A DNA stretch of 64,000 bases from Dysidea avara. Its lineage: Eukaryota > Porifera > Demospongiae > Dictyoceratida > Dysideidae. Positions 1 through 64,000 of this stretch are shown here, in pieces. How positions within the stretch are numbered: position 1 is the first letter of the stretch; each line of letters begins with the position of its first letter. The translations under genes and the position numbers were made by a program. The stretch spans positions 5,196,001 to 5,260,000 of the forward strand of contig NC_089274.1 in NCBI RefSeq assembly GCF_963678975.1, given 5' to 3'. The notes under the pieces are model-generated. The model was given only the letters and a program-made list of their open reading frames with translations. It was not told where the DNA came from and made no database searches.

Positions 1-560
1 GTTTTTGGGTGATATTATTTCGTGGGCCACGCCTACTCCTTTGTGGTCCCTACTATACAGTTACTATCGTACTGTATGATACCATGATCTCGTGAAACTT
101 CAAAGAAGCTGTTGGTTGCATATAGGGCAATACACCCCACACCCACAGGTGAGTATATCTACTTGAGGTAAGTATATATATACTCACCTGGGAAGTCACG
201 TGACACATTACCGTGTCATGATTACGGGCTGATAGCCCGACGTGGGCAAGCGAACGACGCCCACGCTAGCATGACTAATCACCCAGATGACTCAGGCTAA
301 TAGGCTTCATCATGCTAGGCGATCAATCACCCCAACCAGTAAGAGTCCAACCACTGGATTCATTTTATAACCATACCTCGCGACTTCGATGATGGGTGGC
401 AGCAAGTAACATTGCTCCTACGTTTGTTGATATGAACGGACAAGTCCTGGGAATATACGGAGATATGTTTACTAAGTCCCACAATCAATTTGATTCTTCA
501 TTGTGTGCTGAATTGTGAGAGGAACGCTACCAGTGTGTCTACCATGCCAAACTATGGCAA
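1..560. repeat. Dispersed repeat fragments at the window edge
   Basis: No gene is visible. Positions about 43-95 carry a terminus of the type GTCCCTACTATACAG followed by an imperfect inverted copy ending in ACTGTATGAT. Related termini occur near 2320-2360, 17760-17795, 44752-44790, 55318-55365 and 62770-62795. Positions about 217-442 are related, in inverse orientation, to about 23573-23770; shared landmarks are the CACCCATCATCGAAG and GGTGATTGATC stretches. These are therefore pieces of at least two dispersed repeat families rather than unique sequence. Confidence 0.6.
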
Positions 561-691
561 ATTAAGTGTAAGCATATACTTTAAGTTGGTTTGTGTGCAT
601 ATGGGTTGTGTGCATGTGGGTTGTTAGTAAGTAATGTAGTGTGGATTAATTTAGAAACATGGTATATATCATATGAACCATGGCTCACTTT

Positions 692-831
692 GGTGTATTG
701 CACTTATATACACCCCTCCTCCTCAGTCATCAGAAGTTTACCATTGATAAATGCCTCGGCTTTGCCTTGGTGTTTATCACAGTAAATTTCCTCTGACTTT
801 GGAGTCGGGGTGTATATAAGTGCAATACACC
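692..831. mobile_element. Small palindromic element with 25-bp perfect inverted ends
   Basis: Positions 692-716 (GGTGTATTGCACTTATATAC and 5 more bases) are the exact reverse complement of 807-831. The inner part contains a second hairpin around 748-780. The structure is typical of a hairpin-forming non-autonomous element. No target duplication was resolved because the flanking sequence is itself partly palindromic (ACCATGGCT on the left, AGCCATGGT on the right). Confidence 0.7.
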
Positions 832-1259
832 TTGTAGCCATGGTTTATATATTACATATATATATATATATAGTTGAGGGAAAAAATTAATGTATTGCCA
901 CTTGTGTACTGTAGAGTTCTTCAGTAAAACAGTTCCATACTCACATGCTTTTAGTGATTTGGTATTCTTGATTTTGCCAACTAAACATAACTATGTAACT
1001 AGTGTTGTTCCAGTTCTCAGTACTCAAGCTAACTGATTTTATTGCTGTTCCTGTTCTAAAAATGGACATTAATACTGAAACTGGAACTACTATCAGTTAA
1101 GTCCCAATTTGGACTTTTTTGGAATTGAAACTGTTGTACTTGAGTAATGTTATGAATGTAGCCAATTGTCATTTAAAATCATAGCCATATAATCCAAACC
1201 TTAATTTACAGTGAAAATGGGTTTTGTGGTTTTACACGTTTTCCAAGTTTCTTTTATAT

Positions 1260-1682
1260 AACTAGCTATTAAAAAAATTAAAATTTTAAAAGGAAGTAGG
1301 GATTGATATAATGTGCATGCTATAAAAAGTAAGGAAACAAGCTCAAAAGTGTTACAGCTGAAATGAGAATGATCCATGCAACAAAAAGTAAGAAACAAGT
1401 CCCATAAGATTAGATGGCTACTTGCTAAAATGAGACACATTTTAATACCTAATTTGATGAAGTTAGTCCCATTTCAAGATGTTAGCCAAAAGTAGGCATT
1501 AAAATGTGTCTCATTTTACCAAGCAGCCATCTAATCTTATTGTACTTGTTTCCTTACTTTTTGTTCTGTGGATCATTCTCATTTCAGCTGTAACATTTTA
1601 AAGCTTGTTTCCTTACTTTTTATAGCATGCGCATTATATTATATTGATCCCTATTTCCTTTTAAATTTTTAATAGCTAGTTT
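1260..1682. mobile_element. Long-palindrome non-autonomous element
   Basis: The two halves are imperfect reverse complements over about 170 bp each, meeting near 1470. The left outer end reads AACTAGCTATTAAAAA and the right outer end TTTTTAATAGCTAGTT. Both arms contain the block TAAGGAAACAAG and its complement. The open frames seen here are by-products of the palindrome. A MITE or fold-back element is the best call; the superfamily is not determined. Confidence 0.65.
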
Positions 1683-2733
1683 GTTCCCTATTTATGTCTA
1701 GCTTGCTAGCTATATTACACGATCACAACATTTTATACACTAGAATAGTACTTTTTGTTGTAGCGTTTTTTCTTTGCTCCTGTCAGAGGCATGATTAGAG
1801 CTAGCTACCTCGTGGTAAAACCATAGCTAAAATGACTACACAATTTTAAGACAATGATTTTTTGATTACTACACCCATACACTCTTGTTTTACTACGGCT
1901 GATGCGTTAGTGTGCAAAAATCATGTGTGCAGATATGCCCGCCACAACTATCAATTATCTTTCGGGAAAAAGGAGAAGGCCAATGAATGATGAAAGTAAA
2001 CGGCATGGTGCAGTGGACAAAACGTAATCAAAACAACAGATTCATGAATCTGCCATCATTACCTTGGCAACCTGAAATTTCTGGAGCCATACACCTAGCG
2101 CTACCAGGTCTTATGGCAGGCAGACAGATGAAATGCAGGTGAATTTCAAAATTTTTAAAATTCACTGTACATCAAAAGTCGACTTTTCACTACGTTTAAC
2201 CAAGGTACAGCATCGTTACAGCTGTACTAATGCATTCCAGGTGGTTTTTTCTGGGAAAATGTATTGCAAGGCTGTCTTTTAAAGTGCAAAAATTTATGAA
2301 GCCATATGATTTCTTACTGGTCCCTACTTATTAAGTACTATCATACTTAATGATGAGTACTACCGTACTTAATGATAACATTAATTAAGCAACCACAGAA
2401 TTTTTTTTGTAAGCAAACTGCAAAATACTGAATCTGTTTCAAAGATCCTCATTGCATAGCATGGTATCATGCAGATGTTAACAAATTTTGCTAGCTCAAA
2501 GCAGAAATGATATATTTTGTTATTTCTTTGTTATAAGACACTATTTTGCAGTTTCCAAGTATTTAAATAACTGTTCTGACAGAATCTCAAGATCAATACT
2601 GTATTAAGGTGCAAGGTGTAATTTTAGTGTCTCTACTTTAGTTAAAGTTGTGTTGAGAATATGGACATGCTATTTTGGTATCCTTAGCTCTGTGTGTGCC
2701 ATGATGTGTAGTTACACGTTTTCTTCCATATAG

Positions 2734-5700
2734 TGTAGTTTGTCAAAAATCAATGAATCTTGCTCAGAAGACATTTTCCACTTGTATGAAGCTCTTAGCC
2801 AGTCAAATTCATCTTGTGTTAATAGAACAAAGCATTTACTATGTGATAATCTGGACATTTGTTATAATACTTCTAATATAAAGTATATAATTTGTCAAAC
2901 CGTACAAGTAGAGAACTGCAGTGAAGAATGGATTATTGACAAAACTGAAGAGTTTAATTGTGATGAATTTGTCCAGTTGAAGTGTTCTGATCAATTTGTT
3001 CTAGCTAACAATGTCTGTCTACCACTGTGTGAAAAATTTTCATATTTTGGTGAAACATTTACCACTGCATATATTGTTCTCAATGGCATATCTAATGGGG
3101 TTAACATCATTAGAGGAATCGTTGTGGTGATTGTCTCTATTTGGAAAAGAAAGAAAATGTAATGCTATCTTTGTTGTTTGATTGTTGCATAACACTTTTT
3201 TGTCTTAATAAAGGTTTCTTTTCCCTCAAGTCTTGATAGTCGTAAATGCCATTATTATGACAACTGGATGTAAGTGTGTTTTAGAGGATAAACTTTATTT
3301 GTGGATGTGTGTATATGATTTTCCTGTTGCAATACAAAAGTGTTGGGGATGTTGATATCATGACTTGTATAGAAACTAAGCCAAAGTTTAGTTTGTATAA
3401 GAAGTCGGTGTGCCACACCAGTGTGTTATTAACAAAAAAGAGCAGTTTTCATGTATATGTGGCTTATATAACTGAATGAAGCAATTTTACGCTAGAGCTG
3501 GCTACATACAAAATTTCAGTGCATTGCCCAAGCCACTTGGGTTTTTCTTCTTATTGCACATTTTTACAAAAAAACCAAACTGATCACACTAAAGTTTAGC
3601 AATGGCAAGATTATTTTTCAACTCGGTGGAGTTATAACTGATTATTCATTTAAAAAGACTGATTTTCTGTCATGCCTAAAGGATAAACCACAGGAGGGAA
3701 CAAGTTGAAAATTGGAATGTGGATAGAATAACCATCATAGTGCAAACTATTGTAGTTTGAAAGAAATGAAGGAAAATAGACTAACAGCCATGGAGTTATA
3801 TTGCAAAAGCCAAACGTTTAATTGTAACAGCGTTTTGCTAATAAGGAACAGTTTGTTGTCATACCTACCAGGCATACCATGCACTTAAGGGAATATGTTG
3901 AAAATCAGTATGTAGCATTAATAATCGTAGAAGAGTCTTATAATGTAGTAGAAATTGAACCAAACATGTATAAAAAGTGTGCAATCAAGATACTTTAATA
4001 GTGCAGTCATCCTAACAGAGCATTCACTATCTCAGTTGCAAAAGTGAAACATAATATGTCAAATAAATGCACACAGTTAAAAATGTATAGATGTTCTTTC
4101 TGTTTTTGTGTAAGAAAAGGAAAAAAAGAAGTGATATCTTCACCAAAGCAGTCAAGCAATGAAGAAAAGAAATCAGAGGTGGTGGCTAAGAAATGATATG
4201 ACAACATCACCATGTCTTTCTTAAAATTTATTGACCTTAACATCATTGCAGCTATTTCTTAGCTGTCACCTTTAATTTCACAATATTTTTCACCTTAGCC
4301 TATTTGAGCGGTCACACAATGTAACTGTTTTGGTATAGACGAAGACACATGATAGTGTATTGTGCAGCCCAGTAAAGCTGGTGCGGGTGCACAACAGACA
4401 AGTGTGTATTTTTCATGCATCCAGAGCTCTATAGTTCCAGAATGGAAATTATCCAATTTTGTTGTGGAAACTTCCTCTGGGTGGGGCACCTTCTATTCCA
4501 TATTTGAGCTGAATCCTCCCAGCCATCACTGAGATATGCACCTTTAAAATTTATCCTTATTTTCTTTTATTTTTCTTCATACTCTTATTCTTCTTTTTGC
4601 ACCAATGAGAAAAATCACTATAACTCATGCATGCTTCAGTTGATTTACGTCAAATTTGGAGGACAGTGGAAGTGTCATATGACACATTTACAGTTCAATC
4701 TTTTTACAGACGGATAAGAACAAGCACAGTAAACTGCTTTAGGGAACAGGTTGAAAATTGGTTTGTAGATAGATTAACCATCAAAGAAGTGTCTTTTGGT
4801 GGTTGAAAAGAATCAAGATAAAAGATCATCAACTTATAACAAAAATGCCAACCATGTGTATCAAGCACGCGATCTTGTTTCATGGATAAAAAGCAATTTA
4901 TTGTCACACTTACCAGGCAAACCACTGAAGGGGATAAGCTGAAAGTTGAAATGTTAGTAGATTAATCATCTTAGAAAGGCCTTTCAGTGGAATAGAATAA
5001 TTGGTTTAAAACCTGTGAGTTGTAATGCGAAAACCAACTACCTGTAGCAAGGGCACAATAGAAATACTCTAGTAGTGCAGTCACCCTATTAGAGCAGTCA
5101 GCTACGTATTCTGTTAGAGCACTCACCATGGTACAAGTCACCCTGTAGAAAGTTCAACTATGCATAGCAAGTCACCCTGTAGAGAGTTCAGCTGTACAAA
5201 CATGTCACACTGTAAAGAGTTCAGCTATGAGCAAGTCACCCTGTAGAGAGTTCAGCTACCAACAAATCATCCTGTAGAGAGTTCAGCTACAAACAAGGCA
5301 CCCTGTAGAGAGTTCAACTACCAGCAAGTCACCTGTAGAGACTTCAGCTACATTTCAAGTCATCATTCAGCTATGTAACAAGTTGTCCAGCTACATTTCA
5401 AAGTACCCTGTAGAGAGTTCAGCTACAAACAAATTATTCTGTAAAGAGTTCATCTACATACAAACAAGTCACCCTGCATGTAGAAAGTTTAGCTACAAAC
5501 AAGTCACCCAGTAGAGACATAACAAGTCACCCTGTAGAGACTTCCGCCAGCGTTGAAACCGGGTCGGGTCATCCGGGTCACATTTTCTCCGGGTCACAAT
5601 TTATCCGGGTCTGACCCGGATTGGATCACGTGAGAAACGAAATTGTTCATTTGACGACGTGGAACTTATAAACTCTATCGCGCAGCTCTTTCGTGAGCCA

Positions 5701-8700
5701 CGCCCACTTATCGCATTACCAACATACGTTCAGCCACGCTCATTTGTTAGTAAGTGTAGCATGCAGCACGAAATTGAGGGTATCTATGGTGAGGGGTAGC
5801 TATTGTCAGTAGGTGAAGACCTTTTTTTTTTTTTTTTTGGTCTTCAACCTACAGCTAGGCTGAAGTTTAGGGACCCGCCGATTATGCTGGCATAATTTTG
5901 AGCAAAATAGGTACCTAAAAGCATTGAGCATAATGCCAGCATAATAGGTTAAATATTTGTACGATAGTGTAAATTCTTGCTGGAAGAATGACAATTGCAA
6001 AATAAGATCGATATACTCTAATAGAGCAGTCAGTAACTCTAATAGAACAATCATCAAACTGACTGTTCTATTAGAGTATATCGATCTTGTCTCTTACATG
6101 CAGGCATGCAGCAAGAATTTATTACTTGTGTTCCAGCCACTCATTTTTTTCTTTCTATACAGTGTTAAACTAGTAGCAAAGCATATGAACTAAGGCATGA
6201 ACATTGAGCATAATCGAGCATAATAGGTAAATATTGAGCATTAATTTAAGCATAATAGGTGAATTTTTGAGCAGTGCAGCATAGCATAATAGGTAAAATT
6301 ATGAGCATAATCGGCGGGTCCCTACTGAAGTTGCAATATTTACTCAACACGAATCGAACGCTCAAAATGTAGACTCGTTCGCTCACTCGAGACTAGCCGA
6401 AACACGTCTCGGCTTTAATTAATCCGGGTCAAATCCGGGTCAGTGGGTCATCCGGGTCAGCAGTAGTGACCCGGTTTCAACGTTGACTTCTGCTACGTGA
6501 CAAATCACCCAGTAGAGAGCTCAGCTACATTACAAGTTGCTAGTAGTAGTAGTGAGTGATTTGTAATGTAGCTGAACTCTCTACTAGGTGACTTGTAGTG
6601 TAGCTGAGCTCTCTACTGGATGATTTGTCATGTAGCTGAAGTCAGTAGAGACTTCACAAATCTCTCTGTAGAGAATTCAGCTAAACTATAAGTCACCTAG
6701 TAGAGAGTTCAGCTACATTACAAATCACTCACTGCTACTAGTGACTTGTAACATAGCTGAGCTCTCTACTGGGTGATTGTACGTAGCTGAACTCTCTATA
6801 GGGAGACTTGTAATGTAGCTGAAGTCTCTACTGGCTTCAGTTACATGACAAATCACCCGGTAGAAAGCTCAGCTACATTACAAGTTGCCCAGTAGAGTTT
6901 AAGTACCTACATTACAAGTCACTAGAGAGTTCACCTACGTACATTTACAAGTCACCCAGTAGAGAGTCTGCATGAGCTATATTACAAGTTATCCTTTCGG
7001 TACATTGTAATATTTATTGACAACTGTAATTTACAAAAATAGTTCAAATTAATTATTTTTCTCTTCTGTTCTTCCTACAGTAAAGAAACAAGTAAAAGTC
7101 AGCCCCAAAACTGAATTGTGGTCGGTTTTGGGACTTTTAATTACATAAAGAAGTAATATCTGCCAAAACAGCCGAGCTGTGAAAAAGGGTGTGGCCCAAG
7201 AAGGCCAGGGTGAAAAAAGTTGTGAAATGCCAAAAAATTACTGCAATGATGCTAATGTCAATCATTATTAGTGACGAGTGATCATTGAAAATGATTGACA
7301 TTAGCATCACTTCAGCCATTTCTTGGCTGCTCACAACTTTTTTCACCTTGGCCTTTTGGGCTTTCTTGCCCAACAGTATCACCTAAAAACAGCCTCACTT
7401 TTCCTTTGTAACGGCTTGGCAATATTGGTTAGGCATAGCCAAGCCCATATATGTCTTCAGACCACTTCACTTTTCAGTAATTGATTGTTGGGGCACACAT
7501 TCAGACGCAACATTTATTTTATGGCATGCCTGGTGCCACTCTTTCTTTTGATGTAGTATGCGAGGGTTCAGTAGTCATAATCATGCTGTTAAAAAAGTAG
7601 AATAAAAATTTTTAGGTTGGATTAGGGATCAAAGAGAAGCAAGGTGATGTTGTGCTACTTCTAAAAACCAGACACCATGCAGCAAACAAACCTAAATGGA
7701 ATTAATTAAAAGTGTACTAAACTAATAATATTGGGTTTTGCTTTGTTGCTACATACACAATTGAATCATAGTAATTTGTATTTTGTAATTGATAAAATAT
7801 TTCATAATTCTGCAATTATGTTGCTAAGCACTGCTAAGGAGGCGTACCCCAAACAAAACATTTTAACCCACTAATAATACACAGAAGTATCTTCTTAACT
7901 GTTTTAATTGTCTATAACATTTTCTTACGCAAATTCTCCAAGCAAAACCTCAAAGCTGCTCTTCATTTGTATTTGCGTATGTACGAGCACACCCCCTTTT
8001 CATCTCGAAGGAATTCATTATACCCGGTAGCCTAGGAGGCCAGCTGTGTTGTTTTTTGGCTGTTTGACGTCTGTAGAGCCCTTGGGTAAGGTCTTCACCA
8101 CGTCCTTACAAACTCGTTTCACCTGTATTTCAAACCGGCACGTATTAACCGTCTTAAACCAAAGCCTACCTGCCCAGAAGTTTAATACAGGCTCTATATA
8201 GGCAGTTTAATGCAGGCTCTAGGTGTGCGCCCACAGCCGGCCTTTGGCCAGCTGTGGGCGCACACCTGGTTTAAAAATAAACTAGTGAAACAAGGGAAGA
8301 GTTAAAAAGTAAGAGGTTGTCTATACCTGCAGATTACTAATGGCCATTTAATCCCTATGCTTCAGTCTATAACTATGACTGAATTAGGGATTAAAATAAT
8401 ATCCATTAGTATATCTGCAGGTATAGACAACCTCTCTTGTTTCACTACTTTTTAGTTATTCCCTTTTTTCACTACTTTCTTTTTTTCCTTTCTTTAATCC
8501 CTAATCCAACTTAAATTCCTAATTTTTTCTTCTACTTGTATATTGTATACACTTAGTATCATATGGTACGAGTTTTGTTAAGACTACACTATAGATAGAT
8601 TTGTTAATGCTCTGGGACCAAGAACTGTAATTCTAAGAAGAATGCATAGAGTAAATAACTGCTTATTGCTGTTATATATATAGTTTGGTTGTTGTTCTTG

Positions 8701-11246
8701 GCTTAACGTGCATGTGAGATGCTCATGGAACAATTATGACCAGATCTAGCAAAATCAACCATATGGGCGCAACAGCCAAAAATCAGATAACACCAGCATG
8801 AAGTTGCTGCGCTATCAGGCTAACAATTTCCACATCAAACTCGCCTTTAACTTGTCGGGTTTGCTTTTGGTAGACTGTTTTCTGGTGGCCTGTATAACCA
8901 TGCCAGACATATGTACAGGTCTGTGAACAACAGGGAAGTGCTTTGGAGGGTTCATACACTCTGGACAGACGAGCAGGGAGCTGAATGTGTGATGTATGTC
9001 TGTTTTGTGAGTTTTCAGTCTATTTCCTGCCTCTGATGGCCGGGCTGTTTTGTGGTCTGGTGCCTTCAATTACCATCCTTGTCCATTTTGTGGTCTATCT
9101 CTTGCCCACCCCACCACCCACCACCCCTTTTTGGGGACTCATGATACAGCAACACTGGTGAAAAAACCTATCTAAAATGGCAGGAAACTCTACAAGAATT
9201 ACCTTGGCCACCAGGTGCTCTTAAAGGTTGTGAATTGCTCCATCTTTGGTGAAAAATCCATACGTGTAGCTACCAAGGCTGGTGAGTAACAATGCTTTAA
9301 ATTATTAAAATATGTTTTTCTCTGAATCAGCAATGCGCCCATAAGGGTGATTTTCCAAAATCCAGTCATAATTTTTATCATCCATCAAATAAAGTACCTG
9401 ATTATTGTCTGAAATTTACTTTGCGTAGTTACTGTCTAAAAATAATGCATAATGTGTGCCTAATTCATGCAATCTTTATTTTTACTCAGGTAATCATCCC
9501 TGAATAGTTTGTTCAAAGCTTTTTGTCTTTCATGTACAGTATGTCTCCTTGATAATACTTTTAATGTGTACAAGGCAACCTCATTAATTTATGTCTCATT
9601 TTCTAGCAAGACAGTACACAATAATTGTATTCATAGTGTGTATTATACTTTCCATCACAGCGTTCTTTTTGTTCATTGTTGTGCTAAGTGTAAGCACTAA
9701 AAATCTTCTGTGTGGAAAAAAGTTTCTTGCTAAAGAAAATCTTGCATCTCCATTTTGTCAGGTACAAGGTTAGTGCAATATTTGAGAAATGTGTATTGTG
9801 AAGTTGTTGATGGTAGACAATTTGTGATAAAACTATATGAAAAATACTAGGGTTGGAGTTACTGTCACTAAAACTTTTTTCAACCCTAATACCTGGCTAA
9901 TCTGTGTTGTATTGAAACTATCAAACAGTACAGTACTACTACTGTATAGTATGTACCAAAATAAATATCAGTCTCACCCTAACCCTAATCCTAACACGTG
10001 TCTTTAGATATGCCTCAGTTGGTACAATACATACTTCATACACTTACTGTTGTGTTCATTTATTTTTGTTTGCAGTGCAAGGTGTCAATTTGCAGGTAGC
10101 AGGTAGATGGCTTTGTGTGCATAAGAATAAAACAGGAATTGTTTGTAACTTTTACACCACACCTCCAATAAACAAATTGATTCTAGGCTAACTTTATGTG
10201 TTATTCTCCACATGTAGGGCTGTGTAATGGGCAGAATAAAGCTGAAGACCACGTGAAATGGCTATTGTACTTATAGTATAGGGGTACACGTTTTGTCATA
10301 CAATTATAACTTCATTCACCTGGCACAGTTCTTTCCTTTGATGCGATGTTATAGAAGTAATGAATTATAGTAGCAAACAATTGTAAGGAAAAATTAGGAA
10401 TTTTACATGCTAGAAAAGTTCATTACAATAAAACACGTGATTTGGCAGTAAAATTTGAACATCAAATGCTTATCTGGCTTCTTTAGATGCCTTTTATTGT
10501 CTTGCACTTTTTATGTGTATAAGTTCACTTTGTACAGATCTAATAATATTTTTGAGAGTTTCAAATTCTCTGATTTATAGATGTGTCACCTTTTTCTTGG
10601 AAATAGTTGAGCCACTCCATACTTTCCTGCTGTCAAATACTTCCTGCTATTTAGATCTAATCCAAAACAGCCAAGCTGTGAAAAAAAAGGGTGTGCGGCC
10701 TTCCAAAAATAGGCTAGTATGAAAAAGATATCATATCAAAAGTGGTGGCTGCAATGATATTATACGGTCACTATTGCAGCCATTTGTTTACCGTCACCTT
10801 TGATATCACATCTTTTTCATACTAGCCTATTTTTGGAAGGCTGCACAACTTGGCTGTTTTGGATTAGATATCATTTCTTTTTGTATCTGTATACAGTACT
10901 GCCCAGAGGTAACGTTACACTCGCAAGCGGTTGACATTTGTGTAGCCAATTTTCGACCTGCAAATTCTTTGGCATGTGTGTGCTAACTAACTCACCACCT
11001 GTAGCCGCAGTAGGTGAGCTCCCTCGGGTGAGTAACCGCGTGCCTTCGCACGTGATGTATTCCAGTCGTGCGTCGTGTCGAGTCATGGCTTGGATTTGAG
11101 CACTCGCGAGGGATTGTAACGTTACCTCTGGGCAGTACTGTAGCTATGCTGGCTTTTGTCTATCTTTTTAAACCAGGTGCGTGCCCACAAGGTCGGCTGT
11201 GGGTGCGACTAGTTTACTGAAATTGTTTTCTAAAAGTGTGTGTGTG

Positions 11247-11306
<60 letters not shown>

Positions 11307-14300
11307 TGGGTGTGTGTGTGTGTGTGTACCTATCTATTATGTTTGTCTGTATGCACCCACGTGAGCAATGGTAATAGCAGCCTGTACATAAGAAGTATAA
11401 GCTAAATGAAATCTTTATTAAACTTCCACACAGGTAAACTTTGCTCTGAGTTGGTTTGTGGTCTGAAATATGGGTGTGGCAACTCTCCTCAGGCTTTGTG
11501 AACTACCTTCCCTTCTGGTTTTACTGGCATTTAGCAACTGAAAAACAATGGTGCAGGCCTTATAGACTATCAGGAATAGCCTATCCCTTTAAGTTGAAAG
11601 GGGGCATGTCACATATGTACGCGTACAAAAATGTAGGGAAGGAAGCCTTGTGGTTTTGTCAAGAGAATTTATGGAGAAGGCACGATAGACAAGCTATAAA
11701 ACAGTTGAGAAGATACCTCTGTGCAAAATATGTTGATTAAAGCAGTTTGTTTGAATAGTGCTTCCTTTGCAATGTAATAAGAAAATTACAAATAATTCAC
11801 TAATACGAAACAACAACTTATTGCATTATTATAAAACAAATAATAGCATAGCATATAGCATTAATTTATACACTGTTGAGGCTATAGCTATATGTAGCTG
11901 CATGCTACCTGGTATTTTAGAAGTGGCACAACATCAACTTGTTTTCCTACAGGTAACAGAAGTACTAGATTTTAAGAGACATTTGTTTTGTCTATCTTTT
12001 ATTTTCCTACAGTTAAACAGAAAAACTAGATTTTAAGAGACATTTGTACTGAAAATAAGTTTTGGATTATTTTAGTTGCTGAACATTGCATGTATATGAC
12101 TGCTCTATAAAGGGATCTCAAAATGTGCTTGGTATGGTTGGTTTAACTTGTTGATACTTATTTAACAGGTTTCCAACATTACTGAAGGTTTGTACCTTGA
12201 TAGTTACCTGACATGTGTGAAACAACTAGTTTGCATAAGTAGTTAGCTGGTTCTCGATCACATAACTCTTATGTTTGGTATGTAGCCTGTCTACTTATTC
12301 CAAAAAAAATTTTGTGTAATACTCTAATAGAACATACTGATACAACACGCATAGAATGTTCTAGAATCTCCATGGATGGGTGTATAGTAAACTAGAAAAC
12401 TTCCATTTATAAGGTAGAAATTAAGTAAGGTGAGCAACTGAGTCAAACTGACAGCAGTGGCAGAGTGGTAAAGGGTTTAGGTGTATAGGTGTGGAGGTCC
12501 CTGGTTCAAACCCTGAACCAGATTTTTTTGATGTTTTTTGTGCACATTTTTTTAAATTTCTTTGTGACTGTTCTATTAGAGTATCTTGATTGTGCTTGTT
12601 TCACATGTTTGGTTATATCTTCTTACCTAATACTCTCATTGCAAAAAGTTTGCACTACAATAGTTACTTCATGTACAGACCAATTTTCATGCTATTCCGT
12701 CAAGCGGATTACTCTGTAAGTGTGTCAACAAATTGCTTTTGCATTTTTCAAAAATCATGCATAGTTCCCCTGTTCTTAATCCAATCAGTACGAAAATAGA
12801 ACTATAATTGTGCTGCATTATGCTTGTACTGCCCTCCAAATTTGAAGTAAATCAACTAAAGCACATGCAAGTTATTGCGATTTTTCTAAAGTGTGTGAAA
12901 AGAAAAATACGTAGATTACATAAGAAGATTAAGAAGAAAAATATAAAGAAAATAAGACAAATTTTGAAGGCACATATCTCAGTAATGGCTAGGTGGAATT
13001 GACTCAAATATGAATAGGAGGTGCCCTACCCTGAGGGAGTTTCCACAGCAAAAATGGTTAATTTCTGTTCAGGCACTATCAAGCTACGGATGCATGAAAA
13101 CAGCATTTTCTTAGTTCCTGAAAAATACACACTTGTCTGTTGCACGCCAGCACTGGCTGTACTTGGCCGCACGACACACTATCACGTGTCTTCGTTGTGA
13201 AATATCTGTCTCATAAATGATATACATTTTATCTCATTTTCGTTAGTACAAATACTACCTGTTATTTAGATTGTATAATTATCTGTGTTTGATTATTTTT
13301 ATTATGTTTGTAGGATTTATATTAACATCTGGAGTGACTTTATACTGTATGTTCTTGCAGGTGTATGTGTTCCATCTCTCATTGAGATTACTATATCCTG
13401 TTAAATCACACCAACTTGACCAGTCAGAATACAGTGGAAAGATTCACACTGTTGAAGTTATGTGTGTGTTCATTGTGGGAACTGTGCCATATCTGGTTCT
13501 TGCTGCAACATCCAAGTTTCAGATAACTGTGTTTCCTCCACTGGGATGTGGAGTCTCTGCAGCATATAATTTTTATGGTGCAATTGTTCCAACAATTTTT
13601 CTAGGATGTACTAGTCTTATTCTAATGTTGATTGTGCTTTACAAGATCCACATTGTAAGTTATTTACATTTTTATATACATAGATAAGTTAGGGCCAAGG
13701 CATGGCACCTTTTTGAAGGAGATAGTTACAAAGTCTGTTTGCACCTCCAGTTAAAAATAGTGATGTTACTTACAGGTTTTTGCAATTGAATTCGTCGCCT
13801 TTGCGATTGAATTCGTCCCGTTTGCAATTGAATTCGTCGGTATTGCAATTGAATTCGTCCCGTTTGCAATTGAATTCGTCCCGTTTGCAATTGAATTCGT
13901 CGGTTTTGCAATTGAATTCATCGGTTTTGCAATTGAATTAGTCGGTTTTGCAGTTGAATTAGTCGGTTTTGCAATAGAATTCGTCGCGTTTGCATTACAA
14001 TTCGTCATAAACAAAACGGCTCCAAGAAACCAACCCGTTCATTAAGAGATGAACCATTTATGCCTTGGAGAGTTACACTTGCGACACTAGAAAGTAATTG
14101 GAGCTGGTAGTACGCGAAGTTGATAGCTGTCTGACAAGTTAATTAACTTGCTCGCGAGTGACCACACCCATCGCGAATGGCGTAGTAGAGTTTGGAATGT
14201 TGCTGGATAGGCTGTAGAGGAAGAATTATTGCCTTATAAAGAGTTGTTTACTACTGTTGTACTTGAACAAGTTCTTGTAGCAGCTGCTACATCATGTTTT

Positions 14301-17300
14301 CGTGTTTCCTCCAGCTGCCATTCTTGTTATGGACGAATTTAACTGCAAAACCGACGAATTCAATTGCAAAACCGACGAATTCAATTGCAAACGGGACGAA
14401 TTCAATTGCAAAAGCGACGAACTCAATTGCAAACGGGACGAATTCAATTGCAAAACCGACGAATTCAATTGCAAACGGGACGAATTCAATTGCAAAAGCG
14501 ACGAACTCAATTGCAAACGGGATGAATTCAATTGCAAAGTCGCAGAATTCAATTGCAAAAACCTGTAATTATGGGGTCACCGTTATTTTTGTTAAACATG
14601 TCAGTATGTCAGTTATATACACTTGTTGCTAAAGGCTGTATCCTCACACTTAGTATTGCACAGGTGTTAACCCACAACACAGTGAATGCATGTGTACAAT
14701 TGACGCAAAAGCTAGGTTCCGTTTAACTCTTGGTCGAGGTATCCTACCAGCCTTGACATCATGGTAGGTTGACTGTGAAGTCTAAGCCACACACCTAATT
14801 TGATCAAAATCGTTCCAGCCATTTCCAAACTATGGGTAGCCAAAGTTTTATTATTTTGTCTTTGTTTTTTTTTTTCTTCTTAAGGAGTTAACATGCAGGA
14901 TTTTGCACACTTTGTAGGAATCACTATTAAATGCAATGCAAACATTTTTTTCCACAAATAAAGAGCATCAAACAGTATGGTAGTACTGTTTAAGTAGGGA
15001 TTGCCCTTAAAATGATGCATGCCAACTAAATTTCCGCTATTAAAAATCATCCTAGAGACATTTTACACAATGAAAATCACTTTACAGAATAATATTAGTC
15101 CATTTAACATCAAATACAACATTAAAGACAAGGAAACACTTACAGGCGGCCAGATATAGATTTTTTTTTAAATTGCCAAAACTCAAATTTTTTTTCTGCT
15201 GGCCTGTCTGCCTGCCTGACCACAGTCACAAGGCTGGAGATCAAACGAAGCAGTCAAGCATGTATGGCCACCATTTTATGCCACAATGACAAACTCACCA
15301 GTGGCATGCATCTTTTGGGGTTCCGAAAGTGTGTGCCAACTGTGCCTTGTCTTTCCTTTTATCTTCAATCAAACTGGTTGTCATCTTCATGCAATGAAAC
15401 CTGTATCAACACTTTCCTTGAGCAGCATATTTAGATGCCACAAAATTATTTAAAGCGCTTACGCTACTGTTAAGTACTGGATATACCCAGTAGATACCTG
15501 TAACTTCATGATAGGTTCGAGACCATGCCCATTAACCATCTTGGTTGATTAATAACAATCGAGTGTGCACCTCTTAACAATCTATTTACTCAAACACAAT
15601 GACCACACACCCTTATTAGTTGTATTTATAATAATAGCACAGTGAAAATAAGCATGCTCCATTGGCTGACTTTAGCTACTTTAGTACAGCAATTACCCTA
15701 ATAGAACAGTCACACGTGTATAGCTGTATGCTATAACAACAAACTAGTATATACTTTAAAAAATGAAGTAGGGTTCCAAGTGATGAAAAGTAGTGAAAAA
15801 AAGAGATGAAAGATGGTACGTATTACAGCAAAGCTCAGTGGGAAAATCCTTACTTTGGCAATACACATAATAATTGTGACCGTCTCAGCAAAAACCCGAC
15901 TTGTTCGCATAAGCATGTGTATTGAGAAAATCAAATTTTAAAAAATTTGGAATTACGCATGCTACAAAAAATAACACAAGTTTTTATCATGCCATTACTC
16001 AGAGAAGGAAGACTCAAATTGATTGAAACTATACACCATCTTATTCACCTGCTCATGGAGAGTTTGAAAAGTTTGTTTCATTTGTGTGTATCATATGCAT
16101 TGGTTTACGATGCAGTAAACCTAAGCAAGATTGTCGTCATTTCTTCAACTAAACCACCTTCATACCCATATGTGTAAGTGACTACAGGGCTAACACTATA
16201 CCTTGGGTGATTTGCTAATCCATAGTAAACATTTTAAGCCAAATTGCAACATTGTAGACTAATGAAAATGGAAGTTATGGCTGTGAATGTAAGCGCCTGT
16301 AGTTTATTTTCAGTATAGTCACTGTACAAATCGATTATCTTGCTCTTCCTATTGTCTATAGCACTATAATTCCAAAACTACTCACCATAGAAGGCTGAAA
16401 GTTTGGTGATCCATTCCTTGGACACTGCAGATAATGCTGAGAAAATATAAAAAAATTCAGAAAGTGTGTGAACAAGTCAGATTTTTGCTGAGACGGTCAC
16501 AATTGTTGTAACATATACCAATGTAAGGATTTTTTCACAGAACTAGCTGTAATACCATCTTTCATCTCATGTTTCACTACTTTTTATCACTTGGATTACT
16601 TCACTTTAAATTAATAGTTTTTAAATATACTCTATAAATGAAGTTATGTACCAAGTTTTGCTACAAATCCAATAAACGTTCACTGTGCTATATGGACATT
16701 TTATTTGGGTAAAATGATTGATCTGCTACAGGGCAACTCACTTCTTGATAAATGGCATGTACACATCATAGCAGTGATAGTTTCAAAGAAATCTTAGTAC
16801 CAGCTACAGAGTTACAAAGCGAAAACCAAAGAAATGAAACATCGTAGGGCCAAAATACTCTAATAGAACAGTCATCACAGGGACTTGGCATAGATTTCAT
16901 GTCTTTTTTATATACTCTAAAGCTGGCCATAGGCCTATATTTCTTCTTATCTACAGGCACAGCAATGATACAGAAGTTACAATTGTATTATTTGTAATAC
17001 TCTAATTGAGTGCACATTATTTGAGGACTTCTATCTGGTGAACAAACACATACTACATCAAAGGAAAGAATGGCTCCAGCCAGACATAACGCACACCCTG
17101 ACTATCAATTACTGGAAAACGTTATTGCCACTTCACTTCATCTTCAGCTTTGTTCCACCCATTATACAGCATTAAAAACAAAGAACAGTGCAATCAGTGC
17201 CTCTGCAATCAATCCAGTCACCATGGAAATTGTGATTGTACGCGTGCCCCAACTATCAATTACTGGGAAGTAAACAGCTATTCTGCTTTGTTTTAAGATA

Positions 17301-18335
17301 TGTTCTACCATTACAAACAAAGAATAGTTAGTACAAGAAGCGCCTCTGCAATCAATCCTCTCACTATGGAAATTACAGATGATTCTCATAACAGCCGGCT
17401 TGCACTGAAGCCACCATGTGTTAGCTTTCGTGAATCTACACCTTCGAGGTAGTGGAGAAAGAAAGGAGGATAAAGGTACGACTATGTTGCATGCACTGTA
17501 GCTGCTTTGGTTGGTGAAAAGGCATGACTTGAGCCAAAGCAATGTTGAATGGTGAAGAAATCAATCCTGTAGCGTTAAGCATAGTTGAATTATGCAAGGC
17601 ATCAGTTAGTCAGTTGGTAGAAAATTTAGTTAAATAAAAATTTCGTTAAAGGTTTGGGGGTCACTCTGAAGGCATTTTTGGGCTTGGTTATGCTTAACCA
17701 ATACCACCAAGCTGTTTTGAAGGAAAAGTGAGGTTGTTTTTTGAGTGATATTGAATTTCTTGATCCCTACTATACAGTACTACCATACTGCAGGATTCCA
17801 TGTGTTTTAAAGGCTGCATTTTTCATAACTTGACTGTATTTTTTGGCATGGATATCTTTAGCTAGTAACATTATTGTTATAGTCAATTAGGTACATAAAT
17901 GTTGCAGTGTTGATGATTCTATTTCTTATATACATCTAGCATCAAGGAATATTTAAGAAAAGATCTATTAGAAAAGTGTGCACTTTTGAACTTAATGCTC
18001 CAGAGATCAAGATTTTCCTAATACTGTGTTATCTTCTAGCAATTATGGTGATAGCATGGACCACATTTAGCTTAGTGATTAGCAACTCTGATGAATTGAT
18101 GTATCGCATTGATAGATATGTTGCTTGTATGGCTCATGGTGACAATAAAGAATGCAGTAGATACAAAAAAGAAATTGAGGACTTGTTTCATCCGTCACTG
18201 CACTTGATTTATACTGTGATGCTTGCATTCTTCAACTTTTCCAGTCTACCACTTGTGGTACAATTTAGAACAGTAAAACATTCTGTGACATCAGTTGCTA
18301 GGAGAATGAGCAGGAGATTGACTATTACTAGCTAG
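2734..18335 (+). CDS. Seven-transmembrane receptor with Cys-rich ectodomain (sponge-type), 6 exons seen, 5' end missing
   Basis: Predicted exons are 2734-3158, 9611-9768, 10082-10095, 11434-11460 (or to 11457), 13361-13654 and 17940-18335 (TAG stop). All joins keep phase, giving about 437 residues. The first exon encodes a Cys-rich, Asn-glycosylatable ectodomain ending in NNVCLPLCEKFSYFGET, then TM1 and a basic WKRKK turn. Exon 2 gives TM2 and an LCGKKF...SPFC loop. Two micro-exons supply QGVNLQ and VNFALSWF (TM3). Exon 5 gives LLYPVKSH, TM4 and TM5. Exon 6 gives TM6, a loop with Cys residues (VACMAHGDNKECSRY), TM7 and a basic tail RRMSRRLT. It is presumably a plasma-membrane receptor; ligand and G-protein coupling are unknown. 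The architecture recalls sponge-expanded frizzled-like or orphan 7TM families, from memory only. An upstream signal-peptide exon was not found. The introns are loaded with transposons. Confidence 0.72.
3660..5000. repeat. Degenerate ~180-190 bp tandem repeat, interrupted by other repeats
   Basis: Related blocks containing GGGAACAAGTTGAAAATTGG and a following ATTAACCATC-like segment recur near 3690, 3890, 4740 and 4930. The spacing between neighbouring copies is roughly 170-190 bp. The block between about 4000 and 4690 is foreign to the array. It holds a degenerate palindrome (4000-4260) related to the elements at 7161 and 10655. It also holds a repeat (4320-4690) that matches 12820-13200 in inverse orientation. 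This lies inside the first visible intron of the 7TM gene. Confidence 0.5.
5054..5539. repeat. Minisatellite, left part (CACCCTGTAGAGAGTTCAGC units)
   Basis: Imperfect tandem units of roughly 25-30 bp contain CACCCTGTAGAGAGTTCAGC, with spacer-length variation. The same array resumes at 6494 on the other side of the inserted hAT-like element and partly inverts there. The array therefore predates the insertion. Confidence 0.75.
5868..6324. mobile_element. Nested hAT-like element, exact 8-bp target duplication
   Basis: The ends are TAGGGACCCGCCGATTATGC and its exact inverse. The flanks are CTGAAGTT at 5860-5867 and 6325-6332, a perfect 8-bp duplication. The body consists of many GAGCATAATAGG-like units and the 6004-6088 motif pair. 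It is non-coding and inserted into the older element 5548-6485. Confidence 0.88.
6004..6088. repeat. Inverted pair of the dispersed CTCTAATAGA motif
   Basis: This is the clearest copy of a motif with consensus TACTCTAATAGARCAGTCA, often preceded by AAGATCGAKA. Here two forward copies face one inverted copy, making a near-palindrome bounded by AAGATCGATA and TATCGATCTT. Other copies, on either strand, lie near 12319, 12566, 15687, 16853, 20300-20345, 24449, 24627, 25770, 28488, 32247, 35013, 35645, 48644, 51192 and 56431. Several of them are doubled. Confidence 0.85.
6494..6990. repeat. Minisatellite, right part (both orientations)
   Basis: This continues the array at 5054-5539. Units such as CACCCAGTAGAGAGCTCAGC and their complements alternate (forward near 6500, inverted at 6545-6640, forward at 6660-6720, inverted at 6730-6830, forward again to 6985). 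Parts of it can fold into long hairpins. Confidence 0.7.
7161..7365. mobile_element. Palindromic element, AAAACAGCC / GGCTG type
   Basis: The two arms are imperfect reverse complements. They share blocks such as AATGATTGACATTAGCAT and GTGAAAAAAGTTGTGA-like sequence. Near-identical architecture appears at 10655-10870 and, decayed, at 4000-4260. It is non-coding. Confidence 0.6.
8219..8460. repeat. Strong GC hairpin followed by a palindromic element
   Basis: Positions 8219-8272 form a near-perfect hairpin (AGGTGTGCGCCCACAGC paired with GCTGTGGGCGCACACCT around a GGCCTTTGGCC loop). A weaker relative lies at 11172-11212. Immediately downstream, 8284-8460 is a separate palindrome. Its arms contain GAGGTTGTCTATACCTGCAG, and its outer ends contain CACTACTTTTTA, an end shared with the elements at 15760 and 56516. 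Confidence 0.65.
10655..10870. mobile_element. Palindromic element with GATCTAATCCAAAACAGCC-type ends
   Basis: The left end TCTAATCCAAAACAGCCAAG is mirrored by CTTGGCTGTTTTGGATTAGA on the right. Arms of about 80 bp share TTCCAAAAATAGGCTAGTAT and its complement. This is the best preserved member of the family also seen at 7161 and 4000. It is non-coding. Confidence 0.75.
11237..11331. repeat. Microsatellite (GT)n / (GCGT)n
   Basis: About 20 bases of GT repeats are followed by roughly fifteen TGCG/CGTG tetranucleotide units and then GT again. The open frame through it is an artefact of the repeat. It lies in the intron upstream of the small TM3 exon of the 7TM gene. Confidence 0.9.
12454..12600 (+). 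mobile_element. tRNA-derived SINE head
   Basis: Positions about 12456-12525 contain an A-box-like TGGCAGAGTGGTAAAGG and, about 40 bases on, a B-box-like GGTTCAAACCC. That spacing fits an RNA polymerase III internal promoter. There is no matching acceptor stem or CCA-type end, so this is a SINE head rather than a working tRNA gene. A T-rich stretch and an inverted copy of the CTCTAATAGA motif (12566) follow. Confidence 0.6.
12820..13200. repeat. Dispersed repeat shared with 4320-4690
   Basis: This matches 4320-4690 in inverse orientation. Shared landmarks are the CACATATCTCAGTAATGGC-like block, GAGGTGCCC...TTTCCACA, ACACTTGTCTGTTGCAC and ACTATCACGTGTCTTCGT. There is no long coding frame. It lies in the intron just before the fifth exon of the 7TM gene. 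Confidence 0.6.
13777..14570. mobile_element. Fold-back element with minisatellite arms
   Basis: The left arm (about 13780-14010) is a tandem array of 21-bp units containing TTGCAATTGAATTCGTC. The right arm (about 14330-14565) is the same array inverted. The outer ends mirror each other (ACAGGTTTTTGCAATTG against CAATTGCAAAAACCTGT). About 315 bp of unrelated sequence separates the arms. Every unit carries an EcoRI-type GAATTC. Because 21 is a multiple of three, all frames give false repeat peptides (NSIAKPT, GRIQLQT). Target duplication was not resolved. Confidence 0.75.
14985..16620. mobile_element. Composite repeat: non-palindromic block plus inverted-arm element
   Basis: The block 14985-15740 resembles 55745-56480 in the same orientation; shared landmarks are TAGTCCAT...AACA, CTGCCTGACCACAGTC and TAGCTGTATGCTATAACA. 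It is followed by an element with arms at about 15762-15920 and 16480-16620. These arms share TTTTTGCTGAGACGGTCACA and CACTACTTTTTATCACTTGG-like ends. The interior (15940-16420) is shared with 50260-50620. No intact protein is visible. The whole block sits in the last intron of the 7TM gene. Confidence 0.6.
17040..17800. repeat. Dispersed repeat with internal duplication
   Basis: CAATCAATCC...ATGGAAATT occurs twice (about 17200 and 17350) and recurs near 54150 with flanking similarity. The right part (17640-17800), with CAAGCTGTTTTGAAGGAAAA and the TACTATACAGTACTACC terminus, resembles 55360-55450, 7370-7440 and 62640-62800. Nothing here looks coding. Confidence 0.55.
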
Positions 18336-18650
18336 TTACAGATTTATATATAGTGTTATTGTACCATTTGTTTTTTTATTTGTACATTTTGTGTGAATCA
18401 ATTGACAAATTAATAGTTTTTGAGGCTAGTAAATTTTTCCATAAGTTTATTCATGTGCCACATTTTTCTCTGCATATGCACTTAAAATGGTAGCAGTTTA
18501 TGGCTGATGTCACGGTTGCTGGCCATGTAAAGTGCCCCACTTGGAAAGTACGTAAGGTTTGGCTACCATTTTTGCTCTGAAAAATCAACAACTACTTCCA
18601 TGTGCCAATTGATGTAAATTGACTTCTAGGAGATTATTAGAAACCTTTTG
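18336..18650. other. 3' flank of the 7TM gene
   Basis: This holds the presumed 3' untranslated region of the 7TM receptor: AT-rich, with no clear canonical AATAAA near the stop. I see no further gene or named repeat before the tandem arrays begin. Confidence 0.4.
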
Positions 18651-18699
18651 TGGGTGTGTACGTCTTTGATAGTCTCGTGTGGCCAGACCAATTTTTCTC

Positions 18700-19090
18700 A
18701 AAAAAATTTTTTTTCTCAGCACAGTACTTATCTATGGTGTGCCATTTGTTTCAAAATTGTGCCTATTTTGATGGGTCGGTTTTCTGCAAAAACCAACACA
18801 TTTGCTTGGTGTGCTGTTTGTTTCAAAATCATGATGTCTATTTTGATGGGTCGATTTTTTGCAAAAATCAACACATTCGCTTGGTGTGCAGTGCCGTTTG
18901 CTTCAAAATTATGCCTCTTTTGATGGGTTGATTGCAAAAATCGACTCGGTTTTTTATAACACGCATAAAAATCGACTCGGTTTTTGTAAATAACTTGCAA
19001 AAATCGACTCGGTTTTTGTAAATAACTTGCAAAAATCGACTCGGTTTTTTGTGACACGCAAAAAATGATTCGGTATTATAAAACTACGCA
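18700..19090. repeat. Two adjoining tandem arrays
   Basis: About 18735-18930 holds three copies of a roughly 75-bp unit containing GGTGTGC...TTTGTTTCAAAAT and TTTTGATGGGT. About 18930-19080 holds five copies of a roughly 30-bp unit containing TGCAAAAATCGACTCGGTTT. The second unit reuses part of the first (TTTGCAAAAA). The frames read here are repeat artefacts. Confidence 0.75.
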
Positions 19091-19196
19091 AGAAATCGAC
19101 TTGGTATTTGTAGCTGACACGAAAAAATTCTCCTCGTCACGGTACTCTGGTTTCAGTTGATAAAACGTTAAAGGTCAGCGGTCAAGGAGAACCAAA

Positions 19197-20184
19197 GATG
19201 GCAAGTGAAGAAGACGAGGTAGTACTAAGTTAGAACCGAAAAAAGATTTAACATTGTGAGGTACGATTTATAGCTTGCTACAGTACGGATGCTGTAATAC
19301 ACTTCTGCGAAGCAGAATCCAAAACTTCCCTTAGAGCTGCTTTTGACACTAAGGCCACTCCAAGTCATACCTTAGTTTCTGGTCACTCCCAAGCCTACAA
19401 ATGGATGCGGACGGGCGGATGATCAGGACTATAGACTCTACTGTGACAATATACTGTATGGTATTATTGTTTGCTCAATTTAGCAAATTCATGTTGATTT
19501 TGTTTTTAGTCAAACTTAACATAAGTAGTTGTGCTTCGGCAAAAAATGCACTAGGAAAGTTGTTGATGGATCATGGCTAGCTATACACTGATGTATAGCA
19601 TTTAAGTATATTTATTTATTTATTTAGAATATACTATAGGAAATGTTTTGCTCATGTAGCTACTTATGCTTTCCAAGTGAAATAAATGTCTCATTAGCTA
19701 TGTCAGGAAAGTATTACTATGACTTATAGCTAAGTTGTTCAAATGATCATGATACACAATGAAATTTAACTTCTATTTTCACATCAGAAATTCTTCATTC
19801 AAATGTGAAGTCTTAGCCCACTAGCTATGTGTTTCCAGCCTTCTATTCAGTAACCTTGAGAAAAGTAACTGTCAAAGTTTTGAGTCATTGAGTGCTCCAG
19901 ACTAGTGTTTTTTAGTGATCATCTGGAATGTTTAAACTATAAGGGTTTCTACTTGCCAATCTAATTTTAGTTATGGAAAAGTTTAAGTTTAAGCTCACCG
20001 AATGTTGCCGGCTTTCCATACCCCTGTAGTGTTCAGTGATAAGGAATTTGAAGTTACTAGACTAATCATTAGAGGACTACATTTGAATTATAAAGTTAAA
20101 GGTATGGCCCATCTGCATGGACTAGTAGTTAATGCTACTGAAATTACTTTGGTTACAGAAGCATTAGTAACAGTTATAATCTGA
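19197..20184 (+). CDS. Weak small-gene candidate (possible first and last exons)
   Basis: An ATG in good context (AAAGATGGC) at 19197 opens MASEEDE, followed by a possible GTAGTA donor. About 0.8 kb downstream, an open segment 20002-20184 ends in TGA. It has coding-like composition (PVVFSDKEFEVTRL, then HLHGLVVNATEITLV). An in-frame stop upstream means it must start at its own ATG or after a weak acceptor near 19993. No linking exon was found and the product is not recognised. It may be two unrelated pieces. Confidence 0.25.
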
Positions 20185-20559
20185 ACAGCTATATAATCTA
20201 TAATCAAGGACAAAACTAGCTATAGATAGAAACATTTTATTAGTATGGCATATATACCTAATATATACCTAATATTAGAGTTAAGAGTAGTGTGACTGCT
20301 CTATTGGAATCCCTGAATGCTCTATTAGAGTATATCGATCTTTTGCATTAAAAAATAAGTGTCTTGCTGGGTCACGTGCACTTAAGCACCTGTAATATTA
20401 ATAATAGTCCTCATAAACTAGGGTTTCAGGTTTGCCATGCGGGCGCGTGACCAGAAACTAAGGTTTGACTTGGTGTGCATGGCCTAATATATCCTGGTGA
20501 ACATATTTAGTCGCTAGAATGCCGACCTCTGAGTCTGAGCTTTGGCCGGGCTAAATTTG

Positions 20560-20805
20560 CTTGAATCTCGGGTGAACCTCACTGCCTGAATCTAGGGTGA
20601 ATCTCGCTGAATATAAACTGAATCTCGGGTGAATCCACTGAATCTCGAGTGAATCCCACTGAATCTCGAGTGAATCCCACTGAATCTTGGTTGAATTCCA
20701 CCGAATCTCAGCGAATCTGCATGAATCCCGGGGAATCTTAGTGAATCTCGACTGAATCCCTCGGAATCCCTGAATCTCCGGTGAATCCGTAAAGATTCTG
20801 AATCT
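20560..20805. repeat. Minisatellite of TGAATCTCGGGTGAATCC units
   Basis: Roughly twelve imperfect units of about 18-22 bp are built from GAATCTCG and GTGAATCC. The reverse-strand reading RFSGIHS is an artefact. The array abuts the 3' tail of the non-LTR retrotransposon fragment that follows. Confidence 0.85.
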
Positions 20806-20845
20806 CGTACGCGATTTCGCTGCGTTGCGGACCCCTCGAGCGTCA

Positions 20846-21540
20846 TTTATTTTATTTATTTATTTAATGCTTTATGGTGAAAAGTGACACCAAAGGTCTG
20901 ATGGTAACTTGCACCATCAGCCTGCCTAAATACAAAATTATCTACAATTATACAATGTTATGTTGATTAATTATAAATGTTTGAAGTTTGTGACTGGAGG
21001 TCTGGATTGATGACAGGTTCTGCAAGGACAAAGGAAGTGAAAGGTACAGTTGTTGCTCTCGTCAAAATTCGTTAGAAAGTGGTTCCATAAGAATGATTTA
21101 AGCTTAGATTTGAGAGTAGAATATGATGTGTTTATATCCATTATCGGCATGGCATTCCACAAAGATGGTAACCGATGGAAATAAGAATGTCGAGCTGTGT
21201 TGTTAAGGTGTTGGGGTATCAAGAGTTTATTGCTTGCTCCAGCCCTAGTAGTAGAAGAGTTGAAACTGATAAAGTTGTTGATGTTGAACTGGTAGGTTGG
21301 TGACTTTAGTGACTTGATAGCAAACAGTATGTCCTGCAGTTCAAATATGTATATGAGGGGAAGGAGCTTCAGGTTAATTAGATGATCTTTGTAGCAGCTG
21401 GTGTAGTCATTAAGGATGTGTTTAGTGGCTCGGCGTTGGATTCTCTCAAGGTTAACAATGTCTTTCATCAAATGTGGTCGCCAGATCTGAGTACAGTAAA
21501 GTAATTGCGATCTTACCAAGGATACGTACAATGTCATACT
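20846..21540 (-). mobile_element. 5'-truncated non-LTR retrotransposon (reverse transcriptase C-terminus)
   Basis: The minus strand encodes 188 residues (21537 to 20971) that look like the C-terminal end of a LINE reverse transcriptase. They include YVSLVRSQLLYCTQIWRPHL, then LERIQRRATKHIL, then the distal LPLIYIFELQDILF and RLPSLWNAMP blocks. The element ends at its 3' side in a TAAATAAATAAATAAAA-type tail near 20846. The catalytic part of the polymerase and any endonuclease are missing, so it is a dead-on-arrival copy. GTCAT occurs at both edges and could be a short target duplication, which is not certain. The clade (CR1, L2 or similar) cannot be fixed here. Confidence 0.8.
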
Positions 21541-21639
21541 GAATTAGAGGATACAATCACCATTGCAAGATCATTACCACAATCGATTCAAAACAATGAT
21601 GGTTAGGTTATAAATACAAATCAATTAATCGCAGTTATA

Positions 21640-21900
21640 TAGTGGCAGCATAGATATTCTCTCTAATATCTATGGTGGCAGTGATCGGTCTTAGGAGATC
21701 TCATCAGTGAGGCGGACTTCCTAGGGTCATCTACGAATCTCTGCTACCTGCACATCATAACGTGGACTGATGACGAGCAAGTTGCACGGTTGCGTGGAAA
21801 GATCCTAGAAAGGCCCCTGGTGATGCTTCGGAGCATCACCTCGGACCTTTTGCACCCCGGTAATAGCTACACGGTGACTTCTCTTTTATAAATGATTTGT
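21640..21900. other. GC-rich structured segment with a 9-bp stem hairpin
   Basis: This is unusually GC-rich against its surroundings. Positions about 21812-21833 read GGTGATGCTTCGGAGCATCA plus CC, a perfect 9-bp stem closed by a TCGG loop. An AGATATTC...AATATCT palindrome precedes it at 21650-21675. It lies about 100 bp beyond the retrotransposon fragment and could be the remains of a structured RNA or of another element. No family is recognised. Confidence 0.35.
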
Positions 21901-22821
21901 CTCATACTGAACTGTGACTTTAATTGTTGAGCTAGCTACCCACCCAGCAATTGTTATGATTTAGGGATGTGTGATTACTTAAAGCTGTTGCAGCAGGTTT
22001 CTCTCAGCCATTTCACCATGGCAGCAGTGCGGTCAGCAATGGAATAAAAAGCTTGAAGAGCAAAACACCAAAAGTTCCGGTAACAAGTGGGATAAAGCCA
22101 CAGTCCCAGAGTCATCCTGTGCTGGACTGCTGCTACAGCTGAGGAGTTGGCAAAGGATGATTGTTTACAAATATTTTTATTGACAAGGTCTAAAAAGTAG
22201 GGCTCCAAAGGACTTTTTACATGCCTCCGTCTACACGTGCTACAAACCTCATAAGAAATATGGTGTTTTTATTGAAAAATGAACGATTATCTCAATCACA
22301 GATTTTCCTTAACCACCTCCCAGTTTAAAGAGCAGACCAAGAGGTAGCAACTGGACAGTTCACTAAGCCTAGTTGATTGGAAAAAAGAGTGCACTGGAAT
22401 ATCAGAATGTTTAGTTATAGGATTAAGTTGGACAATCTATAAGGTTATGAATCTTATGATTGTACTGTTATGTGCTGATCTGGTATACAGGCTGTGCCTT
22501 TAGCCATAGATTATTATAATCTATACTTTAGCTACCAGTACTTAGTCATAATCACAACCTTTTTGTGATGCTAGGGCATACATCTACCCTAATGTGAGAA
22601 GCACACTAACACTTTATTTTATTATGTACTAGCATTAGTACCTGCCCTACATGCAGGACCATGTCCACACTAACTAAAAGTCATAAACAGCACCATGTAT
22701 TCACACGGCATACATGGTGATATCACTTTCAAGCCTGAAAGCAATATCATACTGAAATGTTGTGACCATGATAAAAGTCATGAAATCAGACATTCTCAAT
22801 CCACTAACCTGTATGTATATG

Positions 22822-22918
22822 TTAAAGCATAGCCGCGAGTGCTATATGAAAAATAAAGTACGAGGCGCGCGGCCGAGTACTTTATTTTTCATATAGCACG
22901 AGCAGGGCTATGCTTTAA
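22822..22918. repeat. Long hairpin, AAGCATAGC...GCTATGCTT
   Basis: The arms TTAAAGCATAGCC and GGCTATGCTTTAA enclose a second perfect pair, GTGCTATATGAAAAATAAAG and CTTTATTTTTCATATAGCAC, around a GC-rich GGCGCGCGGCC centre. A similar design, an AATAAAG-containing hairpin, recurs at 23797-23945. Confidence 0.8.
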
Positions 22919-23167
22919 ATGATTTATGGAACTTTCTAGTCGTGTAGCTTCACCATGTACTAGGACTCGTATTTAACAAGCGTTGCACGAACTATTAGCA
23001 GCCTGAACGAACACAAACTAGTTTAACAAAGTAACTCACGTGTATTTCACCATAGTTTGGCATAGTAGACGTTCATCGCGTCTTTTGGCTGGTTTTGCTC
23101 GCAACCCACAATCGATTCTATTGTGAGTCACATGGTGAAGTATTTCCGTGATATCTCCAGGAGTTGT

Positions 23168-23558
23168 TAGTGATGGGCGATACCAGGATTTTCAGAACGA
23201 TATGATATCGATACGATATTGACTAAAATTGACCGATATTGATACTTTTCGATACGATATTGTAACATTAATTTGCACGTGTAAATTGCTAGTTTTCACA
23301 TATTTTGATATTAGGTAGCTATACACAATGGGGATTTCCTGTCCACATACACAAGAGTAACAGTAATTGGAAAATTGCTGAAGGTAATGGAAAGCTACAA
23401 TTAACTATTAAATAAGCTAAAATAGACATTTTAAAATTAAATCAGATCACGTGATGTATCGTATCGAAATATCGAGTTTTGAATAATATATCGATACTTT
23501 TCGATATCAGCAAAAAATCAAACGATACGATATAATATCGATATATCGCCCAACACTA
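23168..23558. mobile_element. hAT-like element, exact 8-bp target duplication
   Basis: The ends are TAGTGATGGGCGATACC and GGCGATATATCG-type sequence closing in CGCCCAACACTA. The flanks are GGAGTTGT at 23160-23167 and 23559-23566. The body is rich in ATCGATA/TATCGAT steps. It is non-coding, 391 bp long, and related in its ends to 29239-29632. Confidence 0.88.
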
Positions 23559-23796
23559 GGAGTTGTCCGTTTACATTAACAAACGTAACAGCAACGTTAC
23601 CTTCTCCCACCCATCATCGAAGCATTTAGGTATGTCTATAAAAGTAATCCAGTGGTAGAACTCGTATTGGCTGGGGTGATTGATCACTCAGCGGCGAGGC
23701 TATCAACCTTCACCGGCTTGGGTGATTAGTCGTACTGGCGCGAGCCCCGTAGGCTATTATCCTACACCAAGGCACGTGGGCAACTGTGCTTTATTG

Positions 23797-23945
23797 CCCA
23801 CAAATAGTGCTTTATTGCACCGCAAAGAGTGCTTTATTGTGAATAAAGCACTCTTTGCGGTGCAATAAAGCACTCTTTGTGGTCGATGAAACAGTTGGCC
23901 GGCTGAGAGTGTACTTTATGAAATTTAAAGTACACTTTCCCTTTG
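23797..23945. repeat. Cluster of AATAAAGCACT hairpins
   Basis: GAGTGCTTTATTGTGAATAA and more form a perfect palindrome (about 23826-23875). Units of GTGCTTTATTG and its complement flank it. A second hairpin, GAGTGTACTTTATGAAATTT and its complement, lies at 23905-23940. Strand-symmetric AATAAA-type signals occur on both strands. Confidence 0.7.
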
Positions 23946-24303
23946 ATCTCGCCCACGCAAAGTTCTATAAAGTCTTATAATGAGTTTGTTGATGTATGGA
24001 CACTATACATTACATGGTTCCACAAAACTTTTTCAAAGAGTACTGTACATACTGACAGATTAAATTTATATTACCTGTGTACACATAATTATATTAAATG
24101 CATCAGTAATGTTCATTGGTATGACTGTACACAGTGTCATCAACTGTAGAGAGCATAGGAACACACAATATTAGTGTGTGTCCGGATAGTGAGAATGCAA
24201 AACTGAAAGCTGAAAGCAACCGACCAGTCTTAAGCCATATTCCAATAGAACACAAAATTATTTACTTTCCAGACAAGACAACATACACTGATGTGATATA
24301 GCT

Positions 24304-25163
24304 TAGGGATGCGGTGATTATGCTAGCATAATTTCGGGAATAATAGGTATGTGTGGGAATCAGGAATTATGCTAGCATTCTGAGGTGATTATAAAGCTTT
24401 AACAGTAGGAAAATATGCAAATTGCACAATTCCGTTAAAAAAAATCGAGATACTCTAATAGAGCAGTCAGAAACTCTAATAGAACAGTCCAGGGGCGGCG
24501 GAACGGGGTAGGAAGGGTAGGCAAATGCCTACCCAACTTTTAGTGGTAACTATTGAGCCATGTTCCAAGTCCATAGAAAGCAGTCTGGTTGCTCTGATTT
24601 TTTAGGATCGCTTTTGGTTATTATCACTCGAGATACTCTAATAGAACAGTCATCGATACCCTAATAGAGCAGTCAGTGGCTATTCATTCCATTAGACTAT
24701 ATTAGCTATGCATTATTTTATAGATGTGAAATTGTCTCCAGATTCAATCGCAGAAAGCAATTTTTCAAAAAATTTCTGGAGCTGGCCTAAGCATGTTGCA
24801 AATGCTGGTTGTGATTGCACAACTATGATGCTGGTGATGGTCATAGAAGTATGATCTTACAGTTGCCTACCCAACATGTAGACGCTTCCTCCGCCCCTGC
24901 AGTCACTGAATATTTACTGTAACAAAGCAGTCATACTGAAACAAAATACTCTAATAAAACAACCAGCTAAAGAATGCAAGAATATTTGAAGCTTAAACAT
25001 CAATGAAAATGGTCTGATACAGCAATTAACTGGCATTATTAGCCAATTATAGTAGCTTAATTTTGGGAATAATGGGCAATTCTCAAAAGCATAATAGGTA
25101 ATTTTTTGAGCACTGCTCAAAAGCATAATGCTCAAATTTTGGAGCATAACAGCCTCATGCCTA
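24304..25163. mobile_element. hAT-like element with exact 8-bp target duplication, hosting a second insertion
   Basis: The left end TAGGGATGCGGTGATTATGC is mirrored by an imperfect right end closing in CTCATGCCTA. The flanks are ATATAGCT at 24296-24303 and 25164-25171. It has the same AGCATAATAGG-type body as 5868-6324. A younger CAGGGGCGG-ended element occupies 24490-24899. It is non-coding. Confidence 0.87.
24490..24899. mobile_element. CAGGGGCGG-ended element, exact 5-bp target duplication (nested)
   Basis: It begins CAGGGGCGGCGG and ends CCGCCCCTG. CAGTC flanks both sides (24485-24489 and 24900-24904). The subterminal regions mirror each other (GGTAGGCAAATGCCTACCC near the left, TTGCCTACCC near the right). 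It carries the CTCTAATAGA motif twice near 24627-24670. The 5-bp duplication suggests a hAT subgroup (hAT5-like), by inference. Confidence 0.83.
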
Positions 25164-25171
25164 ATATAGCT

Positions 25172-26540
25172 TCCCATGGCCCTGGGGTGGATCTAGGGTT
25201 TGACAAGGGGGGCGCACCATGACTATAGGGTAGCGTAGGTAGCAGTATAAAGCAGGGGGTCTGGGGGCATAACCCCCAGAAGCTATAGGTATTTTATGTT
25301 TCAGGACTGAATTTTTGATGTATAGAGTAGTTTTTTTATGCACAAATATATTAACTTTCTAAGTGGTCTACATTGATAAAGAGCTGCATGCATGTAGGGA
25401 TCAGTGGCAGTCATGAGTTCAGCTATGAACTTATGACCATTTTGTGATGCCAGGGTTTTGATGTGCAATACATCTACCCTAATGTGAGAGAAGCACACTA
25501 ACACTTCATTTTATAATTTTAGTAAGATTTTACAGCACAAGTGCTAAACGTCTGCAGAACACTTGGTCCTACAGACATTTGAAAAGTTGCAGAAAGGAGA
25601 AAAAATTCATGACTGGACCTGGGTAGCCTTGATCCAGTAGCCATCGGCATACAAAGTATGCCTATGTAGGGGGTCGTGGGACATGCTCCCCAGGGAAATT
25701 TTTGGAAGTTAAATCCTCTGGGAGATTCAATTTAAAGAGTTTATCAAATAATATTTTACTGTTGTATTAGGGTGACTGCTCTATTAGGGTATCTGGATTT
25801 GCTTGTCCAGATTTTGGAACCTCAGAAATCCCCCAGACTGAGATATACAAAACAAAATCTGTCTTGTCTGCATGCTCCACCCACTCCCTAGAGATAAAGG
25901 GATTTTGAAATTCTGGTACTCTTGCCAATTCCTTAATATTCCTTTGGTTGACTTTATAGAAATAGCAGTGATTACAGTTGTCAGTGCCCCCAGATGTAGC
26001 TAAATGGTGATGAAAAATGTCTTATTGATTACGACAAACTATACAATATAGCTACAGGGGCCTAGACTCAGGGGTATTAAGCTCTCAGGGGTGGATCCAG
26101 GGGGTTCTGTGATTTCCAGATCCAGAAACCAGTCAAGTATATTCAGACAATTTTGCATTGATTTGCAAAGCGGCGTATCAAAGGTTTAGATCAAAATACT
26201 GTGATTTTCTAAGTTACTCTACACAGTCTAAAATCATATTTCAAGAGTGTTTAAGACCCCCAGAATGGCATCCATATTTTGTTGTATGTTTCATACTTCA
26301 CATAGCTCTACCTCTAACTAGCCTGCTTGTGATACTATGCCAGCCTATACGAATCATGTTAAAATGTCAGTTTTATAGATTAGAATACAAAATTTCCTGT
26401 TGAAGCAAGCCCCTAGATTTAAGCCATGATTTAAGTGTATACGTGCAACAGAAAATTTGGAAAGCTGTCCGGCCGGCACCAAAATTAATGAATCCCGATA
26501 TGCAACGGGAAGCAGGCGCTTATAACCATAGCAACCGTGT
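25172..26540. other. Intergenic stretch with weak repeat traces, no supported gene
   Basis: Only scattered repeat marks are visible. These are CCTGGGGTGGATCTAGGG near 25180 and CAGGGGTGGATCCAGGG near 26088, resembling decayed CAGGGGCGG ends, plus an inverted copy of the CTCTAATAGA motif at 25770. The 81-residue open frame near 26158 shows no recognisable domain. Confidence 0.4.
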
Positions 26541-27562
26541 GTTTAAGCACTTCTTTAAAGGATGAATTCGCTAGGTGCTCTCTAGGCGTCTTCTACTCCA
26601 GCTGGTTGTCTTACAACTATCCTATGTGAGTTATAATTATATATGTTGTATTGCTCTGGGCACCATTGATAATAGGGGTCCTTTATCTGTGCATGCAGTT
26701 ATCAATGTCATGGCCCCATCCCAGGATCATATCATTATGGGACTAGTGTCAATCTCCTCACTACTGGGGCAAAGAAAGTTATTTATTTATTAAGACTTTT
26801 GTTTGATGACCTTATTCACCTTATATATATATAAAATTCACTTTGAGCTGTCATTGTCCCAGGGGTGTAATCCGCTCTCTCACCCCAGACCACAAGGGTC
26901 TGGTGACACGCAATGCAATATCTTGGTAGTGACACATGGAATTCATTGGTTGCCAATCAGATTCTAGATAGCCCCTTGTGTCAGTTATTTTGGTATGACT
27001 AGAATTCAGTGTGTTATTTATTGTTGTCTCCTGTTCTGGTCACAGTCTTCTGACCCTTTTTTCAGTGTACTGGTCACAGTATTAAGCTTTCGACACTTTT
27101 TATCATATCCTATGCAAAGCTCCATCATCAATACATGCCACACAATTTGTAATGTGTAGCTGATGCCATATACTGTAATTACAACCAAGTATTTCTATTG
27201 CATGTCACCGGACCATTATTGTCAGGAGGTGACACTAACCATGGTCATTATGTAGATAACTAGCTGTGGTCATTATGTAGATGCCAACCCCTTTGTTTGT
27301 GTGTGTGTGTGTGGGGGGGGAGGGGGGGTGATGTAGCTCTACCATACAACAGGAAATTTGCAGGAAGGAAAAGCTGATGAATCCACACTTTATCAGCTTT
27401 AATGCAATGTCACTTTTACAGGTATACTTACTTAAATTCATGCTGATACATGTATGTCACATTCGTCAGGTTTTTCTTCTGTGCAAAATATCTGTCGTGT
27501 GGTACCTGTCTAGTAAGGCTACAAATATTTTACCTGAAGGTGGCCATTATAGGCATGTTTTA
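26541..27562 (+). repeat. Left arm of a ~1 kb inverted duplication
   Basis: This matches 31405-33329 in inverse orientation over its whole length apart from an 884-bp insertion in the right copy. It begins TGTTTAAGCACTTCTTTAAA, passes the CCAATCAGATTCTAGATAG site and a GT-plus-G run (about 27300-27328), and ends near GGCCATTATAGGCATGT. Similar frames in both arms (including CCIALGT, NRGPLSV) reflect the duplication and are broken, so I do not call a gene. Confidence 0.85.
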
Positions 27563-27989
27563 TTGAGTAAGTGTGACTGCTCGTCCATGCAGCTACTGTA
27601 TTTCATTCAAGCAATGCATCTGCATGATCTAATGGATACAAGACAGAACCCTAAATGTCTACCAATGGTGCATGTATAGTGAATTTTCCTATGTCTGTGT
27701 GGCACAAATGTTATAACCATACATGCACTTCTGCACACACAGAGGAGTACGCACTGTATGTAAATCATTTCCATGTGGGAATTAAGATTCTTTCACTGTT
27801 GGTCCTTTACTTTTATGTGTGTAATTCACAATGAATATCCATGGTAATGTGTAAGTCAGTGTAATAGTGGAGCCATGTACATCTATATTTCTTAAAGAGC
27901 CTTGTAGTGTATAGTTTTTTTTTAATGTTACATTTCATCATTACAAAATCTGCGTGTAGTGTGTATGCAATCCTCCTTGTTCCTCCTAA

Positions 27990-28070
27990 CAGTAACCTGA
28001 TTGGATGCTGCAGAACCAGTAATGGATGCGGTGCCAGCAACAGCATCAGCAGTCTCAAGTAAGATATGTA
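27990..28070 (+). other. Exon-like segment paired with an inverted relative at 30289-30350
   Basis: A CTGCAG acceptor near 28011 and a CAAGTAAG donor near 28062 bracket about 50 bases reading EPVMDAVPATASAVS in one frame. The minus strand at 30350-30289 has the same layout with similar sequence (ACAGCATCAGCAGTC shared, CAAGTAAG donor). The surrounding sequence between the pairs is not alignable by eye. These could be duplicated exons of a lost or undetected gene; no product is recognised. Confidence 0.3.
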
Positions 28071-28244
28071 TTTTACTGTACTTGTGTTGTATACTTGTAT
28101 TTGATTGAATATTTACATTATGAAAAATGTGTTGCCATGGGTAGCTGCAGGGAATTGCAAAAATGGTCAGCCAAAGTTATGTTTTAGTAAATTAATTGTG
28201 TATTTATTACAAGTTGTTGATAATTCTATACATTGTATACATAA

Positions 28245-29131
28245 CAGGGGCGGATCCGGGGGGGGGGGGGGGCTTTGGGGGCTGAAGCCCCCCCTTCATA
28301 TTTAGGCTTTACTTGATCAATATGCTGAGTATTATAATGAAATTTTGTCTTAGCATAATTATATGATCACTAATAATACAAATACTCATAAAACCACCTT
28401 ATAAACATCTTTCCAAGGTATTATCAGTGGATTTATGCTAAAGTTTATGCAACAAGGACCCGGATCAGCATTGGAGGTGTACAAGATCGAGATACTCTAA
28501 TAGAGCAGTCAGCTAACTACTCTAATAGAACATTCACTGGAAACATGTAGTTGGTTCTGCTATGGAATTTTTCAAATCTGCCTGCACCTATACATACAAT
28601 GAAGTGCATTGGTCTGTTTAAAGGGCTTCATTCATCTACTTGTGTAGTTAATATGCATGGAAATACTTAATTCAGGTACACAATTTCCATTGAAATGCTC
28701 TCAGATTCAATCTTGTATTGTTCAAATTTCAAACTTTTCCACTTTCAACATTCTTATTCTAACATGCATGCACCTAGCTATTCAGTGTTGCATGTGTGCA
28801 ATTATGAGAGAGGTACATCATGTACTTGGTTGTCTGTACCTACCCAAACTTTTCCATTAGCAAAATGCTTCAGAGAGCCATACCTATAATCTAAAGGCAG
28901 TATATAAAATATCTACAGGCAGAAAATATTATGAATTTTATGTGGAAATGTCTCCAATTGCAGTATTTTAGCATCTATTTTTCAAAATTTTCCTGGGGGG
29001 GCATGCCCCCAGACCCCCCTAGTTCCAGCATGCTTCGCATGTTGGGAAGTGTGCTTTGCACACCTCTACCCAAGAGATTAGTACCTTGAGTTAGCCCCCC
29101 CCCCCTTTTATAAATCCTAGATCCGCCCCTG
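28245..29131. mobile_element. CAGGGGCGGATCC element, copy A, exact 5-bp target duplication
   Basis: It begins CAGGGGCGGATCCGGGG and ends GATCCGCCCCTG. The flanks are CATAA at 28240-28244 and 29132-29136. Its sequence is nearly collinear with copy B at 32010-32893, including the double CTCTAATAGA motif near 28488 and the GGGGGGCATGCCCCCAGACC block near 28996. It is 887 bp long and non-coding. Confidence 0.9.
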
Positions 29132-29238
29132 CATAAGTACAGAACAGTAGTAATATGTATGTGCATACAATTAATTTTGCATTAGATGAGGACTTTGCAT
29201 GTACATAGATTTGTAGTGTAGTGTGTCTGTGTGTGTAG

Positions 29239-29632
29239 AGATGGGCGGTATTGCATTTTTGAGAACGGTACGGTATTGAGAAAAATACCTAAATACCTTT
29301 AAATATCTTGTATGTCACTCTCGTACCCACACCTGTGTCAGTAGTAAAAGTTTTCTAATCAACTGGACTACATACAAAGAAAGGCTTGAATTGCCCCTAA
29401 AAGTAATCAAATCACAATGCTGGTGAATATTAGTTCATGGTTTAGTGGTAATGTGCAGTGGTGCAGTGTAATAAAATGAAGCTTGGCTTCATGTATGGTA
29501 CCACTAAACCATCAACTATAACTACATGTACATTAAAATCGGTATTCAGTACTTTTGAAGCCAACATCGGTATCTGAAAATACCTTTGTTAACTACTGTT
29601 AACTACTAATACCTAAATACCTCCCAACCCTA
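29239..29632. mobile_element. hAT-like element of the GATGGGCGGTA type
   Basis: It runs from AGATGGGCGGTATTG to AATACCTCCCAACCCTA, with GTGTGTAG on both sides (29231-29238 and 29633-29640). The left flank is a GT run, so the duplication is less decisive than elsewhere. The body consists of repeated AATACCT/AGGTATT-like units. It is related to 23168-23558. Confidence 0.68.
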
Positions 29633-29639
29633 GTGTGTA

Positions 29640-31404
29640 GTGCATGACTAAACAAACTACATAGTTACAGTTGTTGACTTGTTGTACATACATGTACCGT
29701 CCCATCAGTTTTACAGGTATCTCACTATGTGACAACCATGTTTCTTTGGTCCACTATTAATTAACTAGGTAAAGTACTCTTAAAGTCTCCAATTCTATTT
29801 ATTAGGCTGGTAACTCAAAGGCTGCAGCACAAGTTGCTGTCACTGGTCCCTGTAAAGTAGTAATAATAATAGTAGTGTACAATCATAAGCACATTAGTGT
29901 TGCACCAATATGACATTTGCCGATATTCTGCTAACCGATATTGCTTCATATTTTCAAGGTGATAAACGTAGCCAATTTGATATAGTACTGAATGCCTGTC
30001 TCAGCAAATTTTACTAGTAGTGGACCAATTGTAATTCCAATAGTGCTACAACAATAGGTAACAGTACTTTTAAGCAGTAATAGCAACATTGTTATGTAGG
30101 AGAATGTAACATTATGCATTTGTAAATACCATTTGGTGCACATGAGTATGTATTTCTAAATTAATACATTTTCTGCCAATCCAATACTGATATACAAAAA
30201 TGTAGCTGATGTATGGTTTTTCTGATACTGATGCGATTATTGGTGCAGCACTAAATTAAAGCACTTACTGTATGTACATACCCTTACTTGGACTGCTGAT
30301 GCTGTTTCATTGTTACTGCTACCGCTGCCAATATTGATCATACAGCTTCCACTGTCAGTAAAAAGAGGATTACATAATACACAGTACAGTGAACATACAG
30401 ATTAAATGCCTTAATGTGTAACTGAGGTAAAAAACTACAGTACTATGTGAGCCCAATGGCACTCCATTATTAATATCAAGAACACTCCTTACAAATTTTT
30501 GAATATGCATAAGGTATGCATTATGCGCTACAGCCTGTAGGGTGTTTATAAAACAATTGGACCATTGTACAATTGATGCACCATCTAATAGTATCCCCTG
30601 ACAATTCCATAGCAACCACTGCCTAGAAACCAGCTATAAGTACTGCCACAGAGGCTCACATATGTACAGTCAAATAACCTGTATAATTATAACTATGCAT
30701 ACACAGAGGAATCTCAGGAAGTAATCAACTGAAATTGAACATGCTAACACCTAGTTGCTACACTACATAGCAATTTTCAAATTAGATATGTTTGGCCTAT
30801 TATTGATAATTAGATTTTAGTTTAGAATCACTCTTCTTTATGTTCGAACAAATTGATTAACAATCTATATTGCACTTTGTGTGGGATGAATAAAAGTGCC
30901 AATGTGTACTGTATTTCCGTATAATAAACTAGTATACTGTATGTGCACTGTATCTGCCACATTATGTGGATATACAGTACAAGAATGCTACAAAACAAGG
31001 GCAGTATGATTGATCACATGCGTGACATTGTAACTGAAATCACTGATATAATCCTACCAATTTGATCTATGACTACAAATAGATTATAAGAACAATGTAC
31101 ACTTAGTCTGATCACTGGATATTGAAGCAGTTTAGTTACTCAAGATAAAATGCTATGAGCAAGATGACCAGGAAGTACAATTAACACTTAAAGTACTGCC
31201 TATGCTTGTGTGTACAAAAATACAGCACTTGTGAGTGTCTCAAGACTAATACAGAAGTCAGCTTTGCCCCATGCTGTATAGTAGTCTCTCAACACACCAT
31301 ACATGTCCACACCTCCTAATGCTGTGTTTTCCATATGCACATCCAACGGTACTTTCACTACAATGCAATCAACATTTGCTTTTATGTAGTAATAACTTGG
31401 TCCA
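29640..31404. other. Spacer of the inverted duplication: repeat tails, no supported gene
   Basis: A SINE-like tail (CTGCAGCACAAGTTGCTGTCA, then TAATAATAATAG) lies at 29820-29875 and resembles tails at 47092 and 47350. About 29900-30255 has mirrored ends, TAGTGTTGCACCAATA and TATTGGTGCAGCACTA, like another hAT-type element, but without a clear target duplication. The remainder to 31404 is AT-rich with nothing recognisable. Confidence 0.45.
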
Positions 31405-33329
31405 CATACAGTAAGACATGCCTATAATGGCCACCTTCAGGTTGCAGCCTTACTAGACAGGTATTATATGACAGAAAATTTGACAGAAGAAAAACCTGAT
31501 GAGCACAAATATTTTGTCAAAGCTGATGAAGTATGAATTTGTCAGCATTTCTTTCCAGCAAAGTTCCTGCTGTATGGTAGCTGCATCAAATTGTGGTTTA
31601 CTAAGGTCATCAGTATACAGGTGGACACCAAGGCAGGTTCCATTGCACTACCATGACTAATGGTCACCTGTTCAAGCACTTTAGTATATCATGCCCCATG
31701 TATTAAATGATCTTCCCCCCCCCCCACACACACACACACACACAGGGATTTGACAGTTATATAATGACCATGGCTAGTGTCACCTCCTGACAATAAGGGT
31801 CTGGTGACATGCTATAGGAATGCTTGACAGTAATTACAATATATTACATTAACTACACATTACAAATTTGTGTGACGTACATTGATGATGGAGGATATGA
31901 TAAAAAGTGCACGCGTTGGGAGACTGTGACCAGAACAGGAGACAACAATAAATAATAAACTGAATTCTAGTCATACCAAAATAACTGACACAAGAGGCTA
32001 TCTAGAATCCAGGGGCGGATCCAGGGGGGGCTTTGGGGGCTGAAGCCCCCCCCCCTTCATATTTAGGCTTTACTTGATCAATATGCTGAGTATTATAATG
32101 AAATTTTGTCTTAGCATAATTATATGATCACTAATAATACAAATACTCATAAAACCACCTTATAAACGTCTTTCCAAGGTATTATCAGTGGATTTATGCT
32201 AAAATTTATGCAACAAGGACCCGAATCAGCATTGGACGTTTACAAGATTGAGATACTCTAATAGAGCAGTCAGCTAACTACTCTAATAGAACATTCACTG
32301 GAAACATGTAGTTGGTTCTGTTATGGAATTTTTCCAAATCTGCCAGCACCTATACATGCAATGAAATGAACTGGTCTGTTTAAAGGGCTTCATTCATCTA
32401 CTTGTGTAGTTAATATGTATGACAATACTTAATTCAGGTTCACAATTTCCATTGAAAATGCTCTCAGATTCAATCTTGTATTGTTCAAATTTCAAAATTT
32501 TTCACTTTCAACATTATTATTCTAACATGCACCTATTCAGTGTTGTGCAATTGTGAGAGGGGTGCATCATGTACTTGGTTGTCTGTACTTGGTTGTCTGT
32601 ACCTACCCAAACTTTTCCATTAGCAAAATGCTTCAGAGAGCCATACCTATAATCTAAAGGCAGTATATAAAATATCTACTACAGGCAGAAAATATTATGA
32701 ATTTTATGTGGAAATGTCTCCAAATTGCAGTGTTTTAGCATCTATTTTTCAAAATTTTCCTGGGGGGGCATGCCCCCAGACCCCCCTAGTTCCAGCATGC
32801 TTCGCATGCTGGGAAGTGTGCTTCACTACCTCTACCCAAGAGATTAGTACCTTGAGTTAGCTCCCCCTTTTATAAATCCTAGATCCGCCCCTGGAATCTG
32901 ATTGGCAACCAATGAATTCCATGTGTCACTACCAAGATTTTGTATTGCATGTCACCAGACCCTAGGGTGAGAGAGATTACACCCCTGGGACAATGACAGT
33001 TCAAGTGAATTGTATAAGGTCATTAAACAAAAGTCTTAGTAAATAAATAAACAATTCTTAGGAGGAAGGGATTCAGTAACTTTCTTTGCCCCAGTAGTGG
33101 GGAGTTTGACACTAGCCAGTGTTGTCCCTTAATGATATGATCCTGGGGTGGGGCCATGACATTGATAACTGCATACACAGATAAAGGACCCCTATTATCA
33201 GTGGTGCCCAGAGCAATACAACATATATAATTATAGGATATATAGTTGTAAGACAACCAGCTGGAGTAGCAAGGAAGACGCCTAGAGAGCACCTAGCGAA
33301 TTTATCCATTAAAGAAGCGCTTAAACAGG
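31405..33329 (-). repeat. Right arm of the ~1 kb inverted duplication, with an insertion
   Basis: Read on the minus strand, it is collinear with 26541-27562. It starts at TGTTTAAGCGCTTCTTTAAT (33329), and the left copy's GT-plus-G run appears here as a C-plus-AC run (31716-31744). Copy B of the CAGGGGCGGATCC element (32010-32893) interrupts it at the site corresponding to GATTC in the left arm. Confidence 0.85.
32010..32893. mobile_element. CAGGGGCGGATCC element, copy B, with paralogous empty site
   Basis: It begins CAGGGGCGGATCCAGGGG and ends GATCCGCCCCTG. The flanks are GAATC at 32005-32009 and 32894-32898. The left arm of the inverted duplication has the uninterrupted sequence near 26960 (AATCAGATTCTAGATAG) with one copy of this 5-mer. 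This proves both the insertion and the 5-bp duplication. It is 884 bp long and non-coding. Confidence 0.93.
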
Positions 33330-34944
33330 TGGGGTCTATTCTACGGAACGGAACGGAACGGAATGATGGACTAAACTACGGAAACGGAATGCTTTCTCAA
33401 ATTGAAGCTTGCAGCTTACCATTGCTGTACAAGTTATCGGTGGCACTTCCAGCAGGTAATCAAACGTACCCCAAGAAAGATAAAACGAATTTAAGGATCG
33501 ATTGTGGGTTCTTGTTGGTTGTCATTAGTAACGAAGTAGAGTTCTACTAATTGTGGGAATAGCTGACTCAATGTGTTCATCTTCGGATGTATCAAGTAAG
33601 GAACTTAATGCATGACTTGTTTTTACTAGTATGTGAGTTGTTTTTGCTTACTTTGACTTCAGAATGTACAGTCTGGGGCCCAGCCTTTCTAATCGGCATA
33701 GGCTAAATCAGTATGTAACTACACTACAAAGGAAACAAGTATGGTGACAAGCTTAGTCTAAGCAGAATCTAAAGGAATTTTGTGCAGTTTGTGAGGAGCA
33801 AACATTCAGATACCTCAAGGAGGCTATATTGTGTGAACATCAATGATTCATTAACAGAGTAGTGGACTCAGAGTAGTGGACTAATGCCAGATATCTCAGC
33901 CTGAGTAGTGAGTTGGATCCAGGATGGGGTCTATTTTACAGAATGGAATGCTTTCTGAATCAAAACTTGCAGCTTGGCCAGCCGCTACCATTGCTGAAAT
34001 TGTATTTTATCAGTGGAACCTCCAAGAAAATGGAATAGGATAATAATAAAATATTAATAGCTGTCTCATGCAGTGATTGTTCTGCTGCCTGATATATCAA
34101 GTAGGTCTCTTCAATTCATTTATTGCATGACCAAGGAAAGTTTTGTTACTACAATACAGTAGCTGATTGGATGTCAGTTGTTTCTGTTGATCTTGACAAG
34201 ATAAATAGTTTAGAAGACCACTAATTTCTTCAGTTTCAGAGCGTAATATCCGCAAAGAAATTAACTAGAAAGTTACTGGTGACAGGAAAAGGCTAGGTGA
34301 TCATGACTTTATTCAGTCTAATAAACAGAATATATGGTTGATTGAGGGAGGTATCACTTTCAGAATGCTCAGACGACCAGCGATGAGATACATGGATTCA
34401 TCAAATTTTTGTTGCGGTTGGAGACATTATCCAAAAGCAAACTGACTGTGTAATATTAATTCACTTTCTTTATATTTTCTCAATTTTGAGCCTGTATACA
34501 AATAATTAAATTTTTCTTAGTCAATAGAAATCCTAGAATAAGATGGGAGAGAAAATTTATCTTTGTGCTATACAGTACAACTTCAAAGGAAAATGAAGAA
34601 AACATAGACAAATCAATAAAATTAGTACAACTACAATAAGGTGAATTACAGATTTAAATACTTAATATGAATTAGAGCCTTTAGATAATTATTGCTCCAA
34701 AGTAAAATTGTAGATGGAAAAAACAGACTGGTGAGATCTTGGATTTATACAAATACTCTTACTATCACTTGAGGATCTTATCTGGTGAGTGTTCTCATAG
34801 ATAGTATATGTATATAACTAAGACTTGTGAAGTGTGTTTCTTGAATGTCAGTAGGTTAGTCCTGTGATGACAGACAGTTAAATGGACATGACTGGTTACA
34901 TACTGTAGCACGTGCTCACTTGTACATGCCACTAGTTGCCATGG
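33330..34944. repeat. Partly duplicated intergenic repeat
   Basis: The block GGGGTCTATTCTACGGAA...GGAATGCTTTCT with following GCTTGCAGCTT at 33333-33440 recurs in altered form at about 33926-34010, roughly 590 bp on. The first copy carries a short GGAAC tandem. The rest is AT-rich. No coding frame is supported. Confidence 0.45.
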
Positions 34945-34949
34945 CGTCA

Positions 34950-35261
34950 CAGGGGCAGATACAGGGGGGTCAAAGGGGGCTCTTGACCCCCCTCCAAAAT
35001 TTTTTAGTATACCAAGATCGAGATACCCTAATAGAGCAGTCACTCTAATAAAGCAGTCACAGTATTAGAACAGTGTGTAGTGAGCTATTTAAGGATTTTT
35101 GTGTATTTTATCAACTATAAATGCTTGATTGATAAGGTGAGCAGCTATTGCCAGCTGGCTGTGACCATTTTTTTTTGGTCTCACCTTATCAAACCAGAGA
35201 CAATGTAGTACCTCAGTTCATTTTTGCCCCCCTCCTTTCCATAAGTCTGGATCCGCCTCTG
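34950..35261. mobile_element. CAGGGGC-ended element, exact 5-bp target duplication
   Basis: It begins CAGGGGCAGATACAGGGG and ends GGATCCGCCTCTG. The flanks are CGTCA at 34945-34949 and 35262-35266. The interior (35010-35190) carries the CTCTAATAGA motifs, then AGCTATTGCCAGCTGG and a TTTTGGTCTCACCTTA end. This interior closely parallels that of the otherwise different element at 35540-35892. Confidence 0.85.
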
Positions 35262-35394
35262 CGTCATTAGTTTTCTTCACTGATGAAGTAGGAACTCTTT
35301 AAGACAGTAGTATCACAATTGTAGTTTGTGTGATGATGCTCCTTTCTGTAACTATGGCAACAATAATAGTTGTGTGAATGTGGTTGGTGCTCAC

Positions 35395-35955
35395 CTGTCC
35401 TGCAGCAGCTTTGATCATGTGGGTGGACACTTTGTTATAGTCAATAAATGCTTCCCTTATCCCCTTGACAACACAGCCATTCTGAGGCTGGAGAAGTACA
35501 TGGCCCTCACAACACACACCAAGATGGTAACAACACATCCAGGGCCGCCCACAGGGGGGGACAACTGGGGCATTTTGCCCCGGGCCCCAGCCTGAAAGGG
35601 GCCCCAGGAGGCCCCATGAAGGGCCCCCTGAATAACTGTTTAAAAGATCGATATACTCTAATAGAGCAGTCAGATCTAAATACTCTAATAGAGCAGTCAC
35701 AGTATTCTTCAGGGAGCAGTGTAGCAAGCTTATAGATAAGGAGATATGGTTGGTGATGGGTAGTTATTGTCATTTCCAGCAGGTTGTGACCTTTTTTTTT
35801 TTTTTTTTTTTTGGTCTTCACCTTACAACTTGGGTCAAGGGCCCCACTTTAACTCTTTGCCCTGGGCCCCTTAATTTCTCTGGGCGGCCCTGAACACATC
35901 ACCACACCTACCTTTATGGTCCATGCTACCATTCCAACTGGGCTCTGTAGTAAGG
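35395..35955 (-). CDS. Two exon-like pieces of an unrecognised minus-strand gene
   Basis: On the minus strand, 35955-35912 (acceptor GAAG, donor AAG|GTAGGT) encodes LLQSPVGMVAWTIK. Positions 35505-35395 (acceptor GTGAG, donor CAG|GTGAGC) encode 37 residues including GCVVKGIREAFIDYNKVS and HMIKAAAGQ. Both are phase 0 at the join, so they would splice in frame across an intron that now hosts the hAT element 35540-35892. Composition is protein-like and amphipathic. Flanking exons were not found on either side, so this may be a gene fragment. No family is recognised with confidence. Confidence 0.35.
35540..35892. mobile_element. hAT-like element CAGGGCCGCCC, exact 8-bp target duplication
   Basis: It begins CAGGGCCGCCCACAGGGG and ends TCTGGGCGGCCCTG. 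The flanks are AACACATC at 35532-35539 and 35893-35900. The interior contains two CTCTAATAGA motifs (35645-35700), a GTAGTTATTGTCA block and GTGACC-T(n)-GGTCTTCACCTTA near 35788-35825. The ends differ from the 34950 element, but the interior is shared with it. Confidence 0.9.
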
Positions 35956-36880
35956 CTTCAATTATGCTTATTTGGTAGGCCTGTTACGATGGCGGAAATG
36001 TGATACAGTAGTATGCTGTTGTCATGCAAACCTTGTGTTGTAACAGCTATCACTATGGCAACATGTTACATAAATCAGGGTAGCTACATTTCGTGTTGGA
36101 CTAGTTGAGGTGTCCACAGTAATGTTAACCTTGCCTAACAACGGAGTGGCACAATTGATTGTGTGAAAAAAATCACACAACTTATCATACCAGTGTCTCT
36201 GAAGTTGTCATCATGGTGATAGTGCCGTACAATTCATCTCATTATGAAATACCACAGTCAACACCTGTGACAAGATCACATGACCTCACAAGATAATACA
36301 CAAGTAATGGTTCCCACATGTCACCTTTATTTTGTACCATGCGATTTGTCACAGCAGTTGCAACAGTATCGATATGCTGTACAAAATGATTTCCTAGACA
36401 ATGGCTTTGTTAGCTTACAGTATAGTTGAAAACACCCATAAAAAATTCTTTAATCATAGCCTTCCCAAATAGCACTACTAACAAACCAACTGTTGCCACA
36501 ATAAACATATCATAGGAGTTGATTAATACAGTACATGAGTTTTCATGTCCCAACAACAGACCAAGTTAGAGGGATCTATATACTTGACATGGTCACTACT
36601 GTATATTGAGGTGGTCTTATAAATGAGGTCATGAAGTACATCTCAGTTGTGTTTGGGACCTATATACTTGACAAGGTCACTATACTGAAGTGATCTTACA
36701 ACTCTTGGCCTAGTGACTCATATGACCGTAATTGTCATAGTGGGTTCCATAGTCTCCTTTAGTAAACATAAAGCTTCACTACAGCAGCACTATAGTATTG
36801 GATTATAATAGAATGATGGTATATGTTATAGCTCCCAACGGAACTGCTTCTAGAACACCTACTACTGAAACTAGTACTGC
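35956..36880. other. Intergenic stretch, nothing recognised
   Basis: AT-rich sequence with no supported coding frame. There is a local near-duplication (GATCTATATACTTGACATGGTCACTA near 36575 in fragments, and GACCTATATACTTGACAAGG near 36660). The rest is unassigned. Confidence 0.35.
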
Positions 36881-36939
36881 ATGTGCACACTAAAAGGATT
36901 AGAAAATGGCAAGCCATAGATTATATATTCCCTAGGTGG

Positions 36940-37720
36940 GGAATATATAATCTATGCCTGAACAATGTGACTTCCGTAAAACAAACAAAAAGCGGTAAAT
37001 TCACAAAATGTAAAAATTTTCTAACTCAGAAGTGGGCCCACAAAAATGAGTTCTTCCCTGTCAATTCACCTGAGTAAATGATGCAAACTTAGCTGTGCTA
37101 TTTGTGGGGTCACCAAGCTGAACCCTCGGCTGGACTGGACACTGAATGACTGACATACTGGCATATCAAATGAAGATAGCTACTCATGTAGTCTCAGGAA
37201 ATCCAACTAACCAACAATTGCAGTTTACACTATCTTACCATATAGATATACTCAGTGTTCACTATTTCATGTTCTCAGTTATAGCCTTCATTTCCTCCAC
37301 TCCCAGCAAGTTCAGCCCATGGCAAATCTGTTTCAGTCATCTCGTGTGTTGTGAGGTGACAAAGGAAATTTTCACCTAGTAAGACTAGCTGCCTGTATAA
37401 TTCGCTCCTTGACTTCGCTACATCACTTGAGAAGAACCCCAAGGAACCTAGCTGGGTTGATCCGAGGGTTTTGTCCCCGAGATTCACCAACCCCCTGAGT
37501 AGTGTGACTTTACGTAAAACAAACAAAAACGGTAAGTTCACCAAACGAGAAAAATTTTCTAAGTCAGAAGTGGGCCCAAAAAAAAATTGGCTCTGGGCGG
37601 TTGTTGACTGCCGGAGATGACGCACCAGAAATCTTAATTCCTCGCAGAACTTGCTGAAGTCGTGGCATTTGACTGATGTCGGGCGGCGAGTGAGCTTGCT
37701 CAACGTGAGACTGGCGAACC
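36940..37720 (-). mobile_element. Decayed element with direct repeats and a recombinase-like fragment
   Basis: Positions 36964-37043 and 37501-37588 are direct repeats (CGTAAAACAAACAAAAA, then TCAGAAGTGGGCCCA). On the minus strand near 37690-37610 one frame reads PRLQQVLRGIKISGA, followed by RPEPI. This recalls the conserved start of tyrosine-recombinase domains in DIRS/Crypton-like elements. The overlapping 142-residue frame is probably a shadow. Stops break the recombinase-like frame soon after. Confidence 0.35.
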
Positions 37721-37744
37721 GACGATAAATATACTTTGATAGTA

Positions 37745-38240
37745 TTATAGGAGATTATTATTATTATTATTATTATTGTTTACTGAGCAGTCAGCCCTAC
37801 TGGTGTGCTCAGGAATCACATAAACAAATACATTAGGTACAATAATATGATTGGAGTCTAGCTGTAAATAGAACAGTATCTGCAATTTCAATTGTATCAG
37901 TTGGTAGTATGTTTCAGTCGTTTATTGTTCTTGAGAAATAGCTGTTTTGGTATGCCGTGGTGGGTATCTAGCAGCATTTTGATACTAAGAGCAAGTTCAT
38001 CAGTGTAAGGAATCAAGTGTTACACCATTTTGTTTGCTGGTATGTAAAATGTGTGGAAAAGGTACCTTTCCACAAATCCGGTCACATTTTAACTCAACTA
38101 TTCTAAAGAACATACAGTATACCAGCTTGTGTACTTTCAAAGCAATAGCATTTCCACTGTGGAGAAATGAAGTCATTTATTATAAAAATGTAAGGTGGAA
38201 ATCCATGACAAATAAGGCAGTAGACAGCCGGATGAGCCAA
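37745..38240 (-). mobile_element. Retroelement 3' fragment with (AAT)n tail
   Basis: On the minus strand, a stretch ending in TAATAATAATAATAATAATC (37770-37745) follows a block with GCTGACTGCTCAGTAAACAA. Upstream, at about 38000-37890, one minus frame reads HGIPKQLFLKNNKRLKHTT, reminiscent of the extreme C-terminus of LINE-encoded polymerases. This is short evidence. A 69-residue plus frame at 38034-38243 crosses the same area and is not supported. Confidence 0.35.
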
Positions 38241-38931
38241 TAAATCAATATACTGCTTTACGGAGCACGCCCTGACCAGTTACACTGTCTTACAATTCGT
38301 GAAATAACTCCATATTTATGTACCATAGACCCTCAAAATTTGGCAGAGGCACTGGTGAAGCGTTTCTTTACAGGGCTATGGAAAGATTTTTCGCGATTCG
38401 CTGTTGACGGGCGTGATATCACTTGTTGAAAAATGCAGGTTTGCATTTTAACCAGTTTCCACGTTGTTATCGTTAAAAAGGATTCCATAGAATTGTTCTA
38501 CAAGGTGAGAAACCATAAGAGCCAAGGCGCCTTAGCGCTAGGTTGTTTCTGGGGTGAGTTATTTTTAAAATCGGCTCGTAAGTTCAGAGTTTAATAACCA
38601 CGAAATTAAAGCGGTTGATTTCACGAAACTTGGCATGCTAGGCTACAACATTACAGGCTACATAAGAACCCTTTAAACTTAGACTACATGGTTCACAACT
38701 GGAGTTCTCCACCACCCTAAAATAGCTAATTAAGCGCGTTGGCTAATTTTAATCGTGACAAATGGGCATTGTACGGCTTCACATAATTACTTCAGCGCCA
38801 CCTTAAGAAGTAGAGAAGAGTTACTACAAATGAGGTCACTCCTTAAGGAATGGGAGGAGCTAGTGAGCTAGCCGCTTCGAGGCTAACGTCGCGAAAACAG
38901 CCACACATGTTGAGTTAACAGAAGCACGTAC

Positions 38932-39120
38932 CTTGGTTGGCCTCGGAAGAGGTAGCCGAGAGAGGTTCTGAGAAGAACCGGTAGCAGCCTCCAGGGTTGG
39001 AGCAGTGTTTGGTCGTGTAGTTAGAGCCACTCGTTGTGCCACACCTTCAATGCACTCCCTGTGCGTAGCCAAGCCCAGAATAATTGCCAGAACATCTTCG
39101 TCTCGCAACGAAATCTCCAT
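38932..39120 (-). CDS. First coding exon of an unrecognised minus-strand gene
   Basis: ATG at 39120 starts MEISLRDEDVLAIILGLATH, and 63 codons end exactly before a strong AAG|GTACGT donor at 38931. The sequence is helix-rich at first, then Thr/Pro/Ser-rich (TTRPNTAPTLEAATGSS). A GC-richer upstream stretch fits a promoter. An in-frame ATG is also possible further upstream (39159), but the downstream one sits at the start of the acidic, well-formed segment. The next exon was not identified. A weak candidate lies near 38262 on the minus strand (CAGTATATTGATTTATTGGC). A Mutator-like element is inserted about 60 bp upstream, so present expression could be altered. Confidence 0.5.
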
Positions 39121-39190
39121 TGAGCTGAATTCAGTTGAGCGTAAAGACCGAGCTCTCACCAGCAGTTAGTAGTTTAACTAGACCGTTGCT

Positions 39191-40213
39191 TAGTCTGGCG
39201 CCGCCCGCCCCTTCGCATAAAGTAAGGGTCTGGTGAAATCATAGAATCTATGATTTCACCAGACCCTTACTATACTAAATACATAATGGATTGGAAACGC
39301 AATACATTTGACGGTTACGGGCTCGATACGGTCACGTGATTTATGGCAACGTTACCAAGTGTACGAACTGCAGTTGTTCTTAACACTGAGACTACTATTA
39401 CAGGTTTTATAAAGCGTTAAATCATTGCTAAATGACTCAGCTATTTATTGGTTTGTGACTGAAGGTTAGTCGTTTCGTACAACCGAAGGTGTGAAGGAAG
39501 GAACGCGAAATTTGTGTTCAAAAACTACTGTGGGGGTTTTAGTGCATAGGGCGTATGACGTACGAAGTTTTAGAAGTGCTGAACAGTTTCGCCACATCGT
39601 AATGAATACAAAATAATTATTTTTAGCACTGTACAGCAGTTACTTTCCGTAAGCGAAGCGAAAGAATGGCTACATGACGGTAGTGGCTGTGGGGGTTTTC
39701 CTGGCTTTGTGAAACCAAGTCTAGCGATACATGCTATACTAAAGAAAAGTTCATACCTTCGTGAGTGCTAAAAAAAGGATGAACGAATTAAAAAAGACAC
39801 CTGTTTTCGAGAAAACTCTGGGCGAATTCGACAAAAATGTATTGTGCCTATTGAAAATGCTGCTGTGTCCCGTAAATGTCATCACGTGACCGTATCGAGC
39901 CCGTAACCGTAAAATGTATTGCGTTTCCAATCCATTATGTATTTAGTATCTATGGTGAAATATACTAAATCATTTCTAGCGCCCAGATTCGGCGCTAGCC
40001 ATTTAGTGCATGCCAATGACATTCACACAGAAATTGCCTTGGCAACACAATGCTTTTGTTCGAATTGAAGTGCAATTATCTGACGTAACAAGCATTACGT
40101 GCGCTGTCTAATTGAAAATTTTTTTTTGAAATGATTATAATAATTATTTTTTATAGGTATTTGTATTTCACCAGACCCTTACTTTTTGCGAAGGGGCGGG
40201 CGGCGCCAGACTA
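39191..40213. mobile_element. Mutator-like (9-bp duplication) non-autonomous element
   Basis: The terminal inverted repeats are about 49 bp. The left starts TAGTCTGGCGCCGCCCGCCC and the right is its complement, ending GGCGCCAGACTA. ACCGTTGCT flanks both sides (39182-39190 and 40214-40222), a perfect 9-bp duplication as expected of MULEs. Further nested inverted repeats occur inside: a hairpin at 39225-39265, and about 39280-39350 against 39885-39960 (TCACGTGACCGTATCGAGCC). There is no transposase. It separates the two divergent genes on either side. Confidence 0.85.
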
Positions 40214-40258
40214 ACCGTTGCTATGGGATTACGTGTTGGAGTGGTTAGACCTGTTCAA

Positions 40259-40680
40259 CCGGTTTAAGAGGTGCATAGCGCGCGCCTTTTCCGTACCCGG
40301 AGAAACTCGTAGCTTCCATGTTAACTCCGTTTAATTTATTAAACTTCCAATACTAATATTGCTAGCTATATATTAAATGAATGAATGAAGTCATGAATAA
40401 CAGATTCCAAATTGAACCACTCAAATCTAAGCGATTACATAATACAACAGCTCAATTGACTAGCCCATCAAAATAGGGATATACCAAATGGCTAAACTGG
40501 TAAATGGAGGGGAATCTGTTATTCATGACTTCATGCATTCATTCATTTAATCATAGATCTATGATTTAATATATAGCTAACAATATTAGTATTGGAAGTT
40601 TAATAAATTAAACGGAGTTAACATGGAAGCTACGAGTTTCTTCGGGTACGGAAAAGGCGCGCGCTATGCACCACTTACCG
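40259..40680. repeat. Head-to-head palindromic duplication next to a promoter
   Basis: Positions about 40265-40413 are repeated in inverse orientation at 40512-40672 with only small differences, around a roughly 95-bp spacer. The outer parts contain GTGCATAGCGCGCGCC and CCGTACCCG. The inner parts contain GAATGAAGTCATGAATAACAG. The right arm lies about 160 bp upstream of the start codon of the 538-residue gene. Confidence 0.8.
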
Positions 40681-40689
40681 GTACTTTTC

Positions 40690-40837
40690 TTGTGAATGTC
40701 ACGTCATCAATTACGGAAAGCGGTGCAGCAGTTCTATATTTAGATATGACGTATATGATAAGTATAAGGTAAGGTCTTGATCACTAACGATCATTTTTTA
40801 TTCTAATACTTTTACAGAGCGTAGTGTGCGTTGTTGA
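40690..40837 (+). promoter_or_regulatory. Probable promoter and 5' untranslated intron of the 538-residue gene
   Basis: Two CRE-like sites are seen: GTCACGTCATC near 40699 and ATATGACGTATA near 40745. A plausible non-coding intron runs from AAG|GTAAGG near 40770 to TTTTACAG near 40817. It leaves a short leader (AGCGTAGTG...TTGTTGA) before the ATG at 40838. No TATA box is evident at a usual spacing. Confidence 0.4.
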
Positions 40838-43800
40838 ATGGAATTAGAAGAACTCGTCGCTTCTGAGTGCATCGGTTTCACTAGAAGTAAGTGCTAAGTT
40901 GGCTTGAGTGTGACCTGCTTTTATCATATTATATATTCCCTACTATAAACATGCATCGCTGCCGTTCATTTCATTATTTGACAATTTATAAGCTGTATTC
41001 AGTTTACTGAGTTTAGCAATGGTATAGTTAAGTTTCCGCGAATAGTGAACATGTGAAAATGCATAGTTTTAGCCTACAGGTAATGTAGGTTGGCTCGGGT
41101 TGGTTAACTCAGTGAGGTATATACTATTAAAATGCATCATGTATGGGCGTATACTTGCAACAAAAGAGAACCCGCACAGTTAACTACAGTGAGTGTTTTA
41201 GCATGACCTTATGCACTCATATAAGTCACACTATTCTTTGAGTGCTGACTTATCACTGAATGGGGCCAGTAGACATGAATACATCTTGTGGTGAAGGGTG
41301 CTTACTGTGCAATGTGATGAAATTCTGTTTCCTTATTGTGCAATGTGATGAAATTCTGTTTCCTATTAGGTGACAGCGATACTGATGTAACCCGTAGGAG
41401 TTACACACTAGTGTACCAACCTACTTCGATTGGTTTTACACAAAATGAAACTTTCTCCCAGTTGCGATCGGAGAATGCTGGATATCTTAATTCTCCTAAG
41501 GTTCACTATGAGTCAGTTTTAGAGGGCAGAGAAGACATCAACACAAGTACTGACCCTGAGCCTTCCTCTGCAGTCAGTACTACTACTCCACATGGTGCAG
41601 AGCATCTTGACCTGGTTGGTCCTGGTGTACAAGACAGTGATGAAGTTGATGGTGACTTGTCCTCTCTGGATTCTTCTCTCCGATCAACTGGTGGATTGCT
41701 TACAACTGTTAATGAGGAGTGTCAGTCTGTAGGAGAAGTCACTTGTGACAGTGTTGAAGCAACACATCAAGATGATGATGAGGGGCTCATTGTGACTGGA
41801 TCACCAGTGCAGTGTCAGGAAAAGGATAATGAGATTAGCCAGCATGCTGTTTGTGTGATACCACAGAAGACAAGTACGTTTCACAATATAACAGAAGATA
41901 TTTATCCCACTTTTTATTAGCACAAGCAGTTGAGGAGTTTATACCACTGAAGCCTAAAGAGCAGCACCACTATGCTACAGTTTGCTATGTTTCAACAGTA
42001 AGAAGCTATACGACATAATATGATTAACTTTATAACATTGTTATATATAGCAGTGGGAAGGAGAATTTCCATATGGTGAAGCTGTTACTGTAAGGTACAA
42101 TAGAGATCATTACTTTCAAAATGCTCTGACTACAAATGGACATGTGGTGACCTTGAAAATTACGAAGGTTAGATGAACATAGGGTAACACATATTGTAAA
42201 TACTGTGGTACTGCAGGTTTCACTTATTCTGGATAAGAAGCTCTTTGACAAATGGCACCAGTTGGATAATGGCAACCAACTAGATAGCATAGTTGCCTAT
42301 CTGGAAGGTACCACCTACAACTGTTATAATCTCAGAATAGTGGTCAACGATTAATGTTTTGTTGTTTTGCAGATCAAGATTGTGGTTACTTCGTCAGGGA
42401 ACATTTTGACCACAGTAAGTTATTTACATGATTCATCAGCAAACATTTTTATTGAATTGCTAATCATGCAGACTTGGCTGAAGCTGTCAACAAGATCATA
42501 AGGCAGTTGGGTGTGGTCACAGCTGAACTCACTGAGCTGGACAATCTTCCACAACACTCTGCATCTTACATGAGGAACTGGGAGAAGAAGTTTAGCGAGA
42601 AGAGGAAACTGTCTCATTGTTTTGGCCTACTCATTGGTAGTACAATAGAGGCCATGGAAGAGTTACACAAGCATAAACATGTATCCTTGAACATTCGAGG
42701 TTAATATAATATGTGACCGGCTGAGAAAAAACCAGCCATTTTCGCACATTCCTCAAAGTCCATTTTATTGCATTTCTGTAATCTATAGTAACAAAAGAGT
42801 GGACAGCCAAAGTTATGATGAATAGTCTTGGAGTTATAGCACTTGACAGTTGGAACAGTGTCGATTTGTACAGTAAAAATACGGGAAATAAATTACTGGC
42901 GCTCAGATAATAGATCATAAGTCATGATTGAAACATATGATTGAAACAAGTTATGAAGATGGGACTTGGCTCAATATGTGCACCATGAACTGGCAAATCA
43001 ATCAAGGTATATTGCTTTCCCTGTACTCCGTGTTGACAAAGAAGAAGGTCATTCCAACTAAGAAATAACGATGTTGAATGTTGTTTTTACAGCATCATAA
43101 ATAAACATCCATAACTCATGTATCCTTTGCTGTGTGAACACGAAACAAAGATTTTCATACTCTCCATAAACAGGCAAATCTAGTGATATATAGGTTTTAT
43201 TAATTTGAGCTTAATTTCAGTGCATACGAACGCGATTAAAGTGTGTGTAAATTTTTCATGAAGCACACGTATTTTTACCCGATGTGTTTTTTGGCTAAAT
43301 ATAATCTTCGAAAACAGCCAGTTTTTGTTCAGGCAGGTCACACGTTATAAAGTTCATATATTGTTTTATTAATTTTATTGCTTTATTTCCAGTAAGGAAC
43401 TTCTTTGTGAGGACCACTTGTGACTGTTGGGCCACAGCTGCTTGTGTTCATGATGGCTACGGAATGAATGTAGTTATTGGAGGATGTGACCTGGCCCATC
43501 ATGTTAGTTCCATAATCACTGGAAATCCTGACAGCAAAGCCTTCCAGGTATGGGATTCCTTATGAGTCCCTATAACTTAAATTTAGTTATATCACACATG
43601 TTGTTACAGTACAGTATTCCCCTATAGCTTGTTGATCCACTACACCAATACAAGAGAGCAGAGGTTGTATACGATAAACTGGACTTGGTGTTTACTATCA
43701 TTAAAGTATTAACCAAGTTCAGTGGTCAAAGGAAATGTAAGGAGATGTTGGTAAGTCTGAATAGTATGGTACATATATACATGTATGCAATGAAATCACT

Positions 43801-44098
43801 AATTGTTCTATAGAAACAGTGGATGTCTTCTATTGTGGGTTCAGCACAGTCAACTGAGCCATTGGTGAGTTATAGTGTTATCAAAGAAATTGATCATCTT
43901 GTTTTACCTCTCAAGGTTGTACAAATCAGACAGTTATTCAACAAATGTGAAGTTAATGATGGTAGCGTAGTGCAGAAGTTGGCTGACTATCTTGAGGTGT
44001 GTACATGTTATATTATGTGCTTTTGTGATGCATCTATGTTAATATTGTAGATGTCAGCAGTTCACTATGCTGAGCTTCTGTGGGAGCACGAGGTGTGA
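40838..44098 (+). CDS. Unrecognised 538-residue protein, 11 coding exons
   Basis: Exons are 40838-40886, 41370-41873, 41921-41997, 42051-42167, 42217-42307, 42373-42414, 42472-42699, 43393-43547, 43628-43750, 43814-43996 and 44051-44098 (TGA). The total is 1617 bases with all phases matching. Residues 1-185 or so are acidic, Ser/Thr-rich and probably disordered (DSDEVDGDLSSLDSSL). The next part looks folded, with a beta-like segment (FPYGEAVTVRYNRDHYF) and KKLFDKWHQLDNGNQLDSI. Then comes a long helix (EAVNKIIRQLGVVTAELTEL), a Cys-rich strip (RTTCDCWATAACVHDGYG), helices including YDKLDLVFTIIKVLTKFSG, and a C-terminus ELLWEHEV. No signal peptide or membrane span is seen. The intron after exon 7 has a weak GTTAAT donor; without splicing there, translation stops one codon later, giving a shorter isoform. 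No function is assigned. Confidence 0.75.
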
Positions 44099-45300
44099 GG
44101 AAGGAGTGACTGCTGAGCTAGAGGTTATATTGAAACTGACCCATTCATGTGATACAAGATAAAACCTAACATTTAACCTTGATATTATATCTGATGGAGA
44201 ACAATTAAACTTTCTATACTATATATCAGCTTGTGCTTGTATCATTAATTTTGCTGAATTGATTTTTACCTTATGCTTTATATATACATTATTATGACTG
44301 TATTATCATTTTTGATGATGTCTGCTATTATATACTGTACCATTAAAAGATGTTATCAATCATAAAAATATTTAGAAGGAACCTATCATGTGACATCCTG
44401 TTTATTCTTTAGGTTTATATTAAGTGGGATATTCTATACCACAGGATATATAGTACAGGTTGAGATATGTGGCTACTGCAATAAAATAGCAATGAAAGCA
44501 TAAATAACACATACATTCCCCTCCCATCTACCAGCCATGATAGCTTGGTATATTACTATTCTTTAACCAAAAATGTGATCCATCAACTTCGAAGCGCATC
44601 ACCACAATTTTGGTAGACATCTTCTTTCATTAATAAAATCACTAACAAACTGTTTAAATTAACAATTGTTAATGTTGAATAAAATTAATTTAATCTTCCT
44701 ATTCCACTTTGCAAGCTTTCAATTTCATTGTTGAATATAAAAATTGGAACATCATACAGTACGATAGTACTGTATAGTAGGGACCACTAAGAAGTATATT
44801 GCTAACTATCACTGTGAAAAAAGCTCAGAATAATAAGGTCTATAACAGTCTTATTATGTTAGTATTGGAATGAAATAGTACAGTATATATTAATAGATTA
44901 GGACTTTACTATAACAAGCTTTTTAAGACGGTCATATATTAGAGATTAAATCACTAGTATAGTGCGGTGTATTATCAGACTATACTAAGCCTATTTCAAC
45001 CATATATTGGCTACTATACTACTGTACTTTTTTACTTTCCTATAATCTGTGGCTACCTTAATTAAATAATTTCTATAATTATATTTGTAATGAATTTAAT
45101 TCTGTAAATATGTTAAAACCACAATAGGTACAGCTAGTAAATCAATGTCTCCTTGGCCATGACAGTATCAAATCAATTTCATCATTTATCAGTCTTTATC
45201 CAACTGCAGCAGGTAAGACAGTAAATACAATTCACAAGTTCCATTACAAATTACCTGTATTATCATCACTATGTAGAACTCTATGACAATCTGTTAGTTG
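44099..45300. other. Downstream intergenic stretch
   Basis: AT-rich 3' flank of the 538-residue gene. It has a TACTATACAGTACT-type repeat terminus at 44752-44790 (inverted) and nothing coding that I can support. A short exon-like bit before CAG|GTAAGAC near 45212 is not backed by a frame. Confidence 0.35.
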
Positions 45301-45329
45301 TTAGGTAGAACTGTCCCACAGCTCTAATA

Positions 45330-46569
45330 CAAAGATGGTAAATATAATGTTTATTCTGGACAATCGTTGGACTTACAGTTTGTAACAATAAGAATCTCAT
45401 AAAACCGAGACCTTGTCTGGAAACCTAGCATTACCATGTAGAACGGCGGCTAGGTCCCACAACTCTATTAAAGATGGTAAATATAATGCGTATACTGAAC
45501 AATCATTGTACTTACAGTTTGTAACAATCTTTTAAAACTGAGACCGACAATCCATGTACAACTAAGACAAGTCTGATAAGATCAGGTCTCACAACCCTAA
45601 ACGGAGGCAAACATAATTCATATTCTGGATTACTTGGTGTACTTACAGGTGTTATCAGTGAGTCTAACCAGACATAAAATGGCCACTTAGTATGTGACTT
45701 TGTTGGGCTAACGTGTTACGTAAGCTCACAAGAAGCATCTGATACACTGATAACCAAGTCCAAGAATCTTGTAATCACTAAGTACAACTGAAACAAGACT
45801 AAATATAATATAATTTGCATACTCTCAGTGAACTTACTTTTGTTAGCAATACGAGCATGGTCAGTGAAATAAGGACAAACAAGATGGAACAGGTTCTTGA
45901 AAGCACTGAACTCATTTACAGTGCCAGCCAGACGAGGTAGCAGCCATCAGCTGTTGATAAAAAAGTAGTGAAAAACATGAGGAAATGAGACCGGTTCCCA
46001 GAAGAAATGAGACATACTGGACACTCTCAGTGTACCTACTTACAGATGTTAGCAATAAGAAGAATCTCCTAGAACCGAGACCAAGTCTGTAATTCCTACC
46101 CTATTGAAAAGAAAATGAATAAAAACACAATCAGGCTTAATGCACTTACAGCTGTAAGTAATTAGAAGATGACGTTGAACAACTCCGTAAAAAAAGAACC
46201 AAAAAGTCCACACATGGTCGCTACCAGATTCTTTAACGGAAGCAGCTGCCATTGAAGGAAACTAACACTGCAGATGTTGTACACTGACAGCCTGCAGAAC
46301 CAAGAGGTTCGACAAGAAACTGTACCTCTGAAGAGATAATATACAAAATCATAAGAGCAGACCATGCATACTCTTACCGTTGATGGCTGATGAACTGTGT
46401 CCACTCGTCATCCGCCATAAGCTGAGATAACAGGATATAAAACATGTAATACGTACACAGCAACACCAAAGTTGAATCATTTGCAGGCCATTGTCATACA
46501 ATACACAATAAACAATTTAATACGGCTAAACCTATCGTACAAGCTATCATTTTAGTTCTAATACTTACT
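45330..46569 (-). ncRNA. Minus-strand transcription unit with repeated splice-donor cassettes (predicted)
   Basis: Reading the minus strand, near-identical donor contexts of the type ATTGTTACAAACT|GTAAGTCC recur. They lie at + positions 46144-46149, 46038-46043, 45832-45837, 45641-45646, 45510-45515 and 45371-45376, with similar sequence on both the exon and intron side. Exon candidates are 46421-46378 (starts ATG, MADDEWTQFISHQ), 46327-46150, 46100-46044 and 45950-45838. The only frame across the first join ends after about 70 residues (TAA at 46164-46162). A non-coding RNA, or a short protein with a repeated 3' region, is therefore possible. No homology is recognised. Confidence 0.4.
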
Positions 46570-46850
46570 CATCTAGAGCTGTTTTTGATGGCTGCCATTG
46601 AAGGAATTGTCCACTTGGCCGCGCCACTTCACCACTACCGTGACAGGCCAGCAGGGACAAGCAGGGATGTACAGTTGTGGTCCATAACTATCATCATGGC
46701 TCATTGGACGATGGCGCCGATCGCGCACACTCTCCGCGAGATACACCGTCCGAGCGACACCACCATATTGCTCACATTTACAACCTATGATACAACAATA
46801 GCGACAAAGATGGCGACTTAATTGCATCTAATACGCATGCGCACACCACT
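46570..46850. promoter_or_regulatory. CpG-rich promoter-like block with a YY1-type site
   Basis: This is clearly richer in CG dinucleotides than its surroundings. AAGATGGCGAC at 46807-46817 matches the YY1-type promoter motif in plus orientation, and an ATTGG box (CCAAT on the minus strand) lies near 46703. On the minus strand a strong GATGA|GTAAGT donor at 46568 suggests a first exon leading into the unit 46569-45330. Open frames on both strands across the block are probably chance consequences of GC content. Confidence 0.45.
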
Positions 46851-47084
46851 GACCCCTTCAATTTTAGACCAGCATTACTACGAAGTTTTGCAGGTGTGCT
46901 AACTGTGCAAGAAAATCTAGATTTGTATGACTCTTAGATTGAATAATTAATTTTTCTGGTATTATATGCTTTGCCATATGAAAATGTATGCGTATGAAAT
47001 TATCACAACAAACTGAAGCTAGTTAGCTAGATATAGTGATTAACAGAAGTGTAGCTACTTATTGTAAAATCATCATGACTTTGT

Positions 47085-47425
47085 TTGGTACAGTAAAGCA
47101 CATGTTGCTGTAAGACCTTCAGTGCTGGTCACTGTAAAGTGCTAATAATAAATACTTTACGTTTAAGGAAGAAAATCCATCCCTCCTGGAGGAAGACTGA
47201 GTGTGGCCCCGACTAGACATTGGGTGACCTGCAGTTTGAATCCTGGGGTTGGAGGGATTTTTTTTCCTTACTTTGGCCCATTTTCTGTTACGTCTTTTCA
47301 GTTAGTGAAGTCATTAGGTATACGTCCCTGAAATTAGGTTAGGTAATCCTAAGGCTGCAGCACATGTTGCTGTAAGACCTTCAGTGCTGGTCACTGTAAA
47401 GTGCTAATAATAATAATATAAAAAA
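47085..47425 (+). mobile_element. SINE-like elements with shared 3' tail
   Basis: Positions 47092-47152 and 47351-47422 share the tail AAGACCTTCAGTGCTGGTCA followed by CTGTAAAGTGCTAATAATAA. A tRNA-like head lies between them (A-box-like TGGCCCCGACTAGACATTGG and B-box-like AGTTTGAATCC at about 47200-47245). A full element thus runs about 47160-47425, next to an older tail. A weaker tail occurs at 29825. Confidence 0.6.
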
Positions 47426-47429
47426 AATC

Positions 47430-48810
47430 TTAAGTCACATGGGATGGTGATAATGAGATGGTGAAGCTAAAAATAAGACAATAATGAGATCTGATGGTGA
47501 AGCTAAAAGTTATCACATTTAGTTAAATAAACAAAGCCATACAAAGAATGTGTATTAAACTAAAGTATAATCTGTTTCCCATAATATAAGATGGGGTTTA
47601 TACCAAAGTATAAGATAGTTAGTATAATGCAAGACTATACTGAGATTATTTGTGTAGTTTAAGCCATTAGATATACCATCTTATATTCCTCTTTTTCACA
47701 GTGTATGCTTACGCCACATGCTTAGTCAAACATTTAATCTTATAAATTATTATTCTGTGACTCAGCATTAACTCCCACAAGATTACATAATGCAAGATGA
47801 AATACAACTCAATTGACTATATATAGAGAATTGTGGAATCCTTGCAATACAGACTTGCTATTGTTTCTAGATAGTAATGATGTGACACAAAGAGGTTATG
47901 CCATTAACCCATTTCCCTTGACCTCTAGCATATCAAAACTTTCAACCACAATAGGACATCTTGGTTCCTCTGTATTGACATGTACACTATAGTGTCAAAA
48001 CATAGCCTATAGTTCTCAATATAATGTATTTGGTAGACAAGAGAGATGAGAAATCATCACTGACGTCTATAGTAATATCATTGTCATCAGGGAATGGAAA
48101 CAGTAGAAATGGAAAACGGAAATGGTCAAATTGATAATCGTCATATAAATGTACCCTAGAGTAAAACACTTGTTTAGTGGCCACCTCTTAAAGACCACCT
48201 TTGTAATAATAGTGAAGTTCCAACCATCTCTTCTATTTCATGAACTTGCTAAATTTCACTTGCGTGGACTATTTTAGTATGACACATTCTAAGCAATGCA
48301 GGTATACAGCCAGATGACTTGAATGAAGTATGGACTTAATATGGGAGATGACATTGGTCCCTTTCTATGAGTCAAGAAATACGTACATGTTTGGAGCTTA
48401 TCAAATATTACCATGTAAAGAGGTGGTCTTTATAAAAAGGTCTTTTAGAGGTGGCTACTAACCGAAGTACATTTCGTACGTTTTGCATTTCCATTGTTTC
48501 CAATTGCTCATTGTCATCCAGGCCAGTAATTTGTGGGAGAGGTCTTGTTACTGGACCAATTTCTAGATTTATTTTGGTGCCTAATCAGTGAGGATCCCAA
48601 ACTCATTGGGCCCTGAGTGTGTTCAGATAACCAAATAGTTCAGATATACTCTAATAGAACACACACATTAGACAAAATACTCTAACAGAACAGTCACCTC
48701 CACAGTTTGGATAATCAATGGCTGGAAAATTGCGGGACCACTGTAGAAATATAATTAGCAAGGTACACAATCTGTCAGTCCTGGCATGCGCTGGAAATAT
48801 TTCAGTACAT
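47430..48810. other. Intergenic stretch, scattered motifs only
   Basis: AT-rich. Two CTCTAATAGA/CTCTAACAGA motif copies lie near 48644-48700. No coding exon is supported, although the stretch lies immediately upstream of the pseudogene remnant and may hold unrecognisable parts of it. Confidence 0.35.
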
Positions 48811-48814
48811 GAAT

Positions 48815-49142
48815 TGTTACTGACCACTAACATTGTGTTCATGATGGCTTTGGAATGACTATAGTTCTTGGAGGATGTATGTTGCCTATCCTATTGGTTC
48901 AGTAGTTACCAATGATCATGGCAGTATAGCCTTCCAGGTATGCTTATAAAATGATCATTTAGTTGTTCACCAGTCGGAGAGCTATTTCATACATGTGGAG
49001 TTGACCATCACATTATGCAAAGGATGGTAGAGTACTGCAAGGTGTGTATATAGTATCTGGCGTATCAATAATACATACAATTACAGATGGAGAAAAATCA
49101 CTGTACAAAAATCTTCAGTGGGAACATGAGGTGTGATGAGTA
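48815..49142 (+). pseudogene. Decayed copy of the 3' exons of the 538-residue gene
   Basis: Positions 48833-48937 match exon 8 of the gene at 43393 (TGTTCATGATGGCTTTGGAA; GTTCTTGGAGGATG; AGCCTTCCAGGTATG) but carry small deletions and a TAG in frame. GGATGGTAGAGTACTGCAAG near 49022 matches the end of exon 10. Positions 49087-49136 match exon 11, retaining CAGTGGGAACATGAGGTGTG before the stop. It lies in the same orientation about 5 kb downstream, so it is a partial tandem duplication, now non-functional. Confidence 0.7.
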
Positions 49143-49757
49143 AGGGACAATATTCTGTGATCACAAGTTTCACGGTGTAATGAACATGGCAACAATGATG
49201 GAAAAATTAATTTTTGGATTCTTTGTGAGAATAATAAATTCTTAGGAAACAATATAAAATCATCAGTTGTACATTTTCTATCTATTTGGGATCCATCTCA
49301 CTTGATTGGTGGAATAGTCATGTCTAGATCACTCTCTACATTGATTGCTATAACAACACTTTAGTTGTTATTTATTTATTGTTAACAAGCTCAATTCTAG
49401 ACACCTGGAATCAATCTTCTGTGACATGTGTGATCTTATGATATTCATTTCTATTGAGTCCCTTTAGGTAAAATCACTACTAAAATGCTAGAAATTCTGT
49501 TAAAATAGCACTCAACATGCAATAATCTATTTGCAGTTAAGTTTGTAGAGAAAAAGTAGGGTATCTAGGCAGTAAATCTGCAACTATTTCCGGGAGGAAT
49601 TTATGCTAAAATTCTTTGTTGCCATGCCCAAAGTAAGCAAGCTACCTTGATATCATCAAGTCAATTGCCATATGTCAATATTAACTATTTCAGTGGTTTT
49701 GGACATTATGATGAGTGTCAATATTTTTAACTAACAAACAACACTATTTGTATGCAG

Positions 49758-49900
49758 GACAGTACAGACTTTGATACACAATTACTTTTGCGTATACAGT
49801 TATTATCAGATGTTCTAGGACTAGCTCCAGCTTTTCATGATCCCATCCACACCGACCAACTCCACCGACCAACTCAATGTGACTGTGATTGTGACTGAAT
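49758..49900 (+). CDS. Isolated exon-like open segment
   Basis: After a TTTGTATGCAG acceptor, the plus strand reads 46 codons to TGA. It begins DSTDFDTQLLLRIQLLSDVL and continues with LAPAFHDPIHTDQLHRPTQ and a C-D repeat. Composition looks coding, but no partner exon is found. It may be a terminal exon of the pseudogene neighbourhood or chance. Confidence 0.25.
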
Positions 49901-49919
49901 CTCTGCTTGTAGTACTCTT

Positions 49920-50800
49920 TCTATGGGTGTTAACATTCCTACAATGAATTTGGCATCTTTTCTATTCTCAGGAATGAACTATTGGAATAAGAGACATGAA
50001 TACACACATAATATAAGTACAACATCAAGAGTTAATAATATTATGGGAGGGGTCTTGACAACACCGTATAGTACAACCAGTGTTGATGGTTATATACACC
50101 AACAAAGACAACTCTAAGTCCTCAAATATGAGACTGTTGTGAGCAAAACCCACCATGTTCATAGGTTTCTCATTATGTATTTCTTTTTATTGTTTCTCTG
50201 TTATGCATGTAGAGGTCAGCAAAAAGTTGCCTTGCATACTTTTTGAGAGAAATGTGATTTTTAAAAAATTGGTGAATTCATGCTACGCAGGAAGCAAGTC
50301 TCCATCTTATTTGCCTACTCATGAAGAGTTTAAATCATTTCTATAGCCCAATGTCATATACAATGTAAACAAGATCGTCATCATTTTTCTCATGTAAAAT
50401 TCCTTCATCTGTGATGCGCAAGTGACTACAAAGCTAAAACCATACCACTTGTCAACTCTTGGTGAACATTGTAAACTAAATTCCAGTTCTGTATACCGGA
50501 AGTTATGGCTGCAAATTTAAGTGCCTGCAGTTACTATTCACCACAATAGGCTGAAACTTTGGTAACCATACTTTGGACACTGTAGATAATGCTGAGGAAA
50601 CTCAGGAACTAAATGGGTTTTTGCTGAGATAGTCACATCTACATATCAATAAAATGAGGTAGGGATCTATATATACACTAAGAACATGAAACATGATGGT
50701 AAAACAAGATAGTTAAGTGGGAAAATCCCTACTTAGGCTTGAACAAATTGTAACCTTAAGATAAAAGTAAGGATAGTGTATGTACATCTTTTGTTCAATG
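49920..50800. repeat. Fragments of the inverted-arm repeat family
   Basis: The block 50260-50620 resembles 15940-16420 (TGCTACGCAGGAAG, CATGAAGAGTTTAAA, AGTGACTACAAAGCTAA). Positions 50025-50085 contain AAGAGTTAATAATATTATGG...CACCGTATAG, as at 56650-56700. The 3' flank of the kinase gene, including an ATTAAA on the minus strand near 50812, begins just after. Confidence 0.5.
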
Positions 50801-50854
50801 TTTTGTTTTTAATGCATGGATCCCCACTTATACAATAGGTTTCACATCATGCAG

Positions 50855-52319
50855 TCAACTCACTTTTGCTCCTGCAGCAATGACTGCAAAAGTCTGCTTG
50901 ATACAGTCCCATAACATCGTATCATAAACCTTGGGTAATCTAGATAGACACTCCCAATGTAGGTTATTGGCCTGCATAAGAAAATCTTGTGTGATGTATG
51001 TATTGCATAAAATTTATGTGGCATGTGTGTAGTGCATGCACACACTAGCCTGATTGTCGCTTTCACAAAGAGAAGCTAATGTGTTCTTGACAACAATGGC
51101 AGTTAAGTATGCTTGATCATGAGATAGCTGATAGTGTATGGCAATGCAGTCCTCAGTTATCTGTACCCTTGTTTATCCAAAATTGGAAATGACTGTTATA
51201 TTAGAGTAAACAGCTGTGTGTTATATTAGAGTATTTCATAATAATTACGATGTTAGATTGCTTTTGAGTGAATTAGTAGTTGGAATGTCAAATAACGAGA
51301 GCTACTTATATGTAGCTATGAGACAATTGTTGGACAGTTAATATCCGAGTGGAACAAGTTGATTTAATTGTTACAATAGTTGCCTTATCGAATACTTATA
51401 GACCATTGGGGTTCGGATAACCAAGGGTCGACTGCAGAGCAATATGTCACCCTCAATATGACTCGAAAAGAATTCAAGGGAATACCACAATTGCAATATA
51501 GTAGTCAATGGGTATTCAAACATGGCAAGCCCACATGAATTGAAATGAACTACACAATGCACTTTAGTGATGCTAATAATATTTCATGTGAGCCAAATGA
51601 AGTTTGATGAGGTTTGATAGATATTCGAATTCTACTGTATTTACACTTTACAATGGAGTAAATTTCATGAAGAGAAACAAAGCATTTTAATTATGAAAAA
51701 TACAGAAACGACAATGTGTGGCAGTCATCAATTTGCCCCAAATTTATCAAACAATTGTCTGTGGATGTATCCCTATAAAAAAGTAGTGTAGAAGAATCCA
51801 TTATATTTTAGTAGCACTAACGATCTTCTCATGACCATTTCATGTGGGCTTGTCCTATCCAAACACACACACACACACAACACACACACACACATTATTC
51901 CTAACCAAATAGACTGTGGATAGTATTCCTGCCAGTGGACTCTCTTCTTTATACACTTCAGGAACTCCTCCTTGAAAAGACTGCACACTCCTGAGGTATT
52001 TACCACTATCTTTGAGCACCTTAACATAGTTTACGTGCTAATAGTAAGACAGATGGCCCAGAATTTACTCACCTTTTTCAATTTAACAAAATCTGCTGTT
52101 ATGTCTAGCATTTCATTGTTGACGATAACACTATTGGCTGTTTTCAATTGATTACATATTTCTGTGTACTACAATTATGTAGAAATGTACGTATAATATC
52201 ACCACAAGGAAAAAGACACTCACTCTCTCAGAAATACTTTTAAGCATTCCAAGACTCTCATCCATACCATGAGTGACACTGCGAATAGTATTGGATCCTG
52301 TTTTCAAGAAGCCCATTAT
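50855..52319 (-). CDS. C-terminal helical region of the kinase (exons 13-17)
   Basis: Five in-frame exons follow the kinase core. They are predicted mostly helical, e.g. DESLGMLKSISERYTEICNQ, then MLDITADFVKLKKVLKDSG, ITEDCIAIHYQLSHDQAYL and LPKVYDTMLWDCIKQTFAV. They end AAGAKVS at TGA 50857-50855. The last GTGAGT is read through to the stop rather than used as a donor, since no later exon was found. No known C-terminal regulatory domain is recognised. Confidence 0.6.
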
Positions 52320-55300
52320 CTGCAGAAATATAAGCAAGGATGACATATGAATATCACTGACACAATACAGACCTGATCGTGTGTTGCAGAGTTTGCTTCT
52401 TTCCCAACTAACACATTCATCATTGTCACACTACCAGACCAAATATCTGACTTATGACTTATCACTGTCTCTCCACTACCAGTCCTGTAGAATGACTATA
52501 CACAAAAAAATACACAAAATGTGTAATACACTGTAAACAAAAAAACTGTGGGACTGTGGTACATGAAGTCCATACCTCAGGGGATTTCATTTCCATTGTG
52601 CCAGCTGGATCATGCATAGCCATTTTATCCCACACTTCACCGGAGGATGAGGCTAGTGCATCTTTTCCCTCCATACACACCAGGTCTAAGTCACTCAGTA
52701 TAAACACTACTCGATCTTGTTCACGGCATGGACACAATATGACACTCTGACATGAACATTTTTGATGTACCAAAATATTGGAAGCTAAATGAAGAGGGTA
52801 CAGTAAAGCAAGGAAATTAAAATCAGAGTAAAAACTAACGCTTCACATCTCTGTGTACAACTTTCTGAGTCTGCAAATAATTCAACCCATCAAACACTTG
52901 GTGAAACAGCAAAAGATAATTCCGGTAAATATAATTCTGTTGATCATGATATTGTTTCATGTAGTCTAAAACACATTTGCAACTTTTCTCCTTAACAAAC
53001 TGCTTGTCAAGGCTCTCTGTACGATACAATACATACGTATACTATACACGAAAAACTTCAGAGCATGTTGACTCACTTTGATTCACAAATGGCATCACAA
53101 ACAAATAAGATTGTTTGCCATCACTACCACGAGGTCCTGAAGAATGACAACATTAGATTTCCATGGTAACATACACCCTATGTATGTAGTAGTAGGTTAA
53201 TAAGTGGATACAATAAAAGGACCATAGTGGGTACCAAAATAACAATGTACTAGTGACATTGCATGCTTTAACTAGATACGCACCAGGCTCCCTCTAATTG
53301 TTTGTGTGTGTATGTAGTGTGGTGTGTGTTTGTGTTGCACACATGCATGCATATTTGTATGCATATATGACTGTAAATTTTAACAGTACTGAAATTTTAA
53401 ACCCACACTAGCCATAGTGTTACTATATCAGTGCATTTGGTGTCCAGGGGACACTTCAGTTTTTAATTCTGGACTTGTACATACAAAATGGAAGACAAAA
53501 AGATACACGTACCCACTATATACTCGAACATTTCAATTATGTGCCTGTGTTTAAGTTGAGCTATCTTCTGAAAGAGTTTTGTACTCCCCATGACTAATGG
53601 ATGCTAAGAAAAACTAAAATTAATTATTTAGCATTTAAAAACATTAATTGGTACCTTAATTTCCTCTTTAATGGCCAATTGTTGACCAGACCCAGGAGAG
53701 TATTTGTATACTTTACCAAACCCACCACTACCAATTTTCTTCATGTTTTTGTATTCAGTGTAGTCTTTACAGATAGTTCCAGTACTGTTCTCCTTGATTT
53801 TCTGCAATATATGGTGTATACATCATTTATATTATATATGTACATGTATAGTGTATTTTATTACAGGGCTATAGTTTGAATACTTACATGCTAGGGATGA
53901 ACCAAGCATCAATTAAAGCTTTTGGAATGAATATGAGCAAGTGAACTATAGTAGAAGGAATTTTAAGGATCATAGAAATAAAAAGTAGGGAGGTCATAAC
54001 TGACTATAGTAAACTTGGATACTACTGTACATCAGACATAAAAACAGGTTTCAGTGCACCCTGATAGTCAATTACAGGTGAGCAACATTTTGCTTTGTGT
54101 GTATATGATCTGACTATTACAAGGTGTTACATGCACAGAACAGTGGAAGAAGCACCTCAGCAATCAATCCACTCATTGGAGCTGGCATGGTATAAAAATT
54201 ACAGACGATTCTCGTTTTGTCCATGATAACCAGTTTAAGAAACCACAGATGCATTAATGCCAATGAAATGGAACACAAATGAGGACAGAGGTAAGTCCTC
54301 GATGCATACATTGCAGCTGTTGTGGTAGGTAAAAAGACATGTCTTGGACCCAATCAACATCAAACAATAAAGAAATGAAGCCTGCTGTATAATAGTGTCA
54401 TCTATTTTGGTTTGTCTGAAAGTAAAGTACAGCGTAAGTCAGGCAGTCATTATATAGCTTATTAGAAATATCTCAAGTCACTCAGAAGACACCTTCGAGT
54501 TCAATTATACGTGAGGCTGGCTTTTTGATGGCAGGAAAATTACGTACTGTACTACTGTACTGTACTGTATGGTATATTCTTTCTACATCACTATGTGTTT
54601 CAAAGATTATTACTACAACTTGAACGTTAAGTACGGAATTAATATTTAATTTTTGAAGTGACTATTTGTAATGCTAAAATGTTTACAGATGTACTGCCTA
54701 TCATACTGCAGTTTGATCGATTAGTCTTACATAAATAAAAGGCAGAGAACAAAATTATTTGAATTAAATATCCCCTAAACATTATTCAGCCTTCATACTT
54801 AGCTGCCCTACAATGCAACATAGGAAAAAACTTACTGACAGTATTACAAGCCCTTCATTGTCTCCGCACAAATCTTTGAAAATTTGCATGCATGAAATAT
54901 TATCCACACAGTATTTCCTACATTGAAAACACACACATGTACATGACTTTACACAAAATAATTCTAGTTAGCTAACCACAATCGAACACAATGGAACGGA
55001 CAAAGCTTCCTCTTAAGGTGATCACAGATGTACTCAGTATAATCATCACTGGTTTGATGGTCCTCATTATTATCAGCAGCAGCTGCAGCATCACTAATAG
55101 TTAGTCTTTTATCTAAAAACTCTTCAAACCCTCTAGCAAATTCCTTGTCAAAGTTGGCTTGACATTCCTGGAAATTTTCAAACAACACAGCTTTTAAGAT
55201 TAGGGGCTAAAAGCACCCAAACATCCATATGATTTATTACATGCAGCGTGTGAGTTGCTGGTTACAGATGGTGAACAATATTCCTATTGACTAAAACAGA

Positions 55301-58300
55301 TACAGTTGAATATGTAAGTGCTGTATAGTACAGTACGGCAGTACTGTGTATAGTTAGTAGGGGTCTTCAAGGCTTGGGTTTTCCTGCCCATCCAAAAATA
55401 GCCTCATTTTTCCTTCAAGACAGCTTGGCAGCATTGGTTAGACATAATCAAACCAAGAGCGACCCCACGCTTACAACAAATTTCTATGGGACTCTTTCAG
55501 CAATTTTATTTTCTAATAACTGACTAACTGATGCCTTATAGGTCAAGCCAAGCCCAACTCAAGCAGAACTCAACTGCAACAGGCTTGATTTCTTCACTGT
55601 TCACCGCTGCTTATGCCCTTTTCGTCTATTTCAGCAGCTACGATTGATGTTCGGATAAGCAAGGATCCACTGTACAAAATAGTCTTCTGTACTTAATTGA
55701 TGGGTATAAAATTTGTTTGAATTAATTAGTAATAGTGGGGCACCTGACAGTACTTTAAGTAGGGATCCCCCCAAAAGTGATGAGCGCCACCTAAAATGCC
55801 GCCTTTCAAAACCACCATAGAGACATCTTACGTGATGAAAATTACCTTTATGGAATAACATTAGTCCATCTAACACCAAATACAGAATTAAAAACAAGAA
55901 AACACAGGCAGCTGGATATAGAATCTTAAACAAATCACCAAAACTCAAATTTTCGTCTGCCCGCACGTCTGCCTGACCACAGTCGCAAGGCTGGAGGCCA
56001 AATGAAGCAGCACATGGCCACAATTTTATACCACAATAACAAACTCAGTAGTGGCATGTGCCTTTTGACGATCTGAGTCTTATCTTTCCTTTCATCTTTA
56101 ATCAGGCTGGTCATCTTCTCCTTGATGCAAAGAAACCATATCAAGGCATTAATTTTCCGTATCAACACCTTCCTTAAGCAGCATATTGAGACACCACAAT
56201 TATTTAAAGTGCGTACACCTGTAACTTCAGGATAGGTTCAACACAATGCCCATTAACAATCTTGGCTGATCAATAACGATTGAGTGTGGGGACCATACCT
56301 CTCAATAATCTATTTACTCGATCACGATGACCACACACCCTGTTATTATTGGTCTAGCTGCATTTATAATGCTAGTGCAATGAAAATATGAAATAGTGAC
56401 ATGCCCCCTGGTAGGTGAAGACCGACTGGAGATACTCTAATACAGCAGTCACCCTAATAGAACAGTCACACTTATATAGCTGTATGCTATAACAAACTAT
56501 ATAATATATTTTTAAAAATGTTAATTTAAAAATGAAGTAGTGATCTAAGTGATAAAAAGTAGTGAAACAAGAGATAAACGATGGTATTAGAGCATAGCTT
56601 GGTGGGAAAATCCCTACTTTGGGAATGAACAAAATGATTGTTATAACATACCAACAAGAGTTAATAATAAGAGAGGAGAGTGTCTAACGCTGTATAGGCC
56701 TGTAATAGATGATTGCACAGAAGTTAAACGGCTTCCTTTCCGTGTAACGTATAGGCTTCTAGTATTTGTTCGTTTCCTTACCGCAATTAGTTTAGCCACA
56801 CCGTGATGAATCCTCGAGAATATTCGAAGACTGAACTAAAGACTGAGCTGTATGTACAGGGAACAGTGCTCCTTCAATTGAAGAATGTTCAAAGGTAGGG
56901 TAACATGGCGATGCAGTGAAAATTCGAAGCAATACTCCGCCTTTGGTTCATTGTTTATTGGTTTCTCAGACGCTCTCCCCCAGAGTTATCTTCGAGGACA
57001 CTTCTTTACGCAACAGAGCGATGCTCTTCGTGGTGAACTTGAACATCGAGTTGAACGCATGCCCTTTGTCTGGGATAGCCTTTGTGGTTAAATGCAAAAA
57101 TATACTAGCCAGTCTGTACGTTACGCGGAAAAGAAGCCGTTTAACTTCTGCGCAATCATCTATTACAGGACTATACGGCGTTAGACACTCTCCTCTCTTA
57201 TTATTAACTCTTGATACCAATGTAGGAATTTTCCTATGCTGTTATACCATCAATCATCTCTTGTTTCACTACTTTTTATCGTTTGGATTTCTACTTCATT
57301 TTTAAATCAATAAACTACTGGAAATATATTGGAAATACATACCTATAGTAAATATCAACTTTGTTTTTCACTGAATACAAATGAACTCTTGCTTAAATGG
57401 CTCAAAAATAACCAAGGAAGCATGATGACTAGTCTACCATCGCCATATTATCAAAATACTGTTTCAATGCTCAAGAGAGAATTTATGTACCGTATACATA
57501 CAAATTTTCGAGGATAGACAATTTTGTGGTTTTATTTTAGAGGAACGCTGTTTTTCAATGATGTTACCTATTAGAAAGCATAGAGCTAACCCTGATATAA
57601 TTGGTAATTTTCAAGAAAATTTTGTGGACAGCCAAGGAACTGTGTCCCTCGAAAATTTGTACGTATATGGTATACTAACCATGTAGCATACAGTAAGGAT
57701 AGTACACATACTGTACTAGCATACATATTACTGTTTGTAGAGCCCACGATAGGAAGAAAACAAACAATTTAATTGTACTTTCTGATTACCTCCAAATTGT
57801 CATAATATTTGTTAAGTGAAGTTTCAATTCCATGTAACACACAGTATACAGTATGCTGTCGCTTCCTGGTAGCTACAAATGCAGCTTTTGCTCCAAGTTG
57901 TGGTACATCTACCTGTGGACAATTCAGGCAATCATTTAAAATCCTGATCCATTTACATACATTCATACTTCTTACCTGTATAGCATTCGGGTTTTTATTT
58001 GTATCTGAAATGTCTTGATCACAGCCTATTCCTGCAGTGATTAAATACATAAGTATCATGGACATAGAAAACAGTTCAAGTACATATTACAAAATTTCAA
58101 TGACAGAAATATTTGTCTTGAATATCTGATGCAAAATATTTCATTTTTAAACAAAATTGATCACAGCAAAATTTTTTTGACAAGAATATTCGAAGAAAAA
58201 CAGGCAAAAAAGAGGTATAGCTAACACAATGAATTTAGAACACTAGCAGCTGTATCTAAGGCTTGATTTACAACATGACATACACATTACCTTGCTACAT

Positions 58301-59621
58301 GAGCCCAAAGTTGCAATACAAAGCTCCCTGAATGTTCACTATAAGACTCATGCCCTGAAAAAATTTCCTTGTGGGAGCTACCTATCAAATAGTAAACCAC
58401 ACTCAGAATTAGTCTCGCTCTTTGTGGCCTGGAGGAAAGTCTAACTTAAATTAAAATTGTTTACCTATTTGGCCATTGCTTGTCATTTATTTCATTGATA
58501 CAGCCAACATCAAAAAATCGAATTTCTGATTTTATGGTATACAGGGTGTACGAGTTCACATACAAATCTACTACTGCTTACCAGTTGAAGCACTGCTAAT
58601 TCTCCCCCTTGACTGTTGTGATGATTGTTGTGAAGTTAACATTGTTACCACAGACTCTTTTACTCCAGAAGTTGAGGCATTAGAAGGTCCTGAACATGCA
58701 ATTGCAACTTGTGATGGTTGATTTAATTGTTGCTGCTGGTTTTCTTGTTGTGATTGTAGATTTGTTTGGCGTTGTTGCTGCAGTTGACTTTGCTGTTCCT
58801 CCTCTTCTGGTGTTTGGTGTTGTTGAGTTAGCTGCTGTTGTGCTGGGTCTTGTTGTTGTATTTCCTGTTGTCGTGGTCGCTGTTGCTGTGCTTGTAGGTG
58901 CTGCATTTGTTGCTGGTCTTGATACGTTTGGTGTTGGTGCTGTTGGTGCCTTTGTTGTTTTTCTTCCTGTTGTTGCCATTGACCTTGTTCCTGATTTTGT
59001 GATGGTAACTGTGGTTGTCTTTCATTGTGTTGCAGCTGTTGTTGAGGGGCAAGCTCCATTTGTTCTTTCAAAACAATACTAACAGGATTATTCACTGATG
59101 ACTCAAACGATGTTTGCTGTGATTGTGTGCTATTAAATAACTGGTCCCGAAGCATTTCATAAGTCCCAATTACCAATAAAGGTGACTGTACATTTCCACC
59201 ACCATCACCAACCCTAATGGAATAAACACATAATAGTGTAAACATAAACACATAATGTACAAATTGTACATAACCACACAGTGTCACATTTATGAATTTC
59301 CTTAGGGTAGCAATAACAACCACTAAGTATTTTCTACGGCGGGAATTACAATTGGCATCTTGTTAACTACGTATGTAACTATTACTCATTTGGTGAGTAG
59401 GTGCCTGATAGCCACGGAGCATTCGAGTCAAGACAGATTTGGTATGGTTTTAATTTAGTAGTTAATTTCACATTACTCGCCAACAGGAGCCTGTATTCCG
59501 CGGAATATGGAATAGCGTAATTATGGAATAAGCGAAAATCACATTCTAAATATTTTGTTAGTGTTTATAGCCTCTGTAACATTGTAATATACATTCCTCA
59601 CCTCGTAGAGAACACAATCAT
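50855..59621 (-). CDS. Q-rich protein kinase, 828 residues, 17 coding exons
   Basis: Minus-strand exons are 59621-59602, 59213-58582, 58031-57976, 57912-57790, 55206-54980, 54917-54836, 53801-53655, 53603-53513, 53136-53077, 53016-52840, 52784-52576, 52495-52373, 52319-52224, 52168-52073, 52019-51906, 51160-51044 and 50971-50855 (TGA). They total 2487 bases with every phase matching. The start MIVFSTR crosses the first intron in frame. The order is a Gln-rich tail of about 215 residues, a mixed region of about 160 residues, a kinase domain and a helical C-terminus. It is predicted to be cytoplasmic or nuclear, as no signal or membrane span is seen. Weakest joins are the 54980 donor (GTGGTT) and the 51044 donor (GTGTGC). 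If the 54980 join is wrong, the fifth exon stops at 54964 and the Q-rich part would be a separate gene. The family is unassigned. Confidence 0.75.
52373..53801 (-). CDS. Protein kinase catalytic domain (exons 7-12)
   Basis: In order: glycine loop KKIGSGGFGKVYKY; the ATP-binding lysine in LAIKEE; LKHRHIIEMFEY; hinge region SYLFVMPFV; catalytic loop VVHRDVKPSNILV, with the Asp, Lys and Asn that a working kinase needs; then SDLDLV where DFG is expected; SPE in place of APE; and SHKSDIWSGSVTM. The K-P codon of HRDVKP and the following NILV are reconstructed exactly by the 52840/52784 splice. The helix-C position where Glu is usual appears to be non-acidic (STKLFQKIAQLKH). The enzyme is probably Ser/Thr-type because of DVKPSN. 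Reduced or altered activity is possible. Confidence 0.85.
53880..54480. repeat. Intronic repeat related to 17160-17420
   Basis: Lies in the kinase gene intron between exons 6 and 7. Around 54140-54260 it resembles 17340-17420 (GCAATCAATCC, AAATTACAGACGATTCTC, then a GATAACC-like block). No exon is supported. Confidence 0.5.
55310..57310. mobile_element. Composite intronic repeat with long inverted arms
   Basis: Occupies the large intron between kinase exons 4 and 5. Positions 55318-55450 are the TACTATACAG/CAGCTTGGCAGCATTGG family, as at 17640-17800 (inverse). Positions 55745-56480 parallel 14985-15740. Arms at 56516-56640 and 57225-57305 share the CACTACTTTTTATC end. The inner arms (56650-56765 and 57110-57215) share AACTTCTGCGCAATCATC-type sequence. 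Positions 56916-57061 contain unrelated sequence. The frames within are repeat-derived. Confidence 0.6.
57550..57789. other. Kinase intron, inverted motif around the end of exon 4
   Basis: TATGTACCGTATACATACAAATTTTCGAGG near 57485 (given in parts: CCGTATACATAC, AATTTTCGAGG) is mirrored at 57650-57672 by CCTCGAAAATTTGTACGTAT-like sequence, giving a roughly 20-bp inverted repeat about 150 bp apart. It is probably a small element end pair. Confidence 0.45.
58582..59213 (-). CDS. Glutamine-rich N-terminal exon of the kinase gene
   Basis: This exon encodes about 210 residues. A short ordered start (VGDGGGNVQSPLLVIGTYEM and on) is followed by about 120 residues dominated by Gln in mixed CAA/CAG codons, with runs such as QQQLQHN and QQENQQQQLNQPSQ. 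It ends in a Ser-rich piece (TSQQSSQQSRGRISS) before the ACT-G|GTAAGC donor. Such tracts are usually disordered or coiled and can drive assembly. The complementary strand gives a spurious Val/Ala-rich frame. Confidence 0.8.
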
Positions 59622-60316
59622 GATGGCACCGATCCTCGGGGCGATATTTAAATAGAATATGTACAAAGATATTCACTCTAGAACAATCTAACTAAGCTAA
59701 ACTACCATCAAATACACTTCACCACACAATTGCTAGAAAACTAGAAGTTCTTTGAGCTATACTTACTCATACCAGCTGTCACACACGAGTAACTGCCCGA
59801 ATTTATTAGAGTTATATACGAAGCGTTAGAGCCAAGGTTGGAGCTCTGATGTTGGGAGCTGAAAGCAGTATTATTCTCCGAATTTATTTGAAACACTTTA
59901 GGAAATGGTAACAGAGTTATAAGTAAGAAAGGTCAGATTATTCATGCATGCAGGGTAGCTACCTAGGGAGTGGATTGTTTTGTCCTAAACTATTCGGCCA
60001 GTTAGCTAGCTAGCTGCTCGTGTGTGACAGCTGGTATGAGCATGTATAGCACAAAGAACTTCCAGTTTTTTAGCGATTATGTAGTGAAGTGTATTTAACG
60101 GTAGTTTAGCTTAGTTAGAGTGAATATCTTTGTACATATCCTACTGATTTAAAGATTGCCCCGAGGACCGGTGCCATCGTGATTGTGTTCTCTACGAGGT
60201 GAGGCATGTATATTAAAATGTTATAGAGGCTATAAACAACAAAATATTTAGAATGTGATTTTCGCTTATTCCGTAATTCCACTATTCCGTGGAGTACAGG
60301 CTCCCCTCGCCAACTG
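59479..60316. repeat. Head-to-head duplication of the kinase gene 5' end
   Basis: About 59479-59797 (minus sense) and about 60009-60316 (plus sense) are inverse copies with small differences, around a roughly 210-bp spacer. The left copy contains the kinase start exon (59621-59602). In the right copy the donor CTACGAG|GTGAGG is intact, but the ATG has become GTG (GCCATCGTGATTGTG at about 60174-60188). Both arms share GAATATCTTTGTACATAT and ACCAGCTGTCACACACGAG. The two arms could act as a bidirectional promoter. Confidence 0.85.
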
Positions 60317-60568
60317 AACCATTTAGATGAGTATAAACACTATCAAAATGAAATGTGCATGGATATGATGCATGCATATGTGCATTAATATTAATTCTGG
60401 TCACATCTGCACTCCTAGACTATTTACCAACAGAGCCCAAAAATACCCAATGAAGCCAGCATTACTGTACACAGGACATTACAAAGTACCACAGGGAGTA
60501 GTTTCTGGAATCTGTTCACATTGTAACCAAGCAAAGGACTACATGGACCTATAGTCTCATTTCCAGTC
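60317..60568 (+). other. Short open segment, unassigned
   Basis: A 60-codon plus frame at 60372-60554 includes PRLFTNRAQKYPMKPALLY and GICSHCNQAKDYMDL, ending at TAG. It has a CxxC-like pair and plausible composition, and CTCCTAG near 60412 could be an acceptor. No partner exon was found, so it is recorded only as a possibility. Confidence 0.25.
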
Positions 60569-62822
60569 CCTATATCCTCAGGGGTGGCGCTTATGGATTA
60601 GAGATTATAAGTGCCCCCTTGGAAAAGGTCTGGTCGTCTGTCCAATGTGCACATACCATTTTTGTTACAACTTTTGTCACGTGTTACCTGTCTTCTAAGA
60701 GGTACAAAGAAGCCCTTTGTGGCATGAGGTACTGAAATCGTACTTTTACTTCCAGAAGGCTTCCCTGGCTGTTAGAACACGCAACAGAAGTTGTCGATTT
60801 TTCAGAATAAAAATAGTATGGGTAGACAATCAGACCCTTTCCAAGGTGGGCAGTAATCAATATACTTAAGCTACCAAGGAATCTAATTAAATTTATGGCT
60901 TCAGTGGAGTACTTTTTTAAACTGCAAAATCATGTTTTCCAATGGCTCCAATGTATTGTAGCCTTTTCTTTCTACGCATGTTACTTGGGCATAATTCACA
61001 GTATTGGTTACTGCTATGAAACTTTATAAACTTCAAGGAGTACTCTTTACGCCAGTCCATGTTGGTGGTTCATACCACGAAGCATCACATTAATATGCAG
61101 TAGTATAAATTATCGCTCACACATGACATCATTTGTGCTCGTAATCTAGAAAGCAGGGAAGACAAAAGTAAGGAAGATTACCAGAAACAACAGTACAAAG
61201 AAAACACCAATTTCAATCTCTAAACTGTAAGACTTTATGGTTAGATAAAGGCAAACACCACTATCAACACTATCTCATGTGAAAACTAGGTTTACTCTGT
61301 TGGCAAAGCAATACATCACTTGTTAATGGCTTCAAGGCCAGAAATCATTCAAACTCTTCACCACTAAGTACCTACCTCACAAAAGAGCTCTCTCTTGCCT
61401 GTTTTAACTGCTAAAGACAACTCCACACAAATGATGTCATAATTAACAGGTCACCAGTATTGCTGCATATTAGCTTCATTAGCGCTATTCAACAAGAATC
61501 AATTATATTAATAGAGTGGTTCCAGAAGCTTCTGAAAACCCGTATCACTAATTTCCACACCAAAGTATACAGGATTAACAGCTAATCAAAAGTGATGTCA
61601 AAATACATTGGAGCCTATGGAAAACAGGCTTTCGTGGTTAACTTTAAGTACTCCAGTAAAGCCATACAAGAAGCCAAAAGTGCACTGCATACTTAAGCCA
61701 GAAATTTTAAACTAGAGTACGTACAATGTAGTACCGCTGCAATAAAAAGTACTGAAACAAGCTGGATCGGAGTAGTACCAAGAGTTCATAATATAAAGAG
61801 GCAGGGAGAGTATCCAACACTGTATTACCTGGTCAAAACACACTGTGTACAAAGATTGTGCAATGACTATCAGCACCAAAACTTATTAAATCACTACTGA
61901 AAGGGTGTTAATTCTATTAAAGCAAAGCACTAAGAATGCTTCCCTTTGATAAATCAACACCTATCAACGCTCTTCAGTAGGTGAAGCCAGGTGACGAATT
62001 TGTATGGAATTATACTGAAGTATACTGAAATATTCAGGATATGATGCAATCTTTGAACGCAGTGTGTTTTGACCAAGTAATACAGTGTTGGACACTCTCC
62101 CTCCCTCTTTATATTATGAACTCTTGGTAGTACGTAATGTCCAGACACTGTAAAACAATAAGAAGTGAATATCCCTACTGTACTATGGAGGTTCTACAAT
62201 CAAAATGCACAGTAGGGATAAATCACTTCTTAGTATCTGGACATTACGCACTACTCTGATCCAGCTTGTTTCAGTACTTTTTATTGCAGCAGTCCTACAT
62301 TGTCCCTACTCTAGTTTAAAATTCTTATACTTGTTGTGAACTTTTTTTTGTCAATTCATGACCACTATTCAAAAACTGTCACATAATTCTAGTTTTAATC
62401 AGTGAAATTCATAATATGATGAGTGAGATCATGATCTGCATCATGAAATTATAAAGGCTGTCCACGTACATTCCTGCACCTACTACTGATATACACCAAT
62501 GGCACCAAGGTCTGGCATAGCTGCCAGACTACTTCAATAGTTTTGTGTATACCAAGTCCATTTCCCGGTGGCAGGAGACATCTCGTCTACAATGGAGGAT
62601 GCCTGCCCAGGCAAGCGTTGTGGGAAGGTGGCTAGACGAAAACATTTTGAGTCGATCTGGAGGCACTTTTGGGCTAGATTTTACCCAACCAATACTGTAA
62701 AGTCGTCATGAGGGGAAATTGAGTAAGGCTTTTGGGTGATATTTTATTGCAGGCCACGCCCACACCTTTGTTCTCACTACCATAGATACTGTATGATAAG
62801 CGCCACCCCCGAGGAAATAGGG
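60569..62822. mobile_element. Element with CCTCAGGGGTGGCGCTTAT inverted ends, nested repeats inside
   Basis: TATATCCTCAGGGGTGGCGC at the left is mirrored by GCGCCACCCCCGAGGAAATA at the right, 2.25 kb apart. Inside are an inverted pair at 60899-60960 and 61607-61668 (CTCCAATGTATT), and a longer palindrome at about 61741-62290. The palindrome's arms share TACTGAAACAAGCTGGATC and CACACTGTGTACAAAGATTG-like blocks. A fragment of the 17640-type repeat lies at 62640-62795. Target duplication is not resolved. Confidence 0.5.
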
Positions 62823-63708
62823 TCCAGGAACAAGACTAACATGGACCAGCCCAGTTGTTGTTACAGTGTCACTCCAAATTACATTGCAGTTTTAATATTA
62901 CAAGCTGTACAGTATATGATAGAGTACTAGTATAGCACCAGCATCAGTGAATGAAAATTCAAAACTTGCATATAAGGCCACTCCAAATAAATTCTCTGTT
63001 TCCCGTCCTGGACTCAGGCATATTTGCATGCGGCTGGGTGGGCGGTCCATTTCCATTATAATATAGGGGATTCCATGAATTTACTAGAAGCCGCATACTA
63101 ACCCGCATACGCTAAAAATTTCCCCAGTTGAGGAGACTGGGCGTCCAAAAATTAGAGGTGCGTGATTATCTAGGTATATCCAATTATCGACATATTGAAG
63201 ACTGTGGAGATAAGGATGACAGGTTTATTTATCTAAATAATAGTAAACTTCCGTAAACTACTCGTAAATCAAAGAATATCTGATGGTGTACACACTTCTT
63301 GGGGGCTCCAACTCTCCTACTACTTGGAAACATTGTTAAAACTAACATTTTTCAGTTTTTTGTACTCTTCAAATTGCAATTTGCTCACTTTACTGGTTAA
63401 AATATTGACAGTTAAATACAACAAATAATTGTTTCAATTATCGAGATATGTTAGATAATCGAGATAAGTTTAAAAGAAATATCAAGATACGTATGTCTAA
63501 ATTTGTCATTGCACACTCTACCAAAAATTTCCACGAATATTTTAGAAACCATCTTTACAGAAGGTTTTAAGAATAATTGAAAGCTCTGGGGTGTTAGTAG
63601 TGAAATTAAAGACTACTTGTCGAAAAATCTTGAAGAAAAGTTGATAAGAAGGTAGCTACGCTAAAATAGCATTAATTTGTGAGAAACCTTGGTTCGAAAT
63701 TCGTGATT
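62823..63708. other. Intergenic stretch, no gene seen
   Basis: AT-rich. GATTATCTAGGTATATCCAATTATCGA near 63163 (in parts) and CAATTATCGAGATATGTTAGATAATCGAG near 63436 (in parts) form loosely related ATCGA-rich blocks about 270 bp apart that may be element ends. Nothing coding is supported. Confidence 0.35.
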
Positions 63709-64000
63709 TGTTCTGTAAGTCGTAGTTTCACAGCTACAATCTGGAAATTTGTTACACAGTATCCCTATGAACCTGTCAACAATATATGTTTCGCCCCATT
63801 AGCATTGCTCATTTCGAGATGTTAACACTATGCCCCATAATTTAACCGGGATTGGTCATGAAGCATAGGGAGTTGTTCATGGCATCTTGAAAATGAGCAA
63901 TACTAATGGGACGAAACACACATATATTTTTGCCAGGTTCATAGGGGTACTATGTAACAAATTTCCAGATTATAGCTGTGAAACTACGACTTACGGAACA
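63709..64000. mobile_element. Palindromic element running to the window edge
   Basis: TGTTCTGTAAGTCGTAGTTT at the left is the inverse of AAACTACGACTTACGGAACA at the right, and similarity continues inward (AATCTGGAAATTTGTTAC; TTTCGCCCCATTAGCATTGC) for about 120 bp per arm. It is non-coding. The right end coincides with the window end, so flanks cannot be compared. Confidence 0.75.

Follow-up and report, generated by a model that had tools for sequence, protein, structure and literature searches.

A short sequence motif recurs at very high copy number in the genome of the sponge Dysidea avara. It sits in small transposons whose ends are unlike and whose interiors are partly unlike. The motif differs less between element families than the DNA around it does, and the same is seen, less strongly, within families. 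Our tentative explanation is that it may act in cis in non-autonomous DNA transposons, probably as the target of a factor common to them, and that it is kept because it aids amplification. Under this explanation, a motif of about 29 bp, usually present in clusters of one to three, would serve as the site.

Abundance and anatomy of the motif

The motif was first noticed in a 64,000-nucleotide stretch of the genome (the window), where the initial annotation counted at least 15 loci on both strands. Our scan of the window (up to 3 mismatches, both strands) recovered 33 matches against 0.11 expected, a number that none of 100 shuffles reached. When matches less than 90 bp apart are merged, they form 19 modules (Table 1). 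A genome-wide comparison with chance, suggested at the outset, gave 91,233 matches to the 19-bp motif at no more than 1 mismatch in 550.8 Mb (45,450 forward and 45,783 reverse), while the reversed-pattern control gave 0. For the 29-mer AAGATCGAKATACTCTAATAGARCAGTCA, up to 2 mismatches were allowed; 41,646 matches were found genome-wide (20,801 and 20,845 on the two strands) and 0 for the reversed control, with about 5e-5 expected from a uniform-base estimate.

For more detailed analyses we used a 264-kb sample composed of the window and twenty 10-kb pieces (L009-L028) at preset positions. Matches with 0, 1, 2 and 3 mismatches numbered 28, 28, 23 and 21 in this sample, and the reversed control had 0 in each class. 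Since the window was picked by the finding itself, it is a biased piece, containing 19 of the 55 modules of the sample. The Roc/COR protein and reverse transcriptases detected in the analysis fit an animal genome. The commonest 13-mer by spread, low-complexity ones aside, was ATACTCTAATAGA (27 places). The exact 19-mer had 0 matches in viral contigs, and its extension by a leading A (a 20-mer) had 0 in genome contigs outside this genome. A distant blastn search of the element at 28245-29131 against phages gave no match, and no motif strings were found in paper text.

Table 1. Motif modules and host elements in the window (TIR, terminal inverted repeat; TSD, target-site duplication, length in bp in parentheses)
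Feature	Position	Strand	Details
Module	6004..6088	.	motif 6014 +, second 6035 +, inverted third 6060 -; 31-nt inverted repeat
hAT-like MITE host	5868..6324	+	TIR TAGGGACCCGCCGATTATGCT, TSD CTGAAGTT (8)
hAT-like host	24304..25163	+	TSD ATATAGCT; split by nested 24490-24899; motifs 24451, 24472, 24915, 24947
Nested 5-bp-TSD (CAGTC) element	24490..24899	+	within motif of 24304-25163; own motifs 24634, 24657
Host, CAGGGGCGGATCC ends	28245..29131	+	TSD CATAA (5); motif pair 28493/28518
Second copy of 28245 family	32010..32893	+	TSD GAATC (5); motif pair 32254/32279
Host, CAGGGGCAGATACAGG	34950..35261	+	TSD CGTCA (5); motif pair 35024/35041; has ~170-bp shared interior
hAT-like MITE, CAGGGCCGCCCAC	35540..35892	+	TSD AACACATC (8); motif pair 35654/35681; young family
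Motif pair, 17-bp step	5065..5100	+	beside 31-bp motif-like minisatellite
Single motif, diverged	3991..4009	+	motif scan
Exact motif	12565..12583	-	tRNA-like head not detected
Motif with 3 mismatches	12320..12338	+	motif scan
Motif, same old family as 56433	15694..15712	+	motif scan and alignment
Exact single motif	16856..16874	+	motif scan
Motif pair, AAGATCGATA upstream	20293..20332	-	motif scan
Single motif	25773..25791	-	motif scan
Motif pair, 31-bp step	48647..48696	+	motif scan
Motif pair, 25-bp step	51190..51233	-	motif scan
Motif pair, 17-bp step, older family	56433..56468	+	20 further copies fetched

Taken together, the window and loci L001-L028 contain 117 matches that fall into 65 modules; 55 of these lie in the 264 kb, at 16 of its 21 loci. 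Two or more motifs are present in 30 of the 55 modules, with a maximum of 13 in one. Steps between neighbouring copies (matches to 4 mismatches) include 17, 21, 23, 25, 27, 31 and 32 bp, and the orientation of such neighbours is mostly the same. In the module at 6004-6088 the second copy follows the first 21 bp on, and together with the inverted third they make an inverted repeat that is 97% complementary. An RNA hairpin or symmetric site was considered for the palindromic CTCTAWTAGAG and rejected, as mirror positions vary unalike (positions 3 and 10 vary, whereas their counterparts 11 and 4 hardly do).

With motifs masked, the flanks of the 65 modules resolve into 44 contexts. The corresponding Chao1 value of about 193 contexts is an overestimate, because some contexts are diverged relatives. 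Taking one site per context, we found that A occupies position -3 in 37 and position -1 in 35, and AAGATCGA-type bases precede the 19-mer in many copies. Conservation at positions -8 to -4 is moderate, weaker than at -3 and -1, and C directly follows the motif in 23 of the 44. Position 12 is A in 21 contexts and G in 23, never C or T. Because the scan pattern spans 0 to +18 and accepts either A or G at position 12, this absence, the conservation within 0 to +18 and the motif edges partly reflect selection by the pattern. The left edge has independent support in that the sequence upstream of AAGATCGA differs between families.

Such a variety of flank contexts is what a mini-element of about 30-50 bp inserting into other elements, one of the readings put forward in the initial annotation, would produce. 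However, flanking direct repeats show no excess (mean 3.42 bp for 64 modules versus 3.72 bp at 1219 control positions), and the spacers of motif pairs differ between families. We therefore regard this reading as highly improbable.

Host elements and their shared interiors

Ends and target duplications proposed earlier for the window elements at 5868-6324 and 35540-35892 (8 bp) and at 24490-24899, 28245-29131, 32010-32893 and 34950-35261 (5 bp each) were confirmed. We also scanned the 264 kb without reference to the motif, using hAT-like ends and a duplication of 8 or 5 bp as the criteria. This blind scan returned 10 elements, and 0 in the reversed control. All 10 hAT-like elements have terminal inverted repeats with [TC]A[GA][GA]G ends. 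Their lengths are 191-887 bp, with one of 1417 bp, and most of these hosts would be too short to code for a transposase. The motif is present in seven (5868, 24490, 28245, 32010, 35540, L009:3754 and L015:2208) and absent from three (L010:1274, L024:6293 and L026:6261). Together the 10 elements account for 6,324 bp (2.4% of the sample) and hold 8 of the 55 modules versus 1.3 expected (p = 7e-5). Outside the window, only 2 of 5 hAT-like elements carry the motif, with 3 of 36 modules inside versus 0.6 expected (p = 0.023). These p-values, like all others here, assume independent positions and copies, which is not quite true.

Further window elements with exact duplications are those at 24304-25163 and 34950-35261. 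Exact 8-bp duplications flank 5868, 24304, 35540, L018, L009 and L015, and also L058, L062, L067, L068, L072, L073, L077, L084 and L085. Ends of the CAGGGGCGG type go with the 5-bp duplication, not the 8-bp one. A different kind of host is represented by L014:1522-1881 and L021:1536-1884, which have common 19-bp ends (GGCCAATGAAA..), TTA on both sides and three motifs each. By its TTA/TAA duplication and terminal inverted repeats, this element is a PIF/Harbinger-like MITE.

We then considered 500-900-bp stretches around 40 exact 29-mers in contig C1. Inverted ends with 8- or 5-bp duplications were present in 14 of the 40 (end types TAGGG, TAGGC, CAGGG and one CATAG type), three others were TA-flanked candidates that we do not trust, and 23 had none. 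This end scan had no control of its own. A related scan (14-bp ends, up to 2 mismatches, any type of duplication, over a wider span) picked up candidates at 59 of 300 random places, so an individual candidate is credible only with exact duplications and ends of a known type.

Where both ends could be located, nearly every host with an 8- or 5-bp duplication is hAT-like, and within family 35540 motif and ends alike are less variable than the rest. Both observations would be expected if hAT transposases themselves bound the motif as a subterminal or enhancer site, other superfamilies having merely captured it. However, several unlike end types and two duplication lengths suggest several transposases, and the TTA-flanked MITE holds three motif copies. 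On this evidence a site for hAT transposases seems unlikely.

Units of the GAGCATAATAGGTAAA type, possibly subterminal transposase sites, are repeated near the ends of TAGGG-type hAT elements (5868-6324 and 24304-25163 in the window; L011, L020). Candidates with CAAGAGTTCATA-type ends have a motif-free interior (window 61778-62127; L023:8380-8820; L024:8048-8348). The short MITE copies at L009:3754-3944 and L085 (C1:7609471-7610371) have a common duplication, TTAGTGGC, and an exact 120-mer, and may be copies of one larger repeat carrying the insertion. A Tigger/pogo host suspected by eye for the motif pairs at 48647 and 51190 was dropped, its ends being unproven. The tRNA-headed SINE that the initial annotation placed at 12566 was not borne out: ARAGORN found 0 tRNAs in the window and Rfam gave 0 matches at gathering score, tests that a strongly diverged head might evade.

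The hosts had been described as unrelated. This holds only in part. An interior of about 170 bp is common to elements with established ends and different duplications, namely 35540 and L018 (8 bp) and L005/L049 (one and the same locus) and 34950 (5 bp). It starts with AAGATCGA and the motif and finishes with GTGACC-(T)n-GGTCTTCA. L055, L066, L069 and others, with ends not found, have this interior behind other upstream sequences, and L081 (5 bp) has kept just the motif pair and the T-run part. The right ends of 28245 and L005/L049 are alike and their interiors unlike; 35540 and 34950 have like interiors and unlike ends. Therefore, ends and interiors reassort. The reassorted combinations all carry the motif, but they were found via the motif. 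The 40 contig-C1 sites form 7 flank clusters, with 20 sites in the lineage of the ~170-bp interior, and in 6 of the 7 clusters (one representative checked each) a further motif copy (up to 3 mismatches) lies within 75 bp.

Judging by these alignments, some of the hosts appear to be diverged relatives that swapped ends around one ~170-bp interior. A single ancestor, which would undercut the idea of unrelated hosts altogether, is thus indicated for part of them and is not shown for the hAT-like elements versus the TTA-flanked one. The proposal that a module was captured repeatedly fares similarly: an interior shared by elements with unlike ends is in line with it, but this pattern resembles related elements that swapped ends or diverged rather than the uptake of a 19-bp piece. 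As to the palindromic composites that the initial annotation placed at 15687 and 56431, alignment puts loci 15694 and 56433 in a single diverged family (69.8% over 968 columns), and an inverted match adjoins some of the 56433-family matches.

A second shared part of the interior, poly-T between GTGACC and GGTCTTCAC arms, occurs at 5752-5865, 35053-35187 and 35693-35841 of the window and at L019:842-921. The matches at 5752-5865 and in L019 have no motif on the left side.

Divergence of the motif and its surroundings

To compare the motif with neighbouring DNA, we took seven representatives of the ~170-bp lineage. Identity among them is 97.0% (387/399) for the second motif copy, 67.2% (1114/1657) for the remaining interior and 44.6% (257/576) for the upstream sequence. 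The first copies in L049-L088 were chosen as exact and therefore not counted; in L066 the exact chosen copy is the second one, and the unselected first copy is degenerate. For L049, L055 and L079, where the second copy played no role in the choice, the values are 57/57 versus 152/228, from three non-independent pairs.

A similar tendency is seen inside families. In nine families of two to six copies each, further motif copies are off the majority at 16 of 720 positions (2.2%) versus 268 of 3938 downstream (6.8%), and motif divergence is the lower one in all nine. When family 28245 is set aside on account of a rearranged copy, the counts become 11/607 versus 163/3179 (p = 1e-4). Family 35540 gave 2325 first-look candidates, of which the best-scoring 39 were used together with the window copy; they align at 95-100%. 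Among these best 40, the motif differs at 6/1920, the outer 15 bp of the ends at 2/1192 and the rest at 79/10240 (p = 0.024), a significance that is lost (p = 0.10) once two variable columns are dropped.

The older 56433 family behaves differently. Of the 20 copies fetched, 18 were counted; L038 (no module) and L047 (a near-duplicate of L045) were omitted, as was the window copy. The motif differs at 38/675 (5.6%) versus 208/3091 (6.7%) on the query side (p = 0.34), and versus 69/753 (9.2%) in the nearest 45 columns (p = 0.012). Upstream, 118/759 differ in the 16 alignable copies. The module has gaps in 4 of the 18 copies.

Overall, the motif seems to change more slowly than the surrounding DNA. 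The constraint appears strong when families of one lineage are compared, moderate inside young families, and weak or unclear in the old 56433 family. This pattern fits selection on source elements more than on individual copies after insertion.

A serious rival to a cis-acting site is neutral descent, in which most or all hosts trace back to a small number of ancestral MITEs with the motif already inside; ends were then swapped, interiors drifted, and the motif is merely what a motif-based search can still recognise. The ~170-bp interior common to elements with unlike ends agrees with such descent, as do seemingly independent contexts that merge on closer inspection, the little extra conservation in the 56433 family relative to the query side, and the low share of motif carriers among blind-scan elements outside the window. 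The last of these also counts directly against the cis-site model. The difference between motif and neighbouring interior within one homologous lineage, the lower motif divergence in every family of the nine, and the unlike ends of the TTA-flanked host speak against neutral descent, which we consider somewhat doubtful on balance.

Selection by the host itself is another alternative. Here the motif would serve the host, as a site for a chromatin or centromere protein or as an enhancer, and single copies would be kept by host selection. The very high copy number and the A/G-only position are compatible with such a function. Nevertheless, copies of the 56433 family decay at about the family rate and show the module gaps mentioned above, and much of the motif's copy number comes from young, mobile families and not from fixed places, which makes a host function very unlikely.

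A putative cis-acting site and its precedents

The interpretation offered in the initial annotation is partly supported. Of its three readings, a binding site for a common factor fits best, considering the lower variation of the motif relative to neighbouring DNA, its clusters of 1-13 copies at varying distances, and the restriction to A or G at position 12, where the scan pattern favours these two bases. We infer a protein-binding site because of the length, clustering and conservation of the motif. One factor common to many element families would probably bind it, the simplest candidate being a host protein. The several end types, the TTA-flanked MITE and the occurrence of two duplication lengths among hAT-like hosts would point to a host factor rather than a transposase. 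Motif-bearing elements would amplify better; such a benefit is likely because most hosts seem too short for a transposase and the motif lies within young amplified families. The motif may then outlast end exchange and interior drift because its carriers amplify better. Against the cis-site model, the motif lies at variable distances from the upstream end (about 70-250 bp, and more than 1 kb in L015:2208), and the motif edges coincide with those of the scan pattern. The weak results of the single-family comparisons in 56433 and 35540 and the degenerate first copy of L066 also count against it.

MITEs are usually assumed to need just their ends. An interior site kept across unlike ends and duplications would show that amplification also needs a shared interior signal, and a protein binding the 29 bp would offer direct access to the question of what lets certain non-autonomous elements become so numerous. 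A bolder version, in which one host DNA-binding protein is a common amplification licence and superfamilies converged on or retain its 29-bp site, strikes us as fairly unlikely; if it is true, new families with the site inside should succeed far better.

Among the papers listed in the literature searched, with subscription papers mostly outside its scope, we found none describing a motif common to MITE families of unlike ends. Queries on hAT elements and MITEs in sponges, and on MITEs with one interior behind unlike ends, gave no match. Internal sequences are reportedly needed for efficient mariner transposition, as Lohe and Hartl are said to have described in 2002. These provide the closest precedent, being likewise non-terminal, inside a DNA transposon and affecting mobilisation; however, they are sequences of one element, whereas here one motif is spread across many families and several end types. 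E2F sites are carried by MITEs in Brassica. The letters of the CENP-B box presumably differ from those of our motif, and motif sites, unlike that box, are dispersed within MITEs. The likeness lies in the concept of a short motif in otherwise unlike repeats (PMC5139131). Carrot MITEs have reportedly been linked with LHY/RVE transcription-factor sites (PMC13102513). In carrot and in Brassica alike, a short factor-binding motif is multiplied by MITEs. There the factor is named, whereas the motif described here is a putative site with several end types and duplication lengths.

In bivalves, Pearl-type modular MITEs and satellite-transposon networks connect MITEs with tandem repeats (PMC5139131). 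Repeats in both MITEs and arrays are a feature common to that system and ours, where a tandem array was seen in L013; the bivalve MITEs contain satellite-like monomers, whereas the unit we find is a core of ~29 bp whose spacers vary and which is combined with several types of ends. The array at L013:8074-8392 is an expansion of the motif with 13 matches, mostly at a 23-bp step. A 31-bp minisatellite (CAAGTCACCCTGTAGAGAGTTCAGCTACA-like) at 5133-5540 and 6556-6964 of the window resembles the motif unit and adjoins the motif pair at 5065-5100; similar sequence comes after motifs in L059, L021 and L023. The minisatellite may have been derived from the motif as a tandem repeat. Two further 21-bp tandem arrays, at 13778-14006 and 14332-14560 of the window, are inverted to each other, about 87% alike and about 325 bp apart.
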